From assembly GCA_020859755.1 (NCBI GenBank), contig JAJBVP010000255.1, positions 1 through 48,093 on the forward strand: a stretch of DNA of 48,093 nt, given 5' to 3'. How positions within the stretch are numbered: position 1 is the first letter of the stretch; each line of letters opens with the position of its first letter. A program made the translations under genes and the position numbers. The notes below the pieces were generated by a model that was given only the letters and a program-made list of their open reading frames with translations, searched no databases and had not been told where the DNA came from. Positions 1 through 48,093 of this stretch are shown piece after piece. This DNA is from Bacteroidales bacterium. Lineage in GTDB: Bacteria > Bacteroidota > Bacteroidia > Bacteroidales > Muribaculaceae.

Positions 1-55
1 TAGTTGTTAGTTGTTAGTTGTTAGTTGTTAGTTGTTAGTTGTTAGTTGTTAGTTG
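1..55. repeat. 7-bp tandem repeat (TAGTTGT)n at window edge
   Basis: Seven complete copies of TAGTTGT followed by six bases of an eighth, with no mismatches. The array begins at the window edge, so its full length is unknown. On the minus strand the unit reads as CAACTAA and gives a TAA stop in all three frames. It therefore ends any minus-strand ORF entering from rhaA, including the 41-codon ORF beside it. A unit length of 7 is not a multiple of 3, so copy-number changes would shift frame in any gene crossing it. Confidence 0.95.
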
Positions 56-174
56 AGGAGGGAGTCGAGGGGGAAGCGCATGGCGAGGATCACCATCAGA
101 GCTATGATGGTGATCGCTGCCATGATCGAAATAATCGTGCGCAATTCAGCGTTTGCTGAGTACCTTTTTTTCAT
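49..174 (-). CDS. 41-aa putative single-pass membrane peptide downstream of rhaA
   Basis: This ORF is too short for the supplied track. It starts at an ATG at 174, inside the last codons of rhaA (29-bp overlap, different frame), and stops at a TAA inside the tandem repeat. It begins MKKRYSANAELR and continues with a hydrophobic stretch of about 18 residues (IISIMAAITIIALMVILA), then RFPLDSLLN. That is a basic N terminus plus one membrane helix. The close overlap suggests translational coupling to the rhamnose operon. No family is recognised. It may be a real small membrane protein, or the 5' remnant of a longer membrane protein cut off by the repeat. Rhamnose permease genes often sit near rhaA in Bacteroides, but this peptide does not look like the start of RhaT. 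Confidence 0.45.
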   Translation of the reverse strand: MKKRYSANAELRTIISIMAAITIIALMVILAMRFPLDSLLN

Positions 175-1378
175 AATCTTGTATTTGAGAGATGTATTCG
201 GCGCCGACGGGGACGTTGTTGCGGCGGCAGAATTCGTCCCAGACGTCGCCCCAGGGCATTGATTTGCTTTCCTCCATCAGGGCGAGGCGCTCGAAGCCTT
301 GTCCGTTGCCCTCGTATTGGCGCAGTTGCTTGAGAGGCTCAAGCAGGGCAAGGAGCATGCACTTCTGGGTGGCGCGGGTGCCGATGACGTAGGCACCGAT
401 GCGGTTGATGGAGGCGTCGAAGTAGTCGAGGCCGATGTGGACGCGGTCGAGAGCGTTGCAGCGCACGATCTCGCGGCATAGCTCGAGGGTGTCGTCGTTG
501 AGGATCACCACGTGGTCGCTGTCCCAGCGCACCGGGCGGCTCACGTGGAGCATCACCTCGGGGATGTATAGCAGCAGGGAGGAGAGCTTGTCGGCGACAC
601 TCTCGGTGGGGTGGAAGTGGCCCATGTCGAGGGTTACCATCTTCTGGCGCGACACGCCGTATCCGATGTAGAAGTCGTTGGAGCCTACGGTGTAGCTTTC
701 GAGGCCGATGCCGAATACTTTCGACTCGATGCAGTCCTTCATGTGGTCGTATTTCTCGGCGAAGATCTCGTCCAAGCTTTCCATCAACAGCTGGCGATAC
801 TTCATGCGGTTGACGGTCAAGTCCTTGGAGCCGTCGTGTACCCACACGTTCATGATGCAGGGGTCGCCTTGCCGGAGGCCGATCTCGTTGGCGATAGCGC
901 GGCAGCGGCGGGTGTGCTCGATCCAGAAACGGCGTATCTCGTCGTCGGGGTTGGAGAGGGTGAGGTCGCCTGATTTGGGGTGGGAGAAGGAGGTGGAGTT
1001 GAAGTCGAGTTTGAAGCCGTTGGCGAGAGCCCAGTCGACCCATGATTCAAAGTGGCGCATCTCCACTTGGTCGCGGTCGACGTGCTCGCCGGCGAAGTCG
1101 CCGTAGATTTCGTGGAGATTGAGGCGATGTTGTCCGGGGATAAGTGAAGTGGCGTAAAGGATGTCGTCACGCACCTCATCGATGTTACGGGCACGACCGG
1201 GGTAGTTGCCGGTGGTTTGGATGCCACCGGTGAGGGAGCCGGCGTTCTCAAAACCGCAGACGTCGTCGGTTTGCCAGCAGTGGAGGGAGATGTGGACGTT
1301 TTGGAGGGTCTTGAGGACGGCCTCGGTGTCGATGCCCATTGCGGCGTAGCGCTCGCGGGCGAGATCATAAGCTGTCAT
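146..1378 (-). CDS. rhaA: L-rhamnose isomerase RhaA
   Basis: Cytoplasmic enzyme that interconverts L-rhamnose and L-rhamnulose, the first step of rhamnose catabolism. The 410 residues match the family length (about 418) and align by eye with E. coli RhaA throughout: SLHCWQTDDVCGFEN near residue 31, SLTGGIQTTGNYPG near 48, and LDMGHFHPTE and HVSRPVRWDSDHVV in the metal-binding core. It continues HIGLDYFDASINRI and ends with YEKKVLSKR. The His and Asp residues of the core that bind the divalent metals are present. It lies 1 bp after the rhaB stop, so rhaB and rhaA are co-transcribed from the promoter upstream of the GH106 gene. A 41-codon ORF overlaps its 3' end. Rhamnulose-1-phosphate aldolase and a rhamnose permease are not in the window. 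Confidence 0.97.
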   Translation of the reverse strand: MTAYDLARERYAAMGIDTEAVLKTLQNVHISLHCWQTDDVCGFENAGSLTGGIQTTGNYPGRARNIDEVRDDILYATSLIPGQHRLNLHEIYGDFAGEHVDRDQVEMRHFESWVDWALANGFKLDFNSTSFSHPKSGDLTLSNPDDEIRRFWIEHTRRCRAIANEIGLRQGDPCIMNVWVHDGSKDLTVNRMKYRQLLMESLDEIFAEKYDHMKDCIESKVFGIGLESYTVGSNDFYIGYGVSRQKMVTLDMGHFHPTESVADKLSSLLLYIPEVMLHVSRPVRWDSDHVVILNDDTLELCREIVRCNALDRVHIGLDYFDASINRIGAYVIGTRATQKCMLLALLEPLKQLRQYEGNGQGFERLALMEESKSMPWGDVWDEFCRRNNVPVGAEYISQIQDYEKKVLSKR

Positions 1379-1379
1379 A

Positions 1380-2846
1380 TTATTTTAGTGTTAGAAAGTT
1401 TTTGTAGGCTTTTTGTAGGCCGGGGATGGCTTGAGGTTGGAATGTCTGTGTTGGGAACGCTCGGGCGATGAGGGCTCGCATCTGTCGGAGGGAGTGGACC
1501 TCTCCGGCAGCGCGGGCTTGGAGCATGATGTTGCCGATGGCGGTACATTCGACCGGTCCGGCGATAACGGGCATTTCCAACACTGATGCTGTCAACTGGT
1601 TGAGAGCGGTGTTCTGGGATCCACCACCAATGACGTGCAGGCACTCGGGTGATTCGGGAACCAAGTCCCTAAGCATCTCCATCACTTGCAGGTAGCGCAG
1701 AGCCAGAGAGTCGTAGATACAACGGGTGATTTGCCCGGGGGTGTGTGGTACACACTGATTGGTGTGGGCGCAGTAATCGACAATCGCCCGAATCATTGAG
1801 CGCGGGTTGGCAAACTCGGGGGCATCGGGGAAAATCAGCGAACGCCAATGTGGCTCTTTCTCGGCCTCGGCCATCAGCTGGGGATGGGTGCAGGGGATAC
1901 CCTGCGCTGTCCATTCTTTGCGGCATTGCTCTAAAATCCACATTCCACAGATGTTTTTGAGGAACCGGATTGTGCTGTCGATACCGCCCTCGTTGGTGAA
2001 GTTGTATCGGCGCGCTTTTTCGTTGACAATGGGTTCTTTGAGTTCCACGCCCATCAGGCTCCATGTACCGGAGCTGAGGTAGGCGAAGGGGCGGTTGGAG
2101 GTGGCAGGGACGGCGGCGACTGCCGAGGCGGTGTCGTGTCCCGCAACAGCGATTACCGGCACTTGCCCCAGGCCGGTAAACTGGCTCAATTCCTTGGTGA
2201 GTACACCCACTCGGTGACCGGGGTAAACCATCTTGGGGAAGCGATCGCGTGTAAGGTCGACCGATTGGAGAATCTCGTCGGAGAAGTCGCGGGTGCGCAC
2301 GTCCAAGAGCTGGGATGTGGACGCGATTGTGTATTCGGTGACAGCTTCGCCAGTCATCATGAAGGAAAGAGCGTCGGGGAGGAACAGCAGTTGCTTGGCT
2401 TGCTTGAGCGCGGCGAGATCCATGCGGCGATGTGTGGAGAGCTGGAACAGGGTGTTGAAGTCCATCACCTGTATACCGGTGATATCGTACACCCGGTTGG
2501 CGCTGAGAGCTCGCTGGAAGTAGCGTTGAGGTTCCCCGGAGGTGTTTCGGTCGCGGTAGCTTACGGGAGTGCCGATGATTTTTCCGTCGGCACCGACGCA
2601 GGCGTAATCGACGCCCCAGGTGTCGATGCCGATAGATGCGACGCTCACGCCCATATCGCCCACTTTCTTGAGGGCGTCGAGGATCGACATCCACAGCGCG
2701 GGGAGGTTCCAGTAGGAGATCCCGTCGGTTTCGAATATCTCATTAGGGAAACGACCCACCTCGGTCATTTCCACGGTTTCAGCCCCGACAGAGGCGAGAA
2801 TGACGCGACCTGAGGTAGCTCCCAAGTCAATTGCAATGTAACGCAT
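1380..2846 (-). CDS. rhaB: Rhamnulokinase RhaB
   Basis: Cytoplasmic FGGY-family kinase that phosphorylates L-rhamnulose to L-rhamnulose-1-phosphate with ATP. The ORF track starts at 2996, but the first 50 residues are low-complexity and overlap the 3' end of the GH106 gene. The conserved N terminus MRYIAIDLGATSGRV, with the phosphate-1 loop, starts at 2846 and gives 488 residues, the usual RhaB length of about 489. Other visible features are GIDTWGVDYA near residue 75, the AGHDTASAVAAVPA loop, SGTWSLMG, and the C-terminal nucleotide-binding HVIGGGSQN motif. It sits 11 bp after the GH106 stop and 1 bp before rhaA, so the three form an operon of sugar release, isomerisation and phosphorylation. 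Confidence 0.96.
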   Translation of the reverse strand: MRYIAIDLGATSGRVILASVGAETVEMTEVGRFPNEIFETDGISYWNLPALWMSILDALKKVGDMGVSVASIGIDTWGVDYACVGADGKIIGTPVSYRDRNTSGEPQRYFQRALSANRVYDITGIQVMDFNTLFQLSTHRRMDLAALKQAKQLLFLPDALSFMMTGEAVTEYTIASTSQLLDVRTRDFSDEILQSVDLTRDRFPKMVYPGHRVGVLTKELSQFTGLGQVPVIAVAGHDTASAVAAVPATSNRPFAYLSSGTWSLMGVELKEPIVNEKARRYNFTNEGGIDSTIRFLKNICGMWILEQCRKEWTAQGIPCTHPQLMAEAEKEPHWRSLIFPDAPEFANPRSMIRAIVDYCAHTNQCVPHTPGQITRCIYDSLALRYLQVMEMLRDLVPESPECLHVIGGGSQNTALNQLTASVLEMPVIAGPVECTAIGNIMLQARAAGEVHSLRQMRALIARAFPTQTFQPQAIPGLQKAYKNFLTLK

Positions 2847-2857
2847 ATTGTTGATTA

Positions 2858-5800
2858 TTAGGGTGTTGACAGTATTACCGGACCGATTAGTCCAGAGGGT
2901 TGGAGGGGCGTATCGGGTGTAGAGGTGCGGATAAAGAGTTGGGTAGAGCGCTTGTCGGGAGGGAGCTTGGCGTCGCCCACGAGACGGTTGTGCCAATTGT
3001 TGGCCACGTCGATGCGGAGCGTGTTCTTTCCCTTGCGTAGATATGGAGAGATGTCAATGGCGTATGGAGCCGACCACACGCCGCCCGCTTCGTGGCCATT
3101 GACCCACACTCGTGCCATATCATTCACTGCCCCAAATTGCAGAGATATGGGCTGGTTAGGTACTCCATTCAGTTTGAACTCACCGGTGTAGGACATGGTG
3201 CCAGAGAAGTGGGCGACGGAGGTGTCGGTCGACTGAGAAAGGTCCTGTAATACCCAATCTTTCATCTGCTTATGAGGGCCTTTCATCGGTTTTAGGGTCA
3301 GCGACCAATGGGTATCGGTTAGGTTTAACAATTCCTTGGGTTGGGGGAAATTCTTGGCCACGTCAAGGGGCGAGCCGTCGGGGGTGCCGTCCTTTTGAAA
3401 TACGATGAAAATGGATTCCATGGGAGCCAGGCGCAGGGGCACTTGCGAGCGGCCGTCGGCGATGGCCCATGATTGGGCGTCGCGGCGATCGCCCGAGGCG
3501 GGGAGCCAAAATTCGGGGACGCGGCCTTTGCCATCACGGAGAGAGGAGATAAGCTCCTTAGGCTCGGTTGCCGATTGGTTGGCGATAAAGTATATGTCGT
3601 GGTCACTGTCGGCGACGTGGGCGTAACGCATATCGTCGGCGAGGACGGCGTCGGGGGAGAGGCCTACCATGGCCAGGACTTCATTGATTGGGGTGTTGAG
3701 AGGGAACACGCGGCCTTGCCCCGTGATACCATTTACCCATAAATCAGCGGCGAGAGATGCTACTTGCTGGTCGGCATTGGGATAATCTTTCATCGAAGGG
3801 GAGCGGCGTGGCGGATTGCCCATGACGTTGGCGCCCTGACGGATAAGCCGGGCGATTGCCTCGAGGGTTTCGGGGAGCATGGTGTCGCTCGGGGGTAAAA
3901 TGAGCAACCGATAGCGCCCGTTGCCGGCCAAGATGTCGCCTGTGAGAGGGTCGACCATGGCCTTCTCGCGTAGCACTTCTGAGTTGATGAAGTCGTATTG
4001 GTAACCTGCGGGGAGAGCCGGCTCGGCCAATCCTGTCATCACTGGGGTGTCGTCGCCGATAAAGTAAGCGACGTCGGCCACGTAGCGACCTTGCTGGAGC
4101 ATTAAGTTGCAGCGCTTGAGGTAATCGGTGAAGAGGTCGAGATGGCTGTACCATGTGTTCTTGCGGTTGAACTCGTTGCCGAAGGGGGCGTTCAGGCCGG
4201 GGTAGGAGGTCTCGTCGGGTTGGGCGCACACGAAATGGAGAAGGGTGGCGTTGACACCCTCGGTGAAGAAACGGTCGCCACGCAATTTCATGTCGCGGGG
4301 CGAGCGCGAAAATTCAGGGCCACCGCAAGTGAAGGATTCCGACCACACCAGGGGTTTTCCGTAAATGTGGGCGCAGGACGACGCGCCTCGGTTTTCGATA
4401 TTGCCAAGGTCGCCCTCGCTCCAAAACTCGCCGGCGACCTCCGTGGCTTGTCCGCCGTATTGGAGGAACTCGCCGGGAAACCCCCAGTGGCCATAGCATT
4501 CGAGCCACACGCCGAAGCCGTCGTTCTCGGCCAGCTGGCGCATTCCGCCAATATGGTCGTAGGCCAGGCGGTCGGCCACCATGCGTCGGTAATCCCACAG
4601 GAATCGGTCGCTGATGTCGCTGTCGCCCACGACGGTGCCACCGTAGGTCAACAGGTAGGGCGTGGGATCGTAACCGTAACGTCGCTGGAACTCGGAGATG
4701 AAGTCGTCGCCAAACGTCTGGGTAGCGCGCTCGTAGGAATCGCACACGATGGTGGTCCACGTGCGGCGATCCTCGGCCGGAACGCTGTCGCGGATGCGGC
4801 CGATAAAGCTTTCGTAATGGCGTTTCAGGGCGTTATGATCCCAGCGGTCCACCTCCAATCCTTGGCCGTCGCCGGGAAGCGCCGGGGAGTTGCAGATGCC
4901 GGTGGGGGCGGTATATAATCGTGTAACTATGTATTTTTGGTCGGGAGAAGCTCCGGTCCAGTTGAGCGTTGAGCCATCCCACCACTGGGTGACATCTATA
5001 ATATCTTTAGGGTCAAGACCCTGCGAGACGGCTGTGGCTCCCCATTTGTAGTCGTTCCAGAGGGGTAGGGGAGTTTGGTGCATTTTGGCGAGATTCTTGT
5101 CGGCGTATCGGTCGACAACGGGGGCGTCGCTAAGTTCCAAGCGGGTGAGTTGGCAACCAGGGTTTATGTCGACCTCAATGGTGAGGGTGTCGCCCGGGCT
5201 GATGCCCAAATCGGGGAGGGCCATTGCGGTGGGCGCGGTGCGGTCGTATCCCACCTCGATCATCATGTTGGTGCGGTTGACGGGGAGTGAGATTTTGCCG
5301 GCGACGTTGAATTGGGCAAGAATCGGGCCGGTGGCTTGCACGGTGAGCGACCGGGGAATGAAATCTTTTGGAATGATGTATTTCAGGGTGGCGTGAGGGT
5401 CGGCAATACCCTCGGTGGAGATGCCTTGAGAGGAGAAGGGTTGCAGGACGGAATACCCGGGGTCGACCACGGCCAGCACCTTGACATCGGCCAACCACCC
5501 TTTCGGGCGCTCGAGGGTCGCTGTCAATGTGCCGTCGTGGCGAGTTTCACATCTCGCTGTCTGCAAACCCAAGTATCTTTGCGAGTGCTCGGGCTTTACC
5601 CAAGGCCCACCGGCCTGGCTCCACCCGGGGCCGTTAAAGATACCTATCTCAATACCAAGATTTGACGCTTGGCGCAGCGCCGTTTCAACTATGAAGAACC
5701 ATTCCTTGCTCAAAATGTATACAGGGCCGCGCGGGGCCTCGCCAGGGTCGAGACCCTGAAACCCGATGAACGCGCGGGTGATTCCGGCTTGTTTCATTGC

Positions 5801-5977
5801 TTGAAGATCGGCCACGACGCCCTCGGCGGTGACGTTTCCCGACAGCCAATACCAATAGCACGCCGTGGCGACCTCCTCGCCGGGCGCGGCAAACGTCTGG
5901 GCCAGGTCCCTTGTTGGAGCGGCCATCGCTATCAGGGAAATGATTGCACTGTATATCGGTAACAATACTTTCTTCAT
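2858..5977 (-). CDS. GH106 alpha-L-rhamnosidase, exported
   Basis: Large exported enzyme of 1039 residues that should hydrolyse terminal alpha-L-rhamnosyl residues. The track start (6031) adds 18 residues. The preferred ATG at 5977 gives a clean signal peptide (MKKVLLPIYSAIISLIAMAA) and lies 7 bp after a good -7 box. After the signal the sequence shows the GH106 entry region (CYWYWLSGNVT, then ADLQAMKQAGITRAFIGFQG). A TIM-barrel core follows with WSEGDLGNIENRG and GKPLVWSESFTCGG, which carry candidate catalytic glutamates. The C-terminal beta-sandwich has MARVWVNGHEAGGVWSAP. It is the first gene of the operon with rhaB and rhaA, so rhamnose release and use are co-regulated. The family call is firm; the linkage cleaved cannot be read from sequence. 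Confidence 0.92.
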   Translation of the reverse strand: MKKVLLPIYSAIISLIAMAAPTRDLAQTFAAPGEEVATACYWYWLSGNVTAEGVVADLQAMKQAGITRAFIGFQGLDPGEAPRGPVYILSKEWFFIVETALRQASNLGIEIGIFNGPGWSQAGGPWVKPEHSQRYLGLQTARCETRHDGTLTATLERPKGWLADVKVLAVVDPGYSVLQPFSSQGISTEGIADPHATLKYIIPKDFIPRSLTVQATGPILAQFNVAGKISLPVNRTNMMIEVGYDRTAPTAMALPDLGISPGDTLTIEVDINPGCQLTRLELSDAPVVDRYADKNLAKMHQTPLPLWNDYKWGATAVSQGLDPKDIIDVTQWWDGSTLNWTGASPDQKYIVTRLYTAPTGICNSPALPGDGQGLEVDRWDHNALKRHYESFIGRIRDSVPAEDRRTWTTIVCDSYERATQTFGDDFISEFQRRYGYDPTPYLLTYGGTVVGDSDISDRFLWDYRRMVADRLAYDHIGGMRQLAENDGFGVWLECYGHWGFPGEFLQYGGQATEVAGEFWSEGDLGNIENRGASSCAHIYGKPLVWSESFTCGGPEFSRSPRDMKLRGDRFFTEGVNATLLHFVCAQPDETSYPGLNAPFGNEFNRKNTWYSHLDLFTDYLKRCNLMLQQGRYVADVAYFIGDDTPVMTGLAEPALPAGYQYDFINSEVLREKAMVDPLTGDILAGNGRYRLLILPPSDTMLPETLEAIARLIRQGANVMGNPPRRSPSMKDYPNADQQVASLAADLWVNGITGQGRVFPLNTPINEVLAMVGLSPDAVLADDMRYAHVADSDHDIYFIANQSATEPKELISSLRDGKGRVPEFWLPASGDRRDAQSWAIADGRSQVPLRLAPMESIFIVFQKDGTPDGSPLDVAKNFPQPKELLNLTDTHWSLTLKPMKGPHKQMKDWVLQDLSQSTDTSVAHFSGTMSYTGEFKLNGVPNQPISLQFGAVNDMARVWVNGHEAGGVWSAPYAIDISPYLRKGKNTLRIDVANNWHNRLVGDAKLPPDKRSTQLFIRTSTPDTPLQPSGLIGPVILSTP

Positions 5978-5984
5978 GGCATCG

Positions 5985-6016
5985 CAAAGGTAGGGCTTTT
6001 TACGCGGGCCCACAAA
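5985..6016 (-). promoter_or_regulatory. Bacteroides-type promoter of GH106-rhaB-rhaA
   Basis: On the minus strand TTTG at 6016-6013 is followed after 20 bp by TACCTTTG at 5992-5985. This matches the Bacteroides housekeeping consensus (TTTG, 19-21 bp, TAnnTTTG). Only seven bases (CGATGCC) separate the box from the ATG, so the mRNA leader would be a few bases at most. Confidence 0.8.
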
Positions 6017-6023
6017 ACCGAAA

Positions 6024-6050
6024 CGCGCCAAAAATTAGCGTATTTGTTCC
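6024..6050 (-). promoter_or_regulatory. Putative HTCS operator, copy D (GH106-rhaBA)
   Basis: On the minus strand the 27 bp begin GGAACAAATA and end TTTGGCGCG. The first ten and last nine bases are identical to copy A in the HTCS/GH78 intergenic region. The site lies 7 bp upstream of the -33 box and 31 bp upstream of the -7 box, where an AraC-type activator would bind. Assignment to the HTCS in this locus is inferred from the repeats and spacing. Confidence 0.65.
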
Positions 6051-6226
6051 AAAACCATAGGAATCCAAAATGATCGAGCCAATGTGTCGCTTGCTCAAGG
6101 GTCGAAAGTTGTAAGAACCCATCTCCAGATATCCCCTTTATACGCTGTCAAGTTACTCTCGGTGTACAGCGAGGGGCCACGCCATGGTTGACGCGGCCCC
6201 TCGGATGTGGTAGGGTGGGATGGAGA
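6051..6226. other. Gap between the GH106 promoter region and the GLUG gene
   Basis: No ORF with plausible coding character is seen between the operator upstream of GH106 and the stop of the minus-strand GLUG protein gene. The only structure noticed is the hairpin listed at 6171-6204. Confidence 0.6.
6171..6204 (-). terminator. Hairpin downstream of the GLUG gene
   Basis: CGAGGGGCC (6171-6179) pairs perfectly with GGCCCCTCG (6196-6204) across a 16-base loop, 23 bp past the stop of the minus-strand gene. There is no clear U-run after it, so it may be a 3'-end or mRNA-stabilising structure rather than a classic intrinsic terminator. Confidence 0.5.
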
Positions 6227-8530
6227 TTAGTTGGTCAGCTCCTCGTCGGGCCACTGTGAGGTGCCTCCGAAATATTTTTCGGGGACGGTGTTGATTACCT
6301 CATAGTTGGTGATGACAATGTTGGAGGTGCCGTAAAGATTAGTGTCGACGTTGATCACGCCCACGATGGCGCCAACTTGGGTCTTGCCGGTGGCTCCGGT
6401 GGATACGATGGAGATGTTGCTGTTGGAAATCTTCAGCTGGTCGAACACGCGGTGGTTCTGCTCGCCAATGGTGCCGAACATGCCTCCTGCCGAGTGGTAA
6501 ACGCCCGAGATCTGCACGTTGTCGGCAACGATATTGGTGGCGCCGCCGCTGTTGTGCAAGCCCACGATACCGCCCACGCGGATCACGCTCGACGAACCGT
6601 CGCCAACGATGGTGATATCCTTGACGGTGATGTTCTCAAGCGAGCCGTAGAGGTCGCCAGCCAGAGCGCCCACGAATTTGTGAGCACCTGTGGTGATGGT
6701 GACGTTCTCCAGGGTCAAGTTCTTGAAATTAGCGACTGTCCATCCCCCAAAGAGGCCCACGCCATCCTGCGAGCCGGTAAGGGTGTAGTTGCTAATGGAA
6801 TGGCCGTCGCCGTCGAGGGTCATGGCATAGTCTGCCTTATGGTAAACCAATGGAGTCCACTCCTTGCCACCGAGGTCAATGTCGGCAGCCAACTTCACGG
6901 TAGGCTTGTTGACGTCATCCAACACGCTCTGCAGGCCAGCCAACTCGGCCGCGCTGTTAACGATATAGGCTCCGGTGGAGTCGGCCACGGGGGTGGCGGT
7001 GGAGGTGCCGTCCCATACGCAAATCACGGTGCCGTTGTCGGTGACTGTGGGGAAGCCGATAGTCTCGGCGGTCTTGTAGGTGTAAATACCGGGAACTGAG
7101 CAAACGGTCGCCATAGCGCCATGGTAGAGCTTAACTACCGCACCCTCGGCGATGGTTACAGTACCCGTAGAATTTGCGTGGGTTACACCAGCGATAGCGC
7201 CGATACCGTTGTAGGTCTCAACATAGCTGGAGCCTGGGTTTTCACTCGTGTATTTCACAACATTGTTGCCCTTGATGGTGACGTTTTTCATCACGCCATT
7301 CTCATTGTTGCCTGCTACGATACCAGCCTGTGAGCCGATAGAGGTGATGTTCTCAAAGGTGATGTTCTCAATATGGCCTGCGCCAAGATAGCCGGCGAAA
7401 CCGCACTGACCATATTGATTCTGTGTGCAAACGAGATTCTTCACCGTGTGGCCCTGACCGTCGATATTGACGAACCAGAACGAGGGCGATGACCATGCCC
7501 AACCGTCCATGTCGACATCGACATTAAGCTTGAATTTCAGCACCTTACCCTCATTGTGCTCCACCGATTCGATAGTCAAAGGCACGCTTGCCATGTCGTG
7601 AGCCGAGTTGATTTCATATACACCATCGGCGTTGGGTGTAAGGGCAGTGAGGTCGCGAGCGTCGTTATATGAGCCGTCGTATTCGGGGATGATATTAATG
7701 GTGAAGTCGATGGTGGAGGTCAACAGGGCACCGAAGATGTTGGTGCGATAATTGCGCTGCAGGGGAGCGCCGTCCACGTCGAGGTGATGGAAAGCATTAT
7801 CCGAGTTTGCGGCAGTCTCGCCGTCGTAAAAGTCGAGGTCGATATCGGCCGTCTGCTTGTCGGGCGACATCAGCACGTAGGCCATAGCCAGATACTCGTA
7901 AGCTCCCACATTACCCACGGGGAACGCCTCATAACCGTCATCACCCACCTTCTTGCCGTCGTTGGGACGCAGAGTGCCGGCGAAGGTCACGGCAGCGCCC
8001 TCGTCATTGGCATCGATTAAGCCCGTGAGCAGGTTGTACTTCGAGAAGACATTGGCCACGGTCATCTTAGTGTAAATCTTCTTGCCGGCGACCGAGGGCA
8101 CGTTGATGTCGCTTGTGCCCACGTTGATCTGGGCAAAGGGACGCTTCAACTCGGCGGTAACCGTGGAAGCGCCCGTGACGGGAACCTCCTTCATGCACCA
8201 GAACGCGTCAACATCCTCAACGTTGAGATTGGCAATAGCGTCGTACTTAACCTCGACAGAGGAGAGATCTTCGGCCACGGTAAAGAGACTGGAGGCATTG
8301 GGCGACTGTGCCCAGAACACCATTTTATAAGTCTTGCCGGTAACGAGTTGGAGGGAGAGGGTGGTCGTAAGGCCCGAGAACGATGTGCCTTGAGTTTTCT
8401 CGATGACGCACGACTCGGATGTGCCGTCGGTCGATTCCTCGTAAACCGCGTAATAGAACTCGGTAGCCGTCTTGCCATCGCTGTAGACACGCGACTGCAT
8501 GTCGCCGGGGAGTGTCGCTGTGACGGTCAC
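6227..8530 (-). CDS. Fimbrillin-like (DUF6562-type) protein with GLUG repeats; body of a frameshifted gene
   Basis: This is the long reading frame (767 codons from a GTG at 8530) of a cell-surface protein. Its N-terminal part (TVTATLPGDMQSR, DGKTATEFYYAVYEE) resembles the DUF6562/Mfa-type fimbrillin-like lipoproteins of Bacteroidales. From about residue 370 it has GLUG-type repeats of the adhesin kind: GFAGYLGAGHIENITFENI, FVGALAGDLYGSLENITV, VGGIVGLHNSGGATNI and VGAIVGVINVD. The GTG is not a convincing start. A lipoprotein signal peptide lies just upstream in another frame, and adding one C to the CCCC run at 8552-8555 joins them into a single protein of about 799 residues. The gene is broken, phase-variable or mis-sequenced. 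A role in adhesion or carbohydrate binding is inferred; there is no direct link to the rhamnose genes. Confidence 0.7.
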   Translation of the reverse strand: MTVTATLPGDMQSRVYSDGKTATEFYYAVYEESTDGTSESCVIEKTQGTSFSGLTTTLSLQLVTGKTYKMVFWAQSPNASSLFTVAEDLSSVEVKYDAIANLNVEDVDAFWCMKEVPVTGASTVTAELKRPFAQINVGTSDINVPSVAGKKIYTKMTVANVFSKYNLLTGLIDANDEGAAVTFAGTLRPNDGKKVGDDGYEAFPVGNVGAYEYLAMAYVLMSPDKQTADIDLDFYDGETAANSDNAFHHLDVDGAPLQRNYRTNIFGALLTSTIDFTINIIPEYDGSYNDARDLTALTPNADGVYEINSAHDMASVPLTIESVEHNEGKVLKFKLNVDVDMDGWAWSSPSFWFVNIDGQGHTVKNLVCTQNQYGQCGFAGYLGAGHIENITFENITSIGSQAGIVAGNNENGVMKNVTIKGNNVVKYTSENPGSSYVETYNGIGAIAGVTHANSTGTVTIAEGAVVKLYHGAMATVCSVPGIYTYKTAETIGFPTVTDNGTVICVWDGTSTATPVADSTGAYIVNSAAELAGLQSVLDDVNKPTVKLAADIDLGGKEWTPLVYHKADYAMTLDGDGHSISNYTLTGSQDGVGLFGGWTVANFKNLTLENVTITTGAHKFVGALAGDLYGSLENITVKDITIVGDGSSSVIRVGGIVGLHNSGGATNIVADNVQISGVYHSAGGMFGTIGEQNHRVFDQLKISNSNISIVSTGATGKTQVGAIVGVINVDTNLYGTSNIVITNYEVINTVPEKYFGGTSQWPDEELTN

Positions 8531-8625
8531 TGTGGCCTCGGTGGCCGCCGAGGGGCATCGAAGTCGTCACTGGAGCAGCTGGCCAACAGCAGGGTGGTAG
8601 CCGCCAATGTCAGGAATTTTTTCAT
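8527..8625 (-). pseudogene. 5' fragment with lipoprotein signal, out of frame with the GLUG protein
   Basis: From an ATG at 8625 this frame reads MKKFLTLAATTLLLASC, a clear lipoprotein signal with an LASC lipobox, followed by SSDDFDAP. It then runs through RRPPRPQ to a TGA at 8529-8527. In the neighbouring frame the DNA encodes SAATEATVTVTATLPGD, the expected continuation. The frames would join if the C run at 8552-8555 had five bases instead of four. So this is the real start of the downstream ORF, separated from it by a one-base deletion or a sequencing error. Confidence 0.8.
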
Positions 8626-8893
8626 TTGCTGATTGTGTTTTTAATTGGTTTAACTGAGTTATTTAGATTCTGTATTCAGTGATGAAGCACTTTTATGTGA
8701 CAGTTTTTCAACTTGCAAAAATAAACGTTTCTGAAAGTTTAAGGAGAATTACCCCCCCCATTTTTAACTTCGGTTAACTATGATTTAACACTACGCAACA
8801 TTTCTTCTCGGTGTGGTGGAATTTATGAACAGCGGTTATGTAGATGGGGGTGGAGCGGTGTTCTTATGTGAAATGGATAAGAAAAAAAGATCT
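8626..8893. other. Divergent intergenic region with C8 run
   Basis: Region between the minus-strand GLUG lipoprotein and the plus-strand transporter. A minus-strand TATTTTTG (8723-8716) matches the Bacteroides -7 box for the lipoprotein gene, but no good -33 box is seen. An uninterrupted run of eight C lies at 8752-8759. TTAAC-TTCG-GTTAA at 8764-8777 could form a small tetraloop hairpin. The track extends the transporter ORF to 8813, but that part does not look coding. Confidence 0.55.
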
Positions 8894-10246
8894 ATGCTTA
8901 CCTCACTGAAAAGTTATTATCAGAAATTACCGCCCGCGCCACAATTGCAGTTGCCTGAGGAGGAATTGCGACGCAAGACGCGCCGGTTGCAACTCGAGAC
9001 ATTTTTCGCTGCCGTGGTGGGCCACAGCCTGTATTACGTGTGCCGCACGACGCTCAACGTTGTAAAGACCCCCATCGTGGACGCCAACTTGTTGAACGAC
9101 GCCCAGCTGGGTATCGTAGGGTCGGCGATGCTGTTCGCCTACGCTGCCGGGAAGTTTATCAACAGTTTCATCACCGATTATTCCAATATCAAGCGGTTTA
9201 TGGCCACGGGACTGGTGTTGTCGGTGATTGCCAATGTTATAGTAGGAGCGCTTGGATTCTCGGTATCGGGAGCAGGGCTGGGCGTATCGGCCTTCTTCCT
9301 TACGTTCACCGTCTTGTGGGTGATGAACGGTTGGGGGCAGTCGATGGGCACCGCTCCGCCTATCGTGTCGCTGTCGCGATGGTTCTCTCAAAAGGAGCGA
9401 GGCACCTTCTACGGCTTCTTCAGCGCCGGGCACGGCATCGGCGAGTTCCTGTCGTTTATCATCATCGGTTCGGTGGTGGGATACATCGGGTGGCAGCAGG
9501 GTTTCTTCGCGGCCGCGTTGTGTGGCGTAATCGGCATCTTCGTGATCGTTAAATATCTCCACGACAGCCCAGAAAGCATGGGCTTGCCTCCGATTGGCGT
9601 AACCAAACAGAAGAGCGTGAAGGCAGCCCAGAAGATGGCGCTGACCAACCGCAACGTATGGTTCGTAGCCATCGCGAGCGGACTGATGTACGTGTCGCGC
9701 TACGCCATCAACGGCTGGGGCGTGCGTTATCTGGAGATAGTCAAGGGCTATGAACTGCAGGAAGCGACGTGGGTAATAGGCTTGAACGCGATGGCCGTGA
9801 TATTCGGGGCGATGAGTGCCGGATGGCTGTCCGACCGCTTGTTCGCCGGGCGACGGAATGTGCCGGCGCTGATGTTTGGCGTATTGAATACCATCGCCCT
9901 CGCATGCTTCCTCACTTCGGGGGATGCCCTATGGATCAACATCGTGGCCATGCTTATTTTCGGCTTGTCGATTGGCGGACTGATCTGCTTCCTTGGGGGA
10001 TTGATGGCCATTGACTATGCCCCGAGGATGGCGTCGGGAGCCGCTGTGGGGATGGTGGGCTTGGTAAGCTACATCTTCGCGGGAGTGCAGGACGTGATCA
10101 CAGGCCGATTGATCGAGGCTCACCACACGGTGGTCGACGGCGTGGATTACTATAATTTTCATGCGGTGTCGATATTCTGGATTTCGGCCTCAGCGCTCTC
10201 ATTCTTAGTGGCTTTGCTCGTGTGGAAAGCCAAGCCGTCTGACTAA
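8894..10246 (+). CDS. MFS transporter, organophosphate:phosphate antiporter (GlpT/UhpT-like)
   Basis: Inner-membrane transporter of 450 residues with about twelve hydrophobic helices. It aligns by eye with GlpT along its length: an N-terminal RRLQLETFFAAVVGHSLYYVCR, then WFSQKERGTFYGFFSAGHGIGE (GlpT has WSQKERGG), DSPESMGLPPI (GlpT DTPQSCGLPPI) and ISASALSFLVALLVWKAK at the end. Family members exchange sugar phosphates or glycerol-3-phosphate for phosphate. The start at 8894 (MLTSLKSYYQ) matches the short N termini of homologues; an ATG at 8873 would add seven residues (MDKKKRS) and cannot be excluded. A glycerophosphodiesterase gene 2.7 kb away makes glycerol-3-phosphate a reasonable guess, but this is inference. 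Confidence 0.88.
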   Translation: MLTSLKSYYQKLPPAPQLQLPEEELRRKTRRLQLETFFAAVVGHSLYYVCRTTLNVVKTPIVDANLLNDAQLGIVGSAMLFAYAAGKFINSFITDYSNIKRFMATGLVLSVIANVIVGALGFSVSGAGLGVSAFFLTFTVLWVMNGWGQSMGTAPPIVSLSRWFSQKERGTFYGFFSAGHGIGEFLSFIIIGSVVGYIGWQQGFFAAALCGVIGIFVIVKYLHDSPESMGLPPIGVTKQKSVKAAQKMALTNRNVWFVAIASGLMYVSRYAINGWGVRYLEIVKGYELQEATWVIGLNAMAVIFGAMSAGWLSDRLFAGRRNVPALMFGVLNTIALACFLTSGDALWINIVAMLIFGLSIGGLICFLGGLMAIDYAPRMASGAAVGMVGLVSYIFAGVQDVITGRLIEAHHTVVDGVDYYNFHAVSIFWISASALSFLVALLVWKAKPSD

Positions 10247-10362
10247 ATTCAACAAAATTTGAAACAAATGTTAAAGCTGAGTTATAAAAAGTAAAAACAT
10301 ATGCGCTAATCCTCGCGGGTAATTCAGGCTAACTTCGTGGCGTCAACCAACAAGCCCTATCC

Positions 10363-12924
10363 ATGAACAATGCCCCATTACTCGACACAGAGGATAAAGC
10401 AATCATCATCGGCCTACGCAAGGACGACCACAAGTGTTTCAACGACTTGTTCGCGAAATACTATCCAGGTTATTTTGGGTTTATTTTAGGAATGGTCAAG
10501 GATACTTGCGTGGCCGAGGATATCGCCCAAAACGTGTTTTCGAAAGTGTGGATCCATCGACAGTCGCTCAACCCCGAGCTGTCGATGCGATCCTATCTTT
10601 ATACCCTGGCCAAATACGAGATTTACAACCATTTCCGATTCAAATATTCCCACGTTACCGAAACAATATCCACTACAATGACCGATACCACCGCCGACAC
10701 CTACGACTTAGAAGCGCATTATTGCGTCCAAGAGATGGAAACCCAGATAATGGAAGCCGTTGACCACTTGCCCGGCAAGCGGCGCGAGGTGTTCCGTCGT
10801 AGCAGGCTCAATTTCCAGTCGGCCAAGGAGATCGCGCAATCGCTGGGAATGTCGGTGAGGACGGTTGAGAAACATATCCAATTGGCTCTACGTGACATCC
10901 GTTGTTGTCTGGCGACGTTGACCTTGTTGTTGGGAGTGGTCACAGCTACAGGCTCTGATTTCAAGGATTACACAATCGCCACCACCGACACCGAGGGAGA
11001 ATATTTCGGAGTGGCAATGGCCAACGGTTGCATCGGCTTGCTAAGCGACCGCGAGCCGTTGACGGTGAGCCAGGTGATGCTCAATCACGTGATGGACGAA
11101 AACCGTGAAGATGGCGTCAGCCGAGGTCTGCGAGGTATCAACCCATTCTGCATGAAGCTGGTAATCGACGGCGACACCGTATCGTTGGGAAAGGTTGACA
11201 ACTGGTCGCAGTCGCTCGACATGCGCCACGCTATGATCACCGACCACTATAATTATAACGGCACCGATATCTCCAGCGACACCTACGCCCTGCGTGGGCA
11301 GCCCTTTGCCGGGATCACGACGGTGAAAGTGACTCCCAAGCGCGATATAGAGCTAAGTGTTGTTAATCCTTACCGCGTTCCTGAGGAATACAGCGACACG
11401 GCGTCGCATACGTTGTCGGTAAAACTGATGTCCACCCGGTTGCCCATTCATCGCGTAAGCGGAGTGTCGAAATTGCGCAATCGCGTGGTATCGGCATCCT
11501 CGGCGATAGTGTTCCCCGAAGGGGCCCCAGTGCCGAAAATTGCCAAGGACAATTCATTCTCAGTAAAGATCCCCGCGGGGACGACACTGGAGTTCTCGCT
11601 GATCGGCGCCGTGTGCTCCGACAGAGATTTCCTTGACCCTCGCAACGAATCCGACCGACAGGTGGCAACGGTGGCCGTAAGAGGTGTCCCTGTGATGCGC
11701 GACGACCATCTGCGGCGTTGGGAGGACCTATGGCAAGGTGACATCGAAATCGTGGGCGATGACGAGGCCCAACAAGTGGCCCGCATGTCGCTCTACACTC
11801 TTTATAGCAACTGCCGTGAGGACTCGAGGTTGAGCATCACCCCATTCGGGTTGAGCTGGACCGAGTACAACGGCCACGTGTTCTGGGATACCGAGCTGTG
11901 GATGTACCCGCCGATGCTGTTGCTCAACCAAGGGATAGCTCGGTCGATGATGGACTATCGCAGCGACCGCCGGGAGGCTGCCCACCGTCGCGCGTTGGCC
12001 AACGGATACCGGGGGGCGATGTTCCCTTGGGAAAGTGACGACGAGGGTGAGGAGGGATGTCCCGTGAGAGCGCTCATGGGTGGCTTTGAGCACCATATTA
12101 ATGGCGACATTGCGGTGGCCGCGCGCGACTATTTCCGCGTGACCCGCGACACCACGTGGCTCGCCAGGGACGGATGGCCCCTGTTGCGTGACATAGCCGA
12201 TTTCTGGACCTCGCGCGTTACCCCCAACCCCGACGGCAGCTACTCAATTGTCAACGTGGTGTGCCCCGATGAATACGCCAAGGAGGTGACCGACAACGCA
12301 TTCACCAACGCCGTTGCCGCCGAGTCGCTCCGAGCCGCTCATCAAGCCGCCCAGGTGCTGGGTGTCACCCCCGACAGCCGCTGGCTCGTCATCGCCGATG
12401 GGTTGCGTATCCCCACTGTGGATGGAGTGACCGCTGAATTTGAAGGCTTTACACCCCGCCAGATCAAGCAGGCCGATGTTAACCTGATGGCTTACCCCTT
12501 GAACGTCGTCACCAATCCTGAGCAGATACGTCGCGACCTGGAGTACTATCACCCTCTTATCAACCCCAACGGCCCGGCAATGTCCTACGCTATCCTGGCC
12601 ATACTGTACTCTCGACTGGGCGACGTCGACAAGGCCAACGAGCTGTTCGTGGAGGCCTACCGACCCCACATGCGTCCCCCTTACGGGGTAATCTCAGAGA
12701 ACGCCTCCGACAACCGCGTGAATTTCGCTACTGGCGCCGGCGGCTTCCTCCAGACAATCATCAACGGTTTCGGGGGGGTGCAAGTGCAGGACATCAGCAG
12801 TGCCATGCCGATCGACTTGGTGCCATCCAAAATGCCTCGCCATTGGGAATCGCTAACAATTCGGGGACTGGGTCCTGACAGGTTAACGCTGAAGAAATCA
12901 CAAAAAGGAGCTACCTTGCGGTAA
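10363..12924 (+). CDS. ECF sigma factor - hydrophobic segment - GH65 glycosidase fusion
   Basis: A single 853-codon frame with two unrelated halves. Residues 1-180 form a complete Bacteroidetes-type ECF sigma factor: region 2 around 24-95 (FNDLFAKYYPGYFGF, AEDIAQNVFSKVW, SYLYTLAKYEIYNHFR) and region 4 around 125-180 (SAKEIAQSLGMSVRTVEKHI). Residues 181-197 (CCLATLTLLLGVVTATG) are hydrophobic and resemble a signal peptide core, with a possible VTA cleavage site. The rest is a GH65 enzyme of the ATH1/PGGHG/kojibiose hydrolase type: GHVFWDTELWMYPPMLLL, GYRGAMFPWES, CPDEY with the likely acid Glu, and KQADVNLMAYPL. The predicted topology puts sigma in the cytoplasm and GH65 in the periplasm. No stop or frameshift is seen at the junction, and no anti-sigma (FecR) gene is nearby. 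A shorter GH65 product from an internal start (Met163 or a TTG near 10882) is possible. Confidence 0.88.
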   Translation: MNNAPLLDTEDKAIIIGLRKDDHKCFNDLFAKYYPGYFGFILGMVKDTCVAEDIAQNVFSKVWIHRQSLNPELSMRSYLYTLAKYEIYNHFRFKYSHVTETISTTMTDTTADTYDLEAHYCVQEMETQIMEAVDHLPGKRREVFRRSRLNFQSAKEIAQSLGMSVRTVEKHIQLALRDIRCCLATLTLLLGVVTATGSDFKDYTIATTDTEGEYFGVAMANGCIGLLSDREPLTVSQVMLNHVMDENREDGVSRGLRGINPFCMKLVIDGDTVSLGKVDNWSQSLDMRHAMITDHYNYNGTDISSDTYALRGQPFAGITTVKVTPKRDIELSVVNPYRVPEEYSDTASHTLSVKLMSTRLPIHRVSGVSKLRNRVVSASSAIVFPEGAPVPKIAKDNSFSVKIPAGTTLEFSLIGAVCSDRDFLDPRNESDRQVATVAVRGVPVMRDDHLRRWEDLWQGDIEIVGDDEAQQVARMSLYTLYSNCREDSRLSITPFGLSWTEYNGHVFWDTELWMYPPMLLLNQGIARSMMDYRSDRREAAHRRALANGYRGAMFPWESDDEGEEGCPVRALMGGFEHHINGDIAVAARDYFRVTRDTTWLARDGWPLLRDIADFWTSRVTPNPDGSYSIVNVVCPDEYAKEVTDNAFTNAVAAESLRAAHQAAQVLGVTPDSRWLVIADGLRIPTVDGVTAEFEGFTPRQIKQADVNLMAYPLNVVTNPEQIRRDLEYYHPLINPNGPAMSYAILAILYSRLGDVDKANELFVEAYRPHMRPPYGVISENASDNRVNFATGAGGFLQTIINGFGGVQVQDISSAMPIDLVPSKMPRHWESLTIRGLGPDRLTLKKSQKGATLR

Positions 12925-12935
12925 CTCCTTTTTTT
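12902..12935. terminator. Bidirectional intrinsic terminator
   Basis: AAAAAGGAG-c-TACC (12902-12915), loop TTGC, then GGTA-a-CTCC and seven T (12920-12935). The 13-pair stem has one mismatch, with A-rich and T-rich flanks. It begins inside the last codons of the sigma-GH65 gene and includes its TAA stop. It also lies just after the stop of the converging glycerophosphodiesterase gene, so it can serve both strands. Confidence 0.93.
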
Positions 12936-12960
12936 CGGTGTTACGTGGCGAGTTATGAAA

Positions 12961-13716
12961 CTACTTTCCACTTGCGATGAGTTCTTGGGCACGGAGGGGA
13001 TTGTTGGTGGTGATATAGGTGGCTCCGTTGTCGATGCACCATTGGATGTCGTCGTCCGAGTCGACCGTCCACACGTTCAGCGGCATTCCCAAGCTACGAA
13101 ACTCGTCGATCCACTGTGGAAACTGGCGAAGGCTACCGATGTTGAAGTCGGGTCCATAACAGTCGAGCGCCACCAATTCTTCAGGAGAAACAGCTGAGAG
13201 GTAGGCCGCTTTTTGACCCGTGGTGGCTTGGAGCGCTTTCAACGCATTGGCCGAGAAGGTGATGTACATCGTGCGAGGCTCGAGGTCGCGCTCGGCAATC
13301 ATGCGGGCGATCATTCCGGCCGCCAATACCTCCTTCACGGGATCGGCGTGGGGTTTCAGCTCAAGCACAAGTCCCACTTTCAGCGGAGCCGCGGTGTCGA
13401 GGAATTGGTCAAGACGAGGCACCGGTTCACCATTGGACAACCGGGCCTTAGCCACCTCGTGGTAAGGGGTGTTCTGAATCACCATGCCATCAATCACGTC
13501 GTCGTGGTTGACCACGGGCACGTTGTCGGAGGTGAGCCACACGTCAAATTCAGTGTATTCGCAACCTATGGAGTCGGCTTTCACCAGCGACCGGATCGAG
13601 TTTTGCGCGCTCCCCTCGGTGTTCCAGTAGCCGCGATGAGCTACCACGGCCGGAGGGGTGGCATACAGTGCCAAAGAGCTAAGTGTCAGAAGAGCTAATG
13701 AGATTCTCTTTTTCAT
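12961..13716 (-). CDS. Exported glycerophosphodiester phosphodiesterase (GDPD)
   Basis: A 251-residue protein with a signal peptide (MKKRISLALLTLSSLALYA), so periplasmic or surface-located. Conserved GDPD-family residues are visible: VVAHRGYWN (HRG), EYTEFDVWLTSD, VVNHDD and VLELKPH, the metal-binding and catalytic His/Glu/Asp set of the TIM barrel. The C terminus has LNVWTVDSDDD and GATYITTNNP, the usual end motif. The family cleaves glycerophosphodiesters to sn-glycerol-3-phosphate plus an alcohol. The ATG lies inside the 3' end of the HTCS gene (38-bp overlap, different frame), which implies co-transcription and probable translational coupling. Placement with a regulator and a GlpT-like transporter suggests a glycerol-phosphate decoration on the PUL substrate (inference). 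Confidence 0.93.
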   Translation of the reverse strand: MKKRISLALLTLSSLALYATPPAVVAHRGYWNTEGSAQNSIRSLVKADSIGCEYTEFDVWLTSDNVPVVNHDDVIDGMVIQNTPYHEVAKARLSNGEPVPRLDQFLDTAAPLKVGLVLELKPHADPVKEVLAAGMIARMIAERDLEPRTMYITFSANALKALQATTGQKAAYLSAVSPEELVALDCYGPDFNIGSLRQFPQWIDEFRSLGMPLNVWTVDSDDDIQWCIDNGATYITTNNPLRAQELIASGK

Positions 13717-16700
13717 TTTTATTTTGATTAGTGGATTGTTCTCCGTTGTAATTGCGTGGCGACACCCCGAAATGCTTCTTGAACAGAGCCGAGAAATGGC
13801 TCTGGTTGCCGAAGCCGGTCATGTCGGAAACCTCCCCGACGGTGTACTCGCGGGTCATCAGCAACGAGGCGGCTCGATTGAGACGGTAGATGCGCAGCAA
13901 GTCGTTAGGAGTTTCGCCAAGAAGCATCTTCACCTTGCGGTAGAAGTTGGTGCGCGAGAATCCCAATTCCCTTCCCAGCGAATTTACATTGAGCTCGGTA
14001 TCCGAGATGTGTTCATCTATATAAGCGTAAAGCTTTTCGATGAATCGCTTGTCGAGGGCGGTGAGATGCACTTCCGGCTCGGCCTCCACGTCTTCCACAG
14101 CGTCAACAGCCGAGGTAGAGCCGGCCTTGGCCACGAGCGCGCGCTGGCTGCGTCGGCGAGCGTCGAGCAGGTTTTTCACTCGCGAGAGCAATACCTGAGG
14201 ATTGAACGGCTTGCACAGATACCCTTCGGCCCCGGCATCGTAGCCCTTGATCTTGTCCTCGTCGAGGGTTTTGGCCGTGAGCAGGAGGATGGGGATATGG
14301 GAGGTAGTGTGGGACGATTTCAGGCGGTCGCACAATGCGAATCCGTCCAGTTCGCCGGGCATCATCACATCCGACACCACGATGTCGGGCACCTCCTCGG
14401 TGGCGCGATGCATTCCCTCCACGCCGTCGAAAGCCGTCACCACGTCGTAATCCTGCTCCAGAATCTTAACAAGGAAGTCGTTCATGTCCTTGTTGTCCTC
14501 CACGATCAGCACCTTTGGACGCTCGGAGGGTGTGGACGATTGGGTTGAATCCTCGGATGAGGGCACCGATGTGGCGACCTCGGCGGGAGGAGTGGAGCCG
14601 AAGATAGCTTTGTCGGCGTCCATGTAGCGCTCGTCGGTGGCGTAGGCATCCTCGCTCACGGGAATCTCCACGGTGAAAGTCATGCCCTTGATAGGGTTGC
14701 GCGATGGGGTGATGGTGCCCTTGTGCATCGACACCAGGTGGCTCACGTAGTGTAACCCTATACCGTAACCCTGCACCGACGAATCGCGCTTAACCAGGCG
14801 TGAGAAACGCTTGAACAGGCGCGACAACGACTGTTTTTTGATCCCAATTCCGTCGTCGATCACGTCGATGCGCACGTATTTCCAGTTGCTGGCGGCGGAG
14901 GCCGATCCGGGAGCCAATGTCAAGCCCACGCGTATGAGTATGTGACCGTTTTGGGGCGTGTATTTTATGGCGTTGACTATGAGATTGCTCACGATCTTCT
15001 CCACCTTGTCGCTGTCGTAGAGCAGGCGGAGCGACTCGTAAGGGCAATCGAGAGTCACTTGTATACCCTTTTCGGCGGCAAGCATTTTGTAGATGGTGAT
15101 CAAGCCCAGGATTTGGCTGGAGAGGTCGTGGTAGGCCACTTTCAACGGCAGGGTGTCGGCGTCGCTCATCTTGTGGAAGTTGAGGAGCTGGTTGGTGAGC
15201 GTGAGCATACGGTCGATGTTGCCGTCGATGAACGATAGCGACTGGTCGATCTGGTCGGGTGTCATGTTGCGATGGGCGGCTTTCAAGGTCTTTGTGGGGC
15301 CGTAGATGAGCGTCAACGGCGTGCGTAGTTCATGGGAGATGTTGGTGAAGAACGACGTTTTGTTGGCCGTTGAGCGGCGTTCCTGGGCGATTCGTTCCTC
15401 GGCCATGGCGTTCTCTTGCTGAATCAGTCGGTAACGTAGATACAAGCGGTTGAACAAAAGGATGATGCACAGTATCACCACGATATAGCCGATTAGGGCC
15501 ATAGGGTGCAACCACGGCGACGGGCTCACGCTCAGGCACAGTATCTGGCGTGCCGGTCCCCATTCACCTCCCGAGGGACGGGCCTTCACCATGAAGTCGT
15601 AATGGCCCGCTGGCAGGTTGGAATAGGTGGCCTTGGTGTGGGTGCCGCTTTCGATATAGCCTTTGTCGAGGCCTTTAAGGCAGTAGGCGTATTCAAGGTG
15701 GCCTACAGGATCGGGGTTGATGCCGTTGAACTCCAGGGTGACGCTGTTGCGCTTGTGGGGCAAGGTCACCTTTTCGAGGTAGGCGGCGTTGATCGTGTCG
15801 TAGGGAGCGGGACGCTCGGGATTGCACCCAGCGGCTGTGAAACGACTGAGGTAAATTGGGATCTCCGAGGCATGCACGGGACTGATATTGTCGGGACGCA
15901 CCTGCTCTATGCCCTCGTTGCCACCAAAGAAGAGGGTACCCGAGATGGGACTGCGGTATACGCATTTCTCATGATATTGGTTGCCACCCAGGCCGTCGGT
16001 ACGCCAAAAGGCTGAAAGGGTGCGACGGTCGGAGCCGATACGGTACAGGCCGTAAGAGGTGGAGGCCCACAAGTTGTGGTCATGGTCCTCGGCGAGGCCC
16101 ACAACGTCGGTGCCCTTGAGCGCGGGGAAGTGGTAAAGCCGGTCGCTGGCAGGATCGTAACGCAGCAATCCGTCATTGTAGGTGCCCAGCCACAGGTAGC
16201 CCTGGGTGTCGCGGAGCATATCCACCGTGTTGCGCCAATATCGGCGGTATTTGGGCTGGTAAGCTATCGGCACCAGCGTTTGGAGGTCGATCGTGTAGAG
16301 ATTGTCGCTGAAGGATGAGATGAGCATCTGTCGCGGGCCGAAAGGTATTATGCGGGTGATATTGTTGTGATCCTTGAGGTCGGAGAGAAGGTGGGCGGCC
16401 CGGGACAGGTCGCGGTTGAAGATGAACAGGCCTCGAGCCGAAAGGCCTACCCACACGCGTCCCAACGGGTCGTTGGCAGCGCACACTATGTCGCCGGCGG
16501 CGTCAAATGTTTTTAGTGGGGAAAGGGTGTGGCCGTCACCAGCGATTGAACACACAATCAGGGCGTCGCCGTAGCCGATCCACAACCTGCCGTCGCTGTC
16601 AACGTGTATTTCCTGCACGAAATCGTTGGTGTACGGGGCGAGCCAAGGGGTGGTTGTGGCAGTGTACCGTGCCACGATACGGTCGGCGGTGAGGTCGTAG

Positions 16701-17785
16701 GCAATCAAGCCATCATGGCGGGTGCCCACCCACAAAATGTCGGGGTTCTTGGCCGATTGGGTGACACGGGTGACGAAGCGCTTTCGGAAGGTTGATTCCA
16801 GCGTTTTGTTGGCGTTGAAAGCCGAAGCGTGGTGCCCGAAACGGTACAGGCCCTTGTCGAACGTCCCGGCCCATAGGTTGCCCGAACGGTCAACCAGCGA
16901 GGCGGTGGTTTCACCGGTAGGGATAAGGCGAAGGTCGACATTTTTCCACATATACGAGAGGGTGTCCTGGGGATGTTGGAGCAGGAGCATTCCCCGGTTG
17001 TTGGTCGACAACAACATCTGGCCCCCTCCCAGATTGTTGACGCTGTTCACCTCTATGCCTCGCAGCTGTGGCGATTGTGGGCGTAATTCCATCGTCGCGG
17101 GGTCGAGCCAGCGTAGCCCGGTGGAGGTGCCCACGGCCACAACCGTGTCGACCATGGCCATCGACAACACTCTCAACCCCGATGGCAACTCAATGCGTGT
17201 CAACACGTGGAAAGCGCGGTCGAGGCAAAAGAGCTCGCGGCCGTTGGACAGCCAGATCCGTCCTAAATGGTCGGGGGCGGCCGAGTTGAAATGGTCGGAG
17301 GGGATGGTGAATTGTTGCCGCAGCCTACGCCCCTTAAAATCCACCTCGTAAAGCCCGCGTGGACCGATGGCGAATATCTGGTCACCCAATTCGAAGAACG
17401 CTGTGCAGAAGTTGCCCGATAGCTCCTTGTTGGGGAAAGTGAAGCGCTCGAAGACCATCGACCGTGGGCGCTTCATGCTTACCCCGCCGATGGTCGACAC
17501 CCACAGGTTGTCGTGGGAATCGTGCCACACGCCCAGCACCAAGTTGGATGGGATGGTAGTGGTGTCCTCGGGGTCGGCGAAGAAAACTTCGTAGCCATCC
17601 GGGCCGTCGACTCGGGCAATGCCCTTGCCCGTGGCCACCCAGATGTAACCCAAAGTATCCTGGCTTACGCTGAACACATGGGAATTGGGCAACTCAGAGC
17701 GCCGGGTGACTGTCGGGAGCGCCCAAGCTTGAGTGACACCCAGGGCTAACAATAGAAGGATGTGTTTTAGGCGGCTAGATTTCAT
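13679..17785 (-). CDS. Hybrid two-component system regulator (HTCS)
   Basis: One-protein sensor and regulator of 1368 residues. The start at 17785 (MKSSRLKHILLLLALGVTQAWA) gives a signal peptide and sits 7 bp after a TACATTTG box; the track start is 24 codons longer. Order: periplasmic beta-propeller repeats (for example GYIWVATGKGIARVDG, NLWAGTFDKGLYRFG, RLWIGYGDALIV) to about residue 680; Y_Y_Y domain about 682-755; membrane helix near 765-785; histidine kinase with SHELRTPLTLIYGP near 815; ATPase with NLIVNAIKYTP, DDGIGI and GYGIGLHYV; receiver domain from VLIVEDN (about 1092) with VVSDVMMPG; C-terminal AraC-type HTH about 1250-1345. HTCS proteins bind an oligosaccharide in the periplasm and activate PUL genes. 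Divergent from GH78, with a putative operator between them, and overlapping the GDPD gene downstream. Confidence 0.97.
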   Translation of the reverse strand: MKSSRLKHILLLLALGVTQAWALPTVTRRSELPNSHVFSVSQDTLGYIWVATGKGIARVDGPDGYEVFFADPEDTTTIPSNLVLGVWHDSHDNLWVSTIGGVSMKRPRSMVFERFTFPNKELSGNFCTAFFELGDQIFAIGPRGLYEVDFKGRRLRQQFTIPSDHFNSAAPDHLGRIWLSNGRELFCLDRAFHVLTRIELPSGLRVLSMAMVDTVVAVGTSTGLRWLDPATMELRPQSPQLRGIEVNSVNNLGGGQMLLSTNNRGMLLLQHPQDTLSYMWKNVDLRLIPTGETTASLVDRSGNLWAGTFDKGLYRFGHHASAFNANKTLESTFRKRFVTRVTQSAKNPDILWVGTRHDGLIAYDLTADRIVARYTATTTPWLAPYTNDFVQEIHVDSDGRLWIGYGDALIVCSIAGDGHTLSPLKTFDAAGDIVCAANDPLGRVWVGLSARGLFIFNRDLSRAAHLLSDLKDHNNITRIIPFGPRQMLISSFSDNLYTIDLQTLVPIAYQPKYRRYWRNTVDMLRDTQGYLWLGTYNDGLLRYDPASDRLYHFPALKGTDVVGLAEDHDHNLWASTSYGLYRIGSDRRTLSAFWRTDGLGGNQYHEKCVYRSPISGTLFFGGNEGIEQVRPDNISPVHASEIPIYLSRFTAAGCNPERPAPYDTINAAYLEKVTLPHKRNSVTLEFNGINPDPVGHLEYAYCLKGLDKGYIESGTHTKATYSNLPAGHYDFMVKARPSGGEWGPARQILCLSVSPSPWLHPMALIGYIVVILCIILLFNRLYLRYRLIQQENAMAEERIAQERRSTANKTSFFTNISHELRTPLTLIYGPTKTLKAAHRNMTPDQIDQSLSFIDGNIDRMLTLTNQLLNFHKMSDADTLPLKVAYHDLSSQILGLITIYKMLAAEKGIQVTLDCPYESLRLLYDSDKVEKIVSNLIVNAIKYTPQNGHILIRVGLTLAPGSASAASNWKYVRIDVIDDGIGIKKQSLSRLFKRFSRLVKRDSSVQGYGIGLHYVSHLVSMHKGTITPSRNPIKGMTFTVEIPVSEDAYATDERYMDADKAIFGSTPPAEVATSVPSSEDSTQSSTPSERPKVLIVEDNKDMNDFLVKILEQDYDVVTAFDGVEGMHRATEEVPDIVVSDVMMPGELDGFALCDRLKSSHTTSHIPILLLTAKTLDEDKIKGYDAGAEGYLCKPFNPQVLLSRVKNLLDARRRSQRALVAKAGSTSAVDAVEDVEAEPEVHLTALDKRFIEKLYAYIDEHISDTELNVNSLGRELGFSRTNFYRKVKMLLGETPNDLLRIYRLNRAASLLMTREYTVGEVSDMTGFGNQSHFSALFKKHFGVSPRNYNGEQSTNQNKNEKENLISSSDT

Positions 17786-17792
17786 GGTGACG

Positions 17793-17800
17793 CAAATGTA
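17793..17800 (-). promoter_or_regulatory. -7 box of the HTCS promoter
   Basis: TACATTTG on the minus strand matches TAnnTTTG and is followed after seven bases (CGTCACC) by the ATG, the same short layout as the GH106 promoter. The -33 element is poor: the nearest candidate is CTTG, 18 bp upstream. Weak basal expression would suit a regulator. Confidence 0.65.
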
Positions 17801-17850
17801 AGCATTTTTCCTTATCCCCAAGAGGTGAAAAACGGCGAAATCGGGCAGTT

Positions 17851-17877
17851 GGAACAAATATTATAAAATTTGGCGCG
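17851..17877 (+). promoter_or_regulatory. Putative HTCS operator, copy A (HTCS/GH78 divergent region)
   Basis: The 27 bp begin GGAACAAATA and end TTTGGCGCG. The distance from its end to the ATCTTTTG element at 17908-17915 is 30 bp, matching the 30-31 bp at the other three copies. It points towards the GH78-GH3/GH37-GH78 operon and is also about 50 bp upstream of the HTCS -7 box, so it could serve autoregulation. Confidence 0.65.
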
Positions 17878-17907
17878 AATGCTACAATTCCCTGCGCCAC
17901 AACGTCC

Positions 17908-17915
17908 ATCTTTTG
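17908..17915 (+). promoter_or_regulatory. Probable -7 region of the GH78 operon
   Basis: ATCTTTTG has the TTTG core of the Bacteroides -7 box but not the TA. It is proposed because it lies at the same distance from the operator as in the other units. A second candidate, TAATTTTG at 17950-17957, fits the consensus better but has no -33 box and is 72 bp from the operator. Confidence 0.4.
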
Positions 17916-17997
17916 TACCATTTCGCTAATCGCTGTGCGGCTTCTGGCGTAATTTTGCGGTGTGAATAACCCAAATCATGAATCACCCCTATTTGCC

Positions 17998-19749
17998 ATG
18001 AAGCATAAAGCAAGTTTAGCGCTCTTACTCTCCACGATGTTGTGGTCGGCCCCTCCGGCCATAGGCGCGCTCACGCGTCACACGGTCAACCCCCAGCGTA
18101 TCGTATGGGCCAGTGACACCACGGGACGCTACATAAGTGATACAGGATGCTTGTTGTCGCCCTTTAGCGGACAGGTCTCAGTGGCCGACCGCGAGGGTAC
18201 TCACCTACGTTCTGATTCATCCCACCAGGCGGCATTGCTGCTCGACTTCGGCAAGGAGTTGCACGGTGGCGTGAGGATACATTCGGCCAACCGCGCCAAC
18301 AACACGCCTGTCAGCCTTCGCGTACGTCTTGGCGAATCGGTCACCGAGGCTATGAGCGACGTCACTCCCGGCAACAACCCCTCCAACGCCACCAACGAGC
18401 ACTCGATGCGCGATTTCATCGTGAAGGCTCCTTGGCTCGGCACTATTGAGTGTGGCAACAGCGGCTTCCGCTTCGTGAGAATTGACCTGTTGGATGAGGA
18501 GGTGGATTATGTGCTTCGGCACATCGAGGCCGTTTCGGTGATGATCGACGACCCCGAGATAGGTACATTTTCAAGCTCCGACGGCCGTGTCGACTCAATT
18601 TGGAGCGTAGGGGTATACACAGTGAAACTCAATGTCCAGGATTATGTGTGGGACGGAGTGAAACGCGACCGCCTGGTGTGGCTCGGCGACATGCACCCCG
18701 AGGTGATGACAATCGCCAACGTCTGGGGCAATCTCCCGGCCGTTCATCGCAGCCTTGATTTCGCCCGCGACGACACCCCGCTGCCCGGATGGATCAACGG
18801 CATGAGCAGTTACTCGCTTTGGTGGGTCATTATTCTCCACGACCTGTACCTCTATCAGGGCGACCTGGCGTTCCTCCAGTCGCAGGCTGAATATCTTCAC
18901 CAATTGGTCGACCAGATAGCCTCCAAGGTGGGGGATGACGGCGTGGAACAACTCGACGGGGCGCGTTTCCTCGATTGGCCCACGTCCGACAAGCCCGAAG
19001 CTATCCACTGCGGCCTTCAGGCCTTGACACATTGGTCAATGCAATGCGCCGTCGTGCTCGGGGAGCAGCTTGGCGACAAGGCAATGGCCAACACCGCCCG
19101 CGATTGCATGCGACGGCTCGAGCGTCATCACCCCTCCTGCGCCGGTAACAGCCAGGCCGCGGCCTTGGCGATTATCGCTGGAATGTCAACCGATCCCGAG
19201 AGCGACGCCCAGGTGATTTTGGCTAACGGTGTAAACACGTTCTCCACCTTCTACGGCTATTATATGCTCGAGGCTTTGGCGCAAACGGGGCATCTGGCCG
19301 AGGGCCTGGAAATGATGAAGCAATATTGGGGCGCGATGCTCGACCTGGGCGCAACCACGTTTTGGGAAGATTTGTCCTACTCCGATATAGCCAACGCGGG
19401 CCGTATTGACGAGATCGTCCCCCAGGGGAAATATGACATACACGCCGAGGGTGGCGCCTATTGCTACAAAGGATTACGCCTAAGCTTATGCCACGGCTGG
19501 GCTTCAGGGCCCACATCGTGGCTCTCTCGATACGTGTTGGGAGTCAAGCCGTTGACCCCCGGATGCGCGCAAGTAGCTGTAACACCCTCCTTGGGCTCGC
19601 TCGACCATGCTGAGGGTACTGTCCCCACGCCTCATGGACCCATCCACGTCAAGGCTTGGAAGGACCGACGCGGCAAAACGCAATGCCTGGTTGAAGCTCC
19701 CGACGGCGTGAAAGTGGAGTCAACGGGACGTTCAACCGCCCAAAATTGA
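17998..19749 (+). CDS. Short GH78-like alpha-L-rhamnosidase, exported
   Basis: A 583-residue exported protein; the signal peptide MKHKASLALLLSTMLWSAPPA starts at an ATG at 17998. The track start at 17962 is a GTG 12 codons upstream without signal character. An N-terminal beta-sandwich (LLLDFGKELHGGVRI, VRLGESVTEAM) is followed by an (alpha/alpha)6 barrel with VWDGVKRDRLVWLGDMHPE. That corresponds to the GH78 catalytic segment usually written DCPQRDERLGWTGD, with Asp where many members have Glu. It ends with the small C-terminal sandwich (VAVTPSLGSLDHAEGTVPTP). It is shorter than typical GH78 enzymes (700-1100 residues), as in the compact Bacteroidetes clade. First gene of the operon with GH3-GH37 (13-bp gap). 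Rhamnosidase activity is the best guess; the linkage is unknown. Confidence 0.85.
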   Translation: MKHKASLALLLSTMLWSAPPAIGALTRHTVNPQRIVWASDTTGRYISDTGCLLSPFSGQVSVADREGTHLRSDSSHQAALLLDFGKELHGGVRIHSANRANNTPVSLRVRLGESVTEAMSDVTPGNNPSNATNEHSMRDFIVKAPWLGTIECGNSGFRFVRIDLLDEEVDYVLRHIEAVSVMIDDPEIGTFSSSDGRVDSIWSVGVYTVKLNVQDYVWDGVKRDRLVWLGDMHPEVMTIANVWGNLPAVHRSLDFARDDTPLPGWINGMSSYSLWWVIILHDLYLYQGDLAFLQSQAEYLHQLVDQIASKVGDDGVEQLDGARFLDWPTSDKPEAIHCGLQALTHWSMQCAVVLGEQLGDKAMANTARDCMRRLERHHPSCAGNSQAAALAIIAGMSTDPESDAQVILANGVNTFSTFYGYYMLEALAQTGHLAEGLEMMKQYWGAMLDLGATTFWEDLSYSDIANAGRIDEIVPQGKYDIHAEGGAYCYKGLRLSLCHGWASGPTSWLSRYVLGVKPLTPGCAQVAVTPSLGSLDHAEGTVPTPHGPIHVKAWKDRRGKTQCLVEAPDGVKVESTGRSTAQN

Positions 19750-19762
19750 CCAGCTGTAAGTG

Positions 19763-22700
19763 ATGAAATATGTTACGTGTATATTGGTAGGCGGATTGGT
19801 TGCCCTGAGCGGTAACTGCCGCGAAACGGCCAGCGAATCCACCATGGTGGATTCGCTGATGTCGGTTATGACCCTGGAGGAGAGGATTGGCCAAACCAAC
19901 TTCGGAGTTGTGGGTACGCCACTGGTCGTTGGGAGCGCCGTTGGGCTGGAAGAGGCCATTGCCCAGGGCCTGATAGGCTCGGTAGGAGGGCACGACCCTC
20001 AAGGGGCCTACAATGCCCAAAAAACCGCGGTGGAGCGCTCTCCACATGGCATACCGTTGATAATCGGCCTCGACGTGGTGCACGGCTACCGCACTACCTT
20101 CCCCATTCCCCTGGGCGCCGCATCCTCTTGGAATCTACCGCTGGTCGAGAAGGCGGCGCGCATGGCCGCGAGGGAAGCGTCGAGCTTCGGCATTTGCCAC
20201 ACCTACGCGCCGATGGTCGATATCTGCCGTGACCCTCGCTGGGGGCGAATCGCTGAAGGCACCGGTGAAGATCCTTGGTTAGGATCCCGTATGGCCGAGG
20301 CTCAGATCCGGGGCTACCAAGGCGCCCACCTCGCGGCCGATAGCACCGTGATGGCTTGCGTGAAACATTTCGCGCTCTATGGGGCCTCGGAGGGTGGCCG
20401 CGACTACAACACGGTGTCGATGGACGATGCCACGATGCACAACTATTATTTGCCTCCATATCACGCCGGGGTGCATGCCGGTGCCGGCACGGTGATGTCG
20501 TCGTTCAACGTGGTCAACGGCGTGCCGGCGACCTCCAACTCTTGGCTCCTCACCACCTTGCTGCGCGACCAATGGGGATTTGACGGTTTTGTGATTTCCG
20601 ATGCCAATTCCGTTGCCGAGACCCTCACTCACGGAACAACCTCGGGAGCCATCGACGCGGCTGTGCAGGCATTGCTTGCCGGAACCGACATGGACCTATG
20701 TAGCGGACTGTACTCAGCCTGCCTAAAGGACGCGTTGGAGCAGGGGCTTATCACCGAGGATGACATCAACCGTGCATGCCGCCGTGTACTGCTCGCCAAA
20801 GTGCGCTTGGGGCTTTTCGACGACCCTTACCGATATTTTCACGATGCGCCAGCACCTTACGAAGCCTTGACCGTTGCCCAAAAGCTGGCCGCTGAAAGTG
20901 CCGTGTTGCTTAAAAATGATGGCGTATTGCCTTTAAAATCCAATGCGAAAGTAGCGGTTGTGGGTGATATGGCCGATGCTCGCGGTGACTTACGGGGATG
21001 TTGGGCATGGAATTACGACGAACAGTTGCTACGCTCTCCCCGGGAGGCTCTCGACAGTGTGATCGGCTTGGTTTCGCCAGAACAGGCCGATGTAGTTCTG
21101 TGCATCACGGGCGAACCGGCTTCCCTCACTGGCGAGGCCAAATGCCGCGCCGACATCTCTCTGCCCGAGAACGGGAAAAGAGCGGTTGAGCATGCTAAAT
21201 CCTACGGCCGGCCTGTTGTGGCTGTGCTGCTTACGGGTCGGCCATTGGTGATACCCGAATTGGAAGCCGACCCGCAAATTTCGGCTATTTTGGTGGGCTG
21301 GCACGGTGGCACCCGAGCTTCACAAGCCTTGGCTGATGTGTTGACTGGCGTGGTGAATCCCTCGGGCCGTCTCACCTCCACATGGCCTCGCCATAACGGG
21401 CAGATCCCGTTGTATTACAACGCTTTGCCCACTGGAAGGCCATATTCCGATTTTTGGGCAACGTCCAAGTACCTCGACGTGAGCAACGAGGCGCTGTATC
21501 CATTCGGTTACGGCCTCGGTTACTCCACCGTGGAATACAGCCCTATATCCCTTTCCGCCAAGGAGATAGTGGGCGAGAAGAAGGAGGCGGAGGCCTATGT
21601 GACCGTGACCAATACGGGCAACGTTCCCCAAACCGAGGTGGTCCAGCTTTACCTGCGTGATCCTGTTGCGGATATCTCGCGCCCCGTCAAGGAGTTAAAA
21701 GGATTTCAGCGAGTGGAATTACAACCCGGGGAGAACCGTCGGGTAACATTTACGATCACCCCCGAATTATTAACGTATTACGACCCGGCAACCGGGCAAT
21801 GGCGTTGGGACGACGGTGAATTTGTGCTGATGGTCGGACCCAATTCCCGCGACCTTTGTTGCGACACGATCACGTGGCGTCACACAAATGCTTCTGCCGA
21901 GACGCAAGCCTTGCGTCGCCATATCCACGAGGAATTGCCTAAGTCGGTGCGTACCCTCAGCGAGGACACCGCAGGCCGTTTCGGCCTGCGGTATCCCTAT
22001 AGCGTGCCGTGCGTGCGCGACGGATTCCAGGACATGTATTATTGGGACACTTACTTCACCAATCTGGGGCTGCTAATCGATGGCGACACCGAGCAGGCGC
22101 TCAATAATTATCGGGATATCATCTCGTTAATCGACCGGTTCGGCTACATGCCCAATGGCAGCAACGAGGCTCTGGTTGATCGCAGTCAGCCCCCTGTTGC
22201 CGCCTTGATGGCTCGTGATCTGCTTGCCTATGGAGTTGATACCATGTCTGTTATCGCCACTTTACCCGCACTTGAGCGCGAATACCAATTTTGGATGACC
22301 CAGCGTATCGCTCCCAACGGGCTCAACCGCTACGGCCACAACAGCTCGGATGACACCCTTGACGGCTTTTACGGCGCAATCACCACTTACCGTTTCCTCC
22401 AGCAACCCGACCCCTCGCTCACGCGCGAGCAGCGAGTAGCGGCCGGAGCGCATCTGTTGGCCGAGGCTGAGAGTGGTTGGGATTTTAATCCTCGTTTCCA
22501 CCATTGCTGCATGGATTTCAACCCTGTGGATCTCAATGCATTAATGTATGCCTCGGAGTTGACTCTGGCTGATTTGTGCTACCTTGCTGGCCGTCAGGCT
22601 GATATCCAGAAGTACCGAAATTCCGCCAATAAGCGGCAAAAGCTTTTTAATCGCTATTGTGTTGACCCAAAGACACATATCCCATATGATTACGATTGGC

Positions 22701-23134
22701 GTAACAGCAAGCGTGGCACCTTGCTTTCCTCGGCTATTTTCTTCCCGTTATATACTGGGCTGGTCGACAAAGCCACAGCCAAAGCGGTGTCGCAAGCTCT
22801 TGACCGCCTCGAGCTACCCTACGGGCTGCCCGCTTGCGAGAAGGGTGTGCGCGATGTTACCTATCAGTGGGATTATCCCAATTGCTGGGCTCCCCTGTTG
22901 GTGATGGCCGTGGGAGGACTCGAAAAATACGGAAACTCCACCGAGGCCAAGCGCTTGGCCCAAAAATACTTGGATACAGTCACCCGCATGTACCGCGAAT
23001 CGGGCCAACTTTGGGAGAAATACAATGGCGAGACCGGCAACCATGACGCGGCCGACGAGTATGCCAATATCGGCAACTTCATGGGCTGGACCGCGGGTGC
23101 TTGGCTATATTGTTACAATTATCTATATCAATGA
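19763..23134 (+). CDS. GH3 beta-glycosidase fused to GH37 trehalase-like domain
   Basis: 1123 residues with a signal peptide (MKYVTCILVGGLVALSG). Residues about 30-700 are a full GH3 enzyme of the BglX type: GIPLIIGLDVVHGYRTTFPIP, RDPRWGRIAEGTGEDPWL, KHFALYGASEGGRDYN, nucleophile Asp280 in FVISDANS, the second alpha/beta domain and the Fn3-like tail (YFHDAP... to TITPELLTYYDP). Residues about 715-1120 are a GH37 alpha,alpha-trehalase fold: DMYYWDTYFTNLGLL, GYMPNGSNEALVDRSQPP, ESGWDFNPRF with the likely acid Asp907, QWDYPNCWAP, and LWEKYNG with the likely base Glu1085. Both active sites look intact, so one protein may remove beta- and alpha-linked glucose or similar residues. The start at 19763 is preferred over the GTG one codon earlier. 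Its TGA overlaps the next ATG. Confidence 0.93.
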   Translation: MKYVTCILVGGLVALSGNCRETASESTMVDSLMSVMTLEERIGQTNFGVVGTPLVVGSAVGLEEAIAQGLIGSVGGHDPQGAYNAQKTAVERSPHGIPLIIGLDVVHGYRTTFPIPLGAASSWNLPLVEKAARMAAREASSFGICHTYAPMVDICRDPRWGRIAEGTGEDPWLGSRMAEAQIRGYQGAHLAADSTVMACVKHFALYGASEGGRDYNTVSMDDATMHNYYLPPYHAGVHAGAGTVMSSFNVVNGVPATSNSWLLTTLLRDQWGFDGFVISDANSVAETLTHGTTSGAIDAAVQALLAGTDMDLCSGLYSACLKDALEQGLITEDDINRACRRVLLAKVRLGLFDDPYRYFHDAPAPYEALTVAQKLAAESAVLLKNDGVLPLKSNAKVAVVGDMADARGDLRGCWAWNYDEQLLRSPREALDSVIGLVSPEQADVVLCITGEPASLTGEAKCRADISLPENGKRAVEHAKSYGRPVVAVLLTGRPLVIPELEADPQISAILVGWHGGTRASQALADVLTGVVNPSGRLTSTWPRHNGQIPLYYNALPTGRPYSDFWATSKYLDVSNEALYPFGYGLGYSTVEYSPISLSAKEIVGEKKEAEAYVTVTNTGNVPQTEVVQLYLRDPVADISRPVKELKGFQRVELQPGENRRVTFTITPELLTYYDPATGQWRWDDGEFVLMVGPNSRDLCCDTITWRHTNASAETQALRRHIHEELPKSVRTLSEDTAGRFGLRYPYSVPCVRDGFQDMYYWDTYFTNLGLLIDGDTEQALNNYRDIISLIDRFGYMPNGSNEALVDRSQPPVAALMARDLLAYGVDTMSVIATLPALEREYQFWMTQRIAPNGLNRYGHNSSDDTLDGFYGAITTYRFLQQPDPSLTREQRVAAGAHLLAEAESGWDFNPRFHHCCMDFNPVDLNALMYASELTLADLCYLAGRQADIQKYRNSANKRQKLFNRYCVDPKTHIPYDYDWRNSKRGTLLSSAIFFPLYTGLVDKATAKAVSQALDRLELPYGLPACEKGVRDVTYQWDYPNCWAPLLVMAVGGLEKYGNSTEAKRLAQKYLDTVTRMYRESGQLWEKYNGETGNHDAADEYANIGNFMGWTAGAWLYCYNYLYQ

Positions 23135-26100
23135 GACTCAGTTGGTTAATATCTATAGTGTGTTTTTGTGCGTTGACCATCCGGGGCGAGTCCCCGGTGG
23201 CCAACGTCATCAACTTCGTGCGCCTCACCGAACCGCGCTCGCTGATCGAGCCTGTTTTGGCCCGATTCACCGACGAATATCTGTTCCTGACTACCCGCAA
23301 CCAACTTTCCCTCTGCGACTCCCTTGACATAAAGGCCACTTGGCTTCTCCAATACGACGCCCTTTGCTCCGACAACTATCAACAGCTTATGGCTCAGGCG
23401 ATAAAAAAAGGCCACGAGGTGGGGTTGTGGTGGGAAATCACTGAGCCTCATGTAGAAGCTGCCGGCATCCCGTGGCGAGGTCGATTCCCTTGGGATTGGC
23501 ACGCCAATGTAGGGTTCTCAATCGGTTACTCTCCCGAGCAACGCCTGCGGTTGGTCGACGTGGCAATGACGAAATTCAAGGAGGTATTCGGCGAGTATCC
23601 CCGATCGGTGGGTTCATGGTTTATCGATGCCAAAACGCTTGATTACATGCAATCTAAATACGGTGTCAAGGGTGCCGCTGTGTGCCGCGACCAAATCGGC
23701 ACCGACGGCTACAACCTGTGGGGAGGATATTGGCAAGGAGGTTACTTCCCGTCCAAAAACAATTTCTTTATCCCCGCACAAAATCCTGAAAACCAAATAA
23801 ATGTGGCAACTTTCCGAATGCTTGGCTCCGACCCGATCCGGCAATACGAGAGTGGCTTGGGAGGTCGACATCAGGACGTTGCCACGCTCGAACCCGTATA
23901 TCCCGCCTACGGAGGCAATAATCAATGGGTTGACTGGTATTTAAAGCAACTCTACGACACCTCTCGCCATGGATTGGTCTACACTCAAGTAGGTCAAGAG
24001 AACTCCTTCGGATGGGATGCGATCAATAGCGGCTTGCGTTGCCAACTCGCAGAATTACAACGTCTTAGTCAAAAGGGAAAAATCAGAATAGAAACCCTTG
24101 GAACTACATCTGAGCGATTTTTGGCCCAACATGCCACCACGCCCCTAAGCGTCACCACCACTCGTGACCCTTATGCCGCCGATAGGCGCCAAGCGATTTG
24201 GGTGAACGGCCCGCGTTACCGCGCCCACTTGATTGTAGAGGAGGATGGACGCCTGTCAATCAGGGACATACACCTGTTTGACGAAAGTTGGCAGTCGGCT
24301 TATCTTGACTCAGTGTGCACCTCCTCCTCTTGCTTTTATTTCACTCCAGCCCTCTTCGACGGCAATTGTTGGAGCGATGGTACAACCCCGGCACGCATCG
24401 CCATCGTGACTGCAGGTAAAAAAGGAGAATGGTTGGAATCTCACGACAAAATCCACTGTAAGGATTTCCCTGACCACTTCCAAGTGCGGCAAGGCCCCCT
24501 CACTATGTCGTTTTACCGGGACAGCATCACCATTTCCGCCAAAAATCGCCCCATCCGTTTACGCCCTCATTGCGACTGGAGCCGTGTGAATGGAATGACT
24601 GTCGAAGATGATTGTTTATCAGGAACTTTCGGCACAATGGATTGGAGCGTGGCCTTAAATGGCGTGGAAACGATTTCTAAAGAGGGAATCACCTCCTCAA
24701 GCAACCATATTTCTTTGGATTTCACCAATATAACGACTGCAAAAAGTCAAATGGGGAATGCCCAGTGGATTGGCGCACCGTGGCAAGGCGAGGAGCCATC
24801 GAAATCGGCCGGCCCCGAGCCTTATTGCCATGAATTGGGGGCATCCCCCTGGCTACGTGGCTCCTTTCGGTTAACAAAATCGGTGGCAAAAGCGACTGCC
24901 CGGGTAACAGGCTTGGGCTACTTTGAATTTTGGGTTAACGGCAAGCGAGTGGGCGATGATTATTTCGTGCCCGCCTTTACCTGTTACGGTCCACGTAACG
25001 ACCTGAAATACTACCCGATAGCTATCGAAGACACACCTTCGGCTTATCGCGTGGTGTATCTTGAATACGATATCACCCCGATGGTTCAAACCGGCGACAA
25101 TGTGGCTGGATTATGGCTCGGCAACGGCTTTTACGACTCGACAACGGGATGGGTGTCGGCCTTTGGTTCGCCACGCGGCATCGTTCGCATTGACGTGATT
25201 TACCCCGACGGCACTGTCGATCAGTTGGTTACCGACTCCACCTGGCAAGCAAAGCCGTCACCAATCGGTCTTAACGGCACATTTGAGGGGGAAATTTACG
25301 ACGCACGCCTCGACAATCCCGAATGGTGCACAACCGGTGATGATTCCCCTGATTGGCAACCAGTTGCAATACGCAAAGATCCAGAAGGTAAACTCCAACT
25401 TCAAGATTGCCCAACCGACAAAATCACTTCCACCTGGCTTCCCGATAGCGTAACCTGCAACGGCACCAAAAGTTACACCTTCCATTTCCCCGAAGAGATT
25501 GCCGGTCGAGTTTATCTCAAAAACATCCGGGGCCAACGAGGTGACACCATCAACATCATTTACCACAATGAAATGCCTCAGGGCGTCAATCACTATGTAA
25601 TAGGTGATTCTATTCCAAACGAATACGCCCCACGCTTTTCCTGGTGGACCTTCAGCAATGTTACAATTGAAGGGCTGGACGACCTACCTGAGGTAATTGC
25701 GCAGGCTATCAACACCGATATCCCCGTTGTGGGTCATTTCAGTTGCTCCAATGAGGTGATCAACAAGCTCTTACACGCATGGCAACGTACCCAATTGGAC
25801 AATTTCCACGGAGGAATAGCCAGCGACTGCCCACAGCGCGAGCACGCCCCTTACACTGGCGACGGACAAGTGGTTATGCCCATGGTACTGTACAATTTCG
25901 ATGCCGTGGATTTTTACCGCAAGTGGTTGCGGGATATGCGCGACGCCCAAATCCCCGAAACGGGTTATGTGCCCAACGGAGCTCCCTGGCAACCTGGTTG
26001 CGGCGGTGGCCCAGCTTGGGGTGCTGCTATGTCGTTGATGCCGTGGGATCTATATCGATGGACTGGCGACCTTCAAGACCTGCTCGACAATTTTGACGCC

Positions 26101-27039
26101 ATGGAGCGTCAAGCCCAGTATATGCTCTCGTGGCAACTACCCGACGGCACGATGCTCGCCCAACGCGCCAACGTAGGTTCCACGGAGCCGATGTATTGGC
26201 TCAACCTTGGCGACTGGTGCGCCCCAGGCGACCTGCCCAACCAAAATCTTGTTCACACATTTTATTTGTGGCTCTGTGCCGACCGTGTCGCTCAAGCCGC
26301 CAACGCCTTAGGTTTCAGCGAAAAAGCCAGTCAATGGCTACAGATAGCCACCGACGTCAAGCAGGCTTTCCACACCAAATTCTACAACCCCGAGGTCCAT
26401 AGCTACGGAAACTGTGGTGGCGATGTCTTTGCCTTGGCAATGGGCTTACCTCCGCATAAAGACGACAAAACCAAGGTGTCATTATCCTTGGTCCTCAGCA
26501 ACTTGATATACCGTTGCAATCGTCATCTCGACACTGGCATCTACGCTTCACGATACCTCGGAGAGGTGCTTGCCGACCGTGGACACATCGACCTTGCGCT
26601 TGACCTCATCACCCAACCCACTTACCCCTCACCCGCCTGTTGGCTATCCCAGGGAAGCACTACATTTTGGGAAAAATGGGATGGTGCCGACAGTCACAAC
26701 CATCCCATGTTTGGCGCACTACTCACATTCCTTTATTCTCGGTTGACAGGCCTTCGCCTCGACTTGAGTCAACCAGGCCTGAAACACGCCGTGATAGCCC
26801 CGATACTTTCCGAGGACGTAGCCCACGTGGAATACGAGCGTAAAGGGTGGAAAATACATATCGATCATTCGCCTCAGGATGTGACCTTGCGAGTAACCGT
26901 TCCCGAAGATTGTTCAGCCACGGTCATGCTCCCTTGGCCATTGCCTTGTCATGCCTCCACTGAGATTCCTCTAAACGAAGGCTCATGGCGGCTGGAGACA
27001 CATGAGGACGGCCGAGTGGTGGTCCAACCCGACGTTTAA
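23131..27039 (+). CDS. GH78 alpha-L-rhamnosidase with extra N-terminal deacetylase-like domain
   Basis: 1302 residues. The ATG at 23131 overlaps the previous stop (ATGA), indicating coupled translation, and opens a signal peptide (MRLSWLISIVCFCALTIRG); the track start ten codons earlier lacks this. Residues about 25-420 (NVINFVRLTEPRS, SLDIKATWLLQYDAL, KKGHEVGLWWEITEPHVEAAG, VGSWFIDAKTLDYMQSKYG) look like a NodB-type polysaccharide-deacetylase/TIM-like fold seen in uncharacterised Bacteroides proteins (DUF3863-like, from memory). Residues about 555-1290 are a complete GH78: WVNGKRVGDDYFVPAFTCYG in the N-terminal sandwich, catalytic segment SDCPQREHAPYTGDGQ, GYVPNGAPWQPGCGGGPAWG, STTFWEKWDG, and the C-terminal sandwich. 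Last gene of the GH operon. The function of the first domain is unknown. Confidence 0.9.
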   Translation: MRLSWLISIVCFCALTIRGESPVANVINFVRLTEPRSLIEPVLARFTDEYLFLTTRNQLSLCDSLDIKATWLLQYDALCSDNYQQLMAQAIKKGHEVGLWWEITEPHVEAAGIPWRGRFPWDWHANVGFSIGYSPEQRLRLVDVAMTKFKEVFGEYPRSVGSWFIDAKTLDYMQSKYGVKGAAVCRDQIGTDGYNLWGGYWQGGYFPSKNNFFIPAQNPENQINVATFRMLGSDPIRQYESGLGGRHQDVATLEPVYPAYGGNNQWVDWYLKQLYDTSRHGLVYTQVGQENSFGWDAINSGLRCQLAELQRLSQKGKIRIETLGTTSERFLAQHATTPLSVTTTRDPYAADRRQAIWVNGPRYRAHLIVEEDGRLSIRDIHLFDESWQSAYLDSVCTSSSCFYFTPALFDGNCWSDGTTPARIAIVTAGKKGEWLESHDKIHCKDFPDHFQVRQGPLTMSFYRDSITISAKNRPIRLRPHCDWSRVNGMTVEDDCLSGTFGTMDWSVALNGVETISKEGITSSSNHISLDFTNITTAKSQMGNAQWIGAPWQGEEPSKSAGPEPYCHELGASPWLRGSFRLTKSVAKATARVTGLGYFEFWVNGKRVGDDYFVPAFTCYGPRNDLKYYPIAIEDTPSAYRVVYLEYDITPMVQTGDNVAGLWLGNGFYDSTTGWVSAFGSPRGIVRIDVIYPDGTVDQLVTDSTWQAKPSPIGLNGTFEGEIYDARLDNPEWCTTGDDSPDWQPVAIRKDPEGKLQLQDCPTDKITSTWLPDSVTCNGTKSYTFHFPEEIAGRVYLKNIRGQRGDTINIIYHNEMPQGVNHYVIGDSIPNEYAPRFSWWTFSNVTIEGLDDLPEVIAQAINTDIPVVGHFSCSNEVINKLLHAWQRTQLDNFHGGIASDCPQREHAPYTGDGQVVMPMVLYNFDAVDFYRKWLRDMRDAQIPETGYVPNGAPWQPGCGGGPAWGAAMSLMPWDLYRWTGDLQDLLDNFDAMERQAQYMLSWQLPDGTMLAQRANVGSTEPMYWLNLGDWCAPGDLPNQNLVHTFYLWLCADRVAQAANALGFSEKASQWLQIATDVKQAFHTKFYNPEVHSYGNCGGDVFALAMGLPPHKDDKTKVSLSLVLSNLIYRCNRHLDTGIYASRYLGEVLADRGHIDLALDLITQPTYPSPACWLSQGSTTFWEKWDGADSHNHPMFGALLTFLYSRLTGLRLDLSQPGLKHAVIAPILSEDVAHVEYERKGWKIHIDHSPQDVTLRVTVPEDCSATVMLPWPLPCHASTEIPLNEGSWRLETHEDGRVVVQPDV

Positions 27040-27058
27040 CACTCTTCTGTCCTCGGGT

Positions 27059-27085
27059 GGAACAAATACAACAAATTTGTGAACA
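27059..27085 (+). promoter_or_regulatory. Putative HTCS operator, copy B (SusCD operon)
   Basis: Starts GGAACAAATA, then TTTG one base closer than in the other copies (offset 17 rather than 18). The right part differs. It lies 30 bp upstream of TAGCTTTG (27116). It overlaps a perfect 10-bp palindrome ACAAATTTGT (27071-27080), and ACAATTGT (27083-27090) follows 2 bp later. Confidence 0.6.
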
Positions 27086-27115
27086 ATTGTAAAATTGCAA
27101 TCCCGCGATTGTCAA

Positions 27116-27123
27116 TAGCTTTG
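27116..27123 (+). promoter_or_regulatory. -7 box of the SusC-SusD operon
   Basis: TAGCTTTG matches TAnnTTTG; ATTG lies 18 bp upstream as a weak -33. Seven bases after it an ATG opens a five-codon ORF (MKPLI, stop). The SusC start follows 26 bp after that stop, giving SusC a leader of about 45 bases. Confidence 0.65.
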
Positions 27124-27173
27124 CACTACCATGAAACCCCTTATCTAACCCCGCGAAACAATACCTCGACATA

Positions 27174-30100
27174 ATGCAACGACAACACAACCAATCATTA
27201 CCGCGACGCTTGACGCTCTTATTGCTGGGGATTCTCGTCCCTGTGCTCGGCTGGAGCGCGACCATCAAGGGCACAATCATCGATGAAACAGGGGAGCCCC
27301 TCACAGGCGCAACCGTGCTTGAGAAAGGCACCTCCAACGCCATCGCCACCGACATCGACGGCCACTTCACCTTGACCACCAACAGCGCCACCCCCACGCT
27401 TCTGATCAACTTCATTGGCTATGAGCCAGTAACCATCAAGGCAAAAGCTGGCACGCCTGTCAACGTCACCATGAAACCATCCTCCACAATGCTCGACGAC
27501 GTGGTGGTGGTAGCCTACGGCACTCAGAAAAAGGTGTCGGTGACAGGTGCTATCGCATCAGTGGACAACGCTGAAATCAAAAAATCTTCGGCACCCAACC
27601 TCTCAGCCGCTCTCGCCGGCAAGCTTCCGGGATTGACCACCATCCAAACCAACGGTGCCCCCGGCAAGGATGAAGTGAATATGTACCTGCGCGGCGCGGC
27701 CACCTACAACGACACCAACCCTCTGATTCTCGTCGACGGCGTGCCCCGCGAGTCGATTCGCGACATCGACCCCAATGAGATCCAGTCGATATCGGTGCTG
27801 AAGGACGCGTCGGCCACTGCCGTGTTCGGCGTGCGCGGCGCTAACGGTGTCATCCTTATCACCACGCGTCGCGGCGAGCAGGGCAAGGCGCAGGTGAGCG
27901 GATTGGTACAGTACAGCCAACAGTCATTTGCCCGCAAGCCTTACCGCCGCGATTCCTGGGACTACGCCCGATTGTTGAACGAGTCGCGCGCCAACGAGGG
28001 GATGCCCGCCGCGTTCTCCGACGACGAGCTTGCCCTGTTTGACGCTTGGAAAACCGGTGGCCCCACCAACGCCAGTGATGCCTATTGGTACCCCAACACC
28101 AACTGGAGCGACATCCTCTTCAAAGATCACTCCTCGATGGTTCAAGCCAACGCCAACGTGAGCGGTGGCACCGACAAGGTGCAATATTTCGTTAACGCCG
28201 GCTACGTCTACCAAGGCGGTATGTACAACTGTGAATCCAAAGAACAACTTGGCTACAACCCGCAAGCCCAGATGAACCGCTACAACCTTCGATCCAATAT
28301 CGACTACAAATTCTCGCAATGGGTAAAGGCCTCGCTCGACCTCTCCAGCTTTATCGAAAAGGTCAACGGCACCAACCGCGAGGAGGCCTCCATGTGGGCA
28401 GATGCCATCACGGCACGTCCCACCACTCCAGGACCGTTGACCATCGCCGGAGTGCAGGTGCGCTCGGGTGGCACAGGTGACGACGGCAGCGTGTTGACCC
28501 ACGACGTGGTCCCTGGGCAAGTGATCCAGGATCCCGCACAGTCGCTCCAGCCAGCCTACGGACTTATGAACCGCGCCGGTTACAACCTGGCCACTCGCTC
28601 GGGCATCAACGCCATCGGCACGTTGACAATCGACCTGGGGTTCCTTACACAGGGCTTGAGCATCAAGGGGCTTGTGAGCTACCAAAGTCGCAGCAGCTCC
28701 AACTCCTGGGCTACCAAGAATTTCGTGATATACCAATATGAACGCAACCCCTCGGGCCTCGACTTCCCGATTTACACCTTCGACGGCTCGGATGAGCGCG
28801 ACGACGCCCTGGGCCTGGGCCGCTCCGTCACCTCCAACTGGTTCCTCAACCTGCAAGCACAGGTGAATTACAACCGCACGTTCAACAAGGTGCACAACGT
28901 CACCGCCATGCTCCTCTTCCAGCGCGACAAGCGAGAGGGCGACTCGGGCGACATTCCCTACAACATGATCGGTACATCGGCTCGTTTCACCTATAATTAC
29001 GACTCGCGCTATCTGGCCGAGGTCGACATGGGCTACAACGGCACCGAGCAGTTTGCCCCCAAGCACCGTTTTGGCTTCTTCCCCGCATTCTCCCTTGGCT
29101 GGGTGCTCAGCAACGAGCCTTACATCAACCCCTACACCCGCGACTGGCTCGACATGTTGAAGCTGCGCGCATCCATCGGTAAGGTGGGTAATGACGGCTT
29201 GGGTTCCACCCGATTCCTGTACCTCGACAATGTCAACTATTATCAGTCGGCCACCGTAAGCTTCGGCGTGCCGTCCCTGGGCAACGCCTACAAGATCTCG
29301 GAGGTGATGCTCGGCAACCCCGACATCCATTGGGAGACGGCCTGGAAATACAACTACGGTGTCGACCTCACCCTCTTCCGCAACCTCCATATGGCATTCG
29401 ACTACTTCATCGAGAACCGCTCCGACATCCTCATCGCCCGCAACACCGTGCCGATGATTTCAGGTATGTCATCGTCGCTTCTCCCCCGTGTCAACAAAGG
29501 CGAGATCCGCAACAAAGGCTATGAGTTGACCGGCTCCTACTATTTCCCCGTGAACAAGGATTTCAACTTCACCGTCAACGGCTCAGTGGCCTACAACACC
29601 AATAAAGTGAAAGAAGCCGATGAGTCAATACTCGCCGAGGATTACGCCTACCGTTACCGCTCTACGGGCTTTATGCTCGGCCAGTGCTGGGGATACGTTA
29701 TCGACCACACGGTCGACCCGGCCACCGGTCGCGACGGCTCAGGCTTCTTCAACTCGGAGGAGGACATCGCCCTGCGCGGACTCAAATACGAGATCGAGGG
29801 AGGCTCCCCGCTCCCTGGCGATTTCATCTACAAGGATCTCAACGGCGACGGTGTGATCAACGACCGCGACCAAGCTCCTATCGGCTATTCCTCCCTACTG
29901 CCCAAATACACCTACTCGTTTGGCGCAACGGTTAACGCCTACGGGTTTGATTTCTCGATCATGTTCCAAGGCGTGAGCAAATACTCCAAGTACTACTCGG
30001 GTTGGGGAATCTTCGAGGAAAACGGCTCGAAATATTTCAACGACTTCCTCGACGAGCGCTGGAGTGCCGAGCGTTACGCCGCCGGCGAGAAAATCACCGC

Positions 30101-30380
30101 GCCGCGACTCACCAACACCGCCTCGCCCTCCCATGTGGCCAACTCCTATTATATCATGGACGCTTCCTACCTGCGCTTGAAGAATATCACCCTGGGATAC
30201 ACCATCCCCTCCAAGATCACCCGTAAGCTGCGCATGTCGGAAATACGCTTCTACGTGTCGGCCGAAAACCTTTACACGTGGCAACACCTGCGCACCAAGT
30301 CGTTCGACCCCGAGCAATCGTCGCTTCTCGACTACCCTTTGCTCAAAACCTACACCTGTGGACTTAACATCAACTTCTAA
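27174..30380 (+). CDS. SusC-like TonB-dependent outer-membrane transporter (first pair)
   Basis: 1068-residue outer-membrane beta-barrel that imports oligosaccharides with its SusD partner, using TonB energy. A signal peptide (RRLTLLLLGILVPVLGWSA) is followed by a carboxypeptidase-regulatory-like domain (IKGTIIDETGEPLTGATVLEKG), the TonB-box-like VVVVAYGTQKK, the plug (LAGKLPGLTTIQTNG, PLILVDGVPRESIRDIDPNEI, VFGVRGANGVILITTRRG) and the long barrel. The last strand ends in an aromatic residue (CGLNINF), as outer-membrane proteins do. It leads a SusC-SusD-SusC-SusD operon with gaps of only 4, 22 and 10 bp. Its upstream region has an operator copy. The glycan cannot be read from sequence; co-occurrence suggests a rhamnose-containing one. 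Confidence 0.97.
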   Translation: MQRQHNQSLPRRLTLLLLGILVPVLGWSATIKGTIIDETGEPLTGATVLEKGTSNAIATDIDGHFTLTTNSATPTLLINFIGYEPVTIKAKAGTPVNVTMKPSSTMLDDVVVVAYGTQKKVSVTGAIASVDNAEIKKSSAPNLSAALAGKLPGLTTIQTNGAPGKDEVNMYLRGAATYNDTNPLILVDGVPRESIRDIDPNEIQSISVLKDASATAVFGVRGANGVILITTRRGEQGKAQVSGLVQYSQQSFARKPYRRDSWDYARLLNESRANEGMPAAFSDDELALFDAWKTGGPTNASDAYWYPNTNWSDILFKDHSSMVQANANVSGGTDKVQYFVNAGYVYQGGMYNCESKEQLGYNPQAQMNRYNLRSNIDYKFSQWVKASLDLSSFIEKVNGTNREEASMWADAITARPTTPGPLTIAGVQVRSGGTGDDGSVLTHDVVPGQVIQDPAQSLQPAYGLMNRAGYNLATRSGINAIGTLTIDLGFLTQGLSIKGLVSYQSRSSSNSWATKNFVIYQYERNPSGLDFPIYTFDGSDERDDALGLGRSVTSNWFLNLQAQVNYNRTFNKVHNVTAMLLFQRDKREGDSGDIPYNMIGTSARFTYNYDSRYLAEVDMGYNGTEQFAPKHRFGFFPAFSLGWVLSNEPYINPYTRDWLDMLKLRASIGKVGNDGLGSTRFLYLDNVNYYQSATVSFGVPSLGNAYKISEVMLGNPDIHWETAWKYNYGVDLTLFRNLHMAFDYFIENRSDILIARNTVPMISGMSSSLLPRVNKGEIRNKGYELTGSYYFPVNKDFNFTVNGSVAYNTNKVKEADESILAEDYAYRYRSTGFMLGQCWGYVIDHTVDPATGRDGSGFFNSEEDIALRGLKYEIEGGSPLPGDFIYKDLNGDGVINDRDQAPIGYSSLLPKYTYSFGATVNAYGFDFSIMFQGVSKYSKYYSGWGIFEENGSKYFNDFLDERWSAERYAAGEKITAPRLTNTASPSHVANSYYIMDASYLRLKNITLGYTIPSKITRKLRMSEIRFYVSAENLYTWQHLRTKSFDPEQSSLLDYPLLKTYTCGLNINF

Positions 30381-30384
30381 TCCC

Positions 30385-32184
30385 ATGATTACCCGTATAT
30401 TACATAAACAATTGTCACTTTGGGCCTGCTTGGGCTTGATTGCACTCGCCTCATGTAGCGACGACCTCGACATCACTCCCGACGGTCGATTGACCTTGGA
30501 CGAGGTGTTTGCCAACGCCGACTATACCGAGGCTTACCTCTCGGGGGCCTACGCCGCAATGCCCAAGAAAATGCACATGTACTACTGGATGGAGAACCTC
30601 CCCACCTCGCTTAGCGACGAATCGTGGTCCAACGAGGATACCGAGGGCCATGGCGCCATCATGGCCTATCGTGGCCAAGGTTCATCGGCCGTCGGTGGTA
30701 ACATCTTCGACATGAACGACCGCGAGGACGCCTTCGACACCCACTACTGGACGCGCTACTGGTCGTCAATTCGCTCATGCAACGTGTTCATCGAGCGTAT
30801 CCCTACAGCAGTGGTGCGCTCCGAGGACGTGCGCAAGCGCCTCGAGGGAGAGTGCCGCACCCTGCGAGCATTCTACTACCTGCAGATGGTGAAATGGTTT
30901 GGCGACCTCCCCATCATCGACTACGTTGTGAGCGTCGACGCGACATTTGAGAACGCCCGCAAGCAGCCCGCCGTCGACGTGCTGAAATGGATCGTCCAAG
31001 AGTGTCAAGATATAATGACCTACGACAACCTCCCCTGGCGATTGAGTAGCGGTAACGAGACGCGACGCATGTCCAAGGCCGTGGCCGCGGCTATCGCCTC
31101 CGAGGCCTCGCTATTCGCTGCCTCAACGCTCTACAACAACGGTGAAAACCTGTGGGAATGGGCCTATCAGGTGAATATGGACGCCCTGAGCAAACTCCGT
31201 TCCAACGGATACGAGCTTTACACCCAGATGCAAACCGACAACTACAACTCGGCTTACGGCGAGTATTTCGCCCAGGACGAATCGCTGGGCACATCCCCGG
31301 CCGACCGCGAGACCATCCTCTATAATCCCAACGTCAACCACCAGCAATGGTACGTCAACGGCACGCCCTTGCAGGATTGCTACTCGGCCTCCAACGTCCC
31401 CTCGCAAGAGCTGGTCGACTCCTACGACATGCTCGCCACCGGCAAGCCCGTGCTCGACCTGGAGAACCCCTACCTCGACACCGATCACCTCGAGCCCAAC
31501 TACACCAGCGACTCGGGCTACAACGCCAAGAGGCCTTACGATGGTCGCGACCCGCGTTTCGACGCCACGATAATCCACAACAAGTCGATAATCTACATCG
31601 GCACGGAGCGTGCTGAGGTGCGCACTGAGGAGGGCGGCAACTGCGAGGTGCGTTCCCAATCTCGCACCTATACCCGCACGGGCTACTACTTCCGCAAGTA
31701 CCACCATTACAATTCCTACGCTTCGGGCAATCAACCCGACGGTCACTGGAAATTCTATCGCCTGGGAGTGGTGATTCTCAACGCCGCCGAAGCCGCCGCC
31801 GAGTCGGGGCATATCGGTGAAGCTATGGAGCTTGTCAACGAGATACGCCACCGCGCCGGTTTCGACCCTTCGGTCGATGTCACGGCCTCGGGGATTGACG
31901 ACGCCCGCCTCAAGGTGCGCCACGAGCGACGTATTGAAATGGCATTCGAGGAGCATCGCTTCTTCGACTGTCGCCGCTGGACCACCAACACCGAGGATAT
32001 CGAATGCGAGAAGGTGTGCACCGGAATGCTTATCCAGAGCGGCTTCTCCACCAAGTACACCCGTTTCGTCGTAGGCACCAAGCAGTCCTCGGCCGCAAAG
32101 TGGCACTTCCTCCCCATTCCTCTCAACGAGGTTTCCACGCTTGAATCACAAACTGGAGTGTCGTGGCAAAACTACGGCTGGTAA
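30385..32184 (+). CDS. SusD/RagB-like surface glycan-binding lipoprotein (first pair)
   Basis: 599-residue lipoprotein that forms the lid on the SusC barrel and binds glycan. The start at 30385 (MITRILHKQLSLWACLGLIALASC) gives a clean lipobox; the track start nine codons earlier lies inside the SusC stop region. Visible SusD-family features are LTLDEVFANADYTEAYLSGAY at the N terminus, GECRTLRAFYYLQMVKWFGD, RMSKAVAAAIASEASLFAAS in the helical repeat region, and the C-terminal LKVRHERRIEMAFEEHRFFD followed by RRW. The end, WQNYGW, is typical. Four bases separate it from SusC, so the pair is co-translated. Confidence 0.95.
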   Translation: MITRILHKQLSLWACLGLIALASCSDDLDITPDGRLTLDEVFANADYTEAYLSGAYAAMPKKMHMYYWMENLPTSLSDESWSNEDTEGHGAIMAYRGQGSSAVGGNIFDMNDREDAFDTHYWTRYWSSIRSCNVFIERIPTAVVRSEDVRKRLEGECRTLRAFYYLQMVKWFGDLPIIDYVVSVDATFENARKQPAVDVLKWIVQECQDIMTYDNLPWRLSSGNETRRMSKAVAAAIASEASLFAASTLYNNGENLWEWAYQVNMDALSKLRSNGYELYTQMQTDNYNSAYGEYFAQDESLGTSPADRETILYNPNVNHQQWYVNGTPLQDCYSASNVPSQELVDSYDMLATGKPVLDLENPYLDTDHLEPNYTSDSGYNAKRPYDGRDPRFDATIIHNKSIIYIGTERAEVRTEEGGNCEVRSQSRTYTRTGYYFRKYHHYNSYASGNQPDGHWKFYRLGVVILNAAEAAAESGHIGEAMELVNEIRHRAGFDPSVDVTASGIDDARLKVRHERRIEMAFEEHRFFDCRRWTTNTEDIECEKVCTGMLIQSGFSTKYTRFVVGTKQSSAAKWHFLPIPLNEVSTLESQTGVSWQNYGW

Positions 32185-32206
32185 ACCCTAAACCCTGATA
32201 CACATT

Positions 32207-34978
32207 ATGAAATATCGACATATAATATTAGCATTGGCCATCGGGGCACCGGCATGGACGCAAGCTCAGGAGCCAGCCGACTCTACCCTCGTGAAGTCGC
32301 ATGCCGTTTACCCCAACGACACCACGACCTATGCCTCAGCCCGCGTAGGCTCGGAAATTATCGACTTGGCACCCTCCACCACGCTCGATGAGGCCGTAAA
32401 GGGGCATCTCGCCGGATTCTATAACAACGGACAAATACGCGGCATGCAATCCCAAAACGGTTCGCCGATCTTGCTTGTGCTCGACGGCGTCCCTTCCACC
32501 ACCTTGTCACTCAGCGACATTGACCCCCGCACGGTGGAAAGCGTTGAAATCCTGAAGGACGCCGCTGCCAAGGCAATTTATGGCCCTCTTGGAGCACAAG
32601 GTGTGATCCTCGTCACCACCAAGAAAGGATTTACAGGCAACACCGTCGTGAAAGTAACCGCCGATTTCGCCTTCCAAAAGCCCACCAAGACGGCCGACAT
32701 GGTCGACGGATACCAATACGCCTCCCTGCGCAACCAAGCTCTCGCCAACGACGGCTTAAGCCCCGCGTTCTCCACCGACCAGCTTTCACTGCTCCAATCG
32801 GGCCAAGGCTATAACAACAATTGGCGCAAGCAATACCTCAACGACTTCCGCACGGCCCAGCGCTACTCAATCTCGCTCAACGGCGGCAACGAGCGCGTGA
32901 AATACTACGTCAACGGCGGATTTGAGCGCGAAACAGGAATGTACGAAACCGATTGGAAAGAGAAATACGACCCCTCGCCTTGGACCAACCGCTTCAACGT
33001 CACCTCCAACCTCGACATCAAGATGTTCCCGTTCCTCTCGGCTTGGATGTACTCCTCGATGCGCATCATCCGCGAAAACGGCTCCGACAGCGACAACAAT
33101 ATAATCAACCTCTGCTACATTACACCCCCCACTACCCCCGGCGGAGTAATTGACGGCAAAATCGTCACCGATGAGAATTTCTCCGACCCCATCTACGGTG
33201 AAATCAACTACTCGGGTGCCCGCGAAACCTCCACGACCAACATCAACGCCAATTTCGGCCTCAACCTCGACCTCAACCAATGGGTTAAAGGCCTGTCGCT
33301 ACAAGGCATCTTGGGGTACAACTCCAAGTATAGCGGCATCCGCAAAGGCGCTTACGACTACACCCGCTACGTGAGCGACGGCGACGGCGGCTGGACTGTG
33401 CTTGGCACTCAGCGAGAAGCCGCCCTCTCATGGTCCAAGACCTCCACCGCTATCTATTTCATGAATTTCCAGGGGCGTATAAAATACCAGCGAAACTTCG
33501 ACAAAAATTACGTGAGCGCCAACGTCACCTATCTCTCCGAGGACAAGCTCAACGGCTCCACCTCCACGGGCTGGTTGCTTCCCTTCTCACGCATCCAGCT
33601 AAGCGGAGAGGTGAAATACGGCTTCGACAACCGTTACTACGTGCAAGTGGCGTTCAACCACGCCGGCAGCGAGCAGTTGCCTAAGGGCAACCAATTCCAC
33701 TTCTCGCCGGCTGGCTCAGTGAGCTGGAATGCACATAATGAATCGTTCCTGCGCCAAGTGACGTGGCTCAACCAGTTGAAGCTGCGTGCCTCGGCCGGCA
33801 TCTTGCAATACGACAATCTGTGGAACTTCCCCTCGCGCTACCTCTACGCCGACGAATACCGCCAGCAGGGAGGAGGGGGTGTCATAGGCTCGCTCTACTC
33901 CTATGCCCACATCTCCGAGGGTTTGTTAGGCAATCCCGCCTTGACTTGGGAAAAAACCTATGAGCAGAATTACGGCATCGACCTGAGGGTGCTCAACTCC
34001 CTGTCACTGTCGGTCGACTACTTCCGCTCCCATCTCAACCGCATGCTGTGCGTCGACAACACCACCCCCACCGCGGGCGGCCACACCACCTCCACTCGCG
34101 CCTACACCAACATCGGCCGTACCCACAACCAGGGTGTCGACATCTCGGCGCGCTACACTGGCGTTATCCCTTCGGCCTCCCACATGACTATCAACGGCTA
34201 CGTTGACCTCGGCTGGAACAAAAACCGCATCGACTACGCGGGCGACCTCGACTACTCGTCCTCGGGTTACGCCTACCCGTCACGCACCTCGGGCTACTCA
34301 ATCGGCCAACAATTCGGTTACCTGATTGACGGTTCCAACGGCTCTATCTTCTACAACTCGCAAGACGAGATCGACAACAGTGGCCTGAAATTCGCTGGCC
34401 GCGAGCCTCGTCCCGGCGACTTGAAATTCAAGGATCTTAACGGCGACGGTGTCATCGACGAGTGCGACAAGGCCCCATTGGACGGCGTGAAAACTATGCC
34501 TTCGTTCAACTACGGATTCGGCGCACAAGTGATATGGCGCGGCTTCGACCTCTATCTCTATTTCCAAGGCGAAACCGGGCGCAGCCACCTCTACACCTGC
34601 GCTGGCGTTTACGAGAATTCCTATCAAGGAGTATATGTCAACGGTATTCACACCCACGCTTGGACAGCCGAACGCTACGCAGCGGGACAAGACATTCGAT
34701 ACCCGGCCTTGACCACCTCCAACTCCTCCTCGCTCGAGGACAACAGCTTCTTCGTGAGCAAAGCCGATTTCATCCGCCTGCGCAACCTCGTTTTGGGCTA
34801 CTCCTTGCCTTCAACCACTGTGCAAAAGTTGAAACTCACCCAGTTGCGTTTCTACTTCGCCGCCGAAAACTTGTTCACATCCACCAATATGAAATTCAAG
34901 TGCTTCGACCCCGAGGCTTCCGCGCTTTCCGATTACCTCTATCGCAGTTTCTCGATTGGTCTTAACCTTAGCTTCTAA
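32207..34978 (+). CDS. SusC-like TonB-dependent transporter lacking the usual N-terminal domain (second pair)
   Basis: 923 residues, about 145 shorter than its neighbour. After the signal peptide (MKYRHIILALAIGAPAWTQA) only about 45 residues precede the plug. The carboxypeptidase-regulatory-like domain is absent and no clear TonB box (VVVxGYG type) is seen. The plug (LDEAVKGHLAGFYNNGQI, PILLVLDGVPSTTLSLSDID, IYGPLGAQGVILVTTKKG) and barrel are complete, including a SusC-like RPGDLKFKDLNGDGVIDE loop and a C-terminal aromatic (SIGLNLSF). The second SusD follows after 10 bp. The pair may take a different fragment of the same glycan or of a co-occurring one. Confidence 0.94.
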   Translation: MKYRHIILALAIGAPAWTQAQEPADSTLVKSHAVYPNDTTTYASARVGSEIIDLAPSTTLDEAVKGHLAGFYNNGQIRGMQSQNGSPILLVLDGVPSTTLSLSDIDPRTVESVEILKDAAAKAIYGPLGAQGVILVTTKKGFTGNTVVKVTADFAFQKPTKTADMVDGYQYASLRNQALANDGLSPAFSTDQLSLLQSGQGYNNNWRKQYLNDFRTAQRYSISLNGGNERVKYYVNGGFERETGMYETDWKEKYDPSPWTNRFNVTSNLDIKMFPFLSAWMYSSMRIIRENGSDSDNNIINLCYITPPTTPGGVIDGKIVTDENFSDPIYGEINYSGARETSTTNINANFGLNLDLNQWVKGLSLQGILGYNSKYSGIRKGAYDYTRYVSDGDGGWTVLGTQREAALSWSKTSTAIYFMNFQGRIKYQRNFDKNYVSANVTYLSEDKLNGSTSTGWLLPFSRIQLSGEVKYGFDNRYYVQVAFNHAGSEQLPKGNQFHFSPAGSVSWNAHNESFLRQVTWLNQLKLRASAGILQYDNLWNFPSRYLYADEYRQQGGGGVIGSLYSYAHISEGLLGNPALTWEKTYEQNYGIDLRVLNSLSLSVDYFRSHLNRMLCVDNTTPTAGGHTTSTRAYTNIGRTHNQGVDISARYTGVIPSASHMTINGYVDLGWNKNRIDYAGDLDYSSSGYAYPSRTSGYSIGQQFGYLIDGSNGSIFYNSQDEIDNSGLKFAGREPRPGDLKFKDLNGDGVIDECDKAPLDGVKTMPSFNYGFGAQVIWRGFDLYLYFQGETGRSHLYTCAGVYENSYQGVYVNGIHTHAWTAERYAAGQDIRYPALTTSNSSSLEDNSFFVSKADFIRLRNLVLGYSLPSTTVQKLKLTQLRFYFAAENLFTSTNMKFKCFDPEASALSDYLYRSFSIGLNLSF

Positions 34979-34988
34979 CCCCTCCCTT

Positions 34989-36740
34989 ATGAAACGCTAT
35001 AAATCACTCTTATATTTCGCCGCCGGCTTGGCCATGGCCGCATGCACCGAAATCGAGGAATACCCCGACGGACGCCTGTCGTTCGACCAGATTTTCCAAA
35101 ATCAAAAGCTCACCGGCGCCTACATGAACAACTGCTACGAGGGCCTCAACCTCGGTCACGGGCACATCTACGGCTCCCACTCCTTTATCGAGGGTGCCAC
35201 TGACAACGCGGCCGACGTCGACGATGCCAACGGAGGCTCCATCAGCCTGTGGAACCAAGGGGCCGTAACCTCGTTCACCAACCCCCTGGGCACTCCCAAG
35301 CAGTGGAATCTCTACACCTACATCCGTCAGGTCAACACAATGCTCCACTATCTGCCCGACGCCGAGATCCACACCGAGAGCGTGCGCGAGCATTACCGTG
35401 GCGAGTGTTACGCCCTGCGCGCTTATTACTATCTGCAATTGCTGAAAACCTACGGCGCCGTGCCGTTGATGCTCGACAATTACGACACCGAGGTCTCATC
35501 CGACAACACCTACGACTACTCCACCGTCCAAGTAACCACTCCCTGCGACATCGCCCGCCAGGTCATCGCCGATGCGCGCGAGGCGATCGCTTGTGAGCAA
35601 CTGGAATGGCACTCTGGATCAAGCGACAACGACGCTTTCCGTATGTCCAAGGCCATCGCCGCGGCAACTATGTCGGAGGCCGCGCTCTTCGCCGCCTCGC
35701 CACTCAACAACGACGGCACTTTCTCCTGGCAGGATGCCGCCGAGGTGTGCCTCGAGGCTCTCACTGGCTGCACCACCAATGGCTACTCTCTTTACAACAC
35801 CGCTCCCACCCTCGAGGGACTCTTGCAAGCCTACAACGTCTACGATTTCTACTTCTTGGGCGGGTACGATGTGCGTGGAGCCTCCGACCCCGAGACTATC
35901 ATGGGCTACAACGGCCAGTACTCGATTTGGCAGTACCACGGCCTTCCCACCACCACGGGCCAAACCAGCGCCGGCACTTGCCCTTCGCAAGAACTTATCG
36001 ACTGCTACGAGACCATCGATGGGGTAGCTCCCATCTTGGGATATGCCGATGCCGATCATCTCCAACCGATCATTAATCCTGTGGCCACTCTCTATGATCC
36101 CGCCAACCCTTACGCCAATCGCGATCCTCGCTTAATGGCCTGTGTCTACTACAACGGGGCGCCTTTGTCGCCCCAAAGCGAAACCTTGGTGTCGACCGCC
36201 GACGGTGGCAACTGCGCCATCTCGTCGACCAACGTGCGCAACACACGCACCGGCTACTACCTGCGAAAATTCGGCTCGCCCTTGTCGGACCGCTCACTCA
36301 ACTCCGACGGCGCCATCAAGGCTTTTCGCTTGGCCGAGCTTTACCTCAATTACGCTGAATGCGTGCTCGAGGCTTCCACATCCGAGACCGCTCCCCGCGA
36401 GGCCGTCAACGCCGTCAACAAGATTCGCGACCGCGTGGGAATGCCACGCCTGGGTTACGACATGAGCCGCGACGAGTTCCGCAAGCGCTTGCGCAACGAG
36501 CGTCGCGTGGAGCTGGCCTTCGAGGACAATTATTTCTACGACCTGCGCCGCTGGAAAGCCCTCTCAGGCACCGAAACCGTCACCGGAATGCGACCCTTGG
36601 CCGAGGGCGGCTACCAACGCTTCGTGGTATCCCGCAGCAAGGCCACAGCCGACAAATACCTGCGCTTCCCTATCCCCGGCGAGGAGGCTGTGCGCCTGAA
36701 ACAGGCCACCGGCCACGACTGGCAAAATGCTGGATGGTAA
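34989..36740 (+). CDS. SusD/RagB-like surface glycan-binding lipoprotein (second pair)
   Basis: 583-residue SusD-family lipoprotein. The start at 34989 (MKRYKSLLYFAAGLAMAAC) gives a lipobox (MAAC); the track start overlaps the end of SusC. It has LSFDQIFQNQKLTGAYMNNCYEG, RGECYALRAYYYLQLLKTYGA, FRMSKAIAAATMSEAALFAAS and the C-terminal FRKRLRNERRVELAFEDNYF, then DLRRWKAL and the terminal HDWQNAGW. Two SusCD pairs in series under one HTCS suggest a complex glycan or two fragment types. Confidence 0.95.
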   Translation: MKRYKSLLYFAAGLAMAACTEIEEYPDGRLSFDQIFQNQKLTGAYMNNCYEGLNLGHGHIYGSHSFIEGATDNAADVDDANGGSISLWNQGAVTSFTNPLGTPKQWNLYTYIRQVNTMLHYLPDAEIHTESVREHYRGECYALRAYYYLQLLKTYGAVPLMLDNYDTEVSSDNTYDYSTVQVTTPCDIARQVIADAREAIACEQLEWHSGSSDNDAFRMSKAIAAATMSEAALFAASPLNNDGTFSWQDAAEVCLEALTGCTTNGYSLYNTAPTLEGLLQAYNVYDFYFLGGYDVRGASDPETIMGYNGQYSIWQYHGLPTTTGQTSAGTCPSQELIDCYETIDGVAPILGYADADHLQPIINPVATLYDPANPYANRDPRLMACVYYNGAPLSPQSETLVSTADGGNCAISSTNVRNTRTGYYLRKFGSPLSDRSLNSDGAIKAFRLAELYLNYAECVLEASTSETAPREAVNAVNKIRDRVGMPRLGYDMSRDEFRKRLRNERRVELAFEDNYFYDLRRWKALSGTETVTGMRPLAEGGYQRFVVSRSKATADKYLRFPIPGEEAVRLKQATGHDWQNAGW

Positions 36741-36745
36741 ATTTA

Positions 36746-36777
36746 TTTCTGAGTTACGAAAATTATACATACATTTG
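36746..36777 (+). promoter_or_regulatory. Promoter of the GH99/71-like gene
   Basis: TTTC at 36746-36749, a 20-bp spacer, then TACATTTG at 36770-36777, close to the Bacteroides consensus. The ATG follows after 14 bp. No operator copy is present here, so this unit may be expressed independently or by read-through from the SusCD genes. Confidence 0.6.
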
Positions 36778-36791
36778 CAATACCTTTAACC

Positions 36792-38813
36792 ATGAGATTA
36801 CAACCACTGATAATCGCTACCGCCCTGACCGCTTGCACTACGGCTTGGGCTTCGGAAGTGCTCCCCGACACCTGGGTGTGCGACGACGAGCTCGGGCGCC
36901 GTGTGCTCACGGCCGACGACGGCCTCGACTCACCCGCAGCCGAGGGCACCTATTCCATTGGCATCTTCTACTACATCTGGCACTGGCAACACACCGGTTT
37001 CAAGAAGGATATCTCCCAACTCCTTCAAGAAGACCCCGACAACCCCGCCTGGGACTCGGAGGGCGCCTTCCATTGGGGATCAAAGCCTTGGCTCGGCTAC
37101 TACATGGCCGGCAACCAATATATCGTGGCCAAGCACATGCAGATGTTGATGGACGCCGGCATCGACTGGTACTTCTTCGACTGCACCAACGGCACGGTCT
37201 ACGAGTCGCAGGTGCGCGCCGTCATGGCCGAGATCGACCGCCGCGAGGCCCTGGGATTGAAGGCTCCCAAATTGGCCTTCATGCTCCACTCGGTACTCTC
37301 GATCCAGATCAAAAAAGTGTATGATTATTTCTACTCCGACTCCTCCAACGACCACTATTGGTACATGTACGACGGCAAGCCTCTGATCCTCTGCGACAAA
37401 TCGGAGGCTCCAGAGGAGTATCACGACAAATTCACGTTCCGCAACTGCTGGGCGTGGATGGATTTCAACGAGGGAGAGTGGTCGTGGCTGGAATTTTATC
37501 CCCAAAACGTCGGTTGGGTTTACAACTCCAGTGGCCGCAAATATTACGAGCAAATTTCGGTGTCGGCAGCCCAGCATGCCACCTCCAAGATTGGCAAAAG
37601 CTATACTTCAACGGGCAAGCAGCCTTCGATAGACAAGTGGGGACTGTGCGAGGAAACCGCCCAAGGCCTCTACTTGCAGGAGCAGTGGAAAAGAGCCCAA
37701 CTGGTGAAAGCCCCGGTTGTGATGATCACGCAATGGAACGAATGGTGTGCCCAGCGTTTCGTCATCAAGTCCACCTCCGAGTACTCTAACGTGCGTCCTG
37801 GAGCAACTGCCAAGATTGGCGAGAGCTACTTCGTGGATGTGTACAACGAAGAATTCAACCGCGACATCGAGCCAGGAGCCAACGCCCTCACTCGCGACAA
37901 CCACTACCTGCTCACGGTAAGCAACATCCGCAAGTACAAAGGCGCGCACGCCCTGCCCGTGCCCACCCATAACCTCCCGATCGACATCGCATCCGGCAAC
38001 TTCTCGCAATGGGATGACGAAACCACCGAATACGTCGACGAGCCAGGCGACTGCGAGTTCTATTACGCAAAGGCCGAGCCTGAGGAGTGCGCCGACCGCG
38101 AAACCAACGATTTCATCACGGCCAAGGTCACCAAGGACGCCACCTCGTTCTACTTCTTCGTGGAAACGGTCGACGAAATCATCGAGCGCGGCACAAGTGA
38201 AACCCTCTGGATGAGCCTGTTTATCAACCTTGACCAAGATTACAGCACCGGCTGGGGAGGCTATGATTACGCTGTGCTCGACCATAACGGCAAGCAGTAC
38301 CTTATGCGTTGCCAAGGCAAGGATTATTCTTGGCAAGAAGTTGCCCAGGTCGATAGCTACTACGACGGTAATCGCATGATGCTCGCCGTGAAGGCCTCCG
38401 ACATGGGGCTTCCCGACACCAACGTCGATTTCGACTTCAAGTGGGCCGACAACGTATCGGTGGCCGAGCCTGATGTGATGCGATTTATCTCCGACGGCGA
38501 CGCGGCTCCCAATGGCCGTTTCAACTACCGTTACAAGGGGGCTTCCCTGCCCGTCCAAAGCGGTGTGAAAGGCGTCAGTAGTGATTACGCGCTAAAATCC
38601 CTAAAGGTTACAGTCGACGGAAGCCGTGCTCTTGTCTCCTTTGGCTATACTACCTCCAACGTTGTGGTGGAAATTTTCAACACCTTAGGGGAAAGAATCG
38701 CTTGCCAAGAGGGCAAAAACTTGGGCGCAATGTCGTTTTCCCTTCCCCATGGCTTGTATTTCGCTCGATGCACCGGCGCTGGGGGCAACTCATCGGCAAA
38801 ATTCACAATCTGA
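36792..38813 (+). CDS. GH99/GH71-like secreted glycosidase with C-terminal sorting tail
   Basis: 673 residues with a signal peptide (MRLQPLIIATALTACTTAWA). The N-terminal half resembles the GH99/GH71/WbsX-like TIM barrels: SIGIFYYIWHWQHTG, HMQMLMDAGIDWYFFDCTNG, YMYDGKPLILCDKS and the end-of-barrel VVMITQWNEWCAQRF with a candidate catalytic Glu. Residues about 400-600 look like a CBM9/DOMON-type sugar-binding sandwich (FITAKVTKDATSFYFFVETV, VDFDFKWADN). The last 50 residues (VVVEIFNTLGERIACQEG ... SLPHGLYFARCTG) match the Por/T9SS sorting domain pattern. Known relatives include endo-alpha-mannosidases and alpha-glucanases; an endo-acting role on the backbone is possible but unproven. Confidence 0.75.
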   Translation: MRLQPLIIATALTACTTAWASEVLPDTWVCDDELGRRVLTADDGLDSPAAEGTYSIGIFYYIWHWQHTGFKKDISQLLQEDPDNPAWDSEGAFHWGSKPWLGYYMAGNQYIVAKHMQMLMDAGIDWYFFDCTNGTVYESQVRAVMAEIDRREALGLKAPKLAFMLHSVLSIQIKKVYDYFYSDSSNDHYWYMYDGKPLILCDKSEAPEEYHDKFTFRNCWAWMDFNEGEWSWLEFYPQNVGWVYNSSGRKYYEQISVSAAQHATSKIGKSYTSTGKQPSIDKWGLCEETAQGLYLQEQWKRAQLVKAPVVMITQWNEWCAQRFVIKSTSEYSNVRPGATAKIGESYFVDVYNEEFNRDIEPGANALTRDNHYLLTVSNIRKYKGAHALPVPTHNLPIDIASGNFSQWDDETTEYVDEPGDCEFYYAKAEPEECADRETNDFITAKVTKDATSFYFFVETVDEIIERGTSETLWMSLFINLDQDYSTGWGGYDYAVLDHNGKQYLMRCQGKDYSWQEVAQVDSYYDGNRMMLAVKASDMGLPDTNVDFDFKWADNVSVAEPDVMRFISDGDAAPNGRFNYRYKGASLPVQSGVKGVSSDYALKSLKVTVDGSRALVSFGYTTSNVVVEIFNTLGERIACQEGKNLGAMSFSLPHGLYFARCTGAGGNSSAKFTI

Positions 38814-38837
38814 ACAAATATTAAAATCTTTGGGACG
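38811..38837 (+). promoter_or_regulatory. Putative HTCS operator, copy C (NAGPA operon)
   Basis: Starts TGAACAAATA (nine of ten bases as in the other copies), then TTTGG at the same offset (18) as copies A and D. It starts on the stop codon of the previous gene and lies 30 bp upstream of TACCTTTG (38868). Confidence 0.55.
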
Positions 38838-38867
38838 CACCCGATAATGTGAAATTTCGGGGGTGGC

Positions 38868-38875
38868 TACCTTTG
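38868..38875 (+). promoter_or_regulatory. -7 box of the NAGPA operon
   Basis: TACCTTTG matches TAnnTTTG; no convincing -33 box is seen, as expected for an activator-dependent promoter. The transcript would start near 38880. The in-frame ATG at 38878 is then probably not usable, which supports the start at 38908. Confidence 0.6.
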
Positions 38876-38907
38876 CAATGCATAGCTACACCCCTAACAT
38901 TATCACA

Positions 38908-41900
38908 ATGCGTCTAAAAGAAACGATTCTTCTTACCTTTGTCACCTTGTGTGGCATTCAGGGAACACAGGCCGAAAGTTTCACGGCCGGTGGTGAGACC
39001 TACACTTACACTGAGAAACAAACGCAGCAACTCAACTCGGGAGTCGTGCACCGTCGTCTACGGTTCACGGCTCCCACGGCTTTGAATGTGCAGATCGTGG
39101 AAGTCGACTTGACCAACTCCAACGTGCGTGTCGAGACGACGTTGGCCTCCGACAAGATGTTTGCCACACAGACGTTGCCCAACCGTTACTCGGCCCTTAA
39201 GTCGGCCGGCCGAAAGCCGTTGGTGATCCAGAACGCCTCGTTCTGGTCAATGTCGTCTCAATCCACCGATGCCGGCACCTGGGCCACCACATGCCCTCTG
39301 GGAGGCTTGATGCAGAACCAAACTATCGTCACCGAGACCAACTATAGCTCCGACACGTGGGTAGGCGGTCCGACGGCTCAAGGCGTGTTCGGCGTTGGTG
39401 CCGGCAAGGCAATCGCAGGCCATTACCAAACGTATATGCGACTGATGTGTCCCGCACGATGGGGCACATCCGAAACCCAAAACATCATCACTATCGAGGA
39501 GGTCAACCGCTACTGCCACAACGGTCGCGCCGCCGCGTTCAACTCCAATTTCCCCTCCGACCGCGACATCAAGGTGATCAACGCGTCAACTATGCCCAAC
39601 ACGCAGATGGCCAACGGCGAGGGTATCTATATATTCTGCTCGCTTAAATCGGGTTGCCACGAAGGTTACAACAAGTGGAACAAGTACATTGTAAAGGCCA
39701 TTACTCCTGACGCCACCTCGGGTTACCGCGGAAGCTACGACCTCGTTTTGGTAGGTACCCAAACAGCCAAAACCATCATGTCGACCCTACAAGTGGGCGA
39801 CGAGGTGCAAACCAAATACTACTGGCACGTCACCTCGGGCGACGTCAACGTGCCTATTGAGGGTATCGACAACGTGTGGGCCGGCCATCAAGTGGCGATG
39901 CTAAACGGCACCGTGCAGACTCCCGACGATTATGGCTCCGACGTCTACTCCCGTTCGGCCTACGGTGTAAGCTCCGACGGCAAGAAAATGATAATGTGTG
40001 TGATCGACAAGTCGACCGACGCCACCTACGGCACCTCCAACGGATGCAACACCTCCAGAATGAGCTACATCATGCAGCACTGGGGAGCCTCGAGCGTAAT
40101 CTCCTGCGACGCCGGTGGCTCGGCCCAGATGGTGATCAACGGCTCCTATGTCAACACCCCCAGCGACCAGCGCGGAATATGCGCCTCCGTTGTCGTTTAC
40201 GACGAGGCACAACCCGACTTCCCCGAGGATGTTGAGGAGAGCGACATCTCCACCTCCGGAGTTACTAGCTACGACGCATCCTCAGTGAGCGGCACATCCA
40301 ATCCCTTCTGCTACAATTTCTCCTGTACCACCTCCGACGAAGGCGTCACCTTCAAGTGGACCAACACCGCCGCGCTCAACGCCGCCACCTTCCGCATTAT
40401 CAGCGACGACAACGCCACCTCCCTCAAAACCTGGACTCTTGCCGACTCCTACCTCACAGCCGGGAACAAGACCTTTAAGCTCGCCTGGGACGAAATCCTC
40501 GACGACGCCAAGGGAATTGTCGTCGGCACCAAATACTCCTGGGGTATCACCGCCAAATGTCCGGCCCAAACAGGCGTGGTGAAATTCAAGGAACGCAAAT
40601 TCTACTACCCGCAAACGGTGGAAACCGTCAACGACACCGACGATCCCTATTACGGTTACATAATTACCGCCGAAGGTCGTGCGCCCAAATCAAGCGGTTA
40701 CTGGTCTTACTCCCGCGGCGGCCAAGGCGTGTATCTCTTCACTCCCCGCAACCTCGGCTCCGTCACCTACATCAACGGCACCGACACCACCTACTGCTTC
40801 CGTCAAGGCCTTACCGACACCAATTTCACCTGCGATGCCGGCGGCACTGGCTCCAACAACGGCTCCGTGCCACGAAAGATACGCCGCACCGACGACGGTC
40901 GCATCTTCTTCACCTCCGAGTCCAATTACTGCGCTCCCCTATACGAGTTCCCCACGCTCACAAAGCTCATCACCAAGAACGCCAAGTTCACCCAAGTGGC
41001 CGGGGGCCCTCTGGACAGTTCCCTTTGGTACTGGACCGACTCCGACGGCAACTTCTCCATGGCACAAAACGTGGGATTTGACGTCAAGGGCTCCGGCGAT
41101 GACCTCACCCTCCTTATGCTTGGCGTTGACAACAATATGCTCTCCTCCAAGAACCAAACCGGCGTGCATTGCAACACCTACAAGATAGGAACCGCTACCA
41201 AATGGAGCGGCAAAACTCCCACATCCACCTTCAGCCCCTATAACAAGAAAATCCTTGGCACATCCTACTTCGCCAACGTCGAGATCGACTCCAAGGGCAA
41301 CTACTGGCTGTGCCAAAGCCAATTAACTCCCACAGCCGATAAGCCTTCGCTCATCTGTTGCTCATCGGGTGGCACCGAGCGCTTCCGCAACTTCTCGATG
41401 GTGTGCGGCGGCGGTGGAATCCGCTTCAGCCCCAACGGCAAGCAAGTGGTGATCACCTCCTCCGAGACCACGTTCTCGGTTTACGACGTCACCTACTCGT
41501 CGGGCGTGCCCACGCTCACCGAAAAATATCGCGTTAGCCACGGCCTTGGCACCAACGTTACCGACTACGCCTGGGATCTCGCCGGCAACATCTACGCCGT
41601 CTCCACCACCAACAAGAAGCTGGCTGGTTTCGCCATGCCCCGCGAGGCCAACACCAACATCACCACCAAGGCCCGCGAAGCTTACCACTTCACTGCTCAG
41701 GCCGCTCCGGTAGTGACTACTCCCACTCTGTCGGCCACTGTTGACGAAATCGAGATTGAAGCCGAGGTGGGTGAATCGGCTAAAGCCACTTTCACCCTCA
41801 AAGGCTCCGACCTTACCGCCAACGCAACGCTCTCCCTTTCGGGTACAAACAAAGCTATGTTCTCAGTTTCCCCGACTTCAGTCACTGCCGCCACGTCGGT

Positions 41901-43302
41901 AAGCAAAACCGTTACCGTAACCTATACTCCCACGGCAGCCGGCACCCATACGGCCACCCTCACAATAGCATCCACCGGTGCCACTTCCCTGAAAATTACA
42001 TTGACCGGTATCGGCACCGTCACTCCCGAGCCGGAGCCTGACCCTGATCCCGATCCCACGCCTGTCACCTATAACGACAAAGTGTCAGGCCTCGACGAGA
42101 TATGGCTCTACTCCACCACCCGTGGCAACGTGGCCGACGCCTCCGATTGGTTCAATATTGAGTCCCTCCAAGATTACTCGCGCTCGCTGGCCTTCAACGA
42201 CGGCAAGCTCTACGTGGCCAACAACAAAACGTGGTCGGATACCCCGTCGATCAACATCCTCAACGCCTATACGGGCCAAAAGACCGGCTCGCTGAGCGTC
42301 GAGGGTACCACCGCCACCGGCTCTACCTGCCGCCTGAGCGACGTGAAGATTTTCGACGGTAAGATTATCGCTTGCAACCGCGTGCTTGATACCCACATTC
42401 TCAAAGTATACATTTGGGACACCGATGCCTCCACCCCGCGTGAATTGCTCAGCGACGCCACCCATGGCCAGCTCTCTCTGGGAGGCCAGCTCTACGCATC
42501 GGGCACCCTCGAGGACGGTTACCTTTGGTTCACCAACGGCTATTCAATCCTGCGTTACAAGGTGACCGACGGCGTAGCTTCCTCCGATCCACAATTGATA
42601 GCTTTGGGGAAAGTGTGCGGTGGCACCAACTTCACCGACGGTATCTTTGTAGAAAACGATGGCACATTCTGGGTGAACGGCGACAAATACGCTCCCACCC
42701 ATTTTGAAGCCGATGGCTCCCTATTGGCCCGCATGGAGTTGACCGCTCTGGGTGGCAGCCATGCCGCCGAAGCTACCGCCGTGGCCGCGATACCATTTGG
42801 CAATCGCCGCTACCTGGCCGCTACCACCTACGGCAACTCCAATGAAAACGGCTTGGCCGACGGCGCGCTTGTGCTGGCCGACATCACCGATGGCGAAAGC
42901 GATGTCACCGAGGCAATCGGCCTTTACCCCTCCGAGGGCCTTGGCTCCACTCGCAACACCAACTTTATCACCTCCCTTGCCTACGAAACCACCTCGGAAG
43001 GTAAACTCAATCTGTGGGTGCTGGTACCCATGCAAGGCGTCGCCTATTACCAATTTGACGGCTCGCAGGATGCCACCTCGGTGAAATCCCTCCTTGCTCC
43101 CACCTGGCAACTTTCTTGCCACAACAAGGTGATTACGACATCACTCCCGGCCCACCGCATCGAGGTATACTCATCGATGGGTCAACTCCTCCTTGTCGGT
43201 CGTGGCGACCAGCTCGACGCCAGCTCTCTGCCTCACGGCCTCTATATCGTAAGAGCCGTGGCCGAGGGAATGCCCGCACTCACTTCCAAGATAATATTGT
43301 AA
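38908..43302 (+). CDS. NAGPA-type phosphodiester glycosidase, multidomain, T9SS-like tail
   Basis: 1464 residues. The start at 38908 (MRLKETILLTFVTLCGIQGTQA) opens a signal peptide; the 15 upstream codons in the track lack signal character. Residues about 60-440 resemble the phosphodiester glycosidase domain related to the lysosomal uncovering enzyme: PLVIQNASFWS, SRSAYGVSSDGKKMIMCVID, MSYIMQHWGASSVISCDAGG and GSYVNTPSDQRG. That domain removes GlcNAc from a sugar-1-phosphodiester. Then come an Fn3/Ig-like domain, a beta-propeller-like region (about 575-930), an Ig-like domain with YTPTAAGTHTATLTI, a DP-rich linker (PEPEPDPDPDPDP), a second propeller and a C-terminal Por/T9SS-type tail (IEVYSSMGQLLLVG, SSLPHGLYIVRA). 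The last part of the protein is shared with the amidase two genes downstream. Own promoter and operator. Confidence 0.85.
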   Translation: MRLKETILLTFVTLCGIQGTQAESFTAGGETYTYTEKQTQQLNSGVVHRRLRFTAPTALNVQIVEVDLTNSNVRVETTLASDKMFATQTLPNRYSALKSAGRKPLVIQNASFWSMSSQSTDAGTWATTCPLGGLMQNQTIVTETNYSSDTWVGGPTAQGVFGVGAGKAIAGHYQTYMRLMCPARWGTSETQNIITIEEVNRYCHNGRAAAFNSNFPSDRDIKVINASTMPNTQMANGEGIYIFCSLKSGCHEGYNKWNKYIVKAITPDATSGYRGSYDLVLVGTQTAKTIMSTLQVGDEVQTKYYWHVTSGDVNVPIEGIDNVWAGHQVAMLNGTVQTPDDYGSDVYSRSAYGVSSDGKKMIMCVIDKSTDATYGTSNGCNTSRMSYIMQHWGASSVISCDAGGSAQMVINGSYVNTPSDQRGICASVVVYDEAQPDFPEDVEESDISTSGVTSYDASSVSGTSNPFCYNFSCTTSDEGVTFKWTNTAALNAATFRIISDDNATSLKTWTLADSYLTAGNKTFKLAWDEILDDAKGIVVGTKYSWGITAKCPAQTGVVKFKERKFYYPQTVETVNDTDDPYYGYIITAEGRAPKSSGYWSYSRGGQGVYLFTPRNLGSVTYINGTDTTYCFRQGLTDTNFTCDAGGTGSNNGSVPRKIRRTDDGRIFFTSESNYCAPLYEFPTLTKLITKNAKFTQVAGGPLDSSLWYWTDSDGNFSMAQNVGFDVKGSGDDLTLLMLGVDNNMLSSKNQTGVHCNTYKIGTATKWSGKTPTSTFSPYNKKILGTSYFANVEIDSKGNYWLCQSQLTPTADKPSLICCSSGGTERFRNFSMVCGGGGIRFSPNGKQVVITSSETTFSVYDVTYSSGVPTLTEKYRVSHGLGTNVTDYAWDLAGNIYAVSTTNKKLAGFAMPREANTNITTKAREAYHFTAQAAPVVTTPTLSATVDEIEIEAEVGESAKATFTLKGSDLTANATLSLSGTNKAMFSVSPTSVTAATSVSKTVTVTYTPTAAGTHTATLTIASTGATSLKITLTGIGTVTPEPEPDPDPDPTPVTYNDKVSGLDEIWLYSTTRGNVADASDWFNIESLQDYSRSLAFNDGKLYVANNKTWSDTPSINILNAYTGQKTGSLSVEGTTATGSTCRLSDVKIFDGKIIACNRVLDTHILKVYIWDTDASTPRELLSDATHGQLSLGGQLYASGTLEDGYLWFTNGYSILRYKVTDGVASSDPQLIALGKVCGGTNFTDGIFVENDGTFWVNGDKYAPTHFEADGSLLARMELTALGGSHAAEATAVAAIPFGNRRYLAATTYGNSNENGLADGALVLADITDGESDVTEAIGLYPSEGLGSTRNTNFITSLAYETTSEGKLNLWVLVPMQGVAYYQFDGSQDATSVKSLLAPTWQLSCHNKVITTSLPAHRIEVYSSMGQLLLVGRGDQLDASSLPHGLYIVRAVAEGMPALTSKIIL

Positions 43303-43324
43303 GAAACCCTAAATCAAAATAGTA

Positions 43325-44287
43325 ATGAAGAAATCTATGTTGTTAATAGCCCTGGTGTTTGGGGGAATGGTCTCCCATGCACAAGGCTTGAAGACTGGGG
43401 AGTTGACAAATGTGCGCCAACTCACCCACGACCCATCGGCCCGATTTGAGAATCCCCGATTCTCTCCCGATGGGCTCACTGTTGCCTTCACCGGCGAAGG
43501 TTATGAGGGATTGTACCTTATAGGAGCCGACGGAACATCTATGCGCCAAATCAGCCATGACCTCGGCGTGGGCTACATGTACCAATGGAGTGCCGACTCG
43601 CGCGAAATCCTCGTGCGCGACACACGCTGGGTGACAAACGCCGGCGAGACCACCCGCTACCATGCCGCTTGGACCGTCGACCTCTATGGCAGCAAGACGC
43701 GCCTCTCGGCCGACACCGAGACCATGCAACCCGCCGCTTGGCGCTACTCCAAGGCCGGCGCCAAGTCGATCGTAGCACCGGGCCAACGCCTCGAGCAAGT
43801 GTCGCTCCAAAAAGTGCCCACAAAGCTTCTTGAGGCACAGTCGGCAACTGCCGTTAGCCGCAACCTTTCGTTCATCTGCGACAGTGAAAAGCTCATTCTC
43901 GTCGACGAGCAGGGCAACCAAAAAGTGTTGTACAACAGCCCCGCATTCGCCCCGGCTCTTAGCCCCGACGGCAAGCGCGTCGCCTTCAACGCCTTGAACG
44001 ATCTGGCCGTTATCAACATCGACGGCTCCGGCTTCCGCAACCTGGGCGCTGGCTTCAACCCCTCCTGGGCCAATAATTCGCAAGTGGTAGTGGAGCGCAC
44101 TACCGACGACGGCCATAAATTCCTCGAAGGCGACCTCTACCTCATCAACGTCGACAACGCCCATGCCAAGCGCCTGACCACCACCTCATCCATGATCGAG
44201 GTCAATCCCTCGGTATCGGCCGACGGACAGCGTGTGTTGTTCACCAACGATGTCGATGGACAAGTGTATATTGCTGATTTAAAATAA
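43325..44287 (+). CDS. TolB/PD40-type beta-propeller protein, exported
   Basis: 320 residues with a signal peptide (MKKSMLLIALVFGGMVSHAQ). It contains WD40-like PD40 repeats as in TolB: RFENPRFSPDGLTVAFTGEG, YQWSADSREILVRD, FAPALSPDGKRVAFNAL, and VNPSVSADGQRVLFTNDVDG at the end. There is no catalytic domain, so it is probably a binding or scaffold propeller in the periplasm or on the surface. It lies 22 bp after the NAGPA gene and 8 bp before the amidase gene, so the three are one operon. Propeller regions in both neighbours suggest a shared theme, perhaps binding to the cell-wall substrate (inference). Confidence 0.85.
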   Translation: MKKSMLLIALVFGGMVSHAQGLKTGELTNVRQLTHDPSARFENPRFSPDGLTVAFTGEGYEGLYLIGADGTSMRQISHDLGVGYMYQWSADSREILVRDTRWVTNAGETTRYHAAWTVDLYGSKTRLSADTETMQPAAWRYSKAGAKSIVAPGQRLEQVSLQKVPTKLLEAQSATAVSRNLSFICDSEKLILVDEQGNQKVLYNSPAFAPALSPDGKRVAFNALNDLAVINIDGSGFRNLGAGFNPSWANNSQVVVERTTDDGHKFLEGDLYLINVDNAHAKRLTTTSSMIEVNPSVSADGQRVLFTNDVDGQVYIADLK

Positions 44288-44295
44288 CTTAAGCC

Positions 44296-47200
44296 ATGAA
44301 AAAGATATTTACCATATTATCCGTTGTGGCGATGGCCTTCACCCTCAACGCTACATCTACTTGGAGCGGCCTGCGCATCATGCTCGACCCGGGTCATGGC
44401 GGTCACGACTGCGGCGCTTGCGGTTACAACTCGCAGAAACCCCACGAGGCCGACCTCGTGTTGCTTTGCTCCAACACCCTATATCCCAAATTGACCGCCC
44501 TGGGCGCTCCCGTTTCCCGCACCCGCTTGGACGACACCTTTATCGCCCTGCAGACGCGCAAAGCCCTCTCTGTGAGCTACGACCCATACATCTTCTGCTC
44601 AATCCACCTTAACGCCTCAACGGCCCACACCGCTTCTGGCACCGAGACCTGGTACTACTGGACCACCGGCAACTCCCTCAACCTCGCCAACAAGGTGCAA
44701 GCCCAGCTCTTGGAGCAGATGGGACGCACCAACCGCGGCGTGCAGCGCAACGGCTGGACCGTCATCACCGGCTCTGCCTCAGTCCCTGCAATCCTCACCG
44801 AGGGCGAGTTCGTCGACAATCAAAGCGCATGGAATTACCTCAAAGATGAAACAGGCACCGGCTTCGCCAACTGGGTGAAGGGTCATCTCTACGGCTTCTA
44901 CGACCACTTCAACCAGACGCTCGGCAAGGACATCACCAACCCCAAGACAACCTCTACGGATCCCACCCCCACCACCAATCCCACCCTCAAGGTATCTACC
45001 ACGAGCCTATATTTCGACGCTCGTCGCGGTTCCACCGAGACTCTCTCGTTCACCGTTACTGGCACCGACCTTTCGGGTAATATCACCGTCACCTCCTCCA
45101 ATTCCATGTTCACTGTCGACAACGCCACATTAGGCTCCTCCGGGGGCACCGTGAAAGTGAAATTCACTCCTCCCACCGATGCCTCAACCATGGCTGCCGG
45201 CGACTTCAGCGGCTACAAAATCACCGTAAAGAATACCACCGACGGCACATCCTACTCCAAGACCGTCAAAATCACCGGCCACCTCGGCGAGAAACTTCTC
45301 ACCAACCTCTCCAAGCAGTGGCGCCGTTGCCAAGCCGCCGGAAACGTCGACAAGACTATCAGCGCATCAGTGTTCGGCTACGACCCCACGCTGATCCGCA
45401 ACTTCGCCTACTACCAAGGCAAGCTCTATTGCGTGTACAACGGCACCGACATCCTCGTGCTCAACGCCCTCAACGGCTACAAGATCGGCTTCCTCAAGAA
45501 AGGCACCACAATTTTGGAATCCACACTGCAATTATGCGACGTGAAAGTGCTCGACGGCGTTATATTCGCATGCTCATTGGCTATCAACGGCACCGACAAA
45601 GGCCTACGCATCTACCAGTGGGACAGCGACGATTCCTACCCCAAGCGCATCTACACCACCACCAATTTCCGCGACTGCGACCGCCTCGGCGACTGCATGG
45701 AAGTGACCGGCGACGTCAACGGCACTCTCTATTTCACCTTCGCCAACGACAACTCGGAGATCGCTTCATCACCCAAGACCCAGATCTTGCAGTATATCCG
45801 CAAGATGAAAGACTCCTCCACCGGCGTGGCCGACTCGGCTGTATGGTCGCTCTGGCGCGCTCCCGTTTACCGAAACGACGGCTCCACCCAGCTTTCCACC
45901 AAAGGCAACACCCGAGCCTATCGCCTATCGGGTAAGAAATGGTGGATTGACGGCAAGGACTCTTATCCCACGCTCGTCAAAGCCAACGACGACGAAACCG
46001 CGGCCATCTCACAGAATATCACCATCGACACTGGCGAAAGCTGGGGATCATCCTTCCACGACTTCACATGGGGTGATGACCACTACGTGGCCAACATCGT
46101 GTTCAACGGCAAGGTCTACGACAAGAACGGCAATATGGTTTCCGACTACAACTATAAGGGCGCCCGCGTGCGCCTCTCGCTCGACGCCGAAAAGGATTAC
46201 TCGCGCGTTTACCAAGTGAAGGATTACCCCAACGACACTATCGGCCTGGGCATCGACTCGCGCAACACCAACGCCACAGCCGACCTCGTGATCGATACCG
46301 ACTCCCAGAATTACGTGTGGATTTGGGAATACTCCACCACCCACGGCATCGGTTGCTACGGCTACGGCACCCTCCCCACCTACACGTTACCCTCGTCGAT
46401 TACTCCCGATGCCGCAATCACAATCAGCGACACCGATGTCATTTTGGATACTGAGGTAGGCAAGTCGGCTTCAACCGGCATTACCGTTTCGGGAACCGAC
46501 CTTGTCGGCGACATCACAATCTCCCTTGGTGGCACCGACAAGGGAATGTTCTCCATCGACACCAAGAAGATCACCCAAGCCAATGCCCAAGGCGTGGTTG
46601 TGGTGACATATACACCCACCGAGGCCGGCACTCACACAGCCACCCTTACAATAAAATCGACCCAAGTAGCGTCGCAGACAGTTACTATCGTTGGTACCGC
46701 AACCGAGTCGGACATACCCGACCCCGATTACCAATTCGTCGACCTCATCCCCTCTCTTACCGAGGGATGGTGTTACTCAGTCAACCGTGGAAATCTCGCG
46801 CAGGCTCCCTGGTTCTCCTCCGAGTCGCCTTGGAGCCGATCAATCGAGGTGATCAACGGCCATCTCTATGTGCTCAACCACCAAAACTGGGGCACCGATC
46901 CCGTGATCAACATCGTCGACGCCTACACTGGCACGCAACTCGGTACACTCTCCACCGAGGGCGTTAACGACGTGTCGTGCGCCGCTAAACTTAGCTCGCT
47001 GTCCAAGATTGGCAATCAGCTGATCGCTTGCAACTACGCCTCCGCAACCCACACGTTGACCGTCTACAAGTGGGCCTCCGACACTTCCGATCCCGAGATT
47101 ATACTCCAGGACAGCGCCCATGGCGGGGCTTACGTGGGCATGATCACCGCATCAGGCACCATGTCCGACGGCTACCTCTGGTTCTGCTCACCAGCGATAT

Positions 47201-47976
47201 GCTCCGTTATTCGCTACAAGATCTCCAACGGCGATGTCAACTCCACACCCGAGGTGATCAAGCTGGCCAACGAATGGACCATTTGGGGCAACTTCGCCAA
47301 CGTCTACCCCGACGACAACGACACATTCTGGGTGGCTTGCGATAAGATGCAACCTGTGCGCTACAACAACAAGGGCGAGGTGGTTGAAACCCTCCCTGTA
47401 GCCGCTCTTGGCTCGGCTGTGGCGCCTTCGGCTGGTACTGACGTTGTAATCGTTCCCTTCGGCGAGCGCAAGTATATGGGTGCCGTGACTTATGCCGGTT
47501 CCAACGCCAATGGCCTTAACAGCGGCGCTCTCGCCCTGATTGACCTCACCAGCGGTGCCGAGGCCGCGACTGCTCCCGTCGGCGTTTATCCCTCCGACGG
47601 TTACGCATCCGACCTGCGCAACACCAACTTTATCTCCTCCGTCGCCGCTGAGCTTACCGACAAAAACACCACAATCAACCTCTGGACACTCGTGCCTCAG
47701 CAAGGCGTGGCTTACTACTACTATCAAGGCCTTATCGCTTCCGGAATCGAAAGCGAGTGGGCACAACCCTGGCAACTTGTCACCCGCGCTTGCCAAGTGT
47801 CGACAACAGCCCCGGTTGCCCTCATCGAGGTTTACACCCTTAGCGGATCTATGGTGAAGTCGTCGCATGGCGAGCCAATCGACTGCTCGTCCCTCCCGGC
47901 CGGAGTGTACATCGCACGTGCAATCGGCCTCGACCGACACACCCAAGTGGCCAAGATCACAGTGGCTAAACGCTAA
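44296..47976 (+). CDS. N-acetylmuramoyl-L-alanine amidase (Amidase_3) with propeller module and T9SS-like tail
   Basis: 1226 residues with a signal peptide (MKKIFTILSVVAMAFTLNA). Residues about 25-205 are a zinc amidase that cuts the MurNAc-L-Ala bond of peptidoglycan. The expected ligands are visible: His in MLDPGHGGHDCG, Glu in HEADLVLLC, His in FCSIHLNAS and the catalytic Glu in PAILTEGEFVDN. Then follow a Thr/Pro linker (TSTDPTPTTNPT), an Ig-like domain, a propeller region with repeated GKLYCVYNG-type strands, a second Ig-like domain (YTPTEAGTHTATLTI), another propeller and a Por/T9SS-type tail (IEVYTLSGSMVKS, SSLPAGVYIARA). Such long secreted amidases are not the usual cell-division AmiC type (300-450 residues), so an action on foreign peptidoglycan is suggested. 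Last gene of the operon, followed by a terminator. Confidence 0.92.
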   Translation: MKKIFTILSVVAMAFTLNATSTWSGLRIMLDPGHGGHDCGACGYNSQKPHEADLVLLCSNTLYPKLTALGAPVSRTRLDDTFIALQTRKALSVSYDPYIFCSIHLNASTAHTASGTETWYYWTTGNSLNLANKVQAQLLEQMGRTNRGVQRNGWTVITGSASVPAILTEGEFVDNQSAWNYLKDETGTGFANWVKGHLYGFYDHFNQTLGKDITNPKTTSTDPTPTTNPTLKVSTTSLYFDARRGSTETLSFTVTGTDLSGNITVTSSNSMFTVDNATLGSSGGTVKVKFTPPTDASTMAAGDFSGYKITVKNTTDGTSYSKTVKITGHLGEKLLTNLSKQWRRCQAAGNVDKTISASVFGYDPTLIRNFAYYQGKLYCVYNGTDILVLNALNGYKIGFLKKGTTILESTLQLCDVKVLDGVIFACSLAINGTDKGLRIYQWDSDDSYPKRIYTTTNFRDCDRLGDCMEVTGDVNGTLYFTFANDNSEIASSPKTQILQYIRKMKDSSTGVADSAVWSLWRAPVYRNDGSTQLSTKGNTRAYRLSGKKWWIDGKDSYPTLVKANDDETAAISQNITIDTGESWGSSFHDFTWGDDHYVANIVFNGKVYDKNGNMVSDYNYKGARVRLSLDAEKDYSRVYQVKDYPNDTIGLGIDSRNTNATADLVIDTDSQNYVWIWEYSTTHGIGCYGYGTLPTYTLPSSITPDAAITISDTDVILDTEVGKSASTGITVSGTDLVGDITISLGGTDKGMFSIDTKKITQANAQGVVVVTYTPTEAGTHTATLTIKSTQVASQTVTIVGTATESDIPDPDYQFVDLIPSLTEGWCYSVNRGNLAQAPWFSSESPWSRSIEVINGHLYVLNHQNWGTDPVINIVDAYTGTQLGTLSTEGVNDVSCAAKLSSLSKIGNQLIACNYASATHTLTVYKWASDTSDPEIILQDSAHGGAYVGMITASGTMSDGYLWFCSPAICSVIRYKISNGDVNSTPEVIKLANEWTIWGNFANVYPDDNDTFWVACDKMQPVRYNNKGEVVETLPVAALGSAVAPSAGTDVVIVPFGERKYMGAVTYAGSNANGLNSGALALIDLTSGAEAATAPVGVYPSDGYASDLRNTNFISSVAAELTDKNTTINLWTLVPQQGVAYYYYQGLIASGIESEWAQPWQLVTRACQVSTTAPVALIEVYTLSGSMVKSSHGEPIDCSSLPAGVYIARAIGLDRHTQVAKITVAKR

Positions 47977-48002
47977 CTTGACACATTCAGCACAATCTTT
48001 GG

Positions 48003-48037
48003 AACAAACGGCCTAAACAGGGCCGTTTGTTCTTTCT
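48003..48037 (+). terminator. Intrinsic terminator after the amidase gene
   Basis: AACAAACGGCC (48003-48013) pairs perfectly with GGCCGTTTGTT (48021-48031) across a 7-base loop, followed by CTTTCT. The 11-bp stem with a T-rich end lies 26 bp after the stop and ends the PUL. Confidence 0.88.
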
Positions 48038-48075
48038 ACTTGTTCGCCCGACATGGGCATAATCTAACGGGTGCG

Positions 48076-48093
48076 AGGCCAAGAGAGGCCTTT
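48076..48093. other. Short hairpin at the right window edge
   Basis: AGGCC (48076-48080), loop AAGAGA, GGCCT (48087-48091), then TT at the window end. It may be part of a terminator of a gene outside the window; the cut-off prevents a firm call. Nothing else is seen between the amidase terminator and the edge. Confidence 0.3.

Follow-up and report, generated by a model that had tools for sequence, protein, structure and literature searches.

To our knowledge, GH37 is generally regarded as a trehalase-only family. Trehalases carry the PGGRF and QWDxPNxW signatures, a glycine-rich region, and three arginines that are essential for activity (PMC9604388). The E. coli periplasmic trehalase TreA/Tre37A (PDB code: 2JF4) belongs by sequence to the same fold family as the C-terminal half of the protein described here (E 1e-43 over 404 residues), and the MGH1-like/GH63 glycosidases (PF22422) form a related (α/α)6 family, which is a frequent partner of the GH37-like enzymes. 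The N-terminal half resembles the BglX-type GH3 β-glucosidases JMB19063 (PDB code: 3U48) and that of B. thetaiotaomicron (PDB code: 5XXL), with which it shares three domains and the nucleophile and acid/base motifs. FjGH65A of Flavobacterium johnsoniae, an inverting α-1,2-glucosidase/kojibiose hydrolase, also has a homologue in the locus; this enzyme belongs to family GH65 and is matched by a neighboring gene, not by the GH37 half.

The window, a stretch of 48,093 nt, is contig C175 of a draft genome (3.6 Mb, 294 contigs). The initial annotation had placed the fusion in a rhamnose PUL, which is borne out by RhaA, a RhaB-type kinase, GH106, two GH78-type proteins, and conserved synteny; two SusC/SusD pairs, an HTCS, the GH3-GH37 protein, and GH65 lie together with the rhamnosidases:

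146..6031, − strand: RhaA, RhaB-type kinase, and GH106 α-L-rhamnosidase
10363..12924, + strand: ECF sigma factor joined to GH65 (kojibiose-hydrolase-like)
13679..17857, − strand: hybrid two-component regulator (HTCS)
17962..19749, + strand: GH78-like six-hairpin protein, the first of the conserved run
19763..23134, + strand: GH3-GH37 fusion protein, 1123 aa (ORF and Pfam)
23101..27039, + strand: module X (residues ~1–560) fused to GH78; separate in relatives
27174..36740, + strand: two SusC/SusD pairs
36792..38813, + strand: GH99-like protein, with a counterpart in the sister locus of genome G187

Several neighbors deserve a description of their own. The GH65 module scores 719 bits on the NCBIfam kojibiose hydrolase model (cut-off 800); it occupies residues 201–843 of an ORF (10363–12924, +) that begins with the Bacteroidetes ECF sigma domain (residues 25–180), and its hydrophobic segment is retained inside this fusion, the two parts being separate ORFs in the relatives searched. 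Module X (23101–24870, +) matches no Pfam or NCBIfam family; its low-confidence model resembles the putative glycoside hydrolase/deacetylase BDI_3119 (PDB code: 3LM3) and polysaccharide deacetylases, and two genomes of the class carry the module as a stand-alone protein that is not part of a PUL. The GH78 fused to it (23101–27039, +) lacks the N-terminal Ig domain and the signal segment of its unfused relatives. Downstream of the PUL, in the same orientation (38863–47976, +), lie a NAGPA-type phosphodiester glycosidase, a PD40 protein, and a secreted Amidase_3 protein, of which the NAGPA-type and Amidase_3 proteins share a similar C-terminal region. A cell-wall-polymer target, considered from these three genes, was not taken as part of the core because the genes are absent from the G187 sister locus and because amidase-domain matches in other host genomes are weak and lie elsewhere.

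The initial annotation had described a BglX-like GH3 followed by GH37 in one protein, and the sequence agrees: positions 19763–23134 (+) form a single open frame of 1123 aa with 0 internal stops on translation, and an in-frame GTG at 19760 lies one codon 5´ of the annotated start. Pfam assigns GH3_N (PF00933, residues 78–343), GH3_C (PF01915, residues 381–587), an Fn3-like domain (PF14310, residues 625–695), and Trehalase (PF01204, residues 719–1116; E 1.4e-67, 229 bits against a cut-off of 21), and the strength of the matches excludes chance. The GH3 and GH37 domains are joined with almost no linker. Signal segments were judged by the hydropathy peak, without a signal-peptide predictor. The features of the ORF are as follows:

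19763..19822, + strand: hydrophobic signal segment at the N terminus (MKYVTCILVGGLVALSGNC), with a hydropathy peak of 2.6 across 12 residues
19994..21523, + strand: GH3 N- and C-domains, residues 78–587 (PF00933, PF01915)
20600..20602, + strand: GH3 nucleophile D280 (VISD), invariant and aligned to the Asp-to-Asn site of PDB 3U4A
21065..21070, + strand: internal deletion point of GH3, after residue 435; 23–36 residues of 20/20 homologues are missing
21134..21136, + strand: GH3 acid/base candidate E458 (TGEAK), invariant in the alignment
21635..21847, + strand: Fn3-like domain of GH3, residues 625–695 (PF14310)
21878..21911, + strand: fusion junction, residues 706–716, from the GH3 end to the mature GH37 start, with the signal segment absent
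21917..23110, + strand: GH37-like catalytic domain (PF01204, confident model)
22481..22483, + strand: GH37 catalytic acid D907 (ESGWD), equivalent to E. coli D312, 78/78 in the clade
23015..23017, + strand: GH37 catalytic base E1085 (WEKY), equivalent to E. coli E496, 78/78 in the clade

The VISD, ESGWD, and WEKY motifs named earlier are thus all present, as is E458, the acid/base role of which we take from Listeria Lin1840 and other BglX-like GH3 enzymes. The accompanying remark that both active sites are apparently intact holds for the catalytic residues only; the GH3 half has lost a segment and the GH37 half lacks PGGRF, RPES, and GGGGEY.

Compared with the BglX-type enzymes, the protein in the window is shortened by 23–36 residues after residue 435, which leaves it without the full-length C-domain of that type, and carries the additional C-terminal GH37. 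Its score on the NCBIfam BglX equivalog is 642 bits, just under the cut-off of 666. The deletion is in frame and private, being absent from all 20 homologues in the alignment. Three of 105 otherwise invariant columns are changed, a normal rate compared with the 0–7 in the homologues. In the full-length AlphaFold model the GH37 half is confident (all-helical, most 10-residue blocks at ≥90 pLDDT) and the GH3 half is of low confidence, with only four GH3 rows in the alignment; for that reason the orientation of the two active sites was not used, and the Foldseek list for the model reflects GH3 sequence similarity rather than a good model. A phage search returned GH3 pieces only, in unannotated records.

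The lost segment, unlike anything in the homologues, would be expected of a degenerating fusion in which GH3 is damaged and either GH37 works alone or neither half does, and the window GH37, whose terminal branch is long (0.93 in a FastTree phylogeny), points the same way. However, the frame is open over 3.4 kb, all the catalytic residues are kept, and the GH37 half (4/96), like the GH3 half, shows changes in otherwise invariant columns at a normal rate. We consider degeneration unlikely.

The GH37 half is the only PF01204 protein found in the source genome by profile search, passes the curated cut-off with the acid Asp and the base Glu present, is homologous to GH37, and very likely uses the same inverting chemistry. 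It also matches PF22422 (MGH1-like, 95 bits), far below its PF01204 score, and about 85 N-terminal profile positions are unmatched. Aligned with TreA, which is not fused to GH3, it keeps D312, E496, W159, D160, N196, R205, and the second signature QWDxPNxW (as QWDYPNCW). In contrast, the first signature, PGGRFxExYxWDxY with the essential R152, is replaced by VPCVRDGFQDMYYWD, the RPES motif (R277 and E279) is absent in place, and NHDAADEY stands where trehalases carry the glycine-rich lid GGGGEY. The three essential arginines of trehalases correspond by alignment to R152, R205, and R277, two of which are missing from the clade to which this enzyme belongs. The trehalase-defining motifs having failed, we do not file the GH37 half as a trehalase. 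The loss of the trehalose-holding residues with retention of the cutting residues and of several pocket residues indicates that it probably removes glucose from a sugar other than trehalose. The non-trehalose specificity at which the initial annotation had hinted thus gains support, at the level of sequence, from the clade-wide absence of R152, R277, and E279.

A real trehalase that holds trehalose by other residues, with the rhamnose locus incidental, would fit the PF01204 score, the lack of any other such protein in the genome, and the conserved acid, base, W159, D160, N196, R205, and QWDxPNxW. It fits poorly with the clade-wide loss of the two arginines, E279, and the lid, all of which canonical trehalases from the window's order retain, with the NCBIfam trehalase scores, which are far under their cut-offs (190/941, 188/512, and 170/560 bits), and with closest relatives that are syntenic with rhamnosidases. 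We regard it as very unlikely.

When one genome per species was searched, at least 504 relatives of the GH37 half were recovered; the best 80 of them come from Bacteroidota, Clostridia, Verrucomicrobiota, Lentisphaerae, and a few others. The scan used two patterns, one of which, [FY]YWDTYF, favors the clade (Thr where the compared trehalases have Ser), so the sample is biased to the window's kind and is silent on the frequency of the clade within GH37. Among the 78 aligned non-canonical sequences, W159, D160, D312, and E496 of TreA are kept in 78/78, N196 in 76/78, and R205 in 55/78, the window included. None of the 78 has PGGR, the GGEY lid, or RPES in place; the RPES matches in two loci (L073 and L090) sit elsewhere in those sequences. 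All three motifs are present in 3/3 canonical trehalases, namely E. coli TreA and two full-length trehalases from the window's order (L132 and L133). In the FastTree phylogeny rooted on these three, the stem branch of the clade is 1.34 with moderate support (0.67), and full support is given to a group of ten that unites the window GH37 with the syntenic loci. At the level of sequence, the split of the clade is well supported; the activity and the substrate of the GH37 half are inferred. In the open-access papers searched, we found no characterized non-trehalose GH37, no tested clade member, and no description of the locus.

We tentatively propose, at somewhat less than an even chance, that the clade is a functional GH37 subfamily of inverting α-glucosidases that are not trehalases and are widespread in several phyla, one member of which is now half of a bifunctional α/β-deglucosylating enzyme for rhamnans of other gut bacteria. 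The clade might instead act on another α-linked sugar or on a small osmolyte-like α-glucoside, as is known of the related MGH1-like mannosylglycerate/glucosylglycerate hydrolases; the rhamnose locus would then be one use among others, acquired late. The PF22422 match and the many members outside rhamnose loci favor this view. The ten closest members, however, are mostly tied to GH78 or a PUL, and the window GH37 is part of a presumably secreted PUL protein, and this alternative seems improbable to us. In two relatives (L049 9333–10721 and L050 9882–12482), a second glycosidase of the MGH1-like family sits beside the GH37-like enzyme or forms one protein with it.

The module order GH78-like, GH3, GH37, X, GH78, SusC/D is conserved in an uncultured Bacteroides MAG (L052), Coprobacter secundus 177 (L054), and a locus of Muribaculaceae RACS_025 (L048), with GH78-like or HTCS at the head of the run in the first two. 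In contrast to the window, with its GH3-GH37 and X-GH78 fusions, the GH78-like, GH3, GH37, X, and GH78 modules of L052 and L054 are separate consecutive genes, each with its own signal segment. The Coprobacter locus additionally has GH20 and an esterase, which suggests that the glycan may hold more than Rha and Glc. Other partners occur elsewhere: Muribaculaceae RACS_025 (L048/L053), of the window's family, has a separate GH3 but joins GH37 to X; Candidatus Cryptobacteroides faecavium combines GH37 with GH78 in one protein (1318 aa); and in G292 (L050) the partner of GH37 is an MGH1-like glycosidase, with rhaB and rhaA alongside. In another genome of the window's family (G167:C76, L051 8045–11950), a protein of 1301 aa joins GH3 to GH20. 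Where GH37 of this group is unfused or N-terminal, the protein begins with a hydrophobic segment (peak hydropathy 1.9–2.8), whereas the junction in the window peaks at 0.5 and has no such segment; the loss of the signal segment with the frame kept makes a simple sequencing error an unlikely source of the fusion.

The initial annotation had proposed looking for the same architecture in other genomes and had named its absence from all relatives as one half of what would speak against the reading. That absence is what we found: GH3-GH37 occurs in none of 397 genomes of the family, 295 genomes of the order (PF01204 search), two genus-mates, or ~78 named loci. The two genus-mates lack any GH37. The fusion is derived from ancestral neighbors and appears to be private to this genome. 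The draft state of the assembly, the presence of three fused ORFs and an internal deletion on a single contig, and the lack of such a fusion in the genus-mates invite the view that the GH3-GH37, X-GH78, and sigma-GH65 fusions are assembly artefacts. Yet all the events are in frame, the junction is without the signal segment of unfused relatives, and the same modules are fused to other partners in other lineages, and we judge an artefact highly unlikely.

GH3 directly adjoins the GH37-like gene in 7/75 loci, compared with 13/840 background ORFs of those loci (Fisher p 6e-4). Clostridia are among the paired loci, which indicates that the pairing recurs without rhamnosidases. GH78 lies within ~10 kb of the GH37-like gene in 11 of the best 80 loci, mostly the closest ones; as most of the 80 have none at this distance, the rhamnan context is not a clade-wide property. 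That GH3 and GH37 are neighbors in unfused relatives makes a shared substrate more likely. Gut glucorhamnans carry α- or β-glucose side chains (PMC12413058). The initial annotation had suggested that two different sugars are removed; our guess is that the two halves remove one sugar, glucose, in two anomeric linkages.

The explanation we prefer, to which we give about an even chance, is a lineage-specific fusion of a BglX-like GH3 exo-β-glucosidase and a GH37-like inverting α-glucosidase that works on a glucose-decorated rhamnan. The host shares its family with Muribaculaceae RACS_025, and in relatives of the host the two genes are operon neighbors; the fusion would have removed the stop codon of GH3 and the signal peptide of GH37 with the frame kept. 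The GH37 half would most likely remove α-glucose from a non-trehalose substrate, and both halves together may trim the α- and β-glucose side residues of the rhamnan, after which the GH78/GH106 rhamnosidases would cut the backbone and RhaA/RhaB would catabolize the released rhamnose. The GH3 deletion, the long GH37 branch, and the restriction of the fusion to one genome count against this explanation, as do the lack of a nearby GH78 in most loci of the clade and the GH20 and esterase of the Coprobacter locus.

The large GH37-like clade of putative non-trehalases is a more valuable point than the fusion itself, although the latter suggests a benefit in having the GH3 and GH37 activities side by side. 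Clade members are likely annotated as trehalases, given how the family is regarded; if the clade acts on other α-glucosides, hundreds of annotations would be wrong, and the new specificity would be directly assayable, with the Coprobacter secundus enzyme, which is not fused, as a starting point. Glucose-decorated rhamnans occur, for instance, in Ruminococcus gnavus, and the conserved locus may reveal the way in which gut Bacteroidota exploit such polymers.
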